Assembly: GCA_021324435.1 (NCBI GenBank)
Contig: JAJPIZ010000025.1
Span: 124,001-188,000, forward strand
Direction of reading: 5' to 3'
Length of the DNA: 64,000 nt
Origin: Anaerolineae bacterium
GTDB lineage: Bacteria; Chloroflexota; Anaerolineae; Anaerolineales; Villigracilaceae
Both the position numbers and the translations under genes were made by a program. Of the stretch, positions 1 through 64,000 are shown one piece after another. Under the pieces are notes generated by a model that did no database searches, had not been told where the DNA came from, and saw only the letters and a program-made list of their open reading frames with translations. The number at the start of each line of letters is the position of its first letter. The first letter of the stretch is position 1.

Positions 1-874
1 TCTGCGAAATCCGAATCGGACCAAACCCGGCGTGCATGCAAATATCCGCGCCGGCGAGGCTTTGGTCGGCAGCACGTTGTGAACCATCTGCCTGGCCATG
101 GTCGCGTAGTGCGGACATCATCGTTTCAACTGTAATCTGCCCGCGTTGTGAATTGAGCAGATCCATGCTTCGAGCGCGGCGTTTGCGGCAGTCGGAGAAG
201 CGCGTAAAAATTAGATCGGAATAACAGCGTGCAAAATTGAAGTCGGCTTCGTTTTTGCACCAACCCTGTTTAATTGCGAAGGAAACAAGTTCGGGCGAGC
301 CGAGATCGAAGTTGTTCTCGATGGTGATGCCGTTCGAGATGGAATAGATGCCCTTGATCTGTTTCGCGGCCCAGTGCGGTCCGGCCGTTTCGAGCACCCA
401 GGCGTCATGCGGATCGGCAAGAATGTAACTGTTATGGTAATAGGTTTCGTGTGCCAGGCCGTGATTCCCGCCCTGCCCGAATTTTGCCGTCAAATCGGTA
501 ATGACTTGTACGCCGTCGCGCGCGGTGGCGGCGCGCTCAAGCGCCAGACGTAACAAGTCCATGCCGAGTAAACCGCCATCTTTCTTGTATGGGATGCGCG
601 TGAACAGGGCCTCGTTGCCGATCACCAATCCATGTTCGTTGGCGCCCATCTCCGCGCCCCAAATCCAAAATGGTTTAGCGAGCAAAACTGCGTACGTATG
701 CACAACCTGGGGGATTTCGATGTATGTGCATTTGACGCGGCTATCGGGTGCGTGATCCATTGCCGGATACCTGACCACATGATGTGCTTCGTTCGGCTCA
801 CGGTCCGAGTTTTTGCCAAAGATCATTACGCCATCTTTGGTTGTTTCGGGAGTAGCGACCAGTGTGTCACACAT
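1..874 (-). CDS. Secernin-like C69 family peptidase (C-terminus off window)
   Basis: The minus-strand frame is open from the ATG at 874 to the window edge (291 codons visible), so the C-terminus is missing. The protein starts MCDTLVATPETTKDGVMIFG, with Cys2 as the expected N-terminal nucleophile after Met removal, followed by GKNSDREPNEAH. A WGAEMGANEHG stretch near residue 65 is characteristic of the secernin branch of peptidase family C69, an Ntn-hydrolase fold. Family members are typically about 400 residues, so roughly a quarter lies outside. The role is probably dipeptidase or amidohydrolase in the cytoplasm, since no signal peptide is visible; the substrate cannot be told. It is divergent from the ybaK gene, with only 71 bases between the two start codons. 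Confidence 0.85.
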   Translation of the reverse strand, partial: MCDTLVATPETTKDGVMIFGKNSDREPNEAHHVVRYPAMDHAPDSRVKCTYIEIPQVVHTYAVLLAKPFWIWGAEMGANEHGLVIGNEALFTRIPYKKDGGLLGMDLLRLALERAATARDGVQVITDLTAKFGQGGNHGLAHETYYHNSYILADPHDAWVLETAGPHWAAKQIKGIYSISNGITIENNFDLGSPELVSFAIKQGWCKNEADFNFARCYSDLIFTRFSDCRKRRARSMDLLNSQRGQITVETMMSALRDHGQADGSQRAADQSLAGADICMHAGFGPIRISQ

Positions 875-945
875 GGCCGCTACTATATCCTGAAATTTGA
901 AGAACGGCAATCTCCCCAGGTTATAATTCTGATGCGAGGAAAGCC

Positions 946-1428
946 ATGCCGATTGTCAACAACGTGACGCGACTATTGGACTCGCGTAAGATTAAATATA
1001 CAGCCTATGAATTGCCCGCTGAAAAACTTGGCGCGCTCGAGACGGCTCGTCTCCTCGACGTGGAAGCGGCTTCCGTTTTCAAGACCATCGTCGTGACCCG
1101 AGATAAACCCAAGAAACCGCTTCTGGTCGTCGTCCCAGGTAATTCGAATGTGGATTTAAAACTGTTGGCCGCCGCGCTGGGCGAGAAGAAAGTATATTTA
1201 CCCACTGAACGCGAAGCGGAGGCTCTGACTGGTTTGCAGGCGGGCGGCATCTCTCCGCTGGCGTTGATCAACAAAGGCTTTCAGGTTGTGATTGATTCGT
1301 CGGCGCAAAACTATGAAGAGATTCATGTCTCGGGCGGGCAACGCGGATTGAATATTAAGTTGCCGGTTTCTGATTTGGCAAAGCTGACGAATGCGCGCTT
1401 TGCTGCGATCGGCCAAAATAAGCTATAG
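946..1428 (+). CDS. ybaK: YbaK/EbsC-type aminoacyl-tRNA deacylase
   Basis: 160 residues, the full length expected for a single-domain YbaK/EbsC protein. The family hydrolyses mischarged tRNA, classically Cys-tRNA(Pro), in the cytoplasm. The diagnostic features are the conserved FKTIV strand with a following Lys-rich loop (about residues 45-56), VVVPGNSNVDLK (about 61-72) and the GGISP motif near residue 105 that lines the substrate pocket. A GAGGAAA ribosome site lies five bases before the ATG. It stands alone, divergent from the secernin-like gene. Substrate specificity within the family cannot be read from sequence alone. Confidence 0.88.
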   Translation: MPIVNNVTRLLDSRKIKYTAYELPAEKLGALETARLLDVEAASVFKTIVVTRDKPKKPLLVVVPGNSNVDLKLLAAALGEKKVYLPTEREAEALTGLQAGGISPLALINKGFQVVIDSSAQNYEEIHVSGGQRGLNIKLPVSDLAKLTNARFAAIGQNKL

Positions 1429-1483
1429 AGTTGGTACTTTCAAAATTGTGGTGAGACGCGAAGGAAATAGGCTGTTTGGGGTC

Positions 1484-1512
1484 TTGTAAACTCCGCGCCT
1501 TTCCTGTACAAT
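1484..1512 (+). promoter_or_regulatory. Sigma70-type promoter upstream of the secreted sialidase-fold gene
   Basis: TTGTAA at 1484-1489 and TACAAT at 1507-1512 are separated by exactly 17 bases. The predicted transcript would have a leader of about 175 nt before the ATG at 1696. It is the only good promoter match in the 267-base gap. Confidence 0.55.
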
Positions 1513-1539
1513 GATTAAAATGTAGGAGTTTTTCAAAGC

Positions 1540-1614
1540 ATGGTGGAAATGACAAAAAGCTTCTCTGTTACTAATCAAATACCATCATCACCCTGCTTGG
1601 GAAAGGAGGGCTGA
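1540..1614 (+). CDS. Possible short leader ORF (24 codons)
   Basis: ATG at 1540 has a TAGGAG ribosome site about a dozen bases upstream and runs 24 codons to a TGA at 1612-1614, all within the predicted leader of the secreted sialidase-fold gene. The last codons contain another purine-rich GGAAAGGAGG run. The encoded peptide has no recognisable feature. It may simply be chance. It is noted because the subtilase gene at 8380 also has a short ORF in its leader. Confidence 0.25.
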   Translation: MVEMTKSFSVTNQIPSSPCLGKEG

Positions 1615-1695
1615 GATAGGGTCTGTTATACCCGCCTGTGCATCCTGGATATTTCGTTCATTTTACGTGTTCATAAATTAAAAAAGGAGGATCTA

Positions 1696-3420
1696 ATGAA
1701 GGTATTAGGCAAGTCAAGGACCAAGATCGGCGCCCTAAATGTCCTGATGTTGATCGTTTTAGCGCTGACTTCGGTGGCGTCGGGACGCTATCAATACGGC
1801 GGCGGGACTGGCTGGTCAATGCCCAAAACCAAACGCGCGAATTTGAACGCGAACGCTGCCAGCAAACCGGTATTGGAGAGCGAGCGCCCCTCATCGCAGA
1901 CGGTGATGACGGCAAATACCATGAAGGCCTTTCTGCCCAAACTAAGTTCTGATGCGGCCGCTGTGGTTGCTAAAAAGCTAGGCGTTAACAAACTGAGCGG
2001 CAAGTTCCTCGATTACGGTAAGATTGTCGGGCTTGATAACCTTGTCTCAGTAGGGAACCTCAACGAAAATGAACCTAGCATGGCGGTTAATCCTGCCAAT
2101 GAGCAGATTGCCGTAATCTTTAACCATTACTACGATGGAGTCAATCCCTCGCCATGCTTGGCGGAAGTTAGTTATGATGGAGGCGATACTTGGGATTACA
2201 ACAATTACGTCTCTCTGCCGCTGACGGGTGTAGGCGATTCTTGTTCCGATCCAATTGTGCGTTACGCGCCGGACGGCTCCTACGTATATTACATTTACAT
2301 GGATATTGCTTCATCTGGCACGACTTCCAATATTGTCCTAGTGAGGGGCGATCCGAACGACCCAACTGTTCTAGTTAGCGGCCCAACGGTAGTATTGGAT
2401 GGCGGTGGCGCGGATTTTATGGATAAGCCGTGGGGCGATGTTGCCACATATGCCATGCTCAATGGCGGGTCTGGTCAGGAGCAAGCGTTGTATGTCACTT
2501 CGACGAAGTTTTATGGCAATGGAGACTGTGGCATTGTGATGAATGTCTCGCTCGATTACGGCGCCACATGGCAGTACTCAACAACCAACCCCTTGCTTCT
2601 GGAACCATATGGAATTCCTAAAACCGGTTGCACTCTAGCGGTGCAAGGCGCGCGCGCCATTGGCGGCCCCAACAATTTCATGATTGTTTGCTTCTATGAC
2701 GATAATTTTTCGTTCCAAAGTGGAAATTTCTATATTGACTGCATTGCTGATGATGGAAACGGTACTGGCACCGGTCCCTTCGGCTGGTCCCCTTGGTTCT
2801 CTCCAGGCGGGGCCCGCTATTATGAGATGCCACAGTGGTTGCCAGGTGGGCCAGCCGGCCTCTTGCAACGGTGGTGGAGTAGCATGTTCCCCGTTATGGC
2901 CGTTGATCCGGAGGGTATGGTCTATCTAGCCTTTGGGCAAGACCCCACTTTGTCGCAGGTTGATATAGAGGCAGGCAACGTATATACCACAAAACGCTGG
3001 CTGGACTACAGCGTTACTTTGCCGTGGCCGGCACCCGCCCCAATCGGCGCTGGCGTAACCGCTCAAGGCTTTCCAACATTGGCGGCGGGCTACGACCCGC
3101 TCACCAAAAAATATACTGTCTACCTCGCTTATAGCGATTATACAGTCAATAACGGCGGCTACTATACGGTCTATCGCAAAGGCGTGCGGTTGCCAAAGCC
3201 GCTCAGCGGTTCGACCCTGATCGTGCCGGGCACTGTATTTGGTGCCAAGATTCGCGCCAGTGATGTTTGGTCGCTCAGCGATGCCACAGGCTTCATCGGA
3301 GATTACATCGACTCTGCTCTCACGTCACGGCGTTATCACCTCGTCTGGACGGATCGGGCGGATGCCATGAGCATCTTTAATGAAGACGATGACATCCTCC
3401 ACGATGTGTTCGTGCCATAG
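1696..3420 (+). CDS. Secreted sialidase-fold (BNR-repeat-like) protein
   Basis: 574 residues, started by an ATG with an excellent AAAGGAGG site. Residues 1-30 form a signal peptide: a basic stretch, then a hydrophobic core ending SVASG. The mature part carries repeated sialidase/BNR-type signatures, including NENEPSMAVNP followed by EVSYDGGDTWDY (about residues 115-165), VSLDYGATW (about 282) and further Asp-box-like beta-propeller blades. This fold is shared by sialidases and many non-enzymatic extracellular propellers. I do not see a full sialidase catalytic set, so exported beta-propeller is the safe call. A strong terminator follows 34 bases after the stop. Confidence 0.7.
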   Translation: MKVLGKSRTKIGALNVLMLIVLALTSVASGRYQYGGGTGWSMPKTKRANLNANAASKPVLESERPSSQTVMTANTMKAFLPKLSSDAAAVVAKKLGVNKLSGKFLDYGKIVGLDNLVSVGNLNENEPSMAVNPANEQIAVIFNHYYDGVNPSPCLAEVSYDGGDTWDYNNYVSLPLTGVGDSCSDPIVRYAPDGSYVYYIYMDIASSGTTSNIVLVRGDPNDPTVLVSGPTVVLDGGGADFMDKPWGDVATYAMLNGGSGQEQALYVTSTKFYGNGDCGIVMNVSLDYGATWQYSTTNPLLLEPYGIPKTGCTLAVQGARAIGGPNNFMIVCFYDDNFSFQSGNFYIDCIADDGNGTGTGPFGWSPWFSPGGARYYEMPQWLPGGPAGLLQRWWSSMFPVMAVDPEGMVYLAFGQDPTLSQVDIEAGNVYTTKRWLDYSVTLPWPAPAPIGAGVTAQGFPTLAAGYDPLTKKYTVYLAYSDYTVNNGGYYTVYRKGVRLPKPLSGSTLIVPGTVFGAKIRASDVWSLSDATGFIGDYIDSALTSRRYHLVWTDRADAMSIFNEDDDILHDVFVP

Positions 3421-3453
3421 AGCATGGCCTGTTTTGTGAATCGCGTTTGATAG

Positions 3454-3494
3454 AAAAGCACTCTCGTCTGAAATCTGAGCGGGGGTGCTTTTTT
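3454..3494 (+). terminator. Rho-independent terminator after the sialidase-fold gene
   Basis: An inverted repeat pairs AAAAGCAC on the left with GTGCTTTTTT on the right, adding CTC/GGG pairs, and ends in a T run. It closes the transcript ending at 3420. Confidence 0.8.
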
Positions 3495-3567
3495 GACACA
3501 GTTTTGCCGAGTGCATCATTTCAGGAACAAAGACGTGCGGTTTACGTTAATAGAACGGAGGTGCAAA

Positions 3568-4182
3568 ATGTCTTTCATCGTGAAATCCAAACTGGCCTGG
3601 CTGATGTTGCCGCTGTTGATGCTCACGGCATGTGCGCCCCCAAGCCCTGCACTAGGATGGAGTGATGCCATTGCGCCGGAGACAGCCAGCTGGGCGATGT
3701 CCCTGGCGCCACTGACAGTGACTCCAAGTGCAGGAACGGTCCACGCAGTGGCTCAGGATTGTCCGTTGGGTACGGTAAATGAACCTGCTAATCCATTCAT
3801 CCGGCTCGATATCAAGCCGGATGAAGCGCGCGCTAGCCAAACACTGACGTATTGTATTCAACTGACGCCAGACGGCGCAGATGTATCCTTGCCGCCTGAT
3901 GTTTTGCTCCACTTGCCGGTCGGATCAAAAAGTCTGCGAGCCGCTGGCGCGGGCTGGATCTGCGAATTGCTTGCCGACCAGAGAGATAATCTTGTTCCCG
4001 ATCTGCATTCCGATCTCCTATGCCGCAATCTGACCGTTGCAGGAGCGCGCTATCCGACCGTGATTCAAGTATCTGTTCTTGCGCCTGAGATCATTGGTGC
4101 GATGCGTTCTTGCGCGGAGGCTAGGTTTAAGAACCGCATCGAAACAACATGTGCTTCAAGCCGGCTGATTGCAGGCGGCTGA
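3568..4182 (+). CDS. Secreted lipoprotein of unknown function
   Basis: 204 residues, using the ATG at 3568 that has a CGGAGG site seven bases upstream. An upstream in-frame ATG at 3493 would place 25 extra residues before the signal peptide. Residues 1-22 are a lipoprotein signal ending LTAC, with Cys22 as the lipidation site. The mature protein has an Ig-like/beta-sandwich look: two short matching segments (FIRLDIKPDEARASQTLTYC near residue 75) and several Cys residues. No known family is recognised. The IS4-type relic begins 33 bases after its stop. Confidence 0.6.
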   Translation: MSFIVKSKLAWLMLPLLMLTACAPPSPALGWSDAIAPETASWAMSLAPLTVTPSAGTVHAVAQDCPLGTVNEPANPFIRLDIKPDEARASQTLTYCIQLTPDGADVSLPPDVLLHLPVGSKSLRAAGAGWICELLADQRDNLVPDLHSDLLCRNLTVAGARYPTVIQVSVLAPEIIGAMRSCAEARFKNRIETTCASSRLIAGG

Positions 4183-4215
4183 GGAAGTTCTTAGTCTCGA
4201 CATCTGCCCATCTGA

Positions 4216-5662
4216 AACATGACTCACCCTGAATCTCAGGAACGGGGAAAATAGAAAAGAAACAGACCTTCTGGTAGAGTTTTGTGTGAAGAGCACAAGC
4301 TCGGACAGGAGGTCTGTTCATGAATAAGGGTACAAGCAAAGCGGAGAAAAAGCAAGCCAGCCGCGAGATGGAAACGCGCTGCTGGCGGTTTCTACGGCCC
4401 TTGCTGGCAGAGCTGCAGAAACAACTGGATCGGCGGCTGGTCAAGACGGTGCTGGATCTGGTGCTGGTGATCGTGATGCATCGACATCGGAATAATGGGT
4501 TGTTACTGAGCGAATTAGGTGAGCGTCTGCTGGGAAGCGCTCGTAGTCCGGCTGGGGTGAAACGAATAGCGAGTGTGTTGCACTCGTCGCGCTGGCACAG
4601 CCGGATCATCCTCAAGTATCTATGGAAACAAGCCCACGCCAAGGTGCAGGAACTCTGGCAGACACAGCATGAAGCCTATGTGATCTGGGATGAAAGTGTT
4701 CTGGAAAAGAGCGAAAGCCTGAAGGCGGAAGGATTATGTGCGGTTCGTTCCAGTAAGGCAGCTCGTTTGAAACGGATCAAAGCGGGCTATTTCAATCCCC
4801 CACCGACCGTCCCATCTTCGTGCCGGGCTTCAACTGGCTGTAGATTTTAGTGACAGGGATGCAGGGGGTACCGGTTCTGGCTCACCTGGGGTGGTGGACG
4901 ACGCGTGGGAAAAATGCCAGCCAAAAGCGGGTGAGAAGAGGGCAACATCCTGAAAAAAGTGGCAAAACTGTGGGGACGGAGGGTGATCCACATTTGGGAT
5001 CGTGGTTTTGCAGGCGCTCCCTGGACAACGTTGGCGCTCGATCGTGGACTGCGTTTCATTGTGCGCTGGAACAACAAATATCATGTGATCGGTGCGGATG
5101 GTCGCAAGCAGGAGGCCTGGAAAGTGGTGCGCGGCAAGCGTTCATGGAGTTATCGCATGGTTTGGGACGCGCGCAGACGCTGCCAACGAAAAACCGGCAT
5201 TATTGCCGCCCCCATTCATCTGCCCAATGATGAACAGCAACTCTTTCTCGTCATCTCTCGTCCCGGCGCAGGACGGAAACCCTGGTATCTCATCACCACC
5301 GAACCCGTTCTCAATGCCGAACAAGCCTGGCAGATCGTCTTTGCCTATGCCAAACGCTGGCAGATCGAAATGTCCTTGCGTTTCACCAAATCTGAACTGG
5401 CGTTTGAGTCGCCCCGCCTGCATTCCTGGGAGGCGCGCCTCAAGTTTTTATTGATTGCCGCTCTTGCCTTTGCTTTCCTACTCTCCTTATTGGCTCGCTC
5501 TGATTTTCTCTTCACTTTCCTTTCCCGCTTTTGCCATAGAACGGGAAAGTGGAGCCGAGTTACCTCCACTCCACTTTATCGTCTTCGCCTTGCCCTTTCT
5601 TCCCTTTGGATCGACGTTCGGCCTCACTCCCTGCCTTCATTAAATTCGGGGTGAGTCATGTT
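4216..5662 (+). mobile_element. IS4-type insertion sequence, decayed
   Basis: Near-perfect terminal inverted repeats bound the element: about 19 bases starting AACATGACTCACC at 4216, mirrored at 5644-5662 with one mismatch. Between them lies a single broken DDE transposase. Its right end reaches the stop codon of the lipoprotein gene at 5662. No clear target-site duplication is visible, although the palindrome CATG occurs at both tips. Length about 1.45 kb, normal for IS4-family elements. Confidence 0.8.
4320..5654 (+). pseudogene. IS4-family DDE transposase, inactivated
   Basis: Homology is continuous but the frame is not. Residues 1 to about 160 read in one frame (4320 to about 4800). A C-run then shifts the frame by -1, and an in-frame TAG interrupts this middle section right after NWL (4844-4846). 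A compensating shift near 4930 restores the original frame to the end at 5654. The DDE set is recognisable: WDESVLEK (first Asp, about 4687), HIWDRGF (second Asp, about 5000) and KRWQIEMSLRFTKSE (third acidic, about 5370). The GYFNPP and PGFNW motifs around the second frame are also typical. Two indels plus a nonsense codon argue for decay and against programmed frameshifting. Confidence 0.85.
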
Positions 5663-6150
5663 CACGCGTCGAACTCACCAATTTTCTCGCCGTTGATCCA
5701 TACAGTGTAGTGGCCGCTCGAAAAACTGCCCAGCGAGACGTTGGCCTCGAAAGGTTTGAGCATCTGAACGCAGATTTTGCTGGCATCCACCAATGAGTAG
5801 ACTTCGATTTGAATCTTGTTTTCAGAATCGGGCGCGTTGATCGCGACTCGCAATTCGTGACATGGAGTTGGCAGGTTGCCTTTCAAATTCAGTTGCACCT
5901 GAACCGGATAACTTTCCAGCGTCCGAACCTCTGCTAGATCAATGAAAACCTTGCCTCGTGAATATTGACTGTCTGAAGGATGGGGCGCGAATGGATTTTC
6001 AGCAGGTGAACCAGATGGAAGCGTTGGCATCGTTTGGTTTGGAGTGGAGGGTGTCGGTTGACTGATAGGCAGATCAACGGGAGGGATTGAAGGTGAAGCG
6101 CAGGCCGTTAGAGCAAAGGTGACAAAAACGCAAACTAAGATTCGTTTCAT
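5662..6150 (-). CDS. Small secreted lipoprotein
   Basis: 162 residues. The ATG at 6150 is preceded by a textbook AGGAGG site and opens a lipoprotein signal ending LTAC, with Cys17 as the predicted anchor. A longer in-frame start exists but would bury the signal peptide. A Pro/Thr/Ser-rich linker (about residues 20-60) leads to a single globular domain ending GHYTVWINGEKIGEF, the look of an Ig-like beta-sandwich. Its TGA (5662-5664) coincides with the tip of the IS4 element, so the last residue or two may derive from the insertion. It lies 56 bases downstream of rtcB and may be cotranscribed with it. Confidence 0.65.
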   Translation of the reverse strand: MKRILVCVFVTFALTACASPSIPPVDLPISQPTPSTPNQTMPTLPSGSPAENPFAPHPSDSQYSRGKVFIDLAEVRTLESYPVQVQLNLKGNLPTPCHELRVAINAPDSENKIQIEVYSLVDASKICVQMLKPFEANVSLGSFSSGHYTVWINGEKIGEFDA

Positions 6151-6206
6151 GCAAGCCTCCTTTTCTCCAGAGACGAGGAGCGGGTCTTGGAAGTTCCTCC
6201 TTTGAC

Positions 6207-7649
6207 TCAACCTTTAATCACAGCCACCGGTTTCAGCCTTGCAACTTTCCGGGCAATGCCCGCTTCGCTGACTGTCTCCACGACCCTGTCCACATCTTTG
6301 TACGCCTGAGGTGACTCTTCTGCGAGACCAGATAACGATCCCGCGCGGACCTTGATGCCCTGTTCTTCCAGCTCTTTTTTCAACGCATCACCTCGGACCT
6401 CGTGCTTGGCTTTGGCTCTCGACATAACTCGTCCAGCCCCGTGGCAGGACGAACCGAACGACCGCGCCATACTGTCTTTCGTGCCAACCAAGACCCATGA
6501 CGCAGTTCCCATGCTTCCCGGAATGATGACAGGTTGCCCGATCTTTTGATACTCTGGCGGGAGACCGGGCGTGCCCGGACCGAAAGCGCGCGTTGCGCCT
6601 TTGCGATGTACGCAGACTTTCATCCGCCGGCCGTTCACTTCGTGTGTTTCGATTTTGCCCATGTTATGGCAGATGTCGTAGACTTGATGAAGATACGCGT
6701 CCCTGCTTTTGAACGTCTCTTCAAAAGCGCGCCGAGCGGAATGTGCCAGCAATTGCCGATTGGCAAAAGCAAAGTTTGCGGCGGCCCGCATCGCGCCGAG
6801 ATATGCTTGTCCTTCCGGCGTATCCATCGGCGCACAAACCAGTTCACGGTCTGGCAAATCTATGCCATATTTTTTGACCGCACTTTGGAATTGCTGAACG
6901 TAATCGGTGCAGATTTGGTGGCCGAGTCCGCGCGAGCCGCAGTGAATTTGAACGGTCAGGTACCCGGCCCAAAGTCCCATGATGGAAGCGGCGTTCTCGT
7001 CGAAAATTTCATCCACTACATCCACTTCAATGAAATGATTTCCCGCGCCGAGCGACCCAATTTGCTGACGGCCGCGTTCCTTGGCGCGGTCGGATACTTT
7101 CTCTGGCTTGGCGTCCTCCAGACAACCGCTTTCCTCGGTCCGCGCCAGATCTGCTTCGGTTGCAAAGTTGTTTTTCATGGCCCAGCGCGAGCCATCGTGC
7201 AGGACATGATCCAACTCTTTGGTGGTTACTCTCAACGCGCCTTCCTTGCCCACACCGCTCGGACAATACTTGTTGAGCAGAGTCGCGAGCCTGTCCAAGT
7301 GTGAGCGAGCCGATTCAAGCTCGATCTTTGACGCAAGCAAACGAACACCGCAATTGATATCGTAACCAATCGCGCCGGGCGAGACTACACCGCCGGGAAA
7401 CTCGGTCGCCGCCACGCCGCCGATTGGAAATCCATACCCCTGATGCATATCGGGCATGACAATGACGGAGCCAACCAGACCTGGAAGCGTCGCGGCGTTG
7501 ACGGCTTGATCGAGCGACTTGTCGCTGATGATTTGTTCGATCAACTCGCGTGTGGCAAATAACCGAACAGGCACGCGCATGTCGCGGCGCACATCGGTCG
7601 GGATTTCCCACTCATAATCGGAAATTTGAATTAGATTTTCAATGTTCAT
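6207..7649 (-). CDS. rtcB: RNA-splicing ligase RtcB
   Basis: 480 residues from the ATG at 7649, the usual family length. An upstream ATG at 7670 would add seven residues and lies inside a dispersed repeat; the inner start has a GAGG site. RtcB joins 2',3'-cyclic-phosphate (or 3'-phosphate) and 5'-OH RNA ends using GTP and Mn2+ in tRNA splicing or RNA repair. The metal and guanylation motifs are all present: [39 protein letters not shown] and the C-terminal SCHGAGR. Its activator archease is encoded immediately upstream on the same strand, so the two form a functional pair. Confidence 0.95.
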
Positions 7650-7663
7650 AACTGCCTCGACCA

Positions 7664-7740
7664 GCGACATTCGATAGTCGAACCTCGAGAATCGGCGGTT
7701 TACTATCGAATATCGAATATCGAATACTGAATGTTGTTAT
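7664..7740. repeat. TCGAATA-type short tandem repeat between archease and rtcB
   Basis: The stretch is built from repeated TATCGAATATCGAA-like words in near tandem. Similar words occur inside the archease gene (about 7866-7916) and upstream of nuoL (about 19141-19185). Confidence 0.6.
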
Positions 7741-8189
7741 ACATCGAACACGATCTCCGCTTCCAATCCTCGCGCAGTTTTTTCGATTTTCAAGTTGTGA
7801 TAGGTCACTGCCTTGATGGGTTTTCCAATAGATCGGATTGGCGCGCCTTCCATATCCGCAGAGATTCGATATTCGTTATTCGGCATATCGAATATTCGAA
7901 TATCGAAGATCGAAAAGCCAATATGCTGTTGTTCTTGATAATAAATTAACTCCGACAGGAAAGCAACTAACAGTGATTCCGCGTCCGGCGCTTCGGTCTC
8001 GAAATGCCTTTTCACGCGTTTGCCGCCGGATGGTTTCACTCCCGCCAATTCGTTCAAGCCTCGCGCCGCCTCCTCGAACAATGCAGACAGGTCCCCGGCC
8101 CAGACGCGCAAAGACCAGTCGGCAGTGTGTTGTAGCTCTTCGGAACCGCGGGGTTTGCCGGCCATATCTGATTCGCATTTTATCCCCAT
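7737..8189 (-). CDS. Archease (RtcB activator)
   Basis: 150 residues if started at the ATG at 8189; a TTG (8210) and an ATG (8165) are in-frame alternatives and no start has a strong ribosome site. Archease binds RtcB and speeds its guanylation, allowing multiple turnover. Family marks are EELQHTADWSLRVW near the N-terminus, AFLSELIYYQE in the middle, and the C-terminal KAVTYHNLKI followed by a final VFDV; the terminal Asp is part of the metal site. The beta-strand IFDIRIFDMPNNEYRIS is encoded by a TCGAATA-type repeat like the one in the intergenic gap, so repeat DNA has supplied part of this strand. Confidence 0.9.
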   Translation of the reverse strand: MGIKCESDMAGKPRGSEELQHTADWSLRVWAGDLSALFEEAARGLNELAGVKPSGGKRVKRHFETEAPDAESLLVAFLSELIYYQEQQHIGFSIFDIRIFDMPNNEYRISADMEGAPIRSIGKPIKAVTYHNLKIEKTARGLEAEIVFDV

Positions 8190-8269
8190 TTTTGTTTCAC
8201 CGCGGTGCAAAGTGGCTTCGTCAATTCGTTGGCTAATGACATTTGTTACTATTCTCTCAGATAGATGTA

Positions 8270-8278
8270 TGCTATAAT
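8270..8278 (+). promoter_or_regulatory. Extended -10 promoter of the subtilase gene
   Basis: TGC followed by a perfect TATAAT (8273-8278) gives an extended -10 element; no good -35 is visible at 16-18 bases. The start point would fall near 8285-8286, on the ATG of a short ORF. Confidence 0.5.
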
Positions 8279-8285
8279 TTTTTCT

Positions 8286-8366
8286 ATGAAAGGAGGTGGA
8301 GATCTGCTGATATGGGTGGCAAGCTTTCGTTTTTCAAAGCTCGTTAAGACAATCATACATATATGA
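8286..8366 (+). CDS. Possible leaderless leader peptide (26 codons)
   Basis: ATG at 8286 lies 7 bases after the TATAAT, roughly at the expected transcription start, so it would be translated leaderless. The frame runs 26 codons to a TGA (8364-8366) that touches the GAGGAGG ribosome site of the subtilase gene. Its early codons contain AAAGGAGGTGG, a near-perfect anti-16S match that could also serve an 11-codon ORF at 8312-8347. Either peptide could couple translation to the subtilase gene, but chance is not excluded. Confidence 0.35.
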   Translation: MKGGGDLLIWVASFRFSKLVKTIIHI

Positions 8367-8379
8367 GGAGGATTATAAG

Positions 8380-11052
8380 ATGAGAAGGCTGTTTCGTTTT
8401 CTAAACATGGCGGTTGCGTTCGCCCTGCTGGCTTCGCTCTTTGTGGGCGTGGCTCCCGTCATGGCGCAATCGGGGCATACAAAACCAGTTGCCGCTGAGA
8501 ACTTAAATGGCAACTCACCCTTTGTGCCCGGCGAGATTGTAGTGGGATTTGCTCCGACCAAGTTTTTCCCAAGCGTCAGCGCTCAAGCCAGTGCAGTTGC
8601 AAAGACAGTCGGCGCGCAGGTTGTGAGAGTAAATGGATATCGGACGGCGCTTTTGCGCATCTCTGGTAATACCGATATCCATACTCTTGCGGCTAGGCTT
8701 CGCCAACAGTCCGGCGTGGCTTTTGCGGAACCCAACTACATTTATACGGTCCCGCAACCTGCTTCAAAATCGGTCAATGGCACGGATCAGATGCAGGACT
8801 ACGTGATTCGCAAGGTGAAGGCTAGCGCCGAGACCAATGGAAAGGATCGAATTGCAGTGCCTATTGCCGATCTTCAGGCAATGAAGAAGAATGGCACACA
8901 AGCGGTCTATCCTAATGATCCCTATCTGTGGTGGAACAACGGATGGGACTGGGTTGGGGGCAGTATCCTGACCGGCAATATAACGCCCAGCGCCAACATC
9001 TGCGAGATTGATACAGGCGTTGATAATCTGCATCCGGACCTCGCCGCTAAGATTGTTATGGGATATGACTTTGTCAATGGCGATACCAACCCGATGGACG
9101 ATAATGGCCACGGTACACATGTGGCCGGTATCATGGTGGCGGTCCCGAACAATAAGCAGGGCATCGCTGGTATCTCAACCGGCAAGGTAGTGGCGGTCAA
9201 GGCGCTGGGCGCGCAAGGCTGGGGAACGAACTATGACATTTCCCAGGCCATCAACTACTGCGCCAACCGCTTGGATGTCAAAGTCATCAGCATGAGCCTG
9301 GGCGGTGGCGCTGAATCCACCGCCATGTACAATGCGGTGAATTATGCTGTCAACATCAAAGGGAAACTGGTGGTGGCGGCGGCTGGAAACAACGGCGTGG
9401 ACGTCCCGATGTGGCCGGCCTTCTTCTCCAACAACGACGTCAATGGCTCGGCCGATTGCGCCGGCTCCTGCCCGACTTACCCGGCGTTGGCTGGCAAGGT
9501 GATCTCTGTTGCCGCCTCAGGTCTGGAATATGAAGACCCGCCCAGCTCGGGCAATTGGTATTTGGATAACAGCTGTAAGGCTGGCTATTCGAACTATGGC
9601 AGTTGGGTTTCCGTTTCTGCGCCTGGCACGTGGATTTACTCGACCTTGCCATGGGACAAACCATTCTACCTGAACTTTTATTATGACTACAATACTCGCT
9701 ATGATTGGCTGAGCGGCACATCCATGGCGACGCCGTTTGTCGCCGCCGCGGCCGCCCGCCGCTGGGGATACAAACCATTAGAGACAAATGCCCAGATTGG
9801 GGATGACGTCATTAACAGCGGTTCTTCCCTAAACGCAGATGGCACCTGTTGGGATGCTAGTATGAGTGGGAAATATGATGTTAACGTGGCCGCTCTGCTG
9901 GACCGTGGTGCCTTCAGTGGAAGTGCGTTTGACGCTGTTACAGGACTCCCGCTCAATGGCGCGACCATTGGACTGTATCAAGGCATAACTTTGAAGGGCA
10001 GTGCGATCATTACGCCGTGGACATGGACAGCTGATCCATCTGATCCCGAGCCGACGCGCGTGTTCATGTCTTTTAATCCATGGACTGACGTAGTCAACCT
10101 TCCAGTCGGCGGGGTGGCCTTTACGGGCGTCCCCTATGTGCCAAAAGTTAACCTAACTGGCTATACTGCTTCCCCGCAACCAGCCTACCAGCATACGGGC
10201 TTCGATGGCAACATATGGTGGGGTTGGAACGGTGCCTCACGGGCCTCTATTCCACCCAAGTCTGGCAACTTTGACATAGCCACTGGTTGGTGGGTATGGC
10301 TTTATGGTGGCACCGAGGGCATCGCCAACGATCCTGTTACGCCTTGGGACTTGGATACGGATGTCTGGTTGCCAAACACACCCAACCCATTAGATGCCGG
10401 GCAACCCGCGCCGTTCATTGTGGGTTGGGAGGGAGATGCCTTTGGGTTCCTTGAAGATGACCCATCAGGCGCCTTGACTGCCTTCCCCTTCGCGCGGTTC
10501 ATGCGCGATGGCGGCTGGAGCGATTGGCTGCGCTTGGAAGACACCACTATTGCCAAGCGCGCCACGCATGGGACTGTGCTCGCCAATGCCGCTCTGCCTT
10601 ATTACCCGGGCGACTATGTTGTGATGATGACCGACTGGGGTCAAACCATTGACCATGATGGCGACGGATGCGGTGATAATTATGGCTACGGCTTTGACCC
10701 ATACTACGACAATACCTGCGGCGGATATGGGACACCAGGCATCCCTCTGCTCGGAACATACTACTCCCCGTGGGCCTACGTCTGGAAAGATGGTTTGATT
10801 AAGGCTTTTGTGGGCTTCGATTCGAACAGCCTGAATCCCGTCCCGCCTGGAGATGCCTGCAATCAGCATTGGTGGAAGGCTCTCACTATGACCAGCGGAT
10901 TAACGGGCACCGGGCCCACGTTTACAATCAATGATGTATGTGGCGATGCCTATCCTGGAGCGGGTCCGGGTGCCGGTGGAGGTATTCAACCCTACAGCGG
11001 CACAGACTTCACGGGACGCATGGGCATCCTTACTACACCGAAGAATAAGTAA
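8380..11052 (+). CDS. Secreted subtilisin-like serine protease (S8) with long C-terminal region
   Basis: 890 residues, ATG preceded by a strong GAGGAGG site. Residues 1-30 are a signal peptide ending VMAQ. An inhibitory propeptide follows at about 48-123 (VPGEIVVGF ... FAEPNYIY). The catalytic domain has Asp211 in EIDTGVD, His244 in NGHGTHVAG, the oxyanion Asn337 in AAAGNNG and Ser448 in SGTSMATP. The triad is complete and the enzyme is probably active outside the cell. Residues from about 465 to 890 form an unrecognised, Trp- and Gly-rich beta region of about 425 residues, possibly for substrate binding or surface attachment. No sortase or other wall-anchoring signal is seen. Confidence 0.92.
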   Translation: MRRLFRFLNMAVAFALLASLFVGVAPVMAQSGHTKPVAAENLNGNSPFVPGEIVVGFAPTKFFPSVSAQASAVAKTVGAQVVRVNGYRTALLRISGNTDIHTLAARLRQQSGVAFAEPNYIYTVPQPASKSVNGTDQMQDYVIRKVKASAETNGKDRIAVPIADLQAMKKNGTQAVYPNDPYLWWNNGWDWVGGSILTGNITPSANICEIDTGVDNLHPDLAAKIVMGYDFVNGDTNPMDDNGHGTHVAGIMVAVPNNKQGIAGISTGKVVAVKALGAQGWGTNYDISQAINYCANRLDVKVISMSLGGGAESTAMYNAVNYAVNIKGKLVVAAAGNNGVDVPMWPAFFSNNDVNGSADCAGSCPTYPALAGKVISVAASGLEYEDPPSSGNWYLDNSCKAGYSNYGSWVSVSAPGTWIYSTLPWDKPFYLNFYYDYNTRYDWLSGTSMATPFVAAAAARRWGYKPLETNAQIGDDVINSGSSLNADGTCWDASMSGKYDVNVAALLDRGAFSGSAFDAVTGLPLNGATIGLYQGITLKGSAIITPWTWTADPSDPEPTRVFMSFNPWTDVVNLPVGGVAFTGVPYVPKVNLTGYTASPQPAYQHTGFDGNIWWGWNGASRASIPPKSGNFDIATGWWVWLYGGTEGIANDPVTPWDLDTDVWLPNTPNPLDAGQPAPFIVGWEGDAFGFLEDDPSGALTAFPFARFMRDGGWSDWLRLEDTTIAKRATHGTVLANAALPYYPGDYVVMMTDWGQTIDHDGDGCGDNYGYGFDPYYDNTCGGYGTPGIPLLGTYYSPWAYVWKDGLIKAFVGFDSNSLNPVPPGDACNQHWWKALTMTSGLTGTGPTFTINDVCGDAYPGAGPGAGGGIQPYSGTDFTGRMGILTTPKNK

Positions 11053-11068
11053 TAACATTTGTGTGTGC

Positions 11069-11106
11069 AATAGAAAAGAGCCGATAATGTTCGGCTCTTT
11101 TCTATT
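11069..11106. terminator. Bidirectional terminator between the convergent subtilase and thioesterase genes
   Basis: Symmetric hairpin of AATAGAAAAGAGCCGA and its complement around an ATAA-type loop, with T-rich tails on both strands. It serves the plus-strand subtilase (stop 11052) and the minus-strand thioesterase (stop 11105), whose final codons overlap the stem. Confidence 0.85.
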
Positions 11107-11545
11107 ATTTGGTTTCGTTTATTAACCCCACCTTTTCAAATAAATGTGGCGCAGGGACGTAGATTCCCCGCCCGCTCACCGCGATGGTTCCGTCGGATAA
11201 CTTGATCTCGCCCGTCGAGAAGATTTTGCGTTCATCTCGTTCGGTGATGCGCGCCTCGACTGTCAGCGGTTGACGAAGGGGCAGGGGTTTGTGATAATTA
11301 ATTTCCAGATTGACCGCCGCGACTTTTAACCCCGCGGCCCATACCACCAACCCCATTGCTTCATCGAGAATCGCCGCAGACGCGCCGCCGTGTGCATGAT
11401 CAGGCGGACCTTGTTGCGCGTCGTTCAATGTGAATTCAGATGTGAGAATGCCCTGCTCGTCTATCCACCAAGTTAACCCAATGCTGTGTGGATTTTCCGA
11501 TCCGCACACAAAACACCAGCCATGTTCGGGAATTTTTTGTTTCAT
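11105..11545 (-). CDS. PaaI-like hotdog thioesterase
   Basis: 146 residues of a single hotdog domain. The signature PPDHAHGGASAAILDEAMG (about residues 47-65) matches the active-site loop and central helix of PaaI/YbgC-type acyl-CoA thioesterases, with the HGG turn and catalytic Asp/Glu in the helix. An N-terminal CFVCGSENP motif with two cysteines is common in this subgroup. Cytoplasmic. It lies 15 bases downstream of recJ and is probably cotranscribed with it. The acyl substrate cannot be inferred. Confidence 0.8.
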   Translation of the reverse strand: MKQKIPEHGWCFVCGSENPHSIGLTWWIDEQGILTSEFTLNDAQQGPPDHAHGGASAAILDEAMGLVVWAAGLKVAAVNLEINYHKPLPLRQPLTVEARITERDERKIFSTGEIKLSDGTIAVSGRGIYVPAPHLFEKVGLINETK

Positions 11546-11560
11546 GACTGGATTGTAATC

Positions 11561-13867
11561 TCAAAACTTGAAAAGCGATTCGGCTTCCGCGCGCGTGAAG
11601 TGTACCCGATAGGCCGCCGTCTCTTCGAGCAGGCCCTTAACCGCGATATATAATTCGCGTTGCAAATACGGATTCATGATCCCATCTCCTGCCGATAAAG
11701 TTATCTCATCCGCCTCATTCCGGACCCGGACATGCCCGCCCGCTCCAAGCCATTCCAGGCCAAGGCGGATGGTTGCTTCGCGTTGCGCGGTCGCCGCGGC
11801 CAATTCGCGGATGTTGACCTTGCCTCCGCGCTGATTGATCGCGTACTTTGCCATTCCCGCGAGACGCGAGAGAAATTCATCTGCTTTTTCCATCGGAGGG
11901 TCAACCGCGAAAAGGTAGATCGTTTTTGGCTTGACGGTTTCCAGCGCGGCGCGCAATTCCGTGGGCGAGGGGGGAGTTGTGTAGATTACAAATTCATCCG
12001 CTTGATGCAATTCAAATCGAGATTTTCCTTTTGTCTTTTCACTTCCCTCAGCCCATACCAAAGCCCCCGCTGGCATTTCCTTGGGTCTTTTGCTCTCTGC
12101 TCTCCAATCTCTAATCTCGAATTTCGCTTTTTGTATTTCTATCGGCTTTTCTTCCGCCACGCGGAGTTCTTCGAATTGAAGCGTCAGTTGTTTTTGACCG
12201 CGATATGTGCTGGCGCGCAGAGAATAAGCGACATCCATTTTTGTTCCGGTTTCTGGGATTTCCTCGCCTCCGCCGTTCCACCACAGCAAATCCTGCGCCG
12301 CGCCGCTTTCATCCGCGACCACAATTCGCCGATGCTCTTTTGTCTTTCCTATTTCTTTGACCGATTTCAAGGTCAAGTTTCGAGTTGCCAAAACAAGTTC
12401 GGGGTTTCCCGCGCCGAACGGAGCAAGAGACTCCAGCGCCTCAGCCAATTCAAAATTGATCTCGTCGAGCCTCAGCCACGCGTCGATTTGCAGGGTCGGT
12501 TCTTCGAGGATGATTTCGCCCAATTGCTTTTCGATTGCTTTGCCAAGCCCTTGTCGAAATTTGTTTAACTTACTCGCTTCGAGCGAAAGGCCCGCCGCCA
12601 TGGGATGGCCGCCAAAGCCGAGCAAAATATCTTTTTGTGTTGTGATGGCTTCGGTAATATGCAAGCCTTCAATCGAACGCGCCGAGCCGCGCAGAATGCC
12701 GTCGTCTGATTCGGTCAACAAAATAGCCGGTTTGTGGTATCGCTCCACGAGTTTATTGGCGACGATTCCCACCACGCCGCCCGGCCAATCGCGATGGGAT
12801 AAAATGATGGCAGGCTCAGACAGCAGGTCTGGTTCCTCGTGTAATTGATTCTTTGCCGCCTCGTAGACCTGATTCGTCAACAATCTGCGTTGGGCGTTGA
12901 GTCCCTCGATCTGCGCGGCCAGGACGCGGGCACGAGCAGAGTCTTGCGTGAGCAGAAATTCAACCGCGGGATTGGCGTCGCTCAACCTGCCAAGCGCGTT
13001 CAAGCGCGGCGCGAATGTAAAGCCGATGGTTTCTTCGGTGAGAGTCTCAAGATTCGCGCCGGCGAGTTCGGCCATGACTTTCAGTCCGGGCCGATTTGTG
13101 TTTCGTAGGGCTTGTATCCCTTTTTGAGCCAGGGACCGCGTCTCACCTTTGAGTAAGGCAATGTCGGCGATGAGGCCGAGGGCGACGAGGTCGAGCAAAT
13201 CTTCAGACCGTAGACCGTTGACCATAGACCGTGTGGCGTCCACTGTCCATCGTCCACCGTTCAAGATCGCTTCGGCTAGTTTATAGGCGACGCCAACGCC
13301 TGCCAAATTTGCAAGCGGATGATCTTGTGGCAATCGTTTCGGATTGATAATCGCCTTTGCATTTGGAAGTGTTTCGCCCAAGTCATGATGATCTGTAATG
13401 ACGACATCCGCGCCGCGCGAGTTGGCGTAGTCAATCGCTTCGTGCGCGGTGATGCCCGTATCGCACGTGACGATTAACTTTGCGCCGTTATCAATGATTG
13501 GTTTGAGACTCTCAACGTGAACGCCGTGACTCTCTTTGCCGCGAATGGGAATGTAATAAGTAACATTTGAGCCGATGGCCTGAAGTGTTTGAACCAAAAG
13601 AGCAGTGGAGGTTTGTCCATCTACATCGAAGTCACCCCAAACGCAGATCGGATCGCGTCTGCGCGTAGCCAGTTTGAAGATGTCAACGACTTTTTCGATT
13701 TCAGGAAATGAAGTTGATGGCAGTGTATCGGGATGAAGGAACGCGCGAGCGGAGTCAAGATCGCGGATACCGCGTCGGACGAGAGTCTGCGCGATGAGCG
13801 GAGGCAGGTTGAGGGTCGAGAAAGAAGCGGGGATTTCTACAGGGTGAGGATCAAGCCAACGAGTCAC
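11561..13867 (-). CDS. recJ: Single-stranded-DNA-specific exonuclease RecJ, C-terminally extended
   Basis: 768 residues against about 570 for typical RecJ. The DHH phosphoesterase core is intact: GDFDVDG (79-84), CDTG (135-138) and TDHHD (158-162), followed by the DHHA1 domain with the GGH motif (HPMAAG region near 425) and an OB-like domain. RecJ degrades ssDNA 5' to 3' in recombination and mismatch repair. The extra C-terminal part of about 190 residues includes a segment near 577-590 (IEIQKAKFEIRDWR) encoded by an AATTCGAGATTAGAG-type dispersed repeat, then a helical/winged-helix-like tail with a NIRELA helix. Such tails occur in Chloroflexota RecJ proteins; their role is unknown to me. 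Confidence 0.9.
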   Translation of the reverse strand: MTRWLDPHPVEIPASFSTLNLPPLIAQTLVRRGIRDLDSARAFLHPDTLPSTSFPEIEKVVDIFKLATRRRDPICVWGDFDVDGQTSTALLVQTLQAIGSNVTYYIPIRGKESHGVHVESLKPIIDNGAKLIVTCDTGITAHEAIDYANSRGADVVITDHHDLGETLPNAKAIINPKRLPQDHPLANLAGVGVAYKLAEAILNGGRWTVDATRSMVNGLRSEDLLDLVALGLIADIALLKGETRSLAQKGIQALRNTNRPGLKVMAELAGANLETLTEETIGFTFAPRLNALGRLSDANPAVEFLLTQDSARARVLAAQIEGLNAQRRLLTNQVYEAAKNQLHEEPDLLSEPAIILSHRDWPGGVVGIVANKLVERYHKPAILLTESDDGILRGSARSIEGLHITEAITTQKDILLGFGGHPMAAGLSLEASKLNKFRQGLGKAIEKQLGEIILEEPTLQIDAWLRLDEINFELAEALESLAPFGAGNPELVLATRNLTLKSVKEIGKTKEHRRIVVADESGAAQDLLWWNGGGEEIPETGTKMDVAYSLRASTYRGQKQLTLQFEELRVAEEKPIEIQKAKFEIRDWRAESKRPKEMPAGALVWAEGSEKTKGKSRFELHQADEFVIYTTPPSPTELRAALETVKPKTIYLFAVDPPMEKADEFLSRLAGMAKYAINQRGGKVNIRELAAATAQREATIRLGLEWLGAGGHVRVRNEADEITLSAGDGIMNPYLQRELYIAVKGLLEETAAYRVHFTRAEAESLFKF
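12090..12134. repeat. Dispersed-repeat segment inside recJ
   Basis: Low-complexity repeat of TCTCTAATCTCGAATTTCG type lying in frame within recJ and encoding KFEIRDWR-like residues in a linker. This word is common in intergenic repeats of related environmental genomes (recalled, not searched). Confidence 0.45.
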
Positions 13868-13910
13868 GAATCAAGTATCATGTTTCAAGCGTCGGGTGTC
13901 AAGTTTTTTA

Positions 13911-13985
13911 AACCGCAAAGAGCGCAAAGTTCGCCAGGAAAATCTTATTGGCTTCTTTGCGCTCTTCGCGTGCTTAGCGGTTAAA
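13911..13985. repeat. Long palindromic dispersed repeat (ACCGCAAAG type)
   Basis: AACCGCAAAGAGCGCAAAG at the left pairs with CTTTGCGCTCTTCG and a closing GCGGTT at the right, forming a large imperfect hairpin in the tnaA-recJ gap. A related copy lies at 43476-43552. It may also act as the terminator of the minus-strand tryptophanase gene. Confidence 0.6.
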
Positions 13986-13987
13986 TC

Positions 13988-15364
13988 CTACAAAGGTTCA
14001 AAGCGCGCCGTGAAGTGACGCAATAATTCGGGCGCGTAGGTAAATTTGAATCCGCGAATGGACGACGCGCGCGATTTGATTTTTGCCAGCGCGTCCGCGA
14101 CATAATCCATGTGACTGCGCGTGTACGTGCGGCGCGGAATGGCGAGGCGTAATAATTCGAGTTTTGGATAAATCATCTTGCCCGAATCGGGATCGGGATA
14201 CGCAAACATGACCGAGCCGATTTCCACGCCGCGGATCGCGCCTTCGCGATATAGTTCAACCGCCAATGCCTGACCGGGGAATTCGCTTTGCGGAATGTGT
14301 GGAAGCACGGCGCGCGCATCGAGATAAACTGCGTGTCCACCGGCAGGTTGAATGGTGGGGATGCCTGCCTCATTGATGCGCGCCGAAAGATACGCAGTCT
14401 GCGCGAGACGATATTCAAGATATGATTCGTCCAGCCCTTCATATAAGCCGACAGCGATTGCGTCCAGATCGCGTCCGGCGAGTCCGCCGTATGTGGGGAA
14501 GCCTTCGCGCAGGATCAATTCATTTTTGACGTTCTCAAAAAGTTTGTCGTCGTTCATGCATAACAATCCGCCAATGTTGACGATGGCGTCTTTCTTGGCG
14601 GACATGGTCATGCCGTCGGCGAGAGAGAACATTTCGCGCGCGATCTCTTTCACGGATTTCGACTCGTAGCCGGGCTCGCGCTGTTTGATGAAGAAACAGT
14701 TTTCGGCATAGCGCGCTGCGTCAATGAAAAAAGGAATTTTGTAGGAATGATAAACGTCTGCGACCGCTTTGAGATTTTCCATCGAGACGGGCTGTCCGCC
14801 GCCCGCGTTGTTCGTGACCGTCACCATTCCGAATGGAATTTTGTCCACGCCTGTTTTTTCGATGAAGGCTTTGAGTTTGGCAATATCCATGTTGCCTTTG
14901 AACGGATGCGGATTGGCGGGATCGAAGGCTTCGTCAATGATGAGATTCGTCGGGCGTCCGCCGCGGGCGCGGATGTTGGCGTCGGTGGTGTCGAAGTGCA
15001 TGTTGCTCGGCACATATTGTCCGGGTTTGACTAAACACGCCGACAAAATATTTTCCGCGGCGCGTCCCTGGTGGGTGGGGACAAAATACTTGAAACCGAA
15101 AATATCCTCCACTGCGGCTTTGAGACGATGGAACGAACGCGCGCCCGCGTAGGATTCGTCGCCGCGCATGACCGCCGCCCATTGATCCTGACTCATCGCG
15201 CCCGTGCCGGAATCGGTGAGCAGGTCAATGAAGATGTCTTCGGCTTTGACGGCGAACAGGTTGTAACCGGCTTCTTTCAATTTGGCTTCGCGCTCCGCGG
15301 GCGGAATCAAGCGAATCGGTTCAGTCACTTTGATGCGAAAAGGTTCGGGGGGGTAAGTGGGCAT
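13988..15364 (-). CDS. tnaA: Tryptophanase (beta-eliminating PLP lyase)
   Basis: 458 residues, full length for the tryptophanase/tyrosine phenol-lyase family, which cleaves the amino acid to pyruvate, ammonia and indole or phenol. PLP lysine is Lys257 in MSAKKD. The two specificity positions favour tryptophanase: Asp125 (NMHFDTT) replaces the Thr124 of tyrosine phenol-lyase, and a VEIG motif replaces the MERG that carries Arg381 there. The PTHQGR and LAGRD motifs are conserved. Cytoplasmic. It stands alone, with no tnaC-like leader or tnaB permease next to it. Indole production would suit an amino-acid-fermenting or signalling role. Confidence 0.85.
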
Positions 15365-15425
15365 GGTGTCCTATGTTTTTTCCCATTCTACAACAAATCC
15401 GTTTTCGCGAGAGTATAATCGCGAC

Positions 15426-15623
15426 ATGGCAAGGCGTTTAAGAATTGCGCTCGGCGTGATCCTGCTCGTGCTCTCATGCGTTCTTGTGGTCTGGGGATTC
15501 TGGCCGACGCTTCGCGAGCGGCGCGTGTTGTCGGTCAACCCGGCCAACATGACTCTGCCAACGGCCACTCCGACGCCGTCCTCGTTCATTCCGGACCTCA
15601 TGCCGGGCGCGCGACCTCTATGA
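15426..15623 (+). CDS. Small single-pass membrane protein
   Basis: 65 residues: a basic N-terminus, one hydrophobic helix (about residues 6-27), then a Thr/Pro-rich exported tail. Unrecognised. Its TGA overlaps the ATG of the next gene (ATGA), so the two are translationally coupled and probably work together at the membrane. The gene is divergent from tnaA with about 60 bases between the starts. Confidence 0.5.
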   Translation: MARRLRIALGVILLVLSCVLVVWGFWPTLRERRVLSVNPANMTLPTATPTPSSFIPDLMPGARPL

Positions 15624-16438
15624 TCTTTTCTCGCCGAAACTTCCTGCTGTTTCTCGCCGGGCTTGCTATGTTTTCAGTCGGCCTGGCATGCGGCGCGGTT
15701 GCGCCCTCTCTGACAGGTAGCGGCGGGCAGGAAACAACCCAACCCGCGCCGATCCTTACGCAAACAATGGAGCCTGTCAACGCGCCGGTCGTATTGCCAA
15801 CGCCGACAGTTGTTTTTTATGAATATCTGGTTCGGCCTACAAGTCTCGCGACACAAATAGCGCCTGTTCCAATTTTGCCTCCGCCTGCGATTCCAGAATC
15901 GCGGCGGCTGACTCTTGAATATCCGCCGAAGATTCGCACCGGCGACTCGGATGTGATTCGCCTGACTCTTGAAGTGGACACGCTCGGCAACATCACGCCG
16001 ACCGCCATGATTCAGGGCAACACGGTGACGGGCACAACTGTGCAAGTTCCAAATTTATATGACACGCATTATGTGACCGCCGAAGCGCGGCTGGATTTGG
16101 CTGGCGTGGAAGTCCGCCCGCCCGAAGCGATTGATCAGGCTCTGCTTCCGGGTCAATCCGTGACATTTTACTGGAGCGTGCGTCCGAAAGAATCGGGAAC
16201 CTACCGCGGCACAGCCTGGATGTTTTTGCGGTTCGTGGACAAAGTCAGCGGGGCGGAAAGCAAAAACGCGCTATCCGCTCAAACGGTCCAGATTGAAGCG
16301 ACGAATTTCCTCGGTCTCACCGGAAGCGCGGCGCGGACGGCGGGCGGGGTCGGCTCGGTGCTCGGCGCGATCCTGGGCTTTCCGTTCGTGGATGACGTTT
16401 TGAAATGGCTGTTGAGTCGCCTCCGCAGAAAATCCTGA
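15620..16438 (+). CDS. Secreted lipoprotein with C-terminal hydrophobic helix
   Basis: 272 residues from the ATG that overlaps the previous stop. N-terminus MIFSRRNFLLFLAGL is twin-Arg-like (RR then hydrophobic) and leads to LAC, with Cys24 as predicted lipidation site. A Pro/Thr linker (about 30-80) precedes a beta-rich domain (RLTLEYPPKIRTGDSDVIRL onward), and the C-terminus holds a glycine-rich hydrophobic stretch ending in a basic RLRRKS. The combination resembles exported sensor or adaptor proteins, but no family is recognised. Confidence 0.55.
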   Translation: MIFSRRNFLLFLAGLAMFSVGLACGAVAPSLTGSGGQETTQPAPILTQTMEPVNAPVVLPTPTVVFYEYLVRPTSLATQIAPVPILPPPAIPESRRLTLEYPPKIRTGDSDVIRLTLEVDTLGNITPTAMIQGNTVTGTTVQVPNLYDTHYVTAEARLDLAGVEVRPPEAIDQALLPGQSVTFYWSVRPKESGTYRGTAWMFLRFVDKVSGAESKNALSAQTVQIEATNFLGLTGSAARTAGGVGSVLGAILGFPFVDDVLKWLLSRLRRKS

Positions 16439-16533
16439 ATTGCATCTATTCGCATGAACAAATATAGGACGAAAATCACCCGAAAATTTGACATCTGATT
16501 AGCGGGCTTGAAAGTTCTTCATGGTACAATTGC

Positions 16534-16570
16534 GCCCGTGCTTATCCCGGCACGGGCAAAACTTTTTTAT
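16534..16570 (+). promoter_or_regulatory. Strong hairpin in the nuoA leader
   Basis: GCCCGTGC pairs perfectly with GCACGGGC at 16534-16557, followed by AAAACTTTTTTA. It could be the terminator of the lipoprotein gene ending at 16438, or a leader hairpin of nuoA, whose ATG lies 15 bases further on. A TACAAT at 16525-16530 sits just before it. Confidence 0.5.
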
Positions 16571-16584
16571 CGGAGCGACTGAAT

Positions 16585-16941
16585 ATGCAGAATGAATGGC
16601 TGTACGTTGGGTTGTTTCTCGTGGTGGGAGCCATTATCCCGGCCGCGGCGATCATCGTTTCGTGGATCATTTCGCCGAAGAAACCCAACCCGATCAAGCA
16701 AAGCACCTACGAATGCGGCATGGAAACCGTCGGTGAGAACTGGGTGCAGTTCAAGGCCCAGTATTATATTTTTGCGCTCGTGTTTTTGGTTTTTGATGTG
16801 GAGACCGTGTTCCTGTTCCCGTGGGCGGTGGCGCTTGGGAAACTCTCGCTTTTTGCTGTGATCGAAGGGATCATTTTCATCCTCATCCTGATCGCGGGAC
16901 TCGTATACACCTGGCGCAAAGGCATGTTGGAGTGGGTTTAA
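16585..16941 (+). CDS. nuoA: NADH-quinone oxidoreductase subunit A
   Basis: 118 residues with three predicted membrane helices. The family loop is well conserved: SPKKPNPIKQSTYECGMETVG carries the Cys and the acidic residues lining the quinone site, and FLVFDVETVFLFPWA is the second helix signature. NuoA is a membrane subunit at the junction with the peripheral arm. It is followed by its own terminator (16956-16993), and no nuoB, C or D follow, so it is physically separated from the rest of the cluster. Confidence 0.95.
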   Translation: MQNEWLYVGLFLVVGAIIPAAAIIVSWIISPKKPNPIKQSTYECGMETVGENWVQFKAQYYIFALVFLVFDVETVFLFPWAVALGKLSLFAVIEGIIFILILIAGLVYTWRKGMLEWV

Positions 16942-16955
16942 CGGATTGAATGATC

Positions 16956-16993
16956 AAAGGCTGAAAGGCAATGACCTTCCAGCCTTTTCTTTG
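16956..16993 (+). terminator. Rho-independent terminator after nuoA
   Basis: AAAGGCTGAAAGG pairs with CCTTCCAGCCTTT (one A/C mismatch) and is followed by TTTTCTTT. It separates nuoA from nuoH. Confidence 0.75.
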
Positions 16994-17003
16994 TGAAATA
17001 GAC

Positions 17004-17044
17004 CCTCACCCCGTTCCTCCCCCTAAATGGGAGGGAGGGGTTTA
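17004..17044. repeat. CCCTCACCCC...GGGAGGG dispersed repeat between nuoA and nuoH
   Basis: C-rich half CCCTCACCCCGTTCCTCCCCC faces a G-rich half GGGAGGGAGGGG around a short AAA-type loop. The same pattern, inverted, is present inside murE at 39345-39379. Confidence 0.55.
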
Positions 17045-17054
17045 GGAGAAACCG

Positions 17055-18251
17055 ATGAATTTTTGGAACAATCCTGTTCAATTTATTTCTCAATGGCTGA
17101 CCGGAGTATTCGCCGGCTGGGGCATGGCGGATTGGGTCGCCAGTTTGCTGATTCAACTGATCGGCGTGGTTGTGCTGGCTTCCATGATGATGGTGATAGA
17201 CATCTTCCTGGTGTGGGTGGAACGCAAAGTGGTGGCGCGCTTTCAGGATCGGCTTGGCCCGAATCGTGTGGGACCCTTCGGCTTGATCCAGCCCTTCGCA
17301 GATATTATCAAACTCCTCATTAAAGAAGACATCACGCCCGATGGCGCAGACCGCGTAGTTTATAACCTCGCGCCGATCATGTCACTCATGTCGGTGCTGT
17401 TGCTGTGGGCGATTGTCCCGCTGGCGCCGGTCATCTTTGGCGTGGACTTGAACGTCGGCGCGCTGTACATCATCGCCGCGGGCGCAATCGGCACGCTTTC
17501 GATCATCATGGCGGCCTGGGCTTCGAATAACAAGTACGCGTTGATCGGCGCGTTCCGCCAGGTGGCGGTGCTGGTGTCGTTTGAAGTGCCGATGATCGCC
17601 ACTTTGCTCATCCCGACCATTCTGGCTCGTTCGATGGGCATGAACGATATTGTTCAGGCGCAGGATGTTTGGTATATCCTGGTTGTCCCATTAGCGGCGA
17701 TCATTTTTATGATCACCGCCATTGCCGAGTTGGGACGCACGCCATTTGACCTCAATGAAGCCGAGTCTGAAATCGTGGCCGGCTTCCACATTGAATACAC
17801 AGGCATGAAGTTTGGTTTGTTCTATGCAGGCGAACTCCTGCACGCCTTCACCTTTGGCGGGTTCTGGGCCATCTTGTTCCTCGGTGGGTATCGTTTGTTT
17901 GGGCTGGAGAATCTCGGTCCGCTTGTTGCGGCGGTCATCCTGTTTGCCAAGGCATTGTTCGGTTACTGGATCATCATGTGGATCAAGTACACCCTTTTAC
18001 GCATCCGCATTGACCACATGCTGGCGTTCAACTGGAAATTCCTGACGCCGCTGGCTTTTGTGCTTTTGATGGTCGTGGCGTTGATGAATGCGATCCTCCC
18101 GCATAACAATATGCTTGTCTATGTAGCAGGTATGTTGTTGTCAAACATCCTTCTCGGCTGGATCGTGATCGAGATTTTGCGCGTCCACAGCCGCAGAGAA
18201 CGTGAGCGCGTGGAAGGGAAAAACCAAATGATCGAGGTTGCTCATCGCTGA
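17055..18251 (+). CDS. nuoH: NADH-quinone oxidoreductase subunit H
   Basis: 398 residues, about eight membrane helices, with an AGGAG site before the ATG. Conserved loops near the quinone channel are present: ERKVVARFQDRLGPNRVGP (about residues 56-74), ELGRTPFDLNEAESEIVAGFHIEY (about 224-248) and a C-terminal WIKYTLLRIRIDHML. NuoH links the quinone site to the proton channels. First gene of the H-J-K-L-M-M-N run. NuoI, usual between H and J, is absent. Confidence 0.96.
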   Translation: MNFWNNPVQFISQWLTGVFAGWGMADWVASLLIQLIGVVVLASMMMVIDIFLVWVERKVVARFQDRLGPNRVGPFGLIQPFADIIKLLIKEDITPDGADRVVYNLAPIMSLMSVLLLWAIVPLAPVIFGVDLNVGALYIIAAGAIGTLSIIMAAWASNNKYALIGAFRQVAVLVSFEVPMIATLLIPTILARSMGMNDIVQAQDVWYILVVPLAAIIFMITAIAELGRTPFDLNEAESEIVAGFHIEYTGMKFGLFYAGELLHAFTFGGFWAILFLGGYRLFGLENLGPLVAAVILFAKALFGYWIIMWIKYTLLRIRIDHMLAFNWKFLTPLAFVLLMVVALMNAILPHNNMLVYVAGMLLSNILLGWIVIEILRVHSRRERERVEGKNQMIEVAHR

Positions 18252-18306
18252 TATTACGTATTACGTATTGCGTAATAACGTGAGGCGCAACTCAAGAAGG
18301 ACTCTT

Positions 18307-18816
18307 ATGACTTTACCGCAAATTTTCTTCCTCATTACGGCTTTCGTCATCCTCGGTTCGGCGCTGATGGTGGTGACGACTCGCAATTTGATCCATGCCG
18401 CGCTGTGGCTGATTGTGACGTTATTCGGTGTGGCCGTGTTGTATGCCTTGCTCAACGCAGGCTTTTTGGCGGTTGTTCAAGTCGTGGTGTACATCGGCGC
18501 GATTGCCATTCTGTTCATCTTCGCGGTGATGTTGACGCGCAAAGAGATGCGCGACCGCGGTCCGCAGTTGAACCGAGGCTGGTGGTTGAGCGGCGTCATC
18601 GCGGCGCTTACCTTTGGCGGGTTGTTCTGGTTGCTTCAGGCGTGGAGCGGCTTCTCGAAAACCGCGGCCGACTTCCCGTCCGGGTTTGACGCGGTGGGGC
18701 AGTTGGGCAATGCGCTGGTTTCTCCGCAGGCATTTGTCCTGCCGTTTGAAGTTGCCTCCGTTTTATTGCTGGCGGCTTTGGTCGGCGCGGTGTACGTCGC
18801 GTTCAATCGCAAATAG
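18307..18816 (+). CDS. nuoJ: NADH-quinone oxidoreductase subunit J
   Basis: 169 residues from the ATG at 18307 with an AAGGA site; an upstream in-frame start exists but extends into repeat-like DNA. Five hydrophobic helices are visible. The conserved VVYIGAIAILFIFAVML helix (about residues 61-77), with its pi-bulge region in proteobacterial homologues, marks NuoJ. The 55-base gap after nuoH holds TTACGTATTACG-type repeat DNA. Confidence 0.93.
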   Translation: MTLPQIFFLITAFVILGSALMVVTTRNLIHAALWLIVTLFGVAVLYALLNAGFLAVVQVVVYIGAIAILFIFAVMLTRKEMRDRGPQLNRGWWLSGVIAALTFGGLFWLLQAWSGFSKTAADFPSGFDAVGQLGNALVSPQAFVLPFEVASVLLLAALVGAVYVAFNRK

Positions 18817-18821
18817 GAGAC

Positions 18822-19133
18822 ATGATGATTCCGCTTTCCTGGTATCTCATTCTTTCGGCGGCTTTGTTCAGCATCGGTTTGTTTGGCGTGCTCTCGCGCA
18901 AGAACGCGGTGGCGATTTTGCTCGGCGTGGAGTTGATGCTCAACGCGGTCAACATTAATTTGGTTTCGTTCTGGCGTTACGGCGATGTTTCCATGATGGC
19001 CGGGCAAGTGTTTGCCATTATTGTCTTCGCTGTCGCCGCCGCGGAAGTGGCGGTCGGTTTGGCGCTGGTCATTTCGGTCTATCGCCGACTCGACACGGTG
19101 ATCGCCGATGAAATTGACATGATGAAATGGTAG
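18822..19133 (+). CDS. nuoK: NADH-quinone oxidoreductase subunit K
   Basis: 103 residues, three membrane helices, typical length. Conserved acidic residues of the proton path are seen: the LGVELMLNAVNINLV helix (about residues 33-47, Glu near 36) and AAAEVAVGLAL (Glu near 72). Two adjacent ATGs make the exact start ambiguous by one codon. It is five bases after nuoJ. Confidence 0.94.
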   Translation: MMIPLSWYLILSAALFSIGLFGVLSRKNAVAILLGVELMLNAVNINLVSFWRYGDVSMMAGQVFAIIVFAVAAAEVAVGLALVISVYRRLDTVIADEIDMMKW

Positions 19134-19140
19134 AAAAGCC

Positions 19141-19185
19141 GATATTTGATACTCGATCTTCGAATATCGAATTGTCGAATATCGT
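19141..19185. repeat. TCGAATATCGAA-type repeat upstream of nuoL
   Basis: Short repeated words of the same kind as at 7664-7740 and inside archease. It sits just before the GGAGG ribosome site of nuoL. Confidence 0.5.
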
Positions 19186-19199
19186 TCTTTGGAGGCTTC

Positions 19200-21374
19200 A
19201 TGACGACTGAAACACTTATTTGGTTAATTCCTCTTCCGCCAATCCTGGCATTTTTCTTGATCGTGTTATTTACGAATCGGAACAAGGCGCTGAGTCATTC
19301 GGTGGCAATTGGCGCGGCTTTGCTTTCCTTCCTCGGCGCGATGTATGTGTTCTTTTTCCGTGCCCTGACCGCCCCAGAACTTGGCAAAGAACCGTTCACA
19401 TCCGCCATCAATTGGATTCCGACCGGCGATACCTGGCTCAAGATCGGCGTGCTGGTTGATCCGCTCTCGGCGGTGACGTTGTTCTTTGTGGCCTGGACTG
19501 TGTTGATGATCTTTCTGTACAGCGTGGGCTATCATAACTTTGGTCAGCCGGCAGGCGATCACGATCATCCGGGCCTGCCGCCTCACGGCGCGACCGATGA
19601 ACACGGTCATCATGTTCCCTCCGTCGAGCCGATGTACTCGCGCTTCTTTGCATTTATTAGTTTGTTTGCTTTCGGCATGTTGGTGCTTGTTCTCTCCGAC
19701 AACCTGCTCACGCTATTCGTCGGTTGGGAGATCATGGGCTTGTGCTCGTACTTGTTGATCGGTTTCTGGTATGCAAAGCCTTCTGCGCGCGCCGCGGCAG
19801 TCAAAGCCTTTATGACCACCCGCATTGGCGACGTGTTCATGTTGTTGGGCATCGCTTTTCTTTATAGTGCCACAGGTACACTTTCCTTCCGTGAGATTTT
19901 TACCGAGAATGTTTTGCGCACATTGGCGATCATTCCCTCCGGTGTCTTCGGTCTCTCTGCGGCAGGCTTGATCGGCCTCCTGCTTTTCATCGGCACGATT
20001 GGCAAATCGGCGCAATTCCCGTTGCACGTGTGGCTGCCGGACGCGATGGAAGGCCCGACTCCGGTCAGCGCCATGATCCATGCCGCGACCATGGTCTCAG
20101 CGGGCGTGTACATGGTCATCCGCGTCTTTCCGCTCCTCAGCCTTGATCCGCGCACGATGACCTTTGTCGCGTTCATCGGCGCCTTCACCGCGCTCTTCGC
20201 GGCGACGATTGCCGTCGCGCAGAATGACATCAAGCGCGTGCTGGCGTATTCAACCATCTCGCAACTTGGATACATGATCGCTGCGCTCGGTTCGGGGGCG
20301 TATGTAGCCGCCGCCTTCCATTTGGTCACGCACGCGTTCTTCAAAGCCTTGCTCTTCCTCGGCTCCGGCTCCGTCATTCACGGGATGGAGCATGGCGTTC
20401 TTCACACCGGCAATCACGATGTGGATCCGCAGAACATGTTCAGCATGGGTGGGCTTCGCTCCAAGATGCCGATCACATTTTGGACTTTCCTGATCGGCGG
20501 CCTCGCTCTTTCAGGCTTCCCGGTCTTGACTGCCGGCTTTTGGTCGAAGGATGAAATTCTGGCAAGCACGTTCAACGGTCACATGGGCGTCTTCATTACA
20601 CTGGCCATCGCCGCGTTCCTGACCGCGTTCTATACCATGCGCCAAATCACATTGACTTTCCTCGGCGAGCCGCGTACGAAAGAAGCACGGCACGCGCAGG
20701 AGACTCCGTGGACGATGACTGCTCCGCTGGTTGTTCTCTCGTTCTTTGCTGTGACCTTTGGCTGGGTCGGCATCCCCGAACATTTCCCCGTCCTCGGCGG
20801 ACTTGTCCCCAACTGGTTCCATGAATTTGTTGGGGGCACCCTCGCCGACCCTTCGACTGCGCTCAGGGCAGGGCTCCCGGAAGCCGCGCCGTTCAATGTC
20901 ATCCCGTTACTCACATCGCTGGCTGTCGCGCTCGGAGGTTTATTCTTTGGCTGGCTCGCGTATCGAAATGTCGGGTCGGTGGCGCAGGATAGATTGCAAA
21001 TCCCACTGCTCAAGAATAAATATTACTTCGATGAAATTTACGATTTCCTTTTCATCAAGCCTGCCATCTGGTTCTCTGAAACCTTTGTCTATCAATGGAT
21101 GGACAAAGGTTTGATTGACGGTATTCTGCATTCGTTCGGTAAAGCGACCCAGGCCGTTGGCGCTACCGTCCGGAAATATATTGATCTGTGGTTCATCAAT
21201 CAAACTGTTGGTGATGGCACGGCTCATGTCACACAATGGGCCGGGCGCCGTCTGCGCCCAATTCAATCCGGACGCATTCAGCAGTACATGCTGGTTTCTC
21301 TTTTTGTTCTGCTGGTCGCGGCGAGTTTGATTTACTTTGTGGCGCTGGGACAGCCGGCGCTGGCGTTGAAATAG
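19200..21374 (+). CDS. nuoL: NADH-quinone oxidoreductase subunit L, elongated
   Basis: 724 residues (E. coli NuoL is 613), ATG with GGAGG five bases upstream. Antiporter-like core is intact, including GTIGKSAQFPLHVWLPDAMEGPTPVSAMIHAATMV with the central lysine helix and the VTHAFFKALLF helix. Three unusual parts are visible: a His-rich loop at residues 110-140 (seven His), a short repeat-encoded insert near 547-561 (ADPSTALRAG), and a lateral region of about 80 residues (615-696) before the last helix, compared with about 50 in E. coli. The long lateral region fits a complex I containing an extra NuoM. Confidence 0.95.
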   Translation: MTTETLIWLIPLPPILAFFLIVLFTNRNKALSHSVAIGAALLSFLGAMYVFFFRALTAPELGKEPFTSAINWIPTGDTWLKIGVLVDPLSAVTLFFVAWTVLMIFLYSVGYHNFGQPAGDHDHPGLPPHGATDEHGHHVPSVEPMYSRFFAFISLFAFGMLVLVLSDNLLTLFVGWEIMGLCSYLLIGFWYAKPSARAAAVKAFMTTRIGDVFMLLGIAFLYSATGTLSFREIFTENVLRTLAIIPSGVFGLSAAGLIGLLLFIGTIGKSAQFPLHVWLPDAMEGPTPVSAMIHAATMVSAGVYMVIRVFPLLSLDPRTMTFVAFIGAFTALFAATIAVAQNDIKRVLAYSTISQLGYMIAALGSGAYVAAAFHLVTHAFFKALLFLGSGSVIHGMEHGVLHTGNHDVDPQNMFSMGGLRSKMPITFWTFLIGGLALSGFPVLTAGFWSKDEILASTFNGHMGVFITLAIAAFLTAFYTMRQITLTFLGEPRTKEARHAQETPWTMTAPLVVLSFFAVTFGWVGIPEHFPVLGGLVPNWFHEFVGGTLADPSTALRAGLPEAAPFNVIPLLTSLAVALGGLFFGWLAYRNVGSVAQDRLQIPLLKNKYYFDEIYDFLFIKPAIWFSETFVYQWMDKGLIDGILHSFGKATQAVGATVRKYIDLWFINQTVGDGTAHVTQWAGRRLRPIQSGRIQQYMLVSLFVLLVAASLIYFVALGQPALALK
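20847..20873. repeat. Dispersed CCTTCGACTGCGCTCAGG repeat inside nuoL
   Basis: A short element with CCCT/AGGG arms lies in frame within nuoL and encodes DPSTALRAG. I recall this word as one of the most common dispersed repeats in environmental Anaerolineae genomes; that recollection needs checking by search. Confidence 0.6.
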
Positions 21375-21390
21375 CAAAGCGGAGTTTGCG

Positions 21391-22935
21391 ATGGAATTTC
21401 TCAACACCCATCTTCTGAGTTTGATCTTATTCTTCCCGGCGCTGGCGGCGGTCGTCATGCTTTTTCTGCCGAAAGGCGAAACCAAACTTTTACGCTGGTT
21501 CGCGCTCGGCGCAAGTCTCGTTCCGTTCGCGCTTTCACTGATTGTATGGTTCCGTTTCAATCCCAATGCAACGGGTTTTCAATTTGAAGAAAAATACGCA
21601 TGGTATGACGCCATCAATTCTTCGCTTCACCTCGGCGTGGATGGCCTCTCATTGACCATGGTTCTGTTGACGACGCTCTTGACGCCATTGGCGATTCTGG
21701 CGTCGTTTAGTGTCAGCGACCGCGTGAAGCCATACATGATGCTCTTCCTTTTCCTCGAAACCGGAATGCTTGGCGTGTTCATGGCCATGGACTTATTGAT
21801 CTTCTTTGTCTTCTGGGAGGTCGGCCTCGTTCCCATGTATTTCCTGATCGCTCAGTGGGGAAGCGCCAACAGGGATTACGCTTCGCTCAAGTTCATGATC
21901 TATACGATGGGCGGCTCGCTTGGGCTCCTGCTGGGGATTCAACTTCTCGGCTCTCTCTTCGGGACCTTTGACCTGGCCGCTATTACAGCAAACTGGACTT
22001 CCGCTCAAGGCTCTTTGCTTGGCTTCCCGATTGAAACAGTGAAAGCCGTTGTCTTTTGGGCATTCGTAATCGCCTTCGCCATCAAGGTGCCGATCTGGCC
22101 GTTCCATACCTGGCTCCCCGACGCGCACACCGAAGCGCCGACTGCCGGTTCTATGTTATTGGCTGGCGTTCTGCTTAAACTCGGCGCGTACGGATTTTTG
22201 CGACTCGTCCTGCCATTGTATCCAGTCGAGTCCCAGCATTACGCGGGCGCGCTGGCTCTTCTGGCGACTGCTGCAATTGTCTTCGGCGCGTTCGGTTCAT
22301 TCGGTCAAACAGATTTCAAGCGACTCGTCGCGTATTCCTCGGTCAATCACATGGGCTTTGTGGTACTCGGTATCGCCGCGGCCGCTTTCGCCGCGAGGAC
22401 GAGCGACGCGCACATCGCTCTGAACGGCGCCATCCTGCAAATGTTCAATCACGGGTTATCCGCGGCGGGCATGTTCTTCCTCGTCGGCGTGATCTATGAG
22501 CGAACGCACACGCGCAACCTCGAAGAGTTCGGCGGATTGTTCCCGCTGGTCCCGATCTACGGCGGCATTCTGATCTTCACTTCGATGGCCTCGCTGGGCC
22601 TGCCGGGCTTGAACGGATTTGTCTCCGAGTTTCTTGTAGTGCGAGGCGCGTATGGCGTGGGAGTAAATACCGACACCGCTCATGTGATGACTATTTACAC
22701 CGCGATCTCGATGCTTGGTCTGCTGTTCACGGGCGCATATATCCTGAAAGGAATCATGAAGGTTCTACATGGTCCGTTGAACGAACACTGGGCGCATGGC
22801 GAACACAAACTCACTGAGATCAACACGCGCGAGGTCGTGGTGATGGCCCCATTGATGGCGCTGATTTTGGTCATCGGCATCTGGCCCGCGTGGATTTTGG
22901 AAGTAATCAACAAAGCCGTGCTGGCTCTGTTCTAA
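21391..22935 (+). CDS. nuoM: NADH-quinone oxidoreductase subunit M, first copy
   Basis: 514 residues, about 14 membrane helices. All key proton-pumping residues are recognisable: Glu143 (FWEVGLVPMYF), Lys232 in FAIKVPIWPFHTWLPDAHTEAPTAG, the following GVLLKLGAYG lysine, and Glu in NGFVSEF. It is a conventional NuoM by length and motifs. It lies 16 bases after nuoL and 7 before a second NuoM. Confidence 0.95.
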   Translation: MEFLNTHLLSLILFFPALAAVVMLFLPKGETKLLRWFALGASLVPFALSLIVWFRFNPNATGFQFEEKYAWYDAINSSLHLGVDGLSLTMVLLTTLLTPLAILASFSVSDRVKPYMMLFLFLETGMLGVFMAMDLLIFFVFWEVGLVPMYFLIAQWGSANRDYASLKFMIYTMGGSLGLLLGIQLLGSLFGTFDLAAITANWTSAQGSLLGFPIETVKAVVFWAFVIAFAIKVPIWPFHTWLPDAHTEAPTAGSMLLAGVLLKLGAYGFLRLVLPLYPVESQHYAGALALLATAAIVFGAFGSFGQTDFKRLVAYSSVNHMGFVVLGIAAAAFAARTSDAHIALNGAILQMFNHGLSAAGMFFLVGVIYERTHTRNLEEFGGLFPLVPIYGGILIFTSMASLGLPGLNGFVSEFLVVRGAYGVGVNTDTAHVMTIYTAISMLGLLFTGAYILKGIMKVLHGPLNEHWAHGEHKLTEINTREVVVMAPLMALILVIGIWPAWILEVINKAVLALF

Positions 22936-22942
22936 GAGGTGC

Positions 22943-24460
22943 ATGATGGCTTTTCCTTTTCTAAGCGTGATTGTCTTTACTCCACTGGCCGCGGCGCTGG
23001 TTATTTTATTGATGCCGGCCCAGAGGAAGAATGAGACGCGCGGCATCGCCCTGGCCGCGGCGATAGTTGCTCTGCTTCTTTCGCTATGGGTCTATATACA
23101 GTATCTGACTCGCCATATGACGGGTTATCAATTCATCGAGTCATACAATTGGCTGCCCGCGCTGGGCATCAGCCTCAAGTTTGGCGTGGACGGCATGAGC
23201 GCGCCGCTGGTTCTGCTTACGGGCGTGGTCATGTTCACCGGCGTGTTGATTTCCTGGGGCGATAGCGACCCGCATGTAATGGCTGGCATTCAAGATCGTC
23301 CGCGCGAATTCTTTGCTTTTCTATTCATCCTTGCCAGCGGCGTGTTCGGCGTGTTTGCTTCGCTAGACCTATTCATGTTGTTCTTCTTCTATGAAATCGC
23401 CGTGTTCCCGATGTATTTGCTCATTGTCATTTGGGGTTGGGCGCAGACTCGCGAATACGCGGCGATGAAATTGACATTGTATCTGTTCGTCGGCTCGGTG
23501 ATTGCTTTGGTCGGCGCGCTGGCGATGTATTGGGTGGCTGGTCAAAATACCGGTATTTATTCTTTTGACATGCTTCAACTCGAGAAAGCCAACTTCTCCG
23601 CTTCGTTCCAGAACTTTTGGTTTCTGCCCGTTTTCTTTGGCTTTGCGGTGCTGGGCGGCATCTGGCCTTTCCATAACTGGTCGCCGGATGGACACGTCGC
23701 CGCACCGACTGCCGTCTCCATGTTCCACGCAGGCGTGCTGATGAAACTCGGCGCGTTCGCCGCGTTGCGCGTGGGCATCATGCTTTTGCCGGAGGGCGCG
23801 AAATATTGGTCGTGGCTCGTCATGCTCTGCGCGGGCGTGGCGGTGGTCTACGGCGCGTTCATCGCTTTTGTCCAAACAGACTTCAAATATATGGTTGGCT
23901 TCTCCTCCGTTTCGCACATGGGCTTGGTCATGCTTGGGTTTTCCACACTGAATCGCAACGGCTTGACCGGCGCGGGCGTGCAGATGTTCTCGCACGGCGT
24001 GATGACAGCCCTCTTCTTTGCGGTGGTCGGCATGATCTATGATCGCGCCCATACGCGCGAAATCCCGGAACTGGGCGGCATGAACAAGGTCATGCCGTTT
24101 GCCGCGATCGGGTTCATCATCGGCGGTCTGGTCTCAATGGGCATGCCCGGCTTCTCCGGCTTCATTGCGGAATTCCCCATCTTCCTCGGCGTGTGGGGAT
24201 CACAATGGCTGGTGGCTGTGATCGCAAGCATTTCCATCATCATCACCGCGGCTTACATCATGCGTAACATTCGGCAGGTGTTCTTTGCAAAGATGCCTGA
24301 AAAACTTGAAGGTCACATCACCGGCATCACGGTCCTCGATAAGATCGCCATTACGACTTTGTGCGCGTTTATGGTCGGGATCGGTCTCTTCCCGGTTCTG
24401 ATCGTCCCAATGGTGCAAACCGGCGTGGACAATATCCTGCGCCTGCTGGGAGGTGCATAA
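22943..24460 (+). CDS. nuoM: NADH-quinone oxidoreductase subunit M, second copy lacking the helix-7 lysine
   Basis: 505 residues, about 14 helices, clearly NuoM-like but divergent from the first copy. Present are Glu151 (FYEIAVFPMYLL), the VLMKLGAF lysine and Glu in SGFIAEF. The helix-7 lysine, Lys232 in the first copy (FAIKVPIWPFH), is replaced by Leu237 (FAVLGGIWPFH). Two adjacent ATGs occur; the second (22946) is better placed to the GAGGTG site. It follows the first nuoM by 7 bases, so the operon encodes two NuoM subunits. The added copy would enlarge the membrane arm by one antiporter-like module. Confidence 0.93.
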   Translation: MMAFPFLSVIVFTPLAAALVILLMPAQRKNETRGIALAAAIVALLLSLWVYIQYLTRHMTGYQFIESYNWLPALGISLKFGVDGMSAPLVLLTGVVMFTGVLISWGDSDPHVMAGIQDRPREFFAFLFILASGVFGVFASLDLFMLFFFYEIAVFPMYLLIVIWGWAQTREYAAMKLTLYLFVGSVIALVGALAMYWVAGQNTGIYSFDMLQLEKANFSASFQNFWFLPVFFGFAVLGGIWPFHNWSPDGHVAAPTAVSMFHAGVLMKLGAFAALRVGIMLLPEGAKYWSWLVMLCAGVAVVYGAFIAFVQTDFKYMVGFSSVSHMGLVMLGFSTLNRNGLTGAGVQMFSHGVMTALFFAVVGMIYDRAHTREIPELGGMNKVMPFAAIGFIIGGLVSMGMPGFSGFIAEFPIFLGVWGSQWLVAVIASISIIITAAYIMRNIRQVFFAKMPEKLEGHITGITVLDKIAITTLCAFMVGIGLFPVLIVPMVQTGVDNILRLLGGA

Positions 24461-25948
24461 ATGTTTACGTCAACGACTTTCCTTTCCATCCTCCCCGAAA
24501 CATTGGTTCTCGTCCTCGGCGTCATCCTGCTCATCATTGAGCCGTTCTGGAAAGAAGAACGCCGCCGTAATCTCGGCTGGTTCACCGCGGGCGGTTTGCT
24601 GGCAATCCTCGTTGTCAGTTGGTTCATCGGTCGTCCCGGTGATCCCGCATTCGCTCTTGGCAACATGGTTCGCTTTGACTGGCTTGGCTTTTTCTTCAAA
24701 CTGCTCTTTATCTTTGGCGCGGCCATTACCGCTCTGCTCTTGATGGATCACGAAAAGGTCGGCCATCGCGGCGAGTCGTATTTGCTTTTGCTCATGTCAA
24801 CGATTGGTATGTGCCTGATGGCCTCCGCGGCGGACCTCGTCATGCTCTATCTTGCCATTGAGACCACTTCCATTCCGCTTTATATTCTGGCGGGCTTCAT
24901 GCTTTCAGATGAACGCTCGACGGAAGCGGGTTTCAAATACTTACTGTACGGTGCGATGACTTCCGCGATCATGCTCTACGGATTCAGCCTGCTCTATGGA
25001 TTTGCCGGCACGACCAACCTTTATGTCCTCGCGGAAGCGTTCAAATCGGGACAGATAGCGGCTCCCATTATGTTGGGCGTGATCCTCCTCCTCGTTGTGG
25101 GACTCGGTTTCAAGGTCTCGATTGTTCCGTTCCACTTCTGGGCGCCCGATGTGTACGAAGGCGCGCCGACCCCGGTCTCTGGTTTCTTGTCAACAGCATC
25201 CAAGGCTGCAGGCTTTGCGGTCATTGCGAGACTCTTCCTCGTGGCGTTCCCGCTAACGCTTTTCAATCCTGCGAAAATTAACTGGGTTATTTTATTTGCT
25301 GTCTTGGCGGCAGTAACAATGACGATTGGCAATCTGCTCGCGCTTCCGCAGAAAAATCTCAAGAGAATGCTGGCGTATTCGTCCATTGCCCACGCGGGTT
25401 ATGCGATGATCGGTATCGTTGCGATTTTGCAAAATGATAATGGTCCGGTTAAATACTTGGGCGTAACCAGCGTTGCTTTCTATATGCTCGCATATATTGT
25501 TACCAATCTTGCCGCCTTTGGTGTTGTTGCGGCTGTGGGTCGTGTGGTTGGCTCCGACGAGTATGATGTGTATCGCGGTCTCAGCCGCCGCTCGCCGTGG
25601 CTGGCGCTGATCATGCTGGCCGCATTCCTGTCGCTTGCAGGCATGCCGCCGTTCGGCGGATTCGTCGCGAAGGTCTTTGTGTTCGCGGCGGGCGTGCAGG
25701 CCGATTACACATGGCTGGTGGTGGTTGGTATTTTGAATTCCATTGTGGGCGTTTACTACTATTTGAACGTGATGAAGTATGTGTATCTCTTCCGCATGGA
25801 AAACCAGGATGAAGATAAGCATCCGATTGTGTTGACCCGGCCATATCTGATTGCTTTGACGGTTTTGGCTTTGGGTGTGATTTTGATTGGCACGGTGTTT
25901 GCCCCATGGTTCAACTTCTCGAATGTGGCCGCCATGAATTTATTCTGA
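24461..25948 (+). CDS. nuoN: NADH-quinone oxidoreductase subunit N
   Basis: 495 residues, about 14 helices, starting directly after the previous stop with GGAGG eight bases upstream. Conserved features: Glu in YLAIETTSIPLYILAGF, Lys in LGFKVSIVPFHFWAPDVYEGAPTPVSG, and a second Lys in the STASKAAGF helix. NuoN is the antiporter-like subunit closest to NuoK. It ends the nuo run. A strong promoter for the atp genes begins 11 bases after its stop, and no terminator separates them. Confidence 0.95.
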   Translation: MFTSTTFLSILPETLVLVLGVILLIIEPFWKEERRRNLGWFTAGGLLAILVVSWFIGRPGDPAFALGNMVRFDWLGFFFKLLFIFGAAITALLLMDHEKVGHRGESYLLLLMSTIGMCLMASAADLVMLYLAIETTSIPLYILAGFMLSDERSTEAGFKYLLYGAMTSAIMLYGFSLLYGFAGTTNLYVLAEAFKSGQIAAPIMLGVILLLVVGLGFKVSIVPFHFWAPDVYEGAPTPVSGFLSTASKAAGFAVIARLFLVAFPLTLFNPAKINWVILFAVLAAVTMTIGNLLALPQKNLKRMLAYSSIAHAGYAMIGIVAILQNDNGPVKYLGVTSVAFYMLAYIVTNLAAFGVVAAVGRVVGSDEYDVYRGLSRRSPWLALIMLAAFLSLAGMPPFGGFVAKVFVFAAGVQADYTWLVVVGILNSIVGVYYYLNVMKYVYLFRMENQDEDKHPIVLTRPYLIALTVLALGVILIGTVFAPWFNFSNVAAMNLF

Positions 25949-25958
25949 AACGGCTGAA

Positions 25959-25988
25959 TTGACATACTTTCATCCTGTTTGTTATAAT
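25959..25988 (+). promoter_or_regulatory. Consensus promoter of the atpI-B-E-FH genes
   Basis: Perfect TTGACA (25959-25964) and perfect TATAAT (25983-25988) with an 18-base spacer, the strongest promoter match in the window. The ATG of the first gene lies at 25998, so the transcript would have a leader of only about three nucleotides. Confidence 0.8.
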
Positions 25989-25997
25989 CCGTGCCAT

Positions 25998-26273
25998 ATG
26001 ACACAATCGGGTCGTGATCGTAAGAACGTTATCAACACACTTTTGTTCGTCTTGATCGGACAGGTTGGCTGTCTGACGCTTGTGGTCATATTGTTGTCTG
26101 TTTGGGGCGGCTTGTGGCTGGATAATACCTTCCACACGAAACCGATTTTTACGCTTGTGTTGTTGCTTGCGGGCATTCCTGTTTCAGTTATTGCGATGCT
26201 GTTTGTGGCGCGCAGGACGCTTGCAAAGTTGAAGACGCAGAACGAATCTAAGGAAAAGGATAGTTCCTTGTAG
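25998..26273 (+). CDS. AtpI/AtpZ-like small membrane protein
   Basis: 91 residues from the ATG just after the promoter, with two hydrophobic helices (about residues 14-36 and 45-65) separated by a short LWLDNTFH loop and a charged C-terminal tail. This is the layout of AtpI/AtpZ-type proteins commonly encoded ahead of atpB, which assist c-ring assembly or Mg2+ handling. Primary-sequence resemblance is weak, so position is the main support. An in-frame TTG at 25959 overlaps the -35 box and is unlikely to be the start. Confidence 0.7.
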   Translation: MTQSGRDRKNVINTLLFVLIGQVGCLTLVVILLSVWGGLWLDNTFHTKPIFTLVLLLAGIPVSVIAMLFVARRTLAKLKTQNESKEKDSSL

Positions 26274-26282
26274 GAGGTGGAG

Positions 26283-27305
26283 TTGGTACAAGAGAAACGT
26301 AGACCGTGGCATCGCTGGGTGTTGTTGGGATTGATGGTGGTTGGCTTCATCGTGGGCGGGATTTTTGTCCCTGTTCAACCTGAAATTTCCGTTGCGGCTG
26401 AGAAGTTGGTTGAAGAGCCGTTGATCACTATCCCTGTCCTTGGGCCTTTCTATCTGGTAAATACGCTTCCGTCCCTGGCGCTGACGATCCTCGTGTTGCT
26501 GATCATTGCCTTCTTTACGAATCGGTCGCTCACCAAAAGTCAGCGGAGCGACCTGGTCCCGCGCGGGATCGGCAACCTGATGGAAGCTTTCTATGAATTG
26601 CTCTATAACCTGACCGAAGGCTCGGCAGGCAAAAAGTGGGCCCCCGTCATCTTCCCATGGTTCGCGACGATCATGACCTACGTCTTATTCGCGAATTTGC
26701 TGAAGTTGATGCCGGGCTTCGAATCTATCGGCGTTTTGCATCGTGCAAGTGGCGAAGGTCATCTCACTCAATCCCTGGGCCACTTCTTGGGGTTTGAATG
26801 GAGAAACCTCCTGCCGCAAAAAGTGGAAGAGGGGGGATACATTCTTGCTCCCTTCCTGCGCGGCGTCTCTGTGGATTTGAATTTCACTGTTTCATTGGCG
26901 CTGATTGCGGTTGTCGCGGTTCAGGCGGTTGGGTTCCGCGCCTTGGGGCTGGGTTATTTGAAGAAATTCTTCAACTTTGGCAATACGTTCAAAGTCCCGT
27001 TCTTCGGCGTGATTGACATCTTTGTCGGCCTGCTTGAGCTGGTTTCGGAGTTCTCCAAGGTCCTGTCGTTTGCATTCCGTCTCTTCGGGAATATGTTTGC
27101 CGGTATTGTGCTCGTGGCGGTAGTGTCGGCGCTGTTAGGCAAGATCAGCATTGTGCCGGCTATGATTTTCATGTTCGAGTTGTTCGTCGGCGTGATTCAG
27201 GCGTTTGTGTTCGGCATTTTGACCATGGTATTTATGGTGCAGGTCACACAAGGTCACGGCCATGAAGAAGAGCACGCAGAAACTCCTGCGGCTCATGAAC
27301 TGTAA
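26283..27305 (+). CDS. atpB: F-type ATP synthase subunit a
   Basis: 340 residues from the TTG at 26283, chosen because the AGGAGG site (26272-26277) is spaced five bases from it; the GTG at 26277 overlaps that site. Five to six membrane helices. The essential stator arginine is Arg266 in LSFAFRLFGNMFAG, matching E. coli Arg210. Subunit a forms the proton half-channels against the c-ring. The C-terminal tail is His/Glu-rich (GHGHEEEHAETP). It is followed by atpE and the b-delta fusion. Confidence 0.93.
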   Translation: MVQEKRRPWHRWVLLGLMVVGFIVGGIFVPVQPEISVAAEKLVEEPLITIPVLGPFYLVNTLPSLALTILVLLIIAFFTNRSLTKSQRSDLVPRGIGNLMEAFYELLYNLTEGSAGKKWAPVIFPWFATIMTYVLFANLLKLMPGFESIGVLHRASGEGHLTQSLGHFLGFEWRNLLPQKVEEGGYILAPFLRGVSVDLNFTVSLALIAVVAVQAVGFRALGLGYLKKFFNFGNTFKVPFFGVIDIFVGLLELVSEFSKVLSFAFRLFGNMFAGIVLVAVVSALLGKISIVPAMIFMFELFVGVIQAFVFGILTMVFMVQVTQGHGHEEEHAETPAAHEL

Positions 27306-27337
27306 AAATTCAAAGGAATAATCAGGAGGCTTATACA

Positions 27338-27577
27338 ATGGAAGGAAATGTTCTTGATGCCGCCCGCTTCATCGGCGCAGGGTTGGCGATGATGGGCGCT
27401 GCGGGCGCCGGCGTTGGGGTGGGGCTGAGCGCCATGGGTGCATTGAACGGGATGGCCCGCAACCCTGATACCTATGGCAACCTATTGACAAGCATGATGC
27501 TCGGTATTGCGTTCTCCGAGGCGATCGCGATTTACTGTCTGGTTATCGCGTTCCTGATGCTCTTCAAGGTCGTCTGA
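27338..27577 (+). CDS. atpE: F-type ATP synthase subunit c
   Basis: 79 residues, a two-helix hairpin with polar loop ARNPD. The ion-binding carboxylate is Glu61 (SEAIAIYCL). The Gln and the Ser/Thr next to the Glu that mark sodium-binding c-rings are absent (Leu30, Ala62), so protons are the likely coupling ion. ATG has a CAGGAGG site at a slightly long spacing. It lies 32 bases after atpB. Confidence 0.95.
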   Translation: MEGNVLDAARFIGAGLAMMGAAGAGVGVGLSAMGALNGMARNPDTYGNLLTSMMLGIAFSEAIAIYCLVIAFLMLFKVV

Positions 27578-27593
27578 GAGATAGGAGCGTGGA

Positions 27594-28328
27594 ATGGAAG
27601 CACTTGGAATCAACCTCGGTCTGCTCATTGTCCAGATCATCGCTTTCTTCATCGTGTTCCTGGCATTACATGCCTGGGTCTATCAGCCGCTGTTGAACAT
27701 GCTGGAGACTCGCAAGAAGAAAATCGAACAGGGTATGGAAGACGCCCGCGTCGCGGCGGAAGCCCGCTCGGACGCGCAAAAGGACGCAACCAAAATCCTG
27801 GCTGATGCTCAGGCTCAGGCGGCGCGGGTGATCAACGAAGCCAATGAGCGGGCGGAGAAGCTGGCGGCACAAGTCAAAGCGGATGCAGAGCAGGTAATCG
27901 CCAAAGAGCGCGAGAGTGCCCGTTTGGAAATCGCCGTGGAGCGCGAACGCGTCCTTGGCGATTTGCGCGGGCAGGTTGCGGCTTTGGCCATCGCCGCCGC
28001 GCAGAAACTGGTTGGTGAAGCGCTCGATGAAAAACGCCAGCACGCGTTGATTGATGAATTCTTCTCGGGTGTCAAATCTGGCAAAGTGATTGTACTCGAT
28101 GATGCAGACTTCAAAGGCGAGTCTGCGGTGGTGACCAGCGCGTTGCCGCTCAATGAAACAGAGCAGGAAACAGTCAAGAAGAATATTCTTTCCAAAGTCG
28201 GAGCACAGGCCGTAACATTCCGTGTGGACCCGTCCATTCTCGGCGGTCTTGTGATCAAGGTTGGCGATAAAGTTTTGGATGGCTCTGTTTCTGGCAAACT
28301 CGAAGGTCTGCGGCAGAATCTGAAATAA
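27594..28328 (+). CDS. atpF: Fused F-type subunit b with C-terminal part of delta
   Basis: 244 residues. N-terminal membrane helix (about 8-28), a long Ala/Glu/Lys coiled coil typical of subunit b (about 35-150), then a C-terminal domain from about 177 (SALPLNETEQETVKK ... VDPSILGGLVIKVGDKVLDGS) matching the C-terminal half of delta/OSCP. The N-terminal six-helix domain of delta, which binds alpha, is missing. Such fusions build the peripheral stalk. It is last in the Fo block; no alpha, gamma, beta or epsilon gene follows, and a terminator lies at 28347. Confidence 0.85.
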   Translation: MEALGINLGLLIVQIIAFFIVFLALHAWVYQPLLNMLETRKKKIEQGMEDARVAAEARSDAQKDATKILADAQAQAARVINEANERAEKLAAQVKADAEQVIAKERESARLEIAVERERVLGDLRGQVAALAIAAAQKLVGEALDEKRQHALIDEFFSGVKSGKVIVLDDADFKGESAVVTSALPLNETEQETVKKNILSKVGAQAVTFRVDPSILGGLVIKVGDKVLDGSVSGKLEGLRQNLK

Positions 28329-28346
28329 GTATGCGTTTTGAATTGA

Positions 28347-28379
28347 ATGGTCTTGGTAAAATGCCAAGACCATTTTTTT
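28347..28379 (+). terminator. Strong rho-independent terminator ending the Fo block
   Basis: ATGGTCTTGG pairs with CCAAGACCAT around TAAAATG, followed by seven T. It separates the Fo genes from the V/A-ATPase promoter at 28431. Confidence 0.9.
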
Positions 28380-28430
28380 ATTCACTGTCATGGAGTGTCT
28401 TACTTTTCACAATAGAAGACATATTAGACC

Positions 28431-28459
28431 TTGATTATCAAGTCGTTTTATTTTACAAT
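28431..28459 (+). promoter_or_regulatory. Promoter of the V/A-type ATPase operon
   Basis: TTGATT (28431-28436) and TACAAT (28454-28459) with a 17-base spacer. The first gene starts at 28503, giving a leader of about 37 nt. Confidence 0.65.
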
Positions 28460-28502
28460 TGCGACCGTTGCAGGCAAAAATTCGCGTTGAGGCTACTATA
28501 GG

Positions 28503-28814
28503 ATGAATGAGAACCGTATTAAGCAGGTGCTCGAGATAGAAAAGCAGGCACAGGAGTTGCACGAAAAAGCGATACAGGAAGCCCAACAATTGCCCATTCA
28601 AGCGGAGCAGGAGGGTCAGGCTTTGATCGAAAAAGCAAAAGCAGAGGCGGAGGAAGAGGCTCGGCGGTTGGTCGCAAAGGCCCAGGCGGGGGAAGAGACG
28701 GCGCGTATTTTGTCCGAGGCGGAGGCTAAAAACAAACAAGCCGAAGCATTGGCAATGAGCAATTTCGATCGCGCGGTCAGTTATGTTTTAGACCAGGTCG
28801 TCAGTAAAGGGTAG
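28503..28814 (+). CDS. V/A-type ATPase subunit H (peripheral stalk)
   Basis: 103 residues, almost entirely a charged coiled coil rich in Glu, Ala, Lys and Gln. In V/A-ATPases a protein of this size and kind (subunit H, also called G or NtpF) pairs with subunit E to form the peripheral stalk. The call rests on composition and its position as first gene of a complete V/A operon. The stop is four bases before the next start. Confidence 0.8.
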   Translation: MNENRIKQVLEIEKQAQELHEKAIQEAQQLPIQAEQEGQALIEKAKAEAEEEARRLVAKAQAGEETARILSEAEAKNKQAEALAMSNFDRAVSYVLDQVVSKG

Positions 28815-28818
28815 GGTT

Positions 28819-29910
28819 ATGGCTCAAGGCGGCGTTTCTGCTTACGCGGCGATCAGCGCGCGCGTTCGAGCAATGTATTCCTTTTTACTCAGTGCGCAGG
28901 AGTTGGCGCGGTTGGGTGATCTTCCTGATTTTCCCTCCCTCGTTGCCCAGCTCAAGCACACGGCTTACGGACCTTATCTTGAGAATCTCAAAGAAAAGGA
29001 TCTGACGCCGCAACGCGTTTTATTGCAGATCAAGGGCCGCCTGGCGGATGTTTATAACAGTGTTATTCAAATGTCGCCGGGAAATACCCGCTCACTGGTG
29101 ATACAGCTCTATCGGTATTTTGAAGTCAACAATTTGAAGGCGATTCTGCGCGCGCTGGTCATGGGGTCGTCGCCCGAACCGGACGTATCGTTGTGGGACT
29201 GGATCAACAGCGCGCTTTTCCCGTTCGGTACGAGGACGGTCTTGTCTGCGCAGGCGATGATCGAAGCGGGGAATGTGGCGTCTGCGGCGGAGTACCTGCG
29301 GGGGACCAAGTACGAAGGCGTTCTTTCCTTTGCAATGAAGCGTTACAGCGCCGAACAGAATCTTTTTCCGATAGAAGTGGCCCTGGATTTAAATTATTGG
29401 CGCGAGTTATGGCAGGAGGTCAACAAGCTATCTGGGCAGGATCGCGAACAGGCAATGCGCGTGGTGGGGTCGTTGATTGACATGAACAACCTGATGTGGG
29501 TCATTCGCTATCGCGTCTATCACCATCTTTCTGAAGAAGAATTGATCAATTACACTCTTCCATTTGGTTTTCATGTTCGTGATGAGGATGTGCGTTCGAT
29601 TGCCGCGGGCGCGGACATCGCCTCGATCGTTCAGAGAATTTATCCCGGCATCGCGGATATCAATGCTTTGCTCGATGAGCCTCGGAGCGGCCTGCCGAAA
29701 CTGGAAGTCGAGTTAAAGCGGCGCGTTATGAAGCAGTGCATGGCTGAGTTTGCAGGCAATCCATTCCACATCGGCCTGCCGCTGGCTTTTCTGGTGTTGA
29801 GCGATTTGGAGATTCAAGACCTGACGGTCCTGATTGAAGCGAAATCTTCACAGATGCCTGACGAAGAATATCGCCCATTTTTATTGAAGACTGAAGTTGT
29901 CAAAGTATAG
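28819..29910 (+). CDS. ntpC: V/A-type ATPase subunit C
   Basis: 363 residues of all-helical AC39/d-type protein with the N-terminal ISARVRAMYSFLLSAQELARL and internal GxYxxFEVNNLKAILRA-type repeats seen in this family. Subunit C sits on the c-ring as a socket for the central shaft. It is immediately followed by the gene for subunit I. Start is an ATG with a weak AGGG site. Confidence 0.88.
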   Translation: MAQGGVSAYAAISARVRAMYSFLLSAQELARLGDLPDFPSLVAQLKHTAYGPYLENLKEKDLTPQRVLLQIKGRLADVYNSVIQMSPGNTRSLVIQLYRYFEVNNLKAILRALVMGSSPEPDVSLWDWINSALFPFGTRTVLSAQAMIEAGNVASAAEYLRGTKYEGVLSFAMKRYSAEQNLFPIEVALDLNYWRELWQEVNKLSGQDREQAMRVVGSLIDMNNLMWVIRYRVYHHLSEEELINYTLPFGFHVRDEDVRSIAAGADIASIVQRIYPGIADINALLDEPRSGLPKLEVELKRRVMKQCMAEFAGNPFHIGLPLAFLVLSDLEIQDLTVLIEAKSSQMPDEEYRPFLLKTEVVKV

Positions 29911-29962
29911 GCTCGAAGTTTGAAACCCGAAATGGGAATCCTGTTGTGAGATTGGAGACCAC

Positions 29963-31987
29963 ATGTTCTTCCCGAAAGAGATGACGGAGATCGAACTGAT
30001 TGTCCCTTCCAAGGATTTACTGGCTGTGACGAAAGTATTGAGCGGCCGCGGTGTTTTTCATCAGACGGATAGCAATTATCCCGGCTCGGTTTCGGAATCC
30101 GGCTCGACGGGGACATGGCAGGAAAAGGCCGCGGCTTATGCGTCGCTGGAGCGGCGTCTGCAAATTGTGATGCAATCATTGAACGTAGATGAAGGGCGGC
30201 CTCCTTCTTCCGATTTTGGATCAATGGTTGACATCGAAAAAGTACGCTCCTCCGTCGAAGAGATTGAGGAGGAAGTCAAAAAAACGGGGGATCAACTCAC
30301 GAACGAACGCAAACATCTTGAGCAATTGGAAAATGCACTTCGCCAACTGGAACCGGTGGCAGAAGTGGATTTCGACGTCAGCCTGCTTCGCAATTCTCGT
30401 TATTTATTCTCGATGCTCGGTCAAATCCCCGCCGCCAGCGTGGACCGGTTGCACACAAGCCTGGCGCGCGTCCCATACACCTTCCTGACCCTGCGCGCGG
30501 ATGCGCAGAAGCCTGTGGTCTGGCTGGCCGGAACCAAATCCAACTCTGACGTTTTGGAGCGCGCCGCCCGAAGCGCGTATCTTGACCCGTTGATTTTGCC
30601 GGAGGGTTACAAGGGTACACCGGCGCAAATCATCGAGACCATCCGTAAAGAAATTGAAGAGACACGGAAAAATATTTCTGATTTGGAAACCGCGCTTGCC
30701 AAACTTGCGGATGCCCGCCAACAAAAACTGCGCGAACTGATGTGGCAGGTCCACACCAGCCGCGTGTTGGCGGATGCCATCGTGCGTTTTGGTCAATTGC
30801 GCTACACCTATGTCATCACTGGCTGGGTGCCGCGTGACGATCTGGAAGAGTTGACTCAAAGCCTTCGCTTTGCCTCCAAGGAAATTCTGATCGAGACCCT
30901 GCCAACGAGTCGCAGTGGACATAATGCCAATGTGCCCGTTGCACTATTAAATAACAAATATCTCAAGCCGTTCCAGATGTTGGTCAATACGTATGCCCGT
31001 CCACGCTACGGCGAGCTGGATCCAACCATTTTGATGGCCATTACTTTTCCGCTGATTTATGGCGCGATGTTTGGAGATTTGGGCCAGGGTCTTGTGCTTC
31101 TTCTTGTGGGCCTGCTGATCAACAGCGGCAAGCTTATGAAAAGCATGAGAAGTCTCGGACTTTTGATTGCCTATTGTGGCGCGTCCGCGGCGATATTTGG
31201 CGTATTGTATGGAAGCGTCTTTGGTTTCGAAGGCGAGCATTTCACTGAAACATTTGGTTTTGAATTTCACCCGGTTTGGATCAGTCCGATCAATAACATC
31301 CTGGGCATTCTAGGTCTGGCGATTGATGCAGGTATCATCCTGCTGATTGTGGGCTTCCTGCTCGGCATTTTCAGCCACTGGCGCGCAAGAGATTGGGCGC
31401 ATCTCATTTTTGGACACAACGGGCTTGTTGGCTTTTCCTTCTACATTTCCTTCCTCGCTTTGCTTGGAAATTTCCTGAGTCGGACCCCGATTGCCCCGAA
31501 AGTGGCGGTGGCCATTGGAATGTTGCCTCTTCCGTTCCCGATCCTTGCTTTGACCTTTGGTCTGTTGATCATGTTCTCAGAAGTTTTCATCCATCTGATC
31601 GAAGGGCATCGCCCGTTGATTGAAGGCAAGGGCATTGGCGGATTTATCATGTACCTTGTTCAAGCCTTCATGGATTGGTTTGAAGTGGTGATCAGCCAGT
31701 TGAGCAACACCCTTTCTTACGTGCGCGTGGGAGCCTTTGCTGTGGCGCATGGCGGGTTGAGCGCCGCATTCTTCAAGCTGGCTGACCTGATTGGCGGTGG
31801 TCAACACGGCGCAGGGTATTGGATCATGCTGGTCGTTGGCAATCTGTTTTTCGTTACACTCGAGGCCCTCATTGTTGGAATTCAGACGATGCGTCTGCAC
31901 TACTATGAATTCCTCGGCAAGTTCTTCACTGGCGGCGGAATGCGCTTTGAGCCGCTCACCTTATCCTCCGAGAAAGAGGAGGGGTAA
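29963..31987 (+). CDS. ntpI: V/A-type ATPase subunit I (membrane stator)
   Basis: 674 residues. The N-terminal half is soluble and partly coiled coil (about 90-290); the C-terminal half (from about 345) holds seven to eight membrane helices. Family signatures include the PTILMAITFPLIYGAMFGDLGQG loop near the membrane entry, and LSNTLSYVRVGAFAVAHGGLS near residue 580 with the arginine facing the c-ring. Subunit I forms the ion half-channels. Length is standard for bacterial V/A-ATPases. Confidence 0.93.
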   Translation: MFFPKEMTEIELIVPSKDLLAVTKVLSGRGVFHQTDSNYPGSVSESGSTGTWQEKAAAYASLERRLQIVMQSLNVDEGRPPSSDFGSMVDIEKVRSSVEEIEEEVKKTGDQLTNERKHLEQLENALRQLEPVAEVDFDVSLLRNSRYLFSMLGQIPAASVDRLHTSLARVPYTFLTLRADAQKPVVWLAGTKSNSDVLERAARSAYLDPLILPEGYKGTPAQIIETIRKEIEETRKNISDLETALAKLADARQQKLRELMWQVHTSRVLADAIVRFGQLRYTYVITGWVPRDDLEELTQSLRFASKEILIETLPTSRSGHNANVPVALLNNKYLKPFQMLVNTYARPRYGELDPTILMAITFPLIYGAMFGDLGQGLVLLLVGLLINSGKLMKSMRSLGLLIAYCGASAAIFGVLYGSVFGFEGEHFTETFGFEFHPVWISPINNILGILGLAIDAGIILLIVGFLLGIFSHWRARDWAHLIFGHNGLVGFSFYISFLALLGNFLSRTPIAPKVAVAIGMLPLPFPILALTFGLLIMFSEVFIHLIEGHRPLIEGKGIGGFIMYLVQAFMDWFEVVISQLSNTLSYVRVGAFAVAHGGLSAAFFKLADLIGGGQHGAGYWIMLVVGNLFFVTLEALIVGIQTMRLHYYEFLGKFFTGGGMRFEPLTLSSEKEEG

Positions 31988-32058
31988 ACGAAGACTGATG
32001 CGGCCCAGAATGCATTTCTTGAATTGAAATCGAATTTCAATACATAAGGAGAGATACA

Positions 32059-32496
32059 ATGTTTGTTCTTTTTGCTGTGCTCGTCGGTTTGATCCCTGTC
32101 ATTCCCGCTGTGATTTATGTGATTCAAAATGGGAAGACCAGCCCGTCCAAGGCGCTTTCCCATTTGGTGACCGGTTTCAATACTTTCAACTTTCTGGTTG
32201 GCATGATGGCCGCCGGTCTGATTGCCGTCTGGCTGGCTTCGCCGACCTCGGCGATGGCCGCTGGTTTGGCTCAAACCACCGGGAACGCCGATCAATATGC
32301 GACTCTTGCCGCGGCCCTTTCCACTGGTTTGGCTTGCATCGGTGCAGGCATCGCAGTCGGCGGCTCCGGCGCCGCGGCGGTCGGCGCGACTGCTGAGAAA
32401 CCTGAATCGTTTGGCCGTTCGCTGATCTTCGTGGGACTCTCGGAAGGTATCGCGATCTACGGCTTGATCATTTCCTTCCTGGTTCTGCCGAAGTAA
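32059..32496 (+). CDS. ntpK: V/A-type ATPase subunit K (proteolipid)
   Basis: 145 residues with four predicted helices, the size of a duplicated 16-kDa proteolipid. Only the second hairpin carries an ion-binding carboxylate, Glu129 in GLSEGIAIYGL. The N-terminal pair (residues 1-60) has none and is poorly related. No sodium-binding Gln/Thr pattern is seen near Glu129, so proton coupling is likely. A ring built of this subunit would have one charge per four helices, as in pump-type V-ATPases. AGGAG precedes the ATG. Confidence 0.9.
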   Translation: MFVLFAVLVGLIPVIPAVIYVIQNGKTSPSKALSHLVTGFNTFNFLVGMMAAGLIAVWLASPTSAMAAGLAQTTGNADQYATLAAALSTGLACIGAGIAVGGSGAAAVGATAEKPESFGRSLIFVGLSEGIAIYGLIISFLVLPK

Positions 32497-32500
32497 ATTC

Positions 32501-32806
32501 ATGAAAGTCTTGGTCATCGGTCATTCCGAGGCGGTGCTCGGCTTTTCATTGGCTGGCGTCAACGGACATGTGGTGTCCACCGCCGATGAAGCCAATCAGG
32601 CTCTGGACGAGGCTCTTGCCTCGAAGGAAGTTGGCATCATTCTAGTGACGCGGGATGTTGCCAAATTGATCTCCAACCGAGTCGAAGACTTGAAACTGCA
32701 CAGCACGATTCCACTGGTGGTGGAGATTCCAGGTCCCGAGGGCGTCTCGCCGGACGAGCCTTCTCTAAGCGAGGTTGTATTGCGAGCCATCGGGATCAAG
32801 CTATGA
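32501..32806 (+). CDS. ntpF: V/A-type ATPase subunit F
   Basis: 101 residues with a Rossmann-like alpha/beta start (MKVLVIGHSEAVLGFSLAG) and the ILVTRDVAKLI strand-helix typical of subunit F, a central-shaft component with a regulatory C-terminal helix. Four bases after subunit K. Some naming schemes call this subunit G. Confidence 0.88.
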   Translation: MKVLVIGHSEAVLGFSLAGVNGHVVSTADEANQALDEALASKEVGIILVTRDVAKLISNRVEDLKLHSTIPLVVEIPGPEGVSPDEPSLSEVVLRAIGIKL

Positions 32807-32861
32807 TTCTTGCCTGCCTTTGCACATTCGAGCGCAGGAGAAATGGATTGGTTGCCATTTT

Positions 32862-33482
32862 ATGAAACCGGAAGAAGAGAATATCGAAGCGCTTTCGCGG
32901 GCCATTCTGCGCGACGCGCAGGACGAGGTTCAACAGCTCAAAGCGGATGCTGAGGCCAAAGCCGATGCAATTCGCCAGCGCGCCAAAGAACAGGCTGAAG
33001 CGGAGCGTAAGACTATTTTGGAGCGCGCCGCGGCCGAAGCCGAGCGTCTTCGCAGTCAGGTTGTGGCGACAGCGCAGCTGAAGGCGCGCACAAGTCAGTT
33101 GGAGCATCGCGAGAAACTCTTGGATAAAGTCTTCGAGGCGGCGAAACAGAGAATCCCATCTTTGCAAAAGCGCGCCGATTATGAGCAGGTCGTGGCAAAA
33201 CTCCTCCGGGAGGCATTGGATCAATTAAAAGTGACCAGCGCCCAGGTCCGGGCGGATGCGGCAACGGAAAAGATTCTCAGCGCAAAGGTGCTGGATCAAG
33301 TCGCAAAAGAAACCAAGTCTCAATTGTCGCTTGGAAAAACGTTGGAGTTCGGAACCGGCCTCGTCGTCGAAGCCTCTGAAGGCCGAATTCAATACGACAA
33401 CACTTTCGAGACTCGCTTGAGCCGTATGCAGAGTGCGCTTCGCTCGTCGGTGTATCAAGTGCTGATGGGAGAGAAGTTATGA
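32862..33482 (+). CDS. ntpE: V/A-type ATPase subunit E (peripheral stalk)
   Basis: 206 residues from the ATG at 32862. The N-terminal half is a charged coiled coil (about 10-100) and the C-terminal half a globular domain with a GTGLVVEASEGRIQYDNTFETRL signature. It pairs with subunit H. The nearest AGGAG site is about 21 bases upstream, unusually far, so translation may depend on coupling to the upstream gene. Its last bases overlap the next start (ATGA). Confidence 0.88.
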   Translation: MKPEEENIEALSRAILRDAQDEVQQLKADAEAKADAIRQRAKEQAEAERKTILERAAAEAERLRSQVVATAQLKARTSQLEHREKLLDKVFEAAKQRIPSLQKRADYEQVVAKLLREALDQLKVTSAQVRADAATEKILSAKVLDQVAKETKSQLSLGKTLEFGTGLVVEASEGRIQYDNTFETRLSRMQSALRSSVYQVLMGEKL

Positions 33483-35245
33483 GTGAACAAATCGGAACAG
33501 TGACGTGGATCAGCGGGCCGGTGGTGCGCGCCCGCGGTTCGCGTCACGTAAGTATGTTGGAACTGGTGGAAGTAGGTGAAGAACGTCTGGTGGGTGAGGT
33601 GATCGGCCTCAAAGGCGACATCATCACCGCGCAGGTTTATGAAGAAACATCCGGCATGAAACCGGGCGCGCCGATGTTTGGCACAGGCTTGCCGCTTTCA
33701 GTGGAACTTGCGCCGGGGTTGTTGAAGAGTATCTTCGATGGTGTTCAACGCCCTCTGCCACTGATCGAAATGCAAACTGGCTCGTTCATCGGACGTGGTA
33801 TGCGACTCGATCCGCTGTATCGCAAAGACCGTTGGAAGTTTACGCCCTCTGCAAAAGTCGGCGATGAAGTGACCGGTGGCGCGATTATCGGCATCGTGAT
33901 GGAGACCGAGACGTTCGAACATCGCATCATGATTCCGCCCGATCTTTCCGGGACCTTGAGCTGGGTTGCGCCGGCAGGCGAATACACCATCGAGGAGCCG
34001 ATTGCGCGTTTGAAGGTCGGCAAGGAAGAAAAAGAATTGACCATGCTTCAACGCTGGCCGGTGCGAAGACCTCGACCGTACAAGAGTCGGCTTGGAGTTA
34101 CAACACCGTTGATCACGGGCCAGCGTGTGTTGGATACATTCTTCCCGGTCGCGAAGGGCGGCGCGGCGGGCATCCCCGGGCCGTTCGGTTCGGGCAAGAC
34201 CGTAACCCAGCACAGTATCGCCAAGTGGGCCGACGCGCAGGTCATCGTCTACATTGGATGCGGCGAACGCGGTAATGAGATGACCGAGGTGCTTCAGGAA
34301 TTCCCGCATTTGGTTGACCCGCGTAGTGGGCGTCCGTTGATGGAGCGTACCGTGTTGATTGCCAACACGTCTAACATGCCGGTGGCGGCGCGCGAAGCCA
34401 GCATCTACACAGGCATCACGATTGCAGAATATTATCGCGATATGGGCTATCACGTCGCGCTGATGGCGGATTCAACTTCGCGGTGGGCGGAAGCCTTGCG
34501 TGAAGTTTCGGGCCGCCTGGAGGAGATGCCCGCGGAGGAAGGTTATCCGGCGTATCTTGCCGGACGTTTGGCTGAATTTTATGAACGCGCCGGTTTTGTG
34601 GAAACCACGAATGGCAATCAAGGATCTGTCAGCATCGTGGGGGCGGTGTCGCCTCCCGGCGGCGACTTCTCCGAACCGGTCACGCAACACACAAAGCGCT
34701 ACATCCGCTGTTTCTGGGCGCTGGATAAATCTCTAGCCTCCGCTCGCCACTTTCCATCCATCAACTGGCTGGATAGTTACAGTGAATATCTTGAAGATGT
34801 AGCAGGTTGGTGGCGCGAAAAGGTCGGCGCGGATTGGTTCGCGATGCGCAACCACGCCATGGAGATTTTGAGCGAGGAAAGCCGCCTCTCGCAGATCGTC
34901 AAACTGGTTGGACCGGATGCGTTGCCCGACGAAGAACGGCTGGTGCTTGAGACAGCGCGTCTACTCCGCGAAGGTTTTCTCCAGCAGAATGCCATGGATA
35001 AGGTGGACGCATATTCCTCGGTCCAGAAACAGATGCGCATGTTGGATTTGATCCTGCACTTCCACGAGCGCGGCCTGCGGATTGTCAAACATGGCGCGCC
35101 GATCTCCATGATCCACAACCTGCCAGTCGTAGATACGTTGATCCGCATGAAGACCGAAGTGCCGAACGAAGAACTGCAAAAGATGGACGATATTCAAAAG
35201 CAAATTGACGAGCAAATGAGTCGATTGGATTTGGAGTACCGATGA
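33479..35245 (+). CDS. ntpA: V/A-type ATPase catalytic subunit A
   Basis: 588 residues. N-terminal beta-barrel, the extra non-homologous domain typical of A subunits (about 115-190), and the P-loop GPFGSGKT at 234-241. [27 protein letters not shown] and PGGDFSEP are conserved catalytic and interface motifs. This is the ATP-hydrolysing or -synthesising subunit. Coupled to both neighbours by four-base ATGA overlaps. Confidence 0.97.
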
Positions 35246-36732
35246 GCGACATGACTGTTCAAGGCGGGCAGGAAGTAATCGGCGTCAGCCGCATTGAAGG
35301 CCCCATCGTTATTGTCGAGGGCGCGGCCAACATCAGTTACGATGAAGTTGTAGAAATTCGCGACTCGCAGGGACGCCTGCGCCGCGGCCGCGTGTTGGAA
35401 GTCAGTGAAGGCAACGCGGTGGTTCAGGTCTTTGCGGGCTCGACCGGTCTTTCCATTGACGGCACGCGTGTCCGCTTTTTAGGCGACACATTGCGGGTTC
35501 CGGTTACGGAAGAAATGCTGGGCCGCGTCTTTGATGGTCTGGGCAATCCGATTGATGGCGGCCCGCTTCCACTGACCGACAAGTATGCCGATGTCAACGG
35601 CCAGCCGATCAACCCCACAGCGCGTGTGTATCCGCGCGATTACATCCAAACCGGCATCTCGGCCATTGATGGAATGAACACGCTCCTGCGCGGGCAAAAG
35701 CTGCCGATCTTCTCCGGCGCGGGCATGCCTCACGATCAACTCGCCGCGCAGATCGTCCGTCAGGCCACGCTGGGCGCGCCCGCTGGTGAAAAACCGGAAA
35801 CGTCGGAACAGTTCGCGATCGTGTTTGCCGCCATGGGCGTCAAGCATGATGTGGCCGATTTCTTCCGCAAATCCTTCATGGAGAGCGGCGCATTGACTCG
35901 TGTGGCGATGTTTCTCAATCTTGCGGATGATCCCCCGGTGGAGCGCCTCGTCACGCCGCGCGCTGCATTGACCCTCGCCGAATATCTTGCGTACGAAAAA
36001 CAAATGCACGTACTGGTCATTCTGACCGACATGACCAACTATTGCGAGGCGCTTCGTCAAATCTCGAACATTCGCGGTGAAGTTCCGAGCCGCAAAGGCT
36101 ACCCCGGTTATTTGTACAGCGATCTTGCCTCCATGTATGAACGCACAGGACGCATCCGCACGAGCGAAGGTTCGATCACCCAGATTCCGATCCTGACCAT
36201 GCCGAATGATGACATCACGCATCCTGTCCCGGACCTTACGGGTTACATCACCGAAGGACAGATTACCCTCGGCCGCGAACTTCATTTATCCGGCGTGTAC
36301 CCGCCTATTGCAGTTCTGCCGAGTCTCTCACGTCTGATGAAAGACGGCATCGGAGGTCCGGCGGTGGTCGTGCACAGCGGCGATACGGCAGGCGGCAGTC
36401 AATCTCGATTGATGGATAAAGGCACGGGGAAAGATCGCACTCGCGCCGACCATCCGCACTGGGCAGCGCAATTGTACGCCGCCTATGCTCACATGCAGGA
36501 CGTCCGCGCGCTGGCCTCGGTCATCGGCGAAGAAGAACTGGGCGATGTGGATCGGAAGTATCTCCAGTTTGGCCGCGCTTTCGAGCGCGAATTCGTCAAT
36601 CAATCATTGACGGAAAACCGCACGATTGAGCAAACCCTCGACATCGGCTGGCGTCTTCTCTCGATTTTGCCAAAAGAAGAACTGACCCGCGTCAGCCTGG
36701 ATGAGATCAAGCAATATTACAAAGGCGAATAA
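35242..36732 (+). CDS. ntpB: V/A-type ATPase regulatory subunit B
   Basis: 496 residues, homologous to A but with a non-catalytic nucleotide site ([13 protein letters not shown] in place of a P-loop). [12 protein letters not shown] at the N-terminus, [27 protein letters not shown] and [11 protein letters not shown] are typical of B subunits. It alternates with A in the hexameric head. ATG overlaps the end of A. Confidence 0.97.
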
Positions 36733-36734
36733 TC

Positions 36735-37364
36735 ATGCCGGGCATCAATGTCGCGCCGACTCGCACAAACCTGATTCGTATCCGCAAGGAACTCCGCTTT
36801 GCGCGCGAGGGGTACGAAATCCTCGACCGCAAACGCGAAGTGTTGACCACTGAATTGGTCCGCGTGGCGAAAGAAGCGGATGCTCTTCAGCGCGAGGTTT
36901 GGTCGCTTTTGGAGAATGCTTATCGCGCCCTCGAAAAAGCAAAGTTGACCCTTGGAAGCGACAACGTGGAATGGGCCGCCCTCGCCGCCAACAAGACCGT
37001 AGATGTGCATCTCAAATTGCGCGGCATCATGGGGGTGGCCATCCCCGCCATCGAGTCCAGCGGAGAGCCGCAGAAAATGCCCTATAGTTTGAGCGGCACG
37101 AATGCGGCTCTTGATGAAGCCACCGCCGCGTTCCGTGAAATCATCATTCGCATTCCGCAATTGTCCATGCTGTCCACAACCGTCTGGCGCTTGGCGGGCG
37201 AACTCCGTAAAACTCAGCGCAGAGTGAATGCGCTCCAGCATATTTTCATCCCCGAATATGAAGCGACTGTCGCGTTCATCGTTAGCTCGCTCGAGGAGCG
37301 CGAGCGCGAGGAAACATTCCGTCTCAAGTGGTTGAAGACCAAACTGACGCGTTCGAACGCATGA
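36735..37364 (+). CDS. ntpD: V/A-type ATPase subunit D (central shaft)
   Basis: 209 residues, mostly two long helices forming the antiparallel coiled coil of the rotor. N-terminal PTRTNLIRIRKELRFAREGYEILDRKREVL and C-terminal RRVNALQHIFIPEYEATVAFI are diagnostic. Two bases after subunit B and the last gene of the operon. The nine-gene order is H-C-I-K-F-E-A-B-D. Confidence 0.94.
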   Translation: MPGINVAPTRTNLIRIRKELRFAREGYEILDRKREVLTTELVRVAKEADALQREVWSLLENAYRALEKAKLTLGSDNVEWAALAANKTVDVHLKLRGIMGVAIPAIESSGEPQKMPYSLSGTNAALDEATAAFREIIIRIPQLSMLSTTVWRLAGELRKTQRRVNALQHIFIPEYEATVAFIVSSLEEREREETFRLKWLKTKLTRSNA

Positions 37365-37460
37365 AATTAAGGGTTGGTAGATGATGTTTTGAGCGTTTTA
37401 TGCTAAACTAGCCAGAGATAAAACTTCGGTTGAAAACATCAGGCGCCAAAAGGAGATCAT

Positions 37461-38129
37461 ATGAAAATTGGGGTTCTGGGCACGGGAGTGGTTGGGCAGA
37501 CGATTGGTTCCAAGCTGGTCCAACTTGGTCACGAAGTGATGCTGGGTTCGCGCGAACCGGCGAACCCGAGAGCCGTGGCGTGGGCGAACAAGGAGAATCT
37601 AAACAAAGAAGCGACCCAAAAGCGCGCTTTGGTCGGCACATTTGCCAATGCGGCTGAGTTCGGCGAAATCATTTTCAACTGTACTCTCGGCTCGGCGTCA
37701 TTGACTGCGTTGAAGCAGGCGGGGGCCGAAAACCTGAAAGGCAAGATTCTCCTCGATCTCTCCAACCCGATTGATTATTCCACCGAAGCGTGGAACCTAA
37801 CCGTCTCCAATTATGATTCGCTTGGGGAACAAATCCAACGGACGTTTCCGGAAACGCGCGTGGTTAAGACTCTCAACACCATGAATTGCGAAGTCATGGT
37901 TGACCCGAATAAACTTTCTGAAAAGACCGATGTCTTCCTGAGCGGGAATGATAGCGATGCCAAAGCTGTTGTTAGAGGTCTCCTGCGCGATTGGTTTGGC
38001 TGGCGGTCCATCATTGACCTCGGCGACATCACCACCTCTCGTTCGGTCGAAATGTTCATCCCGCTTTGGCGCAGTCTGCGCCTTGCCATTTCGTCTCATT
38101 ATTTCAACATCAAAGTAGTTGGCATCTAA
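37461..38129 (+). CDS. NADP-dependent, F420-type oxidoreductase
   Basis: 222 residues with an N-terminal Rossmann motif GVLGTGVVGQTIG (residues 4-16), followed by a SREP loop near residue 32 that favours the 2'-phosphate of NADPH. It resembles the family NADP oxidoreductase, coenzyme F420-dependent. The true acceptor may be F420 or something else; it cannot be told here. It has its own AAGGAG site and a terminator after the stop (38151), so it appears to be a single-gene unit. Confidence 0.8.
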   Translation: MKIGVLGTGVVGQTIGSKLVQLGHEVMLGSREPANPRAVAWANKENLNKEATQKRALVGTFANAAEFGEIIFNCTLGSASLTALKQAGAENLKGKILLDLSNPIDYSTEAWNLTVSNYDSLGEQIQRTFPETRVVKTLNTMNCEVMVDPNKLSEKTDVFLSGNDSDAKAVVRGLLRDWFGWRSIIDLGDITTSRSVEMFIPLWRSLRLAISSHYFNIKVVGI

Positions 38130-38150
38130 CCGGTAAAACTTTAGACAGCG

Positions 38151-38188
38151 GAGGGTTTTGGCGATAGAATTGCCAAAACCCTCTTTTT
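38151..38188 (+). terminator. Rho-independent terminator after the oxidoreductase gene
   Basis: GAGGGTTTTGGC pairs with GCCAAAACCCTC around a short loop, followed by five T. The murE ATG lies about ten bases downstream. Confidence 0.88.
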
Positions 38189-38198
38189 GTTCCCGCCC

Positions 38199-39830
38199 AT
38201 GAATCATCGTTCAGTCTCTTTTCGAAGAATATTTTCCGAATTTCCCTTTCCTTTTTCTCCGGCCGTTTTGCCGAATGTGCCCATTACGGGCATCGCTCTC
38301 GATAGCCGCGCGGTCAAGCCCGGTGATCTGTTTGTTGCGATGCAGGGCGGTTCCGTGGATGGACATGATTTCATTCCCAACGCGATTCAAAACGGAGCGG
38401 CTGCGGTGGTCGGCGAGAAGGACTTGGATGGTTTTTCCGTTCCTTATGTTCAAGTGACCAATCCGCGTCGTGCCCTGACCTATTTGTCTGCCGCGTTCTA
38501 CGATTGGCCGGGCCGCAAGCTGACGGTGATCGGCGTTACCGGCACGGACGGCAAGACCACCACAACAAATCTGATCTATAAAATTTTGCAGGCCGCAAAC
38601 ATCAAAGCGGGGATGGTGTCAACGGTCAACGCAGTGATCGGTGATGAAGTGCTCGATACGGGTTTTCACGTCACCACGCCGGATGCGCACGATGTGCAAC
38701 GCTATCTTGCGAAAATGGTCGAGGCCGGCTTGACTCATGTTGTGCTTGAAACCACGTCGCATGGCTGGGCGCAGTACCGCGTGGATGCCTGTGAATTTGA
38801 TATCGGCATAGTCACGAACATCACGCATGAACATTTGGATCAGCATGGCTCCTACGAAAATTATCGCGCCGCCAAAGCGCGGTTGTTCGAGAGCCTTGAG
38901 CGGACTTTGCCCAAACCGCAGGGCAATCCGCGCCTGGCCGTGATTAATCGCGATGACCGCTCGTTTGAATTTCTGAATCACCTCATCAAAACCGAGAAAT
39001 TGAGTTATGGATTGAGGCGGGACGCCGATATACATGCCGTTGATATTGAATACAGCCCATCGGGAATCCGCTTTATGGCCGAAAGTAAGGATTGGCGTGT
39101 AGCCATTAAGAGTAGGTTAGTAGGCGCGTACAACATCTCGAATTGCCTCGCCGCGTTGACTGCGACCGTTTATGGACTCGGCATCAAACCCGAAATCGCC
39201 GCACAGGGAATTGCCTCGCTCGAAGGTGTGCCGGGCCGCATGGAGCGCATTGATCTGGGCCAGCCTTTCACCGCCATCGTTGATTTCGCCCACACGCCCA
39301 ACGCGTTGAAGGTCGCGCTGGAGACTGCGCGCGCAATGATTTCCCCTCTCCCCGCGGGAGAGGGGTTAGGGGTGAGGGGAAATGGCCGCGTGATCGCGGT
39401 CTTTGGTTCAGCGGGACTGCGCGACAAAGAGAAACGCCGCATGATGGCGGAGACTGCCGCGGAACTCGCGGATCTATCTGTGCTGACCGCTGAAGACCCG
39501 CGCACCGAGTCGTTGCGTGGAATCCTCGACGAAATGGCGGCCGGCGCGAGGTCCAGGGGAGGACGCGAGGGCGAGACCTTTTGGCGCGTCGCGGATCGCG
39601 GCGAAGCGATCAAATTTGCGTTGAGTCTGGCGCGTCCCGGCGACATTGTTCTCTCTTGCGGAAAAGGTCATGAGCAGTCCATGTGCTTTGGAAAGATCGA
39701 GCATGCGTGGGATGATCGCATTGCAATGCGCGCCGCGTTGAGCGAATTGTTGAAAATCAAAGGTCCGAAGATGCCGTACCTGCCGACGCAAAATAAAAAC
39801 GAAGAGGAGTGGTTGAAGGATGGAAGTTGA
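38199..39830 (+). CDS. murE: UDP-N-acetylmuramyl-tripeptide synthetase MurE
   Basis: 543 residues from the ATG at 38199. Adds the third amino acid of the peptidoglycan stem peptide in the cytoplasm. P-loop GTDGKTTTT at 115-123; the SHGWAQYRVD and NITHEHLDQHGSYENY motifs follow. The specificity loop reads EDPRTES instead of the DNPR of meso-diaminopimelate enzymes, so the diamino acid is uncertain. A stretch of about 15 residues (SPLPAGEGLGVRG, about 382-394) is encoded by a dispersed G/C-rich repeat inserted in a linker before GRVIAVFGSAGLRD. Its end overlaps the next gene by 11 bases. Confidence 0.92.
   Translation: MNHRSVSFRRIFSEFPFPFSPAVLPNVPITGIALDSRAVKPGDLFVAMQGGSVDGHDFIPNAIQNGAAAVVGEKDLDGFSVPYVQVTNPRRALTYLSAAFYDWPGRKLTVIGVTGTDGKTTTTNLIYKILQAANIKAGMVSTVNAVIGDEVLDTGFHVTTPDAHDVQRYLAKMVEAGLTHVVLETTSHGWAQYRVDACEFDIGIVTNITHEHLDQHGSYENYRAAKARLFESLERTLPKPQGNPRLAVINRDDRSFEFLNHLIKTEKLSYGLRRDADIHAVDIEYSPSGIRFMAESKDWRVAIKSRLVGAYNISNCLAALTATVYGLGIKPEIAAQGIASLEGVPGRMERIDLGQPFTAIVDFAHTPNALKVALETARAMISPLPAGEGLGVRGNGRVIAVFGSAGLRDKEKRRMMAETAAELADLSVLTAEDPRTESLRGILDEMAAGARSRGGREGETFWRVADRGEAIKFALSLARPGDIVLSCGKGHEQSMCFGKIEHAWDDRIAMRAALSELLKIKGPKMPYLPTQNKNEEEWLKDGS
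39345..39379. repeat. CCCCTCTCCCC...GGGGTGAGGGG repeat inside murE
   Basis: Palindromic repeat in frame within murE; the same family, inverted, lies between nuoA and nuoH (17004-17044). It encodes SPLPAGEGLGVRG. Confidence 0.7.
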
Positions 39831-40395
39831 GCCTGTGGTGTTGACCGGCAAGCATGTGCGGCTGGAGCCGTTGAGCGAAGCGCACGTGCCCGGCCTGTTT
39901 GCGATTGGAATGGACGATGACATCTGGCGCTACATGCCTTATGGAACCATGCGAACTGAAGACGACATTCGCACGTGGGTGCGCGGCGTGCTTTCGGGAA
40001 GCGATGTGCCGTTCGTGGTGATTCATTTGGAATCGGGCCGCGTGGCCGGCGCGACGCGTTACATGGAGATCCGCCCGCAACACAACGGACTGGAGATCGG
40101 CGGCACGTGGTACGGCGCGGAGTTTCGGCGGACAGTCGTCAACACGGAATCAAAATATTTGTTATTGAAGCACGCGTTTGAGACGTTGGGATGTATCCGT
40201 GTGCAATTGAAAACCGATTCGCGCAACGAGCGCTCGCAGAAGGCCATCGAGCGCATCGGCGCGGTGCGCGAAGGGATGCTTCGCAATCACATGCTCCTGC
40301 CCGATGGGACGATTCGCCATTCGGTCTATTACAGCATTCTTGATAGCGAGTGGCCACAGGTGAAAAAGAAATTGGAAGAGATGATCGGGAAATAG
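39820..40395 (+). CDS. GNAT acetyltransferase, RimJ/RimL type
   Basis: 191 residues with a single GNAT fold: VLTGKHVRLEPLSEAHVPGL start, GATRYMEIRP strand, and a C-terminal QLKTDSRNERSQKAIERIGAVREGMLRNH motif characteristic of RimJ/RimL-type N-acetyltransferases. Acetyl-CoA dependent; substrate unknown. It overlaps murE by 11 bases and is probably translationally coupled to it. Confidence 0.85.
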   Translation: MEVEPVVLTGKHVRLEPLSEAHVPGLFAIGMDDDIWRYMPYGTMRTEDDIRTWVRGVLSGSDVPFVVIHLESGRVAGATRYMEIRPQHNGLEIGGTWYGAEFRRTVVNTESKYLLLKHAFETLGCIRVQLKTDSRNERSQKAIERIGAVREGMLRNHMLLPDGTIRHSVYYSILDSEWPQVKKKLEEMIGK

Positions 40396-40419
40396 AGAGT
40401 AAGTTCATTTGAGCATATG

Positions 40420-40508
40420 GCTTTGCGAGGTGATTTTTACCGCCGAAGCAATCTACTCGTCGAAAGGGAGACTGCTTTGCCTGCGCTTCGCTTGAGTCCC
40501 GCAACGAC
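40420..40508. repeat. Dispersed repeat of the GCAATCT...GGAGA type
   Basis: TTTGCGAGG then CGAAGCAATCT, a short loop, GGGAGACTGC and CTTCGCTTGAG...CGCAACGAC. The word order matches the copy at 63426-63509, so both are members of one family. Lies in the convergent gap between the GNAT gene and pnp. Confidence 0.65.
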
Positions 40509-40585
40509 AATTTCATCTTTTGCGAATGCCTTTTAGTCTTTCCCTGATAGATTTCGATATCGAATAGCATAGCCCTCAAAACGAT

Positions 40586-40622
40586 ACAAAACTCCCTCTC
40601 GCTCAAAAGCGAGAGGGAGTTC
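40586..40622 (-). terminator. Terminator of pnp (may act both ways)
   Basis: ACTCCCTCTCGC pairs with GCGAGAGGGAGT around a TTTTGA-type loop. On the minus strand it follows the pnp stop and is trailed by TTTTG. It lies in a convergent gap and may also serve the plus strand. Confidence 0.8.
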
Positions 40623-40625
40623 ATA

Positions 40626-42866
40626 TTATCTTCTTCCGCGATCTCCACCGCGTCGGTTTCGATCACCGCCTCGGCCGCGGTCGCCGCCGCGATTTCCGCC
40701 CCCGGGCCTCGGCCCGCTCTTGCGCTGATCTTTCTCGCGCGCTTCTTCGGCGGTCCAGCCTTCGAGCACGGCCTGGCGGCTGAGCCTGATCTTGCCTGCC
40801 GGGTCAATGTCGGTCACCATCACAGTGATCTCATCGCCCATGCCGACCACGTCTTCCACTTTATTCACGCGCTCGCTATCGAGTTGTGAGATGTGCACCA
40901 GTCCGTCCACGCCGGGCAGAATCTCGACAAATGCGCCGAACGCTTCAATGCGCACCACCTTGCCGGTGTAGATGTTTCCGATCACAGCCGATTCGCCGAG
41001 CGACTCTATGCGCTCCTGCGCGGCCTTCGCACCCGTGCCATCGGTCGAAGCGATATAGACCGTGCCGTCTTCTTCGATGTCAATCTTCGTGCCGGTCTCT
41101 TCCTGCAAAGCGCGGATGTTCTTTCCGCCCGGCCCAATCAGCGCGCCGATCTTATCCACCGGAATCTTTACGGTGACGATACGCGGCGCGTGCGGCTTCA
41201 ACTCGGGCCGTGATGCAGGTAATACTTCCAACATCTTTTGCATGATGGACATACGCGCCACGCGTGCCTGTTCGAGCGCTTCCTTCATCATCTGTGCGCT
41301 CAGGCCGCTGATCTTGATGTCCATTTGCAGGGCGGTAATGCCCTGCGCCGTTCCGGCCACTTTGAAGTCCATGTCGCCGAGGTGATCCTCCGTGCCTTGA
41401 ATGTCGGTCAGGATTTTGTAACGACCCGACTCATCGGTGATGAGTCCCATCGCGACTCCCGCGACAGGCGCTTTAATCGGGACGCCCGCGTCCATCAATG
41501 CCAGGGTCGAGCCGCAGACGGAACCCATGGAGGTTGAACCATTCGATGACAAAACCTCGGACACAACGCGGATGGTGTATGGGAATGTTTCCTCCGCGGG
41601 AATCACGGGCTCCAGCGCGCGTTCAGCCAGCGCACCATGCCCGACCTCGCGCCGGCTCTGGCCTCGAAGAGGCTTGACCTCCCCTGTAGAAAACGGGGGG
41701 AAGTTGTAGTGGTGCATGTAGCGCTTTGTGTCGGTGGGAGTTAGCGAGTCGAGTTCCTGCGCTTCGCCTAACGTTCCAAGTGTGGCGAGCGATAAAACCT
41801 GAGTCTCGCCGCGTGTGAACAGGCCGGACCCATGCGCCCGCGGCGACAAACCAACCTCGCACCAAATCGGGCGGATGTCGGTGGGCATGCGCCCATCCGG
41901 GCGTTTGCCCATGCTCAGAATGCGTTCACGCACGATTTTATGTTCTGCCTCGCTGAATGCAGAGATCACATCTTTTTCAGCCGGATAGTCTGCGGGGTTT
42001 CCGCCTTCCGGAACCGTGCACATCTCTGCGACGACTGCGGCTTGTAATTCATCCATGCCGGTGTAGAACTCGACTTTGCTCAAAGGTTTGTCGAGCAGTT
42101 CGTTCATCGCTTTGTTGACGCGCTCGAAGACTTTCTTTTGCAGTTCTTCATTTGCCAGCGCGATGGTCGGTTCGCGTTTGGGCTTGCCGACCTCGGCTTG
42201 CATCTTGAGTTGAATATCAATCAGCGGCTGAATGGATTTATGACCGAGTTCCAGCGCGGCGGCCATCACATCTTCCGGGATTTCGTTCGCGCCGCATTCG
42301 ACCATCAGAATCGCGTCTTTGGTGCCGGCAATCCGCAGGTCCAGATCGGAGGCGTCCATTTCGGCGAAGGTTGGGTTAATTACAAACTGGCCGTTGACGC
42401 GTCCCACGCGCACCGCGCCGACCGGTCCGCCCCAGGGAATGTCTGAGATCATGATCGCGGCCGAGGCGGCATTGATCGCGAGGATATCCAGCGGGTTCTC
42501 TGCGTCCGCGGAAAGCGAGAACATCATCACTTGCACTTCATTGCGCATCCCACGTTGAAATAGCGGGCGCAGAGGCCGATCGGTGAGGCGGGCGGTGAGA
42601 ATCGCCTCCGTTGACGGTCGCCCTTCGCGGCGGAAGAAAGAGCCGGGAATTTTTCCGCCCGCATAGAGTCTTTCTTCGTATTCCACGCTGAGCGGGAAGA
42701 AGTCAATGCCCTCGCGCACGCCGCCCATGGTGGCGGCCGCGAAGATGATGGCATCGTTGATGCCCACTGTGACCGCGCCGCCCGCCTGCCCGGCCAGTTT
42801 TCCGGTTTCAAACGTGACGGTACGCGTCCCAACGGTGGTTGAGTATTTTTTTGATTCGGGTTTCAT
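40626..42866 (-). CDS. pnp: Polyribonucleotide nucleotidyltransferase (PNPase)
   Basis: 746 residues from the ATG at 42866, which has an AGGAG site (an in-frame start at 42902 has none). Two RNase PH cores: [16 protein letters not shown] in the first, and [12 protein letters not shown] with the catalytic [15 protein letters not shown] in the second. A KH domain ([23 protein letters not shown], about 570) and an S1 domain ([18 protein letters not shown], about 640) bind RNA. The protein ends in an Arg/Gly-rich RGG-like tail (about 718-746). Degrades mRNA 3' to 5' with phosphate. Downstream of rpsO on the same strand, as in many bacteria. Confidence 0.96.
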
Positions 42867-42990
42867 TTTGTCTCCTGTGTGGGACAAGGTAAATCGTCCC
42901 ACCTGAATTTTCCGCCTGTGTCAGGGACTGAAGAGCGGGGGCAACGGAGGTTGTTCGCGCTATTCAATTCCTGACTGCGGATGATAATTT

Positions 42991-43018
42991 GTAGGGGCAC
43001 GACGCATCGTGCCCCTAC
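42991..43018. repeat. Short perfect palindrome in the rpsO-pnp gap
   Basis: GTAGGGGCACGA and TCGTGCCCCTAC face each other around CGCA. It lies between rpsO and pnp, so it could shape the intercistronic RNA (a hairpin on either strand) or be a dispersed repeat. No T run follows. Confidence 0.6.
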
Positions 43019-43036
43019 GGGTGGACGTTCGATAAT

Positions 43037-43309
43037 TTATTTGTGGCGCAGGTTGAGGCTTTCGGTGATTCCCAGATAGCGCTGATAATCACTCTTGCGC
43101 AAGTACGCCAACATTCGGCGGCGTTGCCCAACCAATTTGAGCAGACCCCGACGGCAGGACTCATCATGTTTATTGGAGCGCAGATGCTCGGTCAACTGCT
43201 GAATGCGGCCCGTCATAATGGCAATCTGCACTTCGGGCGAGCCGGTATCCTTCTCGTGGCGATGATAGTCCGTGATGAATTTTGTTTTTACTTCCTTTGC
43301 TAACGGCAT
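43037..43309 (-). CDS. rpsO: 30S ribosomal protein S15
   Basis: 90 residues, the standard length, from the ATG at 43309 (AAGGAAG site nine bases upstream). An in-frame start far upstream would add 40 unrelated residues. The core motifs [25 protein letters not shown] and [18 protein letters not shown] match S15, which binds 16S rRNA helix 22. The gene heads the rpsO-pnp pair. Confidence 0.97.
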
Positions 43310-43431
43310 GACGTATGCTTCCTTTCTTTTGATTATGGCGGCAAAAGCGCCGCGCTTCGCAGGTCTCCATGCCCACAGCCTATGTCCCGCGTGTTTTGGC
43401 GGAATGGACCGTAGGGCAGGACCAGTCACGA
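43310..43431 (-). promoter_or_regulatory. Leader of rpsO, about 120 nt with hairpin potential
   Basis: From the predicted start near 43431 to the rpsO ATG the RNA is GC-rich with a clear hairpin (GCGGC paired with GCCGC around GCTTTT). rpsO leaders in other bacteria bind S15 for feedback control. I cannot match a known S15-leader motif here. Confidence 0.35.
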
Positions 43432-43437
43432 GCGCAG

Positions 43438-43443
43438 ATTATA
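43438..43443 (-). promoter_or_regulatory. Perfect -10 box upstream of rpsO
   Basis: TATAAT on the minus strand, preceded by TGG (an extended -10). A -35 candidate TTGTCT lies 15 bases upstream, a short spacer. It would give an rpsO leader of about 120 nt. Confidence 0.55.
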
Positions 43444-43475
43444 CCAGAAAAGAAGACGAGACAAGTCGAGGGGTT

Positions 43476-43552
43476 TCACCGCAAAGGCGCTAAGGACACA
43501 AAGCTCCTTTGCGTTACAAAGAAATAGACTCCGTGCTCTCTGTGGCTTTTTT
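43476..43552. repeat. ACCGCAAAG-type dispersed repeat
   Basis: TTTCACCGCAAAGGCGCTAAGG, then ACACAAAG, CTTTGCGTTACAAAG and TCTGTGGCTTTTTTCTAG. Related to the palindrome at 13911-13985. It fills the gap between rpsO and the GGDEF gene. Confidence 0.55.
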
Positions 43553-44452
43553 CTAGTCCCCGATTGTGACCCGGTTCCTTCCGCCCTGTTTGCTTTTGTA
43601 CATCAAATGGTCGGCGCGCTCGATTAGGGTTTGAAGCGTGTCGTCTGGCCGCGCCAGCGTGGAGCCGATGGAAACGGTGACATTCAATTCCGTTCCGTCC
43701 TCCTCGACCTTTGTCTGTCCGATAACCATTCTGATTTTTTCGGAAACTCTCTGGAGACCCAACGTATCAACATCCAACACCAGCGCGAGGAACTCCTCGC
43801 CGCCCCAGCGTCCGCACGAATCGGTGAGGCGGAGATTATGACGCAGAGTCTGAGCCGCGATGCGCAGGATTTTGTCTCCTGCCAGATGGCCGTAAGTGTC
43901 ATTGAAATCCTTGAAGTGGTCAATATCCATGAACAGGATTCCGAACCGGCCTATTTTGTGTTGATAATCTCCGAGCGCGTATCGGATTTTTGATTCAATG
44001 TGCGAGCGGTTGCCGATTCCGGTCAGAGGATCGAACAGCACCGTATCTTCGGTCCTTTGAGTGGATTGGAAAGCCGCGATGATAGCCCTGTTGTCGGTAA
44101 AGATTTCGATACCGCCGACGAGCCTACCCTTGTCGTCTTTGAGGGGCGTGGTTCTGACCAGCGCTTGAATGCTGTAGCCTTCATGATGCCGGAGCGACAG
44201 AATCGATTCGCGCGGACGGCCGTCTTTGATGGTTGCCAGAATGGGAATGCTGTGGTCGCGCAGTTCCTCCCCTTTTTCCGATAAGTGGATGGCCGGTTTA
44301 TTGTAGGGCTTTCCGACCACTCGCCTGGCCGCATAACCCGTGATGCGCTCCGCTCCTTTGTTCCATAAGACCACGAGGCCGTTGACGTCAATCTGCACAA
44401 CGCCGTCGAAGAAGGTATCGGCCAATCGAAGGAATTCGATGCTGTCTTTCAT
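43553..44452 (-). CDS. PAS-GGDEF diguanylate cyclase
   Basis: 299 residues, no membrane helix or signal peptide, so probably cytoplasmic. An N-terminal PAS domain (about 10-125, with RITGY near 36-40 and HHEGYSIQALVRTTPLKDDKG) precedes the GGDEF domain. The active-site loop is GGEEF (217-221), a functional variant, and the inhibitory I-site RxxD is present as Arg208-Leu-Thr-Asp211, five residues earlier. It should make cyclic-di-GMP and be feedback inhibited. No EAL domain is present, and the ligand of the PAS domain is unknown. Confidence 0.93.
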   Translation of the reverse strand: MKDSIEFLRLADTFFDGVVQIDVNGLVVLWNKGAERITGYAARRVVGKPYNKPAIHLSEKGEELRDHSIPILATIKDGRPRESILSLRHHEGYSIQALVRTTPLKDDKGRLVGGIEIFTDNRAIIAAFQSTQRTEDTVLFDPLTGIGNRSHIESKIRYALGDYQHKIGRFGILFMDIDHFKDFNDTYGHLAGDKILRIAAQTLRHNLRLTDSCGRWGGEEFLALVLDVDTLGLQRVSEKIRMVIGQTKVEEDGTELNVTVSIGSTLARPDDTLQTLIERADHLMYKSKQGGRNRVTIGD

Positions 44453-44571
44453 CCTGAATATGGTAGCATGCCGAGCCGTCCAATAAACTTACAAATGATT
44501 TTCACTTATCCCAAAATCATGCTTTCATACTAAAATATATTCATATATTTGGGATATTTGCGAGGTCAACC

Positions 44572-45225
44572 ATGAAAAAACCATTGTTCCTCCTTCTCCT
44601 GAGTCTGCTATTGTCATCTTGTTCTACTTCGTTTCTATTTCCCCCCACACCGACTCCCGCTCCGCCCACCGCGACGTTTACAGCGACGGTGTATGCGTCT
44701 CCTACTCTGACTCCCTCGGTCACGCCGACGCAACCGACCCCGACTTTTACGGAAACGCCCACGTTGATTTATTCCGGCCCGACAGCGACTCCGTCGAACA
44801 CTCCGCAACCGACGAGCACGATTGGTTTGTTGATCACGGAGGTTTCGGCTCAGGGTACGCCTGAAAGCGGGCTGTTCACCTCGGTTCAAGTTTCCGGCAA
44901 TCAGATATTCTGGGGATCGTGCAAGCAGAATTTTGTTACATTCAAGGCGCGCGTTACAAACCCCAAGGTTCAACTCGTGACTTTATGGCTTCGTTTGCAG
45001 GATAAAAACAGTGATGAGTCAACCGATTGGGGCGGCGGCGCGATCATGGACGGCGATGGCAACGGAACGTTCACTTATATTTTGACCTACAAGAATATTT
45101 CGCACTACAGCGAATTCAAATCCGCCTGGGTTCAGTATCAACTCGTGGCGAGCGATAAGAAGTTGAATCGGATTGGAGCAACCCGCCTTTATTTGAACAA
45201 CATCTCGCTGGCGCCATGCCCGTGA
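44572..45225 (+). CDS. Lipoprotein with Thr/Pro-rich linker
   Basis: 217 residues. Signal peptide ends LLSSC, with Cys17 as the lipid anchor. Residues 25-85 are a Thr/Pro/Ala/Ser-rich linker, probably a flexible spacer and a candidate for O-glycosylation. A C-terminal beta-sandwich domain of about 130 residues follows, with a Cys pair. The family is unknown. It is a single-gene unit ended by the terminator at 45246. Confidence 0.7.
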   Translation: MKKPLFLLLLSLLLSSCSTSFLFPPTPTPAPPTATFTATVYASPTLTPSVTPTQPTPTFTETPTLIYSGPTATPSNTPQPTSTIGLLITEVSAQGTPESGLFTSVQVSGNQIFWGSCKQNFVTFKARVTNPKVQLVTLWLRLQDKNSDESTDWGGGAIMDGDGNGTFTYILTYKNISHYSEFKSAWVQYQLVASDKKLNRIGATRLYLNNISLAPCP

Positions 45226-45245
45226 AGTTGTGTGTATAACTGATG

Positions 45246-45278
45246 AAAAAGCAGACTCGATTGAGAGTCTGCTTTTTG
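45246..45278. terminator. Bidirectional terminator between convergent lipoprotein genes
   Basis: AAAAAGCAGACTC pairs with GAGTCTGCTTTTT around a GATTGA loop, with A/T runs on both sides. It serves the gene ending at 45225 and the minus-strand gene ending at 45297. Confidence 0.88.
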
Positions 45279-45296
45279 TTTGGTTTATCTCAGTGC

Positions 45297-45953
45297 TTAT
45301 GGATTCACAACACACGACCCATAATTCCACGAGCAGCCGGCCAATTGACAACTGGTTTGATCGGTAAACGCCGCACAGCCGGTTGGATTCGTCCCGCCGG
45401 GGTTGTGGGGGTTTGGCCTGATTATGACTGGTGTGACGGGAGTAACCGTCGGAGGCGGTGTGGGAGTGAGCGTTGTTACCGTGAGCGGCTCTACGATCGT
45501 GCGCACACTACAGAAATCGCTTGGTGGGTTCGGCCCCACATAGAAGCAGACTTCGTTTGAATTGATCCAGTCGCTATATTCAAATTGGTTTGATCCAACA
45601 TTCCGCCCCACTCTTCCTTGTACACTAATATAGTGTGGTCCTGCGGAACCTGCGCTCAGTGTCCATTCAAATTCATCAAAATTGATACTACGGCCTCCGT
45701 GGGCAATGACGGTGCGGGTGCCTCCGTCAATGATGTTAAACTCATAAAAACTCCAGCCGCCCACCTGATGATAATTTGCGAGGACCGCAGTGTTGACGTG
45801 TACTCGAATAGTGATTGGCTGATCGAGGGGGAACGTGTTCCCATTGCCGGGATCGGTGATGCGGATAATGCTTTCGTGTCGAAGGGCACACCCGCTGAGC
45901 GCCAAAACCGCCAACAAGATAAATACAACCGATAAAATAGATCTGACCTTCAT
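45297..45953 (-). CDS. Lipoprotein with C-terminal four-cysteine module
   Basis: 218 residues. Lipoprotein signal ends LSGC (Cys22); the ATG has an AGGAGG site. An Ig-like beta-sandwich (about 30-145) is followed by a Thr/Pro linker (about 150-185) and a short terminal module with four Cys spaced C-x8-C-x4-C-x6-C (GCAAFTDQTSC ... CSWNYGSC). The module recurs at the end of the neighbouring protein at 46171, suggesting a shared surface-binding or disulfide-capped function. No known family is recognised. Confidence 0.7.
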   Translation of the reverse strand: MKVRSILSVVFILLAVLALSGCALRHESIIRITDPGNGNTFPLDQPITIRVHVNTAVLANYHQVGGWSFYEFNIIDGGTRTVIAHGGRSINFDEFEWTLSAGSAGPHYISVQGRVGRNVGSNQFEYSDWINSNEVCFYVGPNPPSDFCSVRTIVEPLTVTTLTPTPPPTVTPVTPVIIRPNPHNPGGTNPTGCAAFTDQTSCQLAGCSWNYGSCVVNP

Positions 45954-46121
45954 TCATGCCTCCTTTGGAATATGATACGGTTCGCATTCTATCGTAAATG
46001 TTGATCATTGGTATAGGTTATTGGTATGAATAATGACGCGGAGTACAATTGAAAATAATCACTTGTTGTTTGTGTTTGTTAACATTTACAATCATTGGTT
46101 GGAAAGTCTGGTCTAAAACAA

Positions 46122-46148
46122 ACACAGCGGACTTAAGTCCGCTGTGTG
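46122..46148 (-). terminator. Terminator of the 46171 lipoprotein gene
   Basis: A perfect palindrome: ACACAGCGGACT and its complement meet around TA. On the minus strand it is followed by TTTGTTTT. Confidence 0.85.
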
Positions 46149-46170
46149 ATGTAATTATTAATATATGTGA

Positions 46171-46938
46171 TTATTTGCTCTCGCATTTCTTTTTCACGTA
46201 GTTGTAGCTACAGGCAGGATCAGCGTTGCAAGATGTATCGGTCGTGTACTGCGAACAATTCACACCGCCGGAGCCGGGCTTCGCAGTCGCAATCTGAATC
46301 GGAATGCACCTGTTAGTTGTAGAAGAATAATAAGTACCGGGAGGGCATAATCCTTGTGGTGTCTCGGTAGGAATTGGAATAAGTGTTTGTGTGGGTGTTG
46401 GCGCGGAAAATGTAAAGGGCGCGCTGTACGGAATGGGTGTAATCCTGTCAGTTGTACACATTCGGATTTCACTGATGTCTGCAATCACACAGATTTGAAT
46501 TGAATTTGAATAATCTCCATTCACCGGCCCGCCAAGCATTAGTATCGACTGCGCTTGAATATAGTAGATGCCGTGGCTGGACGGCGTCCAAGTGCCCGAG
46601 GCCTCGAAGAGAGCAGCTCTAGTACTATCACCCAACGTACCGACGGAATCCGCCCTTATTATTGTGGCTCTACCAATCTCCGTTGCATTCGCAAAGAATA
46701 CCACCGCGTTGAGGATAGGAAGGCCGCCGGGACCATAGTATGGGCGGTAGCCTGGAGGAAAAGGAACGAGGACTTGCAAATCGAAATTGATGGTAGTGCC
46801 AAGCATATATACCATATGTGCCGGTTCTATGAAATTGTAGGCTATGCGGTAGCGGTGCGTGACCGGTAACTCACATGCTCCGACCAACACGGAGACAATG
46901 GAGATGAGAAACGCAGACAAATGAAGATGGTTCTTCAT
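46171..46938 (-). CDS. Lipoprotein with C-terminal four-cysteine module (paralogous end)
   Basis: 255 residues. Signal ends LVGAC (Cys22), with an AAAGGAG site. A beta-rich central domain (about 30-165) is followed by a Thr/Pro linker and two Cys-containing segments, one with GLCPPGTYYSSTTNRCIP near residue 205 and the terminal CSQYTTDTSC ... ACSYNYVKKKC, which matches the end of the protein at 45297 in spacing (C-x8-C-x5-C-x8-C). The central domain is not clearly related to that paralogue. Confidence 0.7.
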   Translation of the reverse strand: MKNHLHLSAFLISIVSVLVGACELPVTHRYRIAYNFIEPAHMVYMLGTTINFDLQVLVPFPPGYRPYYGPGGLPILNAVVFFANATEIGRATIIRADSVGTLGDSTRAALFEASGTWTPSSHGIYYIQAQSILMLGGPVNGDYSNSIQICVIADISEIRMCTTDRITPIPYSAPFTFSAPTPTQTLIPIPTETPQGLCPPGTYYSSTTNRCIPIQIATAKPGSGGVNCSQYTTDTSCNADPACSYNYVKKKCESK

Positions 46939-47046
46939 GACGTTCTCCTTTTAATATCTGAACCGAGCTACGCCAATAATGATAACCTTTTAATCTTGAC
47001 AATGTATCACTCATTAGTCCCAATATTTTTGTCGTAAAATTCTGTT

Positions 47047-47781
47047 GTGAATTTTTCTCCTGATCTTCTTTCACTGCTTCAAGAATCTTCCCACGTCGCC
47101 GCGTTGACCGGGGCCGGAGTCTCGCAAGAAAGCGGCCTCCGCACCTTCCGCGACGCGCAAGACGGCTTATGGAAACAATACAAGCCGGAAGATTTAGCGT
47201 CGCCGGAGGCCTTTCGCCGCGACCCAAAACTTGTATGGGACTGGTACGCGTGGCGGCGCGAAGCCATCAAAGGCGTGCGTCCTAACGCCGGGCATTATGC
47301 GCTCGTGGAAATGTCGAAGCACTTTTCAGAATTCACGTTGATTACCCAAAATGTGAATGGCTTGCATCGCTTCGCAGGAAGCCCGCGCGTGATCGAACTG
47401 CATGGAAATATTCAACGCGTCCGTTGCGCGGACTGTTACACTTTTGCAGATGAATGGGATGACGATGAAGCCGAAGTCCCGCGCTGCCCGGTCTGTGGTG
47501 GAATGCTCAGGCCGCATGTCGTTTGGTTTGGCGAGGCCCTCCCGAGGTCCGAGTTGGAAGCGGCAGTCGAAGCCGCGCGTAATAGCGAAGTCTTCTTTTC
47601 AATTGGAACATCGGGCGTTGTCCAGCCCGCGGCGTCACTGGCGCATGCCGCTCGTAATCGCGGCGCGGTCATCATCGAGATCAATGCAGAGCCTACCCCG
47701 CTGACTCCGAAAGCGGATTATTTTTTACAAGGCAGGTCGGGTGAGATTTTGCCGGAACTCGTAAAAGCAACATGGAAATAA
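47047..47781 (+). CDS. cobB: Sirtuin (NAD-dependent protein deacylase)
   Basis: 244 residues starting with GTG. Rossmann loop TGAGVSQESGLRTFRD (21-36), catalytic His119 (VIELHGN), zinc cysteines 127, 130, 147 and 150, and TQNVNGLH. Tyr67 and Arg70 (WYAWR) sit where E. coli CobB and SIRT5 carry the Tyr/Arg pair that binds acidic acyl groups, so desuccinylase activity beyond deacetylation is plausible. Removes acyl groups from lysine using NAD. A terminator follows at 47786. Confidence 0.93.
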   Translation: MNFSPDLLSLLQESSHVAALTGAGVSQESGLRTFRDAQDGLWKQYKPEDLASPEAFRRDPKLVWDWYAWRREAIKGVRPNAGHYALVEMSKHFSEFTLITQNVNGLHRFAGSPRVIELHGNIQRVRCADCYTFADEWDDDEAEVPRCPVCGGMLRPHVVWFGEALPRSELEAAVEAARNSEVFFSIGTSGVVQPAASLAHAARNRGAVIIEINAEPTPLTPKADYFLQGRSGEILPELVKATWK

Positions 47782-47785
47782 TTTA

Positions 47786-47819
47786 AACGACCAACCCATG
47801 CGGTTGGTCGTTCTCTTTT
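47786..47819. terminator. Terminator between convergent sirtuin and membrane-repeat genes
   Basis: AACGACCAACC pairs with GGTTGGTCGTT around CATGC, then TCTCTTTT. The reverse strand has upstream A-rich sequence and may also use it. Confidence 0.85.
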
Positions 47820-50800
47820 ATGCGCTCCAATCATTTAGCCGCGCCCCGATCTTTATGATGCGTTCCCGCAACACGACTGTCAGGATGCCAAGCAAAAGTA
47901 AAACAATGCCTGTGCAACCGATCAGAATAACCGTCGAGATTCCTTTCAGCGCGCCGTAGATCACTGTGAAGACCGACAGCACGATGAAAACGATGGGCGC
48001 GATCACCAAACTGCGTGAACGCGCTATGATGCCGTAGATCAGCACGGCCAATGCCTGAAAAAAGATCACGACAAAGTATCCGAGTTTTTCCGTTGCATAG
48101 AGCTGTATATAAGTTGTGCCGAGCAAGGTCAATTGTGAAAACATGCCGGTCAGGAACGCCCCGGTTTTGCTTCCCGCGCGCGTGAGCAAGTAATGCATTA
48201 ACATTCCCAAGATCGCCGCGCCCATCGAGAAATATTGCGGTTGATCCACTTTGAGCCACACCAGAATTAAGTAATAACTTTCAAGATATAACAAATTCAC
48301 GGGGAATCCCAGCCAGACGTTGCGGCGGGCGAAGGCCTCTATTGCGAATAATGTAGCCGCGATGGAGACGGGGATAGCCGCTTCCAACCCCGCTTGAAGC
48401 GGCGCGCTGAGCGAGTTAATGACTCCCAGCCCAAGGGCGCTGAACAATAACATCCGGCTCCAGTTCTCAGCGTTTGCGCGGCGGCGTAGAAAATAGCCGA
48501 ACGCGTAGTACAAACCCGCGATCGCGACGATCGTATAAAGCCAGTTATGCTGATGCAGATAGCGCAGTTCAAAAAAGGCGCTCAGTGGGAACGAAGCGGT
48601 CGCGGCATATCCCAAAAGCGGTTTGCGATAGAACCAGGCATAGACCGCAAAGAAGATTGTGTATGCTCCAAAACAAATCGCGGATTGTTCCGGCTTTGCG
48701 AACGCCAGCAGGATCAATCCATTCAGAACAGCCGCGGCTCCGCCCACCAGGCGAGTGAACAAAGCCAGCCGTCGCCTTGGGAGTACTCGCGCATAAATCA
48801 AATCCGCGCCAAGCCAAATGAGGCTGATACTTAGGAGAGTATAAACAAAAGCAGTGACATCGAAATCATGCAGAATGAGAACCGTCGCGATGCTAAATAG
48901 GAATGGGCCGCCTGCTTCCAGACGGTCGTCTGGACGGACGAATACTTCAACCACAGCCATTGCGCCGATGACCAGCACATACCAACCCGCGGTCGCTTTG
49001 AATGTGAGCAACGCGGTTATGGAAAGAAGGATGCCGAGGATCAAGCCGCTGGTGCGCAACATCATTCCCCAAAGACCCTCCTTTTTTAATCGGAGGAGGA
49101 GTCCTGCGGCAAAATACAGGAAGGCCAGGCCGGTAAAAACTGGAAGCCATTGATCAAGATGCGATGAATATTCCAATGAATAAAGGCTACTCAGCGCGAT
49201 GGATGTTGTAGTAGCGTAGCCAAGATTGGGCTGGCGATAAATTATGGCATAGAGCGCGAAGAAAGCCGCGTAAGCGCCATAGCAGAATGCGCCCTGGCTT
49301 GCGCTCGAAAAATTCGGCACAAGCAGAAGAAGCCCGTTCAATATGGCAATCCCGCCGCCGACAGCGCGAGTGAGACCTGCAACGCGGCGCGGGTTGAGAG
49401 TCCTCGAGAAGATCAGGTCCGCGCCGAGCCATAGCAGGCTGGCGCTCAACAGGTGATAGGTCAGTGTGTAGATTTTGAAATCTCTGAGAATGAGGATGGA
49501 GGCGATGCTGAAGAAAATCAAGCCGCTGGATTCCATCCGGTCGGCGCGGCGAAGATAGGTCTCAAAGATAAACAGCCCGCCGACGCCAAGCGCGTACCAT
49601 CCGCTCCCCGGCTCAAGCGCGATCAAAGATAGCAATGAAATGATCGCGCCCAGGGCCAGTCCGCTGATGCGGAGCATGCTTCCCCAGCCCTGGGTTTTCT
49701 CTTTTCGGAGAAAATATCCGCTGACAAAATAGAGAACAGCAAGGCCGGTAAATACCGCGACCCACGAACTAAAGTGAAAATATTGAAGTGCATATTCTAT
49801 CGAAATTGCCGTGAATGCAGTAGCAAGATATCCTATGTTGGGGGATTTGAAGTGTAAAGCGTACAGCGCGGACAAGATCGCATACGAACCGAAGACAATC
49901 GCGGATGTTTTCGGATCTTGAGATTGTGCAAATATTGCCAGGATGTTCGTAAACGCTGTAATTATCCCGATAGTAAGCGGCGGCCAACGCCACGGCTGTT
50001 TTGAACTAAATGGAGATCGGAATGCCAGCTCGGGGACTGTTAACAATAGAGCCGCGCCCAAAAATTGATAGGCCGCCTCAATGTGCGTTCGTTCCATAAG
50101 CGGCAAATTGAAGAATGTGAAATACCCCGCCAGACCTGCCAGCAATGCGCCGAACCAAATATACGCGCGCGGGCGACGGACCATAAGAATCGTGTACACG
50201 ACAGCAGTTCCCATCAGGCAGGCAAAGCCGTAGGAAACGTCCTCGAACAATCCCCATACTCCAGAGACCAGGAATAGAGATAAAGACCCCAACAATGCAG
50301 GCGCGCTAAAGTGTTGCAAATATTCTGATTTTCTGCGAAACAAAAATTCGCTGGCCGAAGCAAAAAGTGTGCCCCAAATCCATAGACCGATGATTTGAAC
50401 AGAATTGGAGGCATTGAAGAATTTGAGCATTAACCACGAGACGGGAAGCAGAGAGGCCGCGGCGGCCCAGGGGAAGAGAGCGAATGGGATCAGCGCTCCG
50501 CTCCAGGCGTAGAAGGAGGCGGAGGCAAACCAGGTCAATCCACTTGTCAGCCAATCCGCCGGGGTTGGTGAATCGAAGAACAGATTCACCGTCACAGACG
50601 CGAAGGAAATAAACAAAATTATCAACTGTGTGATCTGTGCGGCAAAAAATAAAGGGAGTGCGAACTTGTTGTCTTTCCACGTCTTGAGGACGCGGACGCC
50701 CAGGAGGCCGATCAGGTTGCTAAGAACGACGCTGAAAAGGTTCCAGTTGACAGCCGCATCGAAAATTTCACCAAAATTCAGAAAAGCCAGAGTCAGCGAT

Positions 50801-51672
50801 GCAAAGGCCGCGACACTGAACAGCCGCGAGGTATAGAACCATGTTGCGGCTCCCCAGATGACGGCCATCGTGAAAAAGACCGCCGCCCAGTATCCGCTTT
50901 CCGCCCGCCCCTCTAGATGGAGCGATTGCGAAATTACATTTGCGTCAATTGGAAGCAGAAAGGAGAAAACAATAAAAAGTGTGAAACTCGGTTGCGGCAG
51001 ACGCTTTCTGATCGCGACGGCCCCAGCCGCGAAGAGAAGGGTGACTCCCAATAGGATGGGGAGTCGCGTCGAGGCTACAAGGGCCGCCAAAATTGCCGCG
51101 GCGCCGATTACGAGGAAGGCGCCCAGATATAAAAAGATATTGATGCTGGTCTGACTAAGAAGCCGTTCGGTGAGTGTGAGGCGCGGCGCGGCAGATTCAG
51201 CAAGCGTTGGCGCTTTGGGTTGAATCTTCGCAGGCTCAGGTTTAGAGGCAGCCCTGGGTGCCGGCGCATTGGTGGGCCTTATGCTCTCAGGCGCAACGGA
51301 TTTTTCGGGTTCGATGGGCTTACGGCTGAAGTCATAGCGCCGCGCCAAAACTTCCGCCTGCTCGTGCTGGATTAATCCCTGTTCTTCCCAATCCTCTAAT
51401 TCCGCCAGGATTACGAGTCGTTCATTGGGGTTTAAATGTTTCAATGTCTGCGAACGTATATATTGGCTGACCTTCGAGTCGAGCGCTTCCAACGCCGCCT
51501 GGCGAACCGCCTTTGGCCCCTTAAGCGCCAGTCGTTCCAATTCCGCCAGGATGGCTGCGCTGCTGTAGTTGATGCGACCAAGTTCGTGGATGGCGGCAAG
51601 GCGATCTGTTGAGTCTTCGCTCTTCAGACCTTCCAAAATTCTTGCCAGGACTTCCTGTTGCGATTCGCTCAT
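47818..51672 (-). CDS. Very large polytopic membrane protein with internal repeats
   Basis: 1284 residues from the ATG at 51672, which has a GGAGGAAG site; an ATG at 51684 overlaps that site. Numbering below counts from 51684. Residues about 10-120 are helical HEAT-like repeats (LAAIHELGRI, VRQAALEALDS) that probably form a cytoplasmic protein-binding region, then a Pro/Ala linker (about 125-165). The rest, from about 180, is nearly all hydrophobic, with roughly 35-40 predicted helices. From about 597 a module of about 203 residues recurs: YAILSALYALHFKSPNIGY at 601, YAAFFALYAIIYRQPNLGY at 805, YTIFFAVYAWFYRKPLLGY at 1008. No known family or catalytic motif is recognised. Confidence 0.7.
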   Translation of the reverse strand: MSESQQEVLARILEGLKSEDSTDRLAAIHELGRINYSSAAILAELERLALKGPKAVRQAALEALDSKVSQYIRSQTLKHLNPNERLVILAELEDWEEQGLIQHEQAEVLARRYDFSRKPIEPEKSVAPESIRPTNAPAPRAASKPEPAKIQPKAPTLAESAAPRLTLTERLLSQTSINIFLYLGAFLVIGAAAILAALVASTRLPILLGVTLLFAAGAVAIRKRLPQPSFTLFIVFSFLLPIDANVISQSLHLEGRAESGYWAAVFFTMAVIWGAATWFYTSRLFSVAAFASLTLAFLNFGEIFDAAVNWNLFSVVLSNLIGLLGVRVLKTWKDNKFALPLFFAAQITQLIILFISFASVTVNLFFDSPTPADWLTSGLTWFASASFYAWSGALIPFALFPWAAAASLLPVSWLMLKFFNASNSVQIIGLWIWGTLFASASEFLFRRKSEYLQHFSAPALLGSLSLFLVSGVWGLFEDVSYGFACLMGTAVVYTILMVRRPRAYIWFGALLAGLAGYFTFFNLPLMERTHIEAAYQFLGAALLLTVPELAFRSPFSSKQPWRWPPLTIGIITAFTNILAIFAQSQDPKTSAIVFGSYAILSALYALHFKSPNIGYLATAFTAISIEYALQYFHFSSWVAVFTGLAVLYFVSGYFLRKEKTQGWGSMLRISGLALGAIISLLSLIALEPGSGWYALGVGGLFIFETYLRRADRMESSGLIFFSIASILILRDFKIYTLTYHLLSASLLWLGADLIFSRTLNPRRVAGLTRAVGGGIAILNGLLLLVPNFSSASQGAFCYGAYAAFFALYAIIYRQPNLGYATTTSIALSSLYSLEYSSHLDQWLPVFTGLAFLYFAAGLLLRLKKEGLWGMMLRTSGLILGILLSITALLTFKATAGWYVLVIGAMAVVEVFVRPDDRLEAGGPFLFSIATVLILHDFDVTAFVYTLLSISLIWLGADLIYARVLPRRRLALFTRLVGGAAAVLNGLILLAFAKPEQSAICFGAYTIFFAVYAWFYRKPLLGYAATASFPLSAFFELRYLHQHNWLYTIVAIAGLYYAFGYFLRRRANAENWSRMLLFSALGLGVINSLSAPLQAGLEAAIPVSIAATLFAIEAFARRNVWLGFPVNLLYLESYYLILVWLKVDQPQYFSMGAAILGMLMHYLLTRAGSKTGAFLTGMFSQLTLLGTTYIQLYATEKLGYFVVIFFQALAVLIYGIIARSRSLVIAPIVFIVLSVFTVIYGALKGISTVILIGCTGIVLLLLGILTVVLRERIIKIGARLNDWSA

Positions 51673-51786
51673 GGCTTCCTCCATTCTTCAGAGCAGACTC
51701 CGCTGATGCCCACATTAAAGCAGAGAATAGACGTCAGTCTAAGGCTTTTTTCGATATATGTTGTGATACAAAAAGCGATACTTGTT

Positions 51787-53283
51787 TCAGATTTTCAAAA
51801 CCACACCACTGCGCGGCGGGATCGTTACCCGGATACTTTTATTCTCTTTTTCGATTCCCACCTCGCCGAGGAGAACCCGCGTCTTGCCCTGACTCGAAGC
51901 GGATGCCGTCAAATCAACCTTGCGCGCCGCTTCAGCCGCGTTCAGCGCGACGAGGATTGCTTCCTCCGCGCGGGTCCGTTTGAAAATGTAAACCCCGTCA
52001 TTGGCATAAAGTCGCTCGAATTTGCCCCAGCGCAGGGCTTTATGTGACTTGCGAAGTTTGATCAGGCCTTTGACGAAATCGCGCAGGTTGTGATTCCATT
52101 TGCTTTCGTCCCACGGGAAAGACCGACGACATTCGGGGTCATGCCGCCCGGAAAGACCGATCTCGTCTCCGTAGAAAATGCACGGCGCGCCGGGGTAGGT
52201 GAGCAGAAACGTCAGGGCGAGTTTGAGGCTGTTGAGGTCGTGCCCGGCACAGGTCAGGAAACGAGGCGTGTCATGGCTGTCAAGCAGATTGAGTTGCACG
52301 CGCGTCACATCCGGTTTGTACATCCCCAGAATCGAATCGATCCGATTGGCGAATTCATTTGCATCAATCGGTTGGACAATGTTTTGATATCCGCCCGCTT
52401 TGAGAGTCTCGTGCAGGTCAAGATGTTTGCCGGTGAAGAAACTGAGACACGCGGCGGTGATGAGATAATTCATGCTGGCGTCGAATTGATCGCCCTGAAG
52501 CCAGCGTCGCGCGTCGTGCCAGATCTCCCCGACGATGTAAGCCTCAGGATTGATGGCGCGCACGCGTCGGCGAAATTCCCGCCAGAACGAATCGTCGTCA
52601 ATCTCGCCGGGAACATCCAGCCGCCAGCCGTCAATGCCGAATTTGACCCAATGCTCGGCCACGCCGAAAATAAATTCGCGCACCGCGGGCGTGTTGGTGT
52701 TGAATTTGGGAAGCGCGGGAAGATTCCACCAGCCTTGATATCCGATGGCTTTGAAACTACCTTCCTGTTGAATGAGGTGTTGTTCATGCGGCGAGGGATA
52801 GGCCCCCCAGTGTTTTTTGCCATACAGGCGATCGGGATCAAAGTGAAACCAATCTACATACGGTGAAGCCGCGCCGTTTTCGAGCGTATGATGAAACTGC
52901 CAGAAGCCGCGGCTGGCATGGTTGAATACGCCGTCGAGCACCACGCGGATGTTTTTTTTATGCGCTTTATCGAGCAACTCGCGCAGTGCATCGTTGCCGC
53001 CGAGGAGCGGATCCACGTTGTAATAGTCATAGGTGTGATAGCGATGATTGGAGGCGGAAGCAAATACCGGCGTAAAGTAGATGGCGTTAATGCCGAGGTC
53101 TTTGAGGTAATCAAGATGTTCGGTCACGCCGCGCAGGTCGCCGCCCTTGAAGCCGTGAGTCGTGGGCGGCGTATCCCACGCTTCCAGATTTAATCCCTGT
53201 TTGGGTACGCGTTCCGATTTTGCAAAACGGTCGGGGAAGATTTGATAGAAGATGGAATCGGTGACCCATTTTGGTGTATGCAT
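51787..53283 (-). CDS. GH13 alpha-glucan hydrolase (cytoplasmic)
   Basis: 498 residues, no signal peptide. The GH13 (alpha-amylase clan) barrel has nucleophile Asp223 (GWRLDV), acid/base Glu253 (VGEIW) and stabiliser Asp338 (LLDSHDTPR). It resembles cyclomaltodextrinase, neopullulanase and maltogenic amylase-type enzymes (FHFDPDRLYGKKHWGAYPS loop), though without their N-terminal dimerisation domain. Probably degrades imported maltodextrins to maltose and glucose. Last gene of the maltodextrin operon. A 21-base gap separates it from the exported GH13 enzyme. Confidence 0.9.
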   Translation of the reverse strand: MHTPKWVTDSIFYQIFPDRFAKSERVPKQGLNLEAWDTPPTTHGFKGGDLRGVTEHLDYLKDLGINAIYFTPVFASASNHRYHTYDYYNVDPLLGGNDALRELLDKAHKKNIRVVLDGVFNHASRGFWQFHHTLENGAASPYVDWFHFDPDRLYGKKHWGAYPSPHEQHLIQQEGSFKAIGYQGWWNLPALPKFNTNTPAVREFIFGVAEHWVKFGIDGWRLDVPGEIDDDSFWREFRRRVRAINPEAYIVGEIWHDARRWLQGDQFDASMNYLITAACLSFFTGKHLDLHETLKAGGYQNIVQPIDANEFANRIDSILGMYKPDVTRVQLNLLDSHDTPRFLTCAGHDLNSLKLALTFLLTYPGAPCIFYGDEIGLSGRHDPECRRSFPWDESKWNHNLRDFVKGLIKLRKSHKALRWGKFERLYANDGVYIFKRTRAEEAILVALNAAEAARKVDLTASASSQGKTRVLLGEVGIEKENKSIRVTIPPRSGVVLKI

Positions 53284-53304
53284 CGTTGGCCCTCGTTGAT
53301 TGAT

Positions 53305-54903
53305 TTATGGATTAAGTTGATATATGTTGATCGAGAAAGGCGGGATTTCGGCGAGGGGCTTGAAATCTGTAAAGCCGCCGCCCGCGTTGACACGGAGCGG
53401 GGACGCCGCCGCGACCCCTATCAACGCTGATGGTTGATATGTGCCCGCCGCGATTGAACTGGCATCAAGCGAGAGAGAGTAATCGCTGACAGGCGACCCG
53501 CCCAAATTAATCAGCACCAGGATGGTTTCACTCTTGACAGAGCGCAGGCTTGCAAAGAGCGCGGGGTTGTGAGCATCTGGCAAAACGATGATGTCGCTGT
53601 GCAGAGCAGGGTGTTGCTTGCGCAAATGGATCAACGTTTTATAGAGCGTGAAGAGAGAATCGGGATGGCTTTGCTCCGCGGCGACGTTGACGGTCGTGTA
53701 ATCGGCGAAGGGCGCGCGCCAGGGCGCGCCCAGGGTGAAGCCCGCACTGGCCTCCGCTGACCATTGCATGGGCAGGCGAATATCTTCATCCGGTTTTTTG
53801 CCTTGCATCCCAATTTCTTCGCCATAATAAATGAACGGTGTGCCAGGCGATGTGAGCATGAGCGCCGCGGCGACTTTGGCTTTGTTTACGTCGCCGTTCA
53901 AAACGCTCATGACACGGTTTTGATCATGGTTGGTGAGGAAAATGGCGAAGTCGAAATTTGACATGTCCTTCAACGAAAACTTGATGGCGCTGTTTACGCC
54001 GCTGTTCGACCCGCCCGCGGCGCTGTTGACGAATCCGCTGGCCATCTCGAAGTTGAAGACCTGATCGAGTTGGTTGTCGGTGTAAGATTTGACCAGCGCC
54101 GCGCCCGCGCCATAGACTTCACCGACGGCGTACGCGTTTGGGTCATCTGCTTTGTACGAGGGATAAAAGTTATTCTTGTACCATTCATGGGTGGCGGGCG
54201 TGTTTTCGGTCTGCTTGCCATCCTCGATCAAATGCTTGGCCGCGTCCACGCGGAAACCGTCTACGCCGACATCCTTCAGCCAGAAGCGGACGACGTTTTC
54301 CATCTGTGCGGTCACTTCAGGATTGCGATAGTTCAAGTCCGGCATACAATCGCAAAAGAGGCCGTAGTAGTAACCGGCTTTTCCTGGATGCCAGTTGTTG
54401 CCGGGATCGGCGTCTGACCAGACATACCAGTCTCGATATTTTGAGTCTGGGCTGTTATTTGCATCAACGAAAAATGGGTGCTGGCTGGAAGTGTGATTGA
54501 GAACAAGATCAATAATGACGTGAATGCCGCGTTTGTGCGCTTCGTTCAATACGTGTTTGAAGTCATCCATTGTGCCATATTGAGGATTGACGTTGTAGTA
54601 ATTGGTCACGTCATAGCCATGATAGGAAGGCGAAGGGTTAATGGGCATTAACCAGATGCCCGTGATGCCGAGGTCTTGCAAATAATCCAGTTTTGCGGCG
54701 ACTCCATTGAAATCGCCAATGCCGTCGCCGTTTGTGTCGTAGAAGCTGCGAACGAAGATTTCGTAAAAGACTGCATCTCGCCACCAGGGACGCGAAGCGG
54801 CCTCGGCATTGGATGAATTTGTCGAAACGGAAGCCGCTTGAGGTCCCGTTGGAACGCATGCGGCGAGGAGAGTCAGGATGAGGAGGAAGAATCGCCTGAG
54901 CAT
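53305..54903 (-). CDS. GH13 alpha-amylase, lipoprotein
   Basis: 532 residues from the ATG at 54903; in-frame sequence further upstream lies in the neighbouring permease gene. Signal peptide ends LLAAC with Cys16 as lipid anchor, then a short Ser/Ala linker. A complete GH13 barrel follows: calcium loop DTNGDGIGD (56-64), Asp220 nucleophile (GFRVD), Glu262 (VGEVYG), Asp327 (TNHDQNR). It resembles alpha-glucosidase/amylase-type enzymes. Being surface anchored, it would cleave starch outside the cell and feed the ABC transporter encoded upstream. Confidence 0.9.
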   Translation of the reverse strand: MLRRFFLLILTLLAACVPTGPQAASVSTNSSNAEAASRPWWRDAVFYEIFVRSFYDTNGDGIGDFNGVAAKLDYLQDLGITGIWLMPINPSPSYHGYDVTNYYNVNPQYGTMDDFKHVLNEAHKRGIHVIIDLVLNHTSSQHPFFVDANNSPDSKYRDWYVWSDADPGNNWHPGKAGYYYGLFCDCMPDLNYRNPEVTAQMENVVRFWLKDVGVDGFRVDAAKHLIEDGKQTENTPATHEWYKNNFYPSYKADDPNAYAVGEVYGAGAALVKSYTDNQLDQVFNFEMASGFVNSAAGGSNSGVNSAIKFSLKDMSNFDFAIFLTNHDQNRVMSVLNGDVNKAKVAAALMLTSPGTPFIYYGEEIGMQGKKPDEDIRLPMQWSAEASAGFTLGAPWRAPFADYTTVNVAAEQSHPDSLFTLYKTLIHLRKQHPALHSDIIVLPDAHNPALFASLRSVKSETILVLINLGGSPVSDYSLSLDASSIAAGTYQPSALIGVAAASPLRVNAGGGFTDFKPLAEIPPFSINIYQLNP

Positions 54904-54947
54904 GGCACAAAAATTCGGGGCGGCCTGTCCGACCGCCCCTCTTGGTT

Positions 54948-55964
54948 TTATCCTATGACTGCGCCTGACGTCAGGCCGCTGACGATTTGTTTTTGGAGGG
55001 CAACGTATATGATCGCCACCGGGAGGGCTACGATGACGGCCATCGCCGCGAAGCGATTCCATGGAATGCTGTTGGCATACTGGCCGGTCATGTTGTAAAG
55101 GGTCATCGAGAGTGTGTAATCCTTCGGCTGGCTGAGGAAAAGCCACGGAAGCGCGAACTCCTGCCAGTGGCCAATGAAACCAAGGAAGAAAGTGACGGCC
55201 AGTTGCGGAACGGCGAGGGGGAGAACGATCTGAAAGAAGACCTGATTCGGATCCGCGCCGTCAATCATGGCAGCCTCTTCGAGTTCCTTGGGGATCGTAT
55301 CCAGATAGCCTTTGAGATTCCAAACTGCGAAGGGCAATGCGCCTGCGATCATGGCAATGCCAACGCCGAAAAGTGAGTCGCGCAAGTTGAAGATCAGTTT
55401 GCCGGTGACGCCCGCCGCGCAACTTGTGATTGGATAAAAGGCAGTGATTCCTTGCCCGCAGTCTACAAACCGAAAGCTGTTCAAAAGCAAGTAAAGCGGC
55501 GTCGAGAGACCGATGGCGGGCATCAGCAGAGGAACGAAAACCAGCACCATCAAAACCTGGCGCAGTTTGAATTTGAAGCGGGAGAAGGCGTAAGCAGCGC
55601 TCACCGCAATCAGAAGAGCGGTTAACCCAACGCCAACAGAAAGCAGGAAGCTATTTCGCAACAGTTCGATGAAGGTGACCGGGTTGCCGGTTGGGTGATC
55701 CAATACTTGTTGGTAAGCAACAAAGGATATTTCTTTCGGGAACAACTCCAGGCTTGAAGGCCGTGTGGTCTTCGAGCTGAGCGACATGGTGATCACATAC
55801 ATGATCGGGAACATCACCTCAGCAGTGATAAATAAAGCCAGCAACTGCATGAGGATTTGTTTCCAAAGCGGAAATTCGCGCCCGCCGACTTCTCCGGAGG
55901 TGTTCATATTCAGGAAGCGCACGATCAGGTTTTTGCTTTTGGTTGTTTCTTTGTACGTAGACAT
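54948..55964 (-). CDS. malG: Maltodextrin ABC transporter permease MalG
   Basis: 338 residues from the ATG at 55964, which has a GGAGG site seven bases upstream; the ATG at 55979 lies in that site. Six predicted helices. The EAA loop EEAAMIDGADPNQVFFQIVLPLAVP (about residues 235-260) contacts the ATPase. Partner of MalF, separated by a single base. Part of the maltodextrin operon. Confidence 0.9.
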   Translation of the reverse strand: MSTYKETTKSKNLIVRFLNMNTSGEVGGREFPLWKQILMQLLALFITAEVMFPIMYVITMSLSSKTTRPSSLELFPKEISFVAYQQVLDHPTGNPVTFIELLRNSFLLSVGVGLTALLIAVSAAYAFSRFKFKLRQVLMVLVFVPLLMPAIGLSTPLYLLLNSFRFVDCGQGITAFYPITSCAAGVTGKLIFNLRDSLFGVGIAMIAGALPFAVWNLKGYLDTIPKELEEAAMIDGADPNQVFFQIVLPLAVPQLAVTFFLGFIGHWQEFALPWLFLSQPKDYTLSMTLYNMTGQYANSIPWNRFAAMAVIVALPVAIIYVALQKQIVSGLTSGAVIG

Positions 55965-55965
55965 C

Positions 55966-56997
55966 TCAAGCCTCCGCATAGGACTCGGTTGCGCGCGTGA
56001 TGCGGTTAGTAATCAGGAATACAACCAGGGCGACGAAGAAGACAATTACAGCGAAGGCCGCGGCCACTCCATATAAACGCAGATTGCGAACCAGGTCATA
56101 TGCAAATGTGACGAGGATTTCTGTGGAGCGCGCAGGACCACCGCCTGTCATGAAATATACGAAGTTGAACAGGTTGAAAGAAAGGGTGAAACCGTAAATG
56201 GCCGCCGGCACCATCGCCGGGCGAATCAACGGAACCGTGATATTCCAGAACTGCTGGGGGCTGGAGGCTCCGTCAATGGACGCTGCTTCATAAAGGTCTT
56301 TGGGTATGCTTTGAAGCGCACCGGTCGCCACAAGAGTCATGAAGGGCCAGCCGAGCCAGAAATTGGCGATCATCATGGCGTAGTACGCGAGAGGCAGGGG
56401 GCCGTTCGGTAAAAGCCATGGAATCGGCGGCGTGTATTCCTCGAGCCACCGCAAGTGAATCACCTGCGTGGAACCAAATAAATGAACCACCCAAGTTAGA
56501 AACTGGTTCATCGCGCCATATTGCTCGTTGAAAATATTCCGCCAGACTGTCGCCACGACCAGCGGAGGAACAACAACAGGCAAGACATAAATTGCACGAT
56601 AAATCCGCTTGAACCACAGTCCCTGTGTGTTGAGGGCAACCGCAATTAAAATTCCGGCAGGCACGTGGACGGCCACGTTGGTAATTGCCCACCAGAAGTT
56701 GTAGGTGAGAACCCGGAAGAACTCGAAATTTTGAACAGGCAAACCGCCTGTAATGATGTCAATGTAGTTCTTGAGGCCGATCTGGTGTAGATTTGGCGAG
56801 GCTAGTTGTTTGAGCAGGTCTTTTGTCTGAAAATCGGTGAATGAAATGATCACTTGAAATATCAGGGGATAGAATGTGATCACTGCCATGACGGCGAACG
56901 CGGGAACCAGATACATGTATGGAAGTAATGCTCTACGAGTGAAACCCTGCTTTCCTCGCTTGGGCATACTCGTCATCTTCATGGAAGTGGTCGCCAT
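55966..56997 (-). CDS. malF: Maltodextrin ABC transporter permease MalF
   Basis: 343 residues, six predicted helices. EAA loop: YEAASIDGASSPQQFWNITVPLIRP (about residues 233-258). It lacks the large extra periplasmic domain of E. coli MalF, as is usual for non-enterobacterial MalF-type permeases. It follows malE after 87 bases that include a strong hairpin (57040-57069). Confidence 0.9.
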   Translation of the reverse strand: MATTSMKMTSMPKRGKQGFTRRALLPYMYLVPAFAVMAVITFYPLIFQVIISFTDFQTKDLLKQLASPNLHQIGLKNYIDIITGGLPVQNFEFFRVLTYNFWWAITNVAVHVPAGILIAVALNTQGLWFKRIYRAIYVLPVVVPPLVVATVWRNIFNEQYGAMNQFLTWVVHLFGSTQVIHLRWLEEYTPPIPWLLPNGPLPLAYYAMMIANFWLGWPFMTLVATGALQSIPKDLYEAASIDGASSPQQFWNITVPLIRPAMVPAAIYGFTLSFNLFNFVYFMTGGGPARSTEILVTFAYDLVRNLRLYGVAAAFAVIVFFVALVVFLITNRITRATESYAEA

Positions 56998-57039
56998 AAT
57001 CTTCTCCTTGGTTATCGCGGTTCGATATTCTAAAGGGAC

Positions 57040-57069
57040 GGAGGCGAACAGATCAACCTGTTCGCCTCC
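57040..57069 (-). promoter_or_regulatory. Intercistronic hairpin between malE and malF
   Basis: GGAGGCGAACAG pairs with CTGTTCGCCTCC around ATCAAC. On the minus strand it lies just after the malE stop and is followed by TCCCTTTAG, not a T run. This suggests an RNA-stability element or attenuator that raises malE relative to malF. Confidence 0.6.
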
Positions 57070-57084
57070 GCAATTTAATGAGAC

Positions 57085-58263
57085 TTACTTATTGGCGTTT
57101 GCGGTAGCGGTCTTGACCCACTCAGCAGGATCAACGCCCTTCTCGTAAACATCGCTGTCACCGCAGAAGTTAGACCAGTAGAGGCCGAGTTGCGGAACCT
57201 GCGGGCGGATGTAGGAGCCGGTGTTGAAGGCTTTAAGCAGGTCCTTCATCAATGGATCGGTCACTTCAATATCCGTGCGGGCAGGCGCATGACCGGCGTC
57301 GGTCATCATTGTGGTCTCAGCGGCTTTGCCAGTCAGATAAAGCGCGACTTTGAGAGCGGCATCTTTGTTCTGGCCGTTCGGATTGAAGTAATAGCCATCA
57401 ACGCCGAGGAAAGGAGTCGCCGGGCCAGCAGGACCCTTGGGCAGGGGAGCCACACCCAGTTTGTCGCCGAGAGCCTTGCGGTAATCATTCATCGCCCAGT
57501 TGCCGTTGGTGATGGCGGCCATCTTGCCTTCTGTGAAGGGTGCGAGGCCATCGCTATCATTCTTGGGCCAGCCATTCTTCTTGGAGATCTGATACAGGCT
57601 GTTCAGGTAGGTCATGGCATCGGTCACGCCTGTGCCCTGATCGGCGATAACCTTCCAGTTGTCATCGAAGATCTTGCCGCCGAAAGCGCCGAAGAAGCCG
57701 AAGTCATGGTAGCAACCGTAGCTGATGGAAATCGGCGTGCCGCCTTCCATGAGGGCCTTGAGATCATCTGTTGTGGCAGGTGGAGTGGGAAGCATGTCTT
57801 TGTTGTACCAGAAGACGACTGCCTTGAGAGACTCAGGGATGCCATACAGTTTGCCGTCCACGGTCATGCCGTCAATGGACAGTTTGCTGTAATTGTCGAG
57901 CTTGCCTTTTGCAAGATCGGTGATGTCGGCCAGCAGACCGTTGCGAGCATCATCGCCGAGGGAGTCGTTCGGGGCGACGAACAGATCGGGTCCAGCGCCC
58001 GCGGCAACATCCGTGCGGTACTTGTTGAAAATATCATTGAATGGAACCTGGAGCACATTGATCTTGATGTCTGGCATGTCAGTTGCGGCTTGCGCGAGGA
58101 CCTTGGTCAGTGCAGTCTCTTCCGCGGAGCCTGTGCCATACGCGTGCCAGAGGGTGATTTCCACCGGCGCTGTGGAGACGGGGGTGGCTTTTGGGCCGCA
58201 GGCCGAAAGTGCGAACGCGGCAATCAGCAGGACGCTGAATAGCGCGAACAGTTTCTTGTTCAT
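57085..58263 (-). CDS. malE: Maltodextrin ABC transporter binding protein MalE
   Basis: 392 residues. Lipoprotein signal ends ALSAC (Cys22). The family 1 extracellular binding-protein motifs are seen: EITLWHAYGTGSAEETALTKV, PDLFVAPNDSLGD, and TNGNWAMND near residue 250. It delivers maltodextrin (substrate inferred from neighbours and the GH13 genes) to MalF/MalG. ATG has an AAGGAG site. Confidence 0.9.
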   Translation of the reverse strand: MNKKLFALFSVLLIAAFALSACGPKATPVSTAPVEITLWHAYGTGSAEETALTKVLAQAATDMPDIKINVLQVPFNDIFNKYRTDVAAGAGPDLFVAPNDSLGDDARNGLLADITDLAKGKLDNYSKLSIDGMTVDGKLYGIPESLKAVVFWYNKDMLPTPPATTDDLKALMEGGTPISISYGCYHDFGFFGAFGGKIFDDNWKVIADQGTGVTDAMTYLNSLYQISKKNGWPKNDSDGLAPFTEGKMAAITNGNWAMNDYRKALGDKLGVAPLPKGPAGPATPFLGVDGYYFNPNGQNKDAALKVALYLTGKAAETTMMTDAGHAPARTDIEVTDPLMKDLLKAFNTGSYIRPQVPQLGLYWSNFCGDSDVYEKGVDPAEWVKTATANANK

Positions 58264-58366
58264 TCTCTTATTCTCCTTGAAATATTTTGGCTTTCTGAAT
58301 ACAAAAAATCATCAGCATTGACTAACCATATAAAGCGGCATCACCTCCTTTGTCCTGAACGATGCG

Positions 58367-59467
58367 TTAGCGAATGGCCTGTTCAGTTTCCGCATCGAAG
58401 ATATGGAATTTGTCCATGTCGAACGCGACCTGTGTCTGATTCCCCACGCGCAGTTGCGAGCGCGGGTCGACGCGTGCAACAAAGGTATTTTTGCCGCTAA
58501 GGAGGTATAGAAAAATTTCATTGCCCATTAATTCGGTGACATCCACTTTGGCCTCGACTTTTTCCGCGTGGATGTTCGGCGGGAGAAAAGCGGCATCGTG
58601 AATGTTCTCCGGGCGAATGGCGAAGATGACGCTTTTGTCTGTGTGCGATGCGTAGACCTTGGAACGGTCCGCGGGGATGGGGACAATGAAGTCGCCTGTG
58701 TCAACGATCAGCCTGCCGTTGTCTTTGCGAAGTTTTGCCGGGAAGAAGTTCATAGCAGGGGAGCCAATAAAGCCTGCCACAAACAGGTTGGCCGGGCTGT
58801 CGTATAAATTCTGAGGCGTATCGAGTTGTTGTAGCTTGCCTTTGTTGATGACTGCGATGCGCGTCGCCATGGTCATGGCTTCGGTCTGATCGTGGGTCAC
58901 ATAAATGAATGTGGTCTCGAGGCGTTGATGTAATTTGCTGATCTCGGCACGCATCTGGACGCGCAACTTTGCATCGAGGTTGGAGAGTGGCTCGTCGAAA
59001 AGAAAAACCTTAGGCTCACGCACAATCGCACGTCCCACGGCAACGCGCTGGCGCTGTCCGCCGGAAAGCTGGCGGGGTTTCCGATTCAATAAATCAGTGA
59101 TGCCGAGGATATCCGCGGCTTCTTCGACCCGCTTTTTGATCACATCCTTGTTCACTTTGCGGAGCTTGAGACCGAATGCCATGTTGTCATACACCGATAA
59201 GTGAGGGTAGAGGGCGTATGACTGGAAGACCATTGCGATATCGCGATCCTTCGGCGCCACATCGTTGACCACCCGGTCGCCGATCAGAATCCTGCCGTCG
59301 CTGATTTCCTCGAGCCCAGCGAGGCATCGCAGGGCTGTCGTCTTGCCACAGCCCGATGGACCCACCAGGACGAGAAACTCCTTGTCATCCACGTGGATGT
59401 TTAGATTGTCAACGGCCACTGCGTCCCCAAATTTTTTGGTGACATTGTCATAAGTTACGCTCGCCAT
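58367..59467 (-). CDS. malK: Maltodextrin ABC transporter ATPase MalK
   Basis: 366 residues. Walker A GPSGCGKT (36-43), signature LSGGQ (134-138), Walker B FLFDEP (155-160), and a C-terminal TOBE domain (about 235-360) that often binds regulatory sugars or proteins. MsmX/MalK-type ATPase energising MalF/MalG. It lies between the ROK regulator gene (39 bases upstream) and malE. Confidence 0.92.
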
Positions 59468-59506
59468 AGTTACCTCTTTTCTGGGATAGCACCCGCTTAT
59501 AAATTA

Positions 59507-60817
59507 TTATACTTTAGCCATTCTGGTTTCAGTTTCTTCCACTACCAACAAAGACGACTTGTTTTCGGCAGTTTGGTGTAATGCAATAGAAACCGCCTGA
59601 ATAACCGCGCCCATACACGATGAACGCCTGCCCAGCAAGGCAGTTGTGATTCGAACTGCCTGCGCGGCCGCCGGCAGGCTCCGTTTCTGGACCGCTTTTC
59701 TGACAGGCTCGAGGAACAAATCTCCGATTTGCGCGACGCCACCCCCCACGATGACCATTCCCGGATTAAATAGATTAACAAGACCCGCAATCGCCACACC
59801 CAGATGATCGCCCGCCTGCGAAAGGATTTGCTGGGAAAGCAAATCTCCGCGGCGTGCGGCGGCGGCCACATCCTTCGCGGAGATATTTTCAGGCGGCGCG
59901 ATTGTGTTTAATTGTGTGCGCTGTCCGTTCCGAACAGCATCCTGAGCCTGAAGTGCAATTGCCTTTCCACCGGCAATGGCTTCCAAACAGCCTCGGTTAC
60001 CGCAGGTACAAAGCGGACCGTTCTCGTCAATCGTAAGATGACCGACTTCACCGGCGGAACCTGTCGCGCCGCGATAAATTTCACCATTTAGTAAAATACC
60101 CGACCCGATCCCGGTTCCCACTTTGATGTATGCTAGATTCTTCTGACCGCGCCCTGCGCCGCAAGCCCATTCACCCAGCGCGCCCAATTCTGCATCATTG
60201 TTGAGCGAGACAGGACGTTTCCAAAGTTTTTCCAACGTTTCCAGGATGGGAAACCGATCCCACCCCGGCATAATCGGGGGCGCCAAGACCATTCCGGCCT
60301 CGGCCACAATCGGGCCGGGTACGCCTACGCCAATCGCAACAAGATCGGCCAGAACAAGGCCGCTGGCAGTGAGTAATTCGCTCAATAATTCATTGGCTTG
60401 AGCGATACAAATGTCCGGCCCTTTGGAAATGTCGAAAGGAACTTCCTTTTCCTTGATTACATGTGTGGCCAAATTGGCAATTATGGCCGAGAGATGAGTG
60501 GCCCCCATATCAATGCCTGCTACATATCCCCGCTCCGGGTGGATTTCCAGAATCACAGGAGGACGCCCGCTGTTGACCGATCGGCTTTCCGCCTCTCGGA
60601 TAATTCCGTTTGAAATCAGATCATTAACGATGGAGGTCACAGCCGCACGCGTGAGTGACATGCGTTGAGCAAGTTCAACTCGCGAAATTCCACCCGGTGT
60701 GAAACGGATTAAATCCAGAGCCACGTGTTTGTTAAGACTTTTTACATGCTGGGCCGGGATTGGCGTGAAAAAAGTGCTCAACTCGTATTTTCCTGATAAG
60801 AATGAATGGGATTTCAT
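59507..60817 (-). CDS. ROK-family transcriptional regulator
   Basis: 436 residues from the ATG at 60817. An N-terminal winged helix-turn-helix (about 25-95, ISRVELAQRMSLTRAAVTSIVNDLI) precedes a ROK sugar-binding domain with GIDMGATHLSAI, GVGVPGPIV and the zinc motif GHLTIDENGPLCTCGNRGCLEAI. Likely represses the maltodextrin operon and is relieved by a sugar. The predicted -10 box ends only four bases before this ATG, so either the mRNA is leaderless or a later start is used. Confidence 0.88.
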   Translation of the reverse strand: MKSHSFLSGKYELSTFFTPIPAQHVKSLNKHVALDLIRFTPGGISRVELAQRMSLTRAAVTSIVNDLISNGIIREAESRSVNSGRPPVILEIHPERGYVAGIDMGATHLSAIIANLATHVIKEKEVPFDISKGPDICIAQANELLSELLTASGLVLADLVAIGVGVPGPIVAEAGMVLAPPIMPGWDRFPILETLEKLWKRPVSLNNDAELGALGEWACGAGRGQKNLAYIKVGTGIGSGILLNGEIYRGATGSAGEVGHLTIDENGPLCTCGNRGCLEAIAGGKAIALQAQDAVRNGQRTQLNTIAPPENISAKDVAAAARRGDLLSQQILSQAGDHLGVAIAGLVNLFNPGMVIVGGGVAQIGDLFLEPVRKAVQKRSLPAAAQAVRITTALLGRRSSCMGAVIQAVSIALHQTAENKSSLLVVEETETRMAKV

Positions 60818-60821
60818 GTAA

Positions 60822-60849
60822 ATGATAGCACGGAAAAAAAGTTTGTCAA
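60822..60849 (-). promoter_or_regulatory. Promoter of the ROK-mal operon
   Basis: On the minus strand: TTGACA at 60849-60844 and TATCAT at 60827-60822, spacer 16 bases. The -35 lies in the inverted repeat at 60843-60861. Confidence 0.6.
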
Positions 60850-60861
60850 GTAGTTTGACAA
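60843..60861. promoter_or_regulatory. Candidate operator of the ROK regulator
   Basis: Perfect inverted repeat TTGTCAA-N5-TTGACAA over the -35 box of the operon promoter. Position and symmetry suit a dimeric repressor controlling its own operon. Confidence 0.6.
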
Positions 60862-60872
60862 TATTTTAATGC

Positions 60873-60905
60873 AATCAGGCCTCGCTTTTTATGCGAGGCC
60901 TGATT
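60873..60905 (-). terminator. Terminator of the VIT1-like gene
   Basis: AATCAGGCCTCGC pairs with GCGAGGCCTGATT around a TTTTTAT-type loop, eight bases after the minus-strand stop at 60914. The T-rich tail is weak on the minus strand. Confidence 0.7.
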
Positions 60906-60913
60906 AGGAATAT

Positions 60914-62038
60914 TTAACTAACAGATATGCCGATCAGTTTGCCAACCCCGTAAGTCAATCCCGCCGCGGCTAACCCCACTAAAACCTGTCTAAATCCTGA
61001 GTATAAGACTCCCCGGCCGGTCATAAGAGTAATTGCCGCGCCAATGATGAAAAGTCCCAGCCCGCTGATCGCCAAACTCAGATAAATCGCTAAAGCCCCG
61101 CCCCAAAAGAGATATGGAAAGATTGGGAAGATCGCGCCGACCGCAAACAAAAAGAAGGAGGTGAAAGCCGCTTCATACGCGGACCCGCCTAATTCCTCCG
61201 GGTCAATACCTAACTCTTCACGAGCCAGTGTGTCCAGAATATGAGTCTGATCCTCCATCATGTGCGAGGCCAATTCTCTCGCGCGGCCTTCAGGCAAACC
61301 TTTTGATTGGTAGATGAGAGTCAGCTCCTCCAACTCCTCTTCCGGGCTTTCCGTGATTTCCTCTGCCTCGATCTTGATCTGGTGTTCATATAGTTCGCGC
61401 GAACTTTGCACAGACAGCCATTCGCCCAGTGCCATGGACCCTGCGCCTGCCAGCAAACCCGCCAGCCCCGCGATCAAAACATCGGTATTTGAGTTGGTGG
61501 CGCCTGCTACGCCCATTGTGAGACTTAAAATGGAGACAAGCCCGTCGTTCGCGCCTAACACCGCGGCGCGTAGAGCGTTGCCTCCGCTGGCGCGGTGACG
61601 TCCCTCCAGTTGAGCAACCGTTCCGCCTGGGATGCCGCTCGTTGATTGCGACGCCATTGCAAGCAATCGCGCATGAGACTTTTCGTCGGTTGAAAATTCT
61701 TCGGCCTCGGTTTCAGGCTGACCATCATATGCCTGACTATCCGCGCGTTCATTGGCAGTGAGGGTCGGCAAAACGAATTGCGGACCAAATCGCCTCGCCA
61801 GCCAGATCATGATTGTGGTTCTCCATGAGATTCTGCGTGGCGGAATCCTGGCGCCCAGGTCCGCGAGTTTTTTCTCCCATGCTGTAGCGTGTTTTTGTTC
61901 GCTGGCCGCGAGTTTGCGATAAACTTCCGCCATCGGCGGCTGTTTCTCGGATTCGGCCAAAGCAAGATACATCGCCGCCCCATCAATTTCCTTTTGCCGA
62001 TTGGCAAGGTAACGTTCGATATCTTTTGTACTTGACAT
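60914..62038 (-). CDS. Ferritin-like / VIT1 iron-manganese transporter fusion
   Basis: 374 residues. The N-terminal part (about 1-140) is a rubrerythrin/ferritin-like helical domain (ERYLANRQKEIDGAAMYLALAESEKQPPMAEVYRKLAASEQKHATAWEKK contains the Glu/His ligand spacing). The rest (about 155-374) is a VIT1/CCC1-type membrane domain with LRAAVLGANDGLVSILSLTMG and about five helices. Similar fusions export iron from the cytoplasm. GGGAGGA ribosome site. It is divergent from none of its neighbours; enolase lies upstream on the same strand. Confidence 0.88.
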   Translation of the reverse strand: MSSTKDIERYLANRQKEIDGAAMYLALAESEKQPPMAEVYRKLAASEQKHATAWEKKLADLGARIPPRRISWRTTIMIWLARRFGPQFVLPTLTANERADSQAYDGQPETEAEEFSTDEKSHARLLAMASQSTSGIPGGTVAQLEGRHRASGGNALRAAVLGANDGLVSILSLTMGVAGATNSNTDVLIAGLAGLLAGAGSMALGEWLSVQSSRELYEHQIKIEAEEITESPEEELEELTLIYQSKGLPEGRARELASHMMEDQTHILDTLAREELGIDPEELGGSAYEAAFTSFFLFAVGAIFPIFPYLFWGGALAIYLSLAISGLGLFIIGAAITLMTGRGVLYSGFRQVLVGLAAAGLTYGVGKLIGISVS

Positions 62039-62095
62039 GTGTTCCTCCCGAAAATAATGCTCCCATCGAATCGAATTTCGACAGGAGTTTTTTTG

Positions 62096-63394
<1,299 letters not shown>

Positions 63395-63425
63395 TTATGA
63401 CTCCTGGGGTTAATGTTGCTGGGTG

Positions 63426-63509
63426 TCGTTGCAAGGGGTGTTCTTCCCCGAAGCAATCTTCTTGCACAACCCGGAGATTGCCACGCTCGCTTCGCTCGCT
63501 CGCAATGAC
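63426..63509. repeat. Dispersed repeat of the GTCGTTGC...GCAATGAC type
   Basis: Ends GTCGTTGC and GCAATGAC are inverted; inside are CGAAGCAATCT, GGAGATTGC and CTTCGCTCGCTCGC. Same family as 40420-40508. Fills the divergent gap between eno and plsC. Confidence 0.65.
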
Positions 63510-63521
63510 GTACCTTGCTAG

Positions 63522-63527
63522 TATAAT
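63522..63527 (+). promoter_or_regulatory. Perfect -10 box before the PlsC gene
   Basis: TATAAT at 63522-63527 with no clear -35. The opposite strand over the same bases reads TATACT and could serve eno. Confidence 0.4.
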
Positions 63528-63551
63528 CGCAAACCGTTTGGAGAATTAGTC

Positions 63552-64000
63552 TTGAACTTATCCGAATCCGTTGAATTCGATCCGCGCGACCGGAAGGCTT
63601 TTTATTTTCACGCCACGCCTTTGCGCAAGTTTACGGTTTGGCTCCTGGATCATATCTTCCGCTTGTTCATGGTCATGGAAGTGCACGGGCTTGAGCATTT
63701 CCCGATGGACGGCGCGGTGATCGTCGCCTCGAATCACGTCGGGAATTTCGATGTGTTTCCGATGCAGCTGGCTTTGCCGCGCCCCATCTTTTTCATGGGC
63801 AAGGCGGAGTTATTCAAATTCCCGTTGATTGATATTCTATTCCGCAACTTCGGCGCGTTCCCGGTCTATCGCGGCGAAAAGGACGCGTGGGCGTTGCGCC
63901 ATGCGCGCAAAGTGCTGGATCACAATCAAACTCTTGGCATGTTTCCGGAAGGGACGCGTTCAAAAGGCGGGGGACTGGGCGTTGCCAAGACGGGAACTGC
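63552..64000 (+). CDS. 1-acyl-glycerol-3-phosphate acyltransferase PlsC-like (C-terminus off window)
   Basis: Starts with TTG at 63552 with GGAG nine bases upstream; 149 codons are visible and the frame is open to the window end. Motif I NHVGNFD (NHxxxxD) and the later FPVYRGE and FPEGTRS motifs match PlsC-type acyltransferases of phospholipid synthesis at the membrane. The C-terminus lies beyond 64000. Phosphatidic acid synthesis is the likely role. Confidence 0.88.
   Translation, partial: MNLSESVEFDPRDRKAFYFHATPLRKFTVWLLDHIFRLFMVMEVHGLEHFPMDGAVIVASNHVGNFDVFPMQLALPRPIFFMGKAELFKFPLIDILFRNFGAFPVYRGEKDAWALRHARKVLDHNQTLGMFPEGTRSKGGGLGVAKTGT

Follow-up and report, generated by a model that had tools for sequence, protein, structure and literature searches.

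DUF2157 (PF09925) and SCO7613_CTERM (NF047321) are uncharacterised families of membrane proteins. DUF2157 is found in LiaF and, toward the N terminus, in large membrane proteins; a passage on PSP systems describes it as the transmembrane (TM) part of LiaF, belonging to the four-TM LiaI-LiaF-TM sensory domain (PMC11237479). For S. coelicolor SCO7613, a passage of one paper poses glycerol transport as a question (PMC8313934). Here we report a computational analysis of a giant protein encoded in the window, the 64,000-nucleotide stretch of DNA analysed, and of its relatives, all of which were found in Chloroflexota. The protein belongs to the inner membrane, its N terminus is predicted to lie inside, and by sequence it is a divergent relative of the DUF2157/SCO7613_CTERM proteins, connected through intermediates. 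We hold this architecture and kinship, taken jointly, with high confidence. The literature searched contained no description of the repeat among the matches listed.

The open reading frame (ORF) lies on the minus strand (47818-51684) and encodes 1288 residues. A second ATG at 51672 is preceded by GGAGGA and is therefore the likelier start (1284 residues), in agreement with the gene end given in the first-pass annotation; residue numbers refer to the 1288-residue form. The protein comprises a HEAT-type dock, a DUF2157-like motif, a flexible linker, a first TM domain, a module array and a terminal block, encoded and flanked as follows:

47818..51684, minus strand: whole ORF, 1288 aa; likelier start ATG 51672 (1284 aa)
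51445..51663, minus strand: HEAT-type head, residues 8-80, five short helices
51304..51432, minus strand: DUF2157-like cytosolic N-terminal motif, residues 85-127, WEEQGLIQHEQAEVLARRYDF
51175..51303, minus strand: Pro/Ala-rich linker, residues 128-170, low confidence by AlphaFold2 pLDDT
50545..51171, minus strand: first TM domain (core1), residues 172-380, helices 1-7
49909..50544, minus strand: degenerate module copy (core2), residues 381-592, 8 helices
49303..49908, minus strand: module 1, residues 593-794, 8 TM helices
48691..49296, minus strand: module 2, residues 797-998, 8 TM helices
48082..48687, minus strand: module 3 (terminal), residues 1000-1201, orthologous in the 59 tree-placed proteins
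47821..48081, minus strand: conserved C-terminal cap, residues 1202-1288, 3 helices
47884..48363, minus strand: sub-threshold SCO7613_CTERM match, second half of module 3 and C-tail
51787..53283, minus strand: GH13 maltogenic-amylase-type gene, 102 bp upstream, conserved context
47047..47781, plus strand: Sir2/CobB family gene, converging

The proposal of a HEAT-type head joined to tandem multi-helix modules, made in the first-pass annotation, is borne out by the repeat scores, the HEAT matches and the helix models. Three modules of ~203 residues, each with eight helices, start at residues 593, 797 and 1000. The claimed three-copy tandem repeat withstood comparison with shuffled sequences (BLOSUM62 local alignment, 300 shuffles per pair), all pairs scoring far above their shuffle maxima: 488 versus 63 for modules 1 and 2 (48% identity), 194 versus 72 for modules 1 and 3 (32%) and 205 versus 71 for modules 2 and 3 (36%). 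The motifs attributed to the copies hold in part: YAxxxALYAxxx[RK]xPxxGY is present at 601 and 805 and in a looser form at 1008, and the RRADR-like motif is confined to modules 1 and 2, with ARRN at that place in module 3. Profile comparison also revealed that each module consists of two four-TM halves, which had been missed. The TM helices of DUF2157 were rejected as a source of the half-module (E 0.091 for the module, 0.053 for half 1 and 0.34 for half 2).

A degenerate copy at residues 381-592 had likewise gone unreported; core2 aligns with the module in hhalign at E 9e-11 and 6.5e-10 over 191-192 columns (reversed control 0.35; five shuffles 0.28-0.78). For core1 as a further copy, E values of 0.005-0.007 were obtained (reversed 0.043; five shuffles 0.1-0.52), a level that amounts to noise because the reversed 380-592 TM profile reached E 0.0055; no copy is claimed. 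At the DNA level, the search for tandem duplication in the window yielded only three pairs of 18-34 nt, whose spacings differ from the module period.

For comparison, 60 regions were taken, 58 from 85 matching genomes of the family and two (G117 and G109) from the order sample, picked for long open frames, not at random. A family ORF was detected by phmmer in 59 of them, which together with the window gives 60 proteins; L088 gave none and was handled apart. With a module defined as a hit above 100 bits covering at least 170 profile positions, and with near-identical genomes such as L046 and L053 retained, one full-length module was counted in 10 proteins, two in 29, three in 14 and four in 6; the one protein with partial copies only, L085, has two overlapping partial hits and was counted as 0. 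The single-module homologues whose search had been suggested thus exist, and two of the ten also carry partial copies (a 76-bit partial in L072; five 43-50-bit hits to the first half of the module in L087). L074 has three modules and a partial.

In a tree of the 134 full-length modules, partial ones excluded, the 59 last modules all fall to the same side of a single branch (FastTree support 100) and the inner modules cluster by lineage; modules 1 and 2 of the window and their counterparts in the congener G118 form a set of four (support 99). FastTree flagged long branches for L075, L073, L040 and L058. The last module and the C-tail constitute a single orthologous block; the inner modules expanded independently in several lineages. 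Modules 2 and 3 of L074 are 91% identical (dS 0.20) and mark a recent in-gene duplication; module number in general changes through duplication within the gene. In the window's own genome, no second paralogue was found at E ≤ 0.01, the sole match being the gene itself. Of 152 family genomes, many of them incomplete, 67 lack a match at E ≤ 0.001, so the clade as a whole does not require this gene. When membrane proteins duplicate internally, they usually double just once. Here, a whole eight-helix module has been gained in tandem, in different lineages and inside one gene, with 0-4 full-length copies, providing a natural copy-number series for asking what TM repeats add to a membrane protein.

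The claimed polytopic character is supported by AlphaFold2 models (mean pLDDT 88.0 and 89.7), which contain 42 long helices; a hydropathy scan alone gives 36 segments. The last ~50 residues of the C-terminal cap are modelled with low confidence. On the presumption of an inside N terminus and alternation at all 42 helices, 48 K+R residues fall on the assumed inside and 13 on the outside. This strong positive-inside bias recurs in every row, window included, of a 56-row alignment (without L053, L066, L072 and L087) and a 47-row alignment (without the single-module proteins, L053, L066 and L085). Conservation is highest at the two ends, with 0.70-0.83 for helices 1-3 and 0.73-0.85 for helices 36-42, compared with 0.48-0.70 for helices 4-35; core1 helices 4-7 (0.51-0.60) are no better conserved than the modules. 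The terminal block, formed by the second half of the last module and the three-helix cap, contains the invariant polar residues E1116, H1164, Q1184 and R1222-S-R-S1225, located mostly toward the predicted cytosolic face. Identity to the congener is 71% in core1, 78% in the last module, 78% in the C-tail and 62-66% in core2, module 1 and module 2; in the L036/L038 pair, an inner module (71%) exceeds core1 (69%). The TM parts have dN/dS values of 0.11-0.23 relative to G118. A decaying gene was ruled out by dN/dS ≤ 0.42 in every part of seven pairs, the value for the head of the window/congener pair (a fixed-offset cut with undefined dS) not being relied on.

The head (block pLDDT 91-98 for residues 11-80 in AlphaFold2) contains helices at 9-20, 25-37, 43-55, 58-68 and 71-80. 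It matches Pfam HEAT_2 (PF13646) at E 2.5e-4 and 21.7 bits, under the gathering cut-off of 27.7; in a further alignment of 23 chosen proteins, HEAT_2 matches 11, window included, at E ≤ 0.1 (best 2.3e-6). Among solved chains, phmmer matched the head to a designed alphaRep protein (4zv6; E 1.3e-8 over residues 13-70), which we take to be of HEAT type; the head alone was matched when solved structures were searched by sequence. The soluble HEAT-type N terminus proposed earlier is thus supported by the sub-cut-off HEAT_2 match, the alphaRep match and the paired helices. In the adjoining motif, residues 85-125 align with four DUF2157 sequences at hhalign E 1.5e-7 (reversed control 0.39). The linker has pLDDT values mostly of 40-60, below 50 at 128-152.

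The kinship was traced through intermediates, for which core1, C-tail, head and module profile hits were listed to domain E 0.05, where the weakest may be chance. The C-tail profile matches L126 (58 bits), L130 (58) and L088 (48), and all three exceed the 45-bit cut-off of NF047321 (82.4, 63.4 and 56.2 bits, respectively), L130 lying above both curated cut-offs and L088 above that of SCO7613_CTERM. L130 and L088 share the core1 and C-tail profiles with the window family, L088 the head profile as well, and the core1 profile matches DUF2157-bearing proteins (L130, 32 bits). Within the family, NF047321 matched 15 of 23 members at E ≤ 1 (best 3.3e-9), the best close relative among the matches listed being G071 (42.0 bits). 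For the window protein itself, a six-frame search of its genome gave 19.5 bits (E 1e-3), and hmmscan against NCBIfam gave no hit; because it falls below the cut-off, we file it as a relative of SCO7613_CTERM, not a member. PF09925 gave 16.3 bits over its first 30 profile positions and 11.0 over positions 33-139 (gathering 32.4). The higher score is the best in its own genome, but each of the 14 control genomes yielded hits at this level too; hmmscan against Pfam gave no PF09925 hit, and the TM part 172-330 did not match the four-sequence DUF2157 set (E 0.37; reversed 0.26). The architecture, considered unusual in the first-pass annotation, is therefore partly paralleled in known families, in that intermediates link both ends to PF09925 and NF047321 and four related giants are also repetitive.

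What might such a protein do? Our best overall explanation, combining architecture, kinship and a scaffold or sensor role, falls just short of an even chance, and the mechanism of a membrane-embedded scaffold or sensor, which we infer, is offered tentatively. The two conserved ends would do specific work, the modules would serve as an extensible helical spacer within the membrane and the HEAT head would recruit a cytosolic partner. A transporter with extra modules would give much of the same pattern, and we consider it unlikely, although worth weighing, that the protein serves the maltodextrin operon as a transporter, channel or flippase for an oligosaccharide or a lipid-linked sugar. The gene follows maltodextrin operon genes on the same strand (a MalK-type ATPase, a solute-binding protein, two permeases and two GH13 genes in the window), a same-strand upstream GH13 gene is present in 43 of 60 loci (three of these at only 22-26% identity), and the passage on SCO7613 raises transport (PMC8313934). 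However, a non-operonic, opposite-strand Sir2 gene is nearby in 34 of 60 loci, almost as often as GH13, indicating that gene order is slow to change here, and of the 15 genomes checked that lack the gene, five have GH13 and Sir2 side by side, with 9-223 bp between match ends. This conserved neighbour and these empty slots weaken operon linkage as functional evidence. Furthermore, a variable module number would be odd for a defined substrate path, and no Pfam or NCBIfam sugar-transporter model was matched by the window protein or the 23 members; single-member hits to Sec-independent translocase (E 0.072) and TonB (E 0.32) models were taken as chance.

An envelope-stress sensor of the LiaF/DUF2157 type, with TM repeats that sense the bilayer and a cytosolic head that relays the signal, seems rather improbable. 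The DUF2157-like motif and the four TM helices of the half-module, as in the LiaI-LiaF-TM domain described in part of PMC11237479, speak for it, but the DUF2157 match is limited to the ~40-residue cytosolic motif, and no PSP or two-component gene was found among ten window genes scanned or in the few recurrent neighbour clusters inspected, which were not matched to family libraries. Least probable of all is a lipid-filled ring or vestibule, formed or lined within a larger complex, as by EccD in ESX secretion. When the N-terminal model was compared by VIA, chains of ESX complexes came first (Z 13.7, rmsd 9.8 over 273; Z 13.7, rmsd 6.1 over 226), and the designed circular repeat 7rdr is also matched (Z 12.7, rmsd 13.6 over 393), but helical repeats commonly give Z values under ~13, the rmsd is high and no ESX gene was found among the ten window genes scanned. 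Since Foldseek gave no hit for the models at E ≤ 0.001 and the VIA scores lie at the helical-repeat level, a solenoid, a closed ring and a bundle are all compatible with the models. A defence role was rejected in a PADLOC scan of three proteins, in which the window protein and L061 had no match and the one match, L075 at E 0.073, was taken as chance.

For the scaffold or sensor, a more specific and doubtful version is an intramembrane counterpart of soluble HEAT/TPR solenoids, in which a four-TM unit was doubled to an eight-TM module and tandem gain and loss would set how far the array extends in the bilayer. The array would then be a ruler or platform, with a fixed functional end on either side. 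The head resembles HEAT repeats in that residues 10-70 match both PF13646 and alphaRep, but it contains only about two repeats and is joined to a TM array. The ESX chains, which we take to be EccD as the tool names the complex only, and a TehA/SLAC1 homologue (Z 8.8, rmsd 2.8 over 103), the sole transporter or channel recognised among the VIA matches listed, resemble the protein in a local match of successive TM helices, without sequence match to its TM part; in EccD and TehA the helices are far fewer and their number is fixed. With DUF2157 the protein shares the cytosolic motif W..GLI..eQA..l..RYd ahead of the first TM domain, and with SCO7613_CTERM the C-terminal ~165-180 residues, which in its relatives align over most of the model. 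SCO7613_CTERM proteins above the cut-off span 961 to 2285 aa and have modules seen only as weak matches (≤39 bits), and the alignment of the four related giants (2285-2387 aa) is internally repetitive in a comparison made without a reversed control, whereas the window protein combines a HEAT head with near-regular 203-residue modules. This connects tandem TM units with DUF2157 and SCO7613_CTERM, and may shed light on these two uncharacterised families.

The window gene lies on the minus strand at 47818-51684 and encodes 1,288 residues; it probably starts at the ATG at 51672, in front of which stands GGAGGA, and is the sole match to its product in its own genome. The tandem repeat proposed in the first-pass annotation is real, as the pairwise module scores (488, 194 and 205) far exceed the shuffle maxima (63, 72 and 71), and the motif positions that it named (601, 805 and 1008) are exact. 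The GxRRADR-like pattern that it placed in three copies holds for modules 1 and 2 and is absent from module 3, the RRADR-type motif being confined to the former two. An iterated profile delimits the modules as follows:

Residues 593-794, module 1
Residues 797-998, module 2
Residues 1000-1201, module 3

Profile-profile comparison revealed a degenerate module copy (core2) at residues 381-592, directly upstream of module 1 (E 9e-11 over 191 columns; with inserts taken out, 6.5e-10 versus 0.35 for the reversed profile and 0.28-0.78 for five shuffles). Single-sequence pairwise comparison misses this copy, module 1 scoring 39 against the preceding part, with a shuffle mean of 43.8. Each module in turn consists of two halves of about 100 residues and four helices apiece, which align end to end by profile-profile comparison (E 3-4e-6; reversed control, 0.22-0.24). 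The first transmembrane (TM) domain (core1, residues 172-380) gave a marginal E of 0.005-0.007 as a further copy and is not claimed as one, because in a separate comparison E 0.0055 was obtained with a reversed TM profile. In L087, a related protein, five consecutive matches of 43-50 bits to the module first half precede its full module, and its array would thus have grown by the 4-TM half instead of the 8-TM module. These matches lie within residues 619-1115 and span about 95-104 residues each.

Within the same family, 85 of 152 genomes have a match at E ≤ 0.001, as have 18 of 121 sampled from the order, and a profile of the C part matches 11 of 301 genomes in a phylum sample, 9 of them in the same family. 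Two short conserved patterns, run against the genomes of 84,980 species, yielded 68 loci, all in records titled Chloroflexota or constituent groups; those with a class-level name belong to Anaerolineae or its groups, except for one Herpetosiphon, where the assignment of title names to Chloroflexota and Anaerolineae is our assumption. In a set of 60 proteins, the window protein plus 59 relatives, full-length modules number zero in 1, one in 10, two in 29, three in 14 and four in 6. A FastTree phylogeny built from 134 modules places the 59 last modules all on one side of a single branch (support 100), and inner modules mix positions: modules 1 and 2 of the window protein group with those of its congener (genome G118) as a set of four (support 99), and the first three modules of one relative (L054) form one set (support 100). 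Modules 2 and 3 of another (L074) are 91% identical, with a dS of 0.20. Therefore, the terminal blocks are orthologues of one another, and separate duplications of inner modules took place in several lineages.

Against the congener, dN/dS is 0.13 for core1, 0.17 for core2, 0.18, 0.23 and 0.13 for modules 1 to 3 and 0.11 for the C-tail (residues 1202-1288), at identities of 71%, 62%, 64%, 66%, 78% and 78%, respectively. This trend recurs at the C-terminal end of the six other pairs; in one pair of relatives (L036/L038), an inner module (71%) exceeds core1 (69%). Per-helix conservation is 0.70-0.83 for helices 1-3, 0.48-0.70 for helices 4-35 and 0.73-0.85 for helices 36-42. Residues invariant in 47 aligned rows include E1116, H1164, Q1184, R1222-S-R-S1225, R1273 and E1274 (alignment positions + 592).

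AlphaFold2 models, built on alignments of the window and related loci, have a mean pLDDT of 89.7 and pTM of 0.74 for residues 1-593, and 88.0 and 0.72 for residues 593-1288; the last 50 or so residues are poorly modelled (block means 37-62). They contain 42 long helices of 16-32 residues (seven in core1, eight in core2 and in each module, and three in the C-tail), and a plain hydropathy scan gives 36 segments. On the assumption that the N-terminus is inside and that successive helices alternate in direction throughout, loops and caps hold 48 K+R inside and 13 outside (D+E, 13 and 22), and all rows of the two alignments (56 of 56 and 47 of 47, that of the window protein among them) have more K+R inside than outside. 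Foldseek returned no match at E ≤ 0.001 with either model; the matches listed are mostly soluble proteins with helical repeats (TM-scores about 0.1-0.36), several of them TPR or HEAT proteins. With VIA, the C part reached Z 12.1 and the N part Z 13.7, values that the tool warns are common for helical repeats; the Z 13.7 matches are chains of ESX complexes, presumably EccD. The TM helices thus likely form an antiparallel row, which may be an open solenoid or a ring.

The head has a sub-threshold HEAT_2 match over residues 10-68 (HEAT_2 matches occur in 11 of 23 members), the comparison with alphaRep structures gives E 1.3e-8, and residues 85-125 match the cytosolic motif of DUF2157 (E 1.5e-7; reversed, 0.39). 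In 22 of 59 relatives, homology to the window N terminus starts only at residues 159-270 of the stop-to-stop frame, and these therefore carry an extra N-terminal stretch. It spans roughly 160-270 residues (L031, L033-L039, L043 and L048 are among them) and often opens with an AKAAYNWLRISPLxT-like motif, which the window protein lacks.

The window gene comes last in a maltodextrin uptake and breakdown cluster:

47818-63394, minus strand, enolase, VIT1-family, ROK, MalK-type ATPase, solute-binding protein, two permeases, two GH13 enzymes, giant membrane gene

Nearby are three lipoprotein-like genes:

44572-45225, plus strand, threonine/proline-rich lipoprotein-like gene, recurring at related loci
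45297-45953, minus strand, lipoprotein-like ORF
46171-46938, minus strand, lipoprotein-like ORF

The first is found in 19 of 60 loci with the window copy as query (21 with the L032 copy, from a relative), opposite in strand to the membrane gene and usually past the Sir2 gene; a cysteine-rich C-terminal pattern (CxxxTxxTSC...CSxNY...C-like) is common to the two ORFs.

Our best inference for the role of the protein, a tentative one, is a scaffold or sensor. Transport ranks next and is rather doubtful. In the window, the gene lies downstream of the MalK-type ATPase, solute-binding protein, two permeases and two GH13 genes, and a same-strand GH13 gene precedes it in at least 43 of 60 loci (three at only 22-26% identity), with an opposite-strand Sir2 gene following in at least 34 of 60, both lower bounds with flank lengths varying. 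However, GH13 and Sir2 are adjacent in 5 of 15 checked genomes without the membrane gene, their match ends 60 (G161), 79 (G062), 9 (G131), 82 (G111) and 223 bp (G160; 78% complete, Sir2 match in two pieces) apart. Thus, the slot is conserved both where the gene is present and where it is missing, which makes the link to the operon weak evidence for a function. These loci (L160-L164) are natural empty slots; G062 and G111 encode a DUF2157-type giant elsewhere.

The window protein reaches the cut-off of neither candidate family, DUF2157 or SCO7613_CTERM, and is tied to both by intermediate proteins. L130 (961 residues) exceeds both cut-offs (40.5 and 63.4 bits) and matches the window-family profiles of core1 (32 bits), module (39) and C-tail (58). 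L088 (2,285 residues) exceeds that of SCO7613_CTERM (56.2 bits), with DUF2157 below its cut-off (19.9), and matches head (138), core1 (43) and C-tail (48). Four giants of 2,285-2,387 residues are internally repetitive when aligned (off-diagonal E down to 5e-20, without a reversed control), and two (those of G087 and G212) resemble the window gene in being placed below a GH13 gene. These two, L088 and L139 (2,324 residues), are DUF2157/SCO7613-type giants in the slot of the shorter protein elsewhere; displacement between the two types at one locus is possible.

DUF2157 is described as the TM part of LiaF inside a four-TM sensory domain (PMC11237479), and SCO7613 was studied in S. coelicolor as a putative polyhydroxyalkanoate synthase, its non-lethal deletion reducing but not abolishing polymer and a glycerol-transport role being posed as a question (PMC8313934). 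Among the matches listed for DUF2339, TM repeats and related topics, no title or abstract opening concerned this architecture. The window protein is a variant, previously undescribed in the literature found, of a known but uncharacterised kind.
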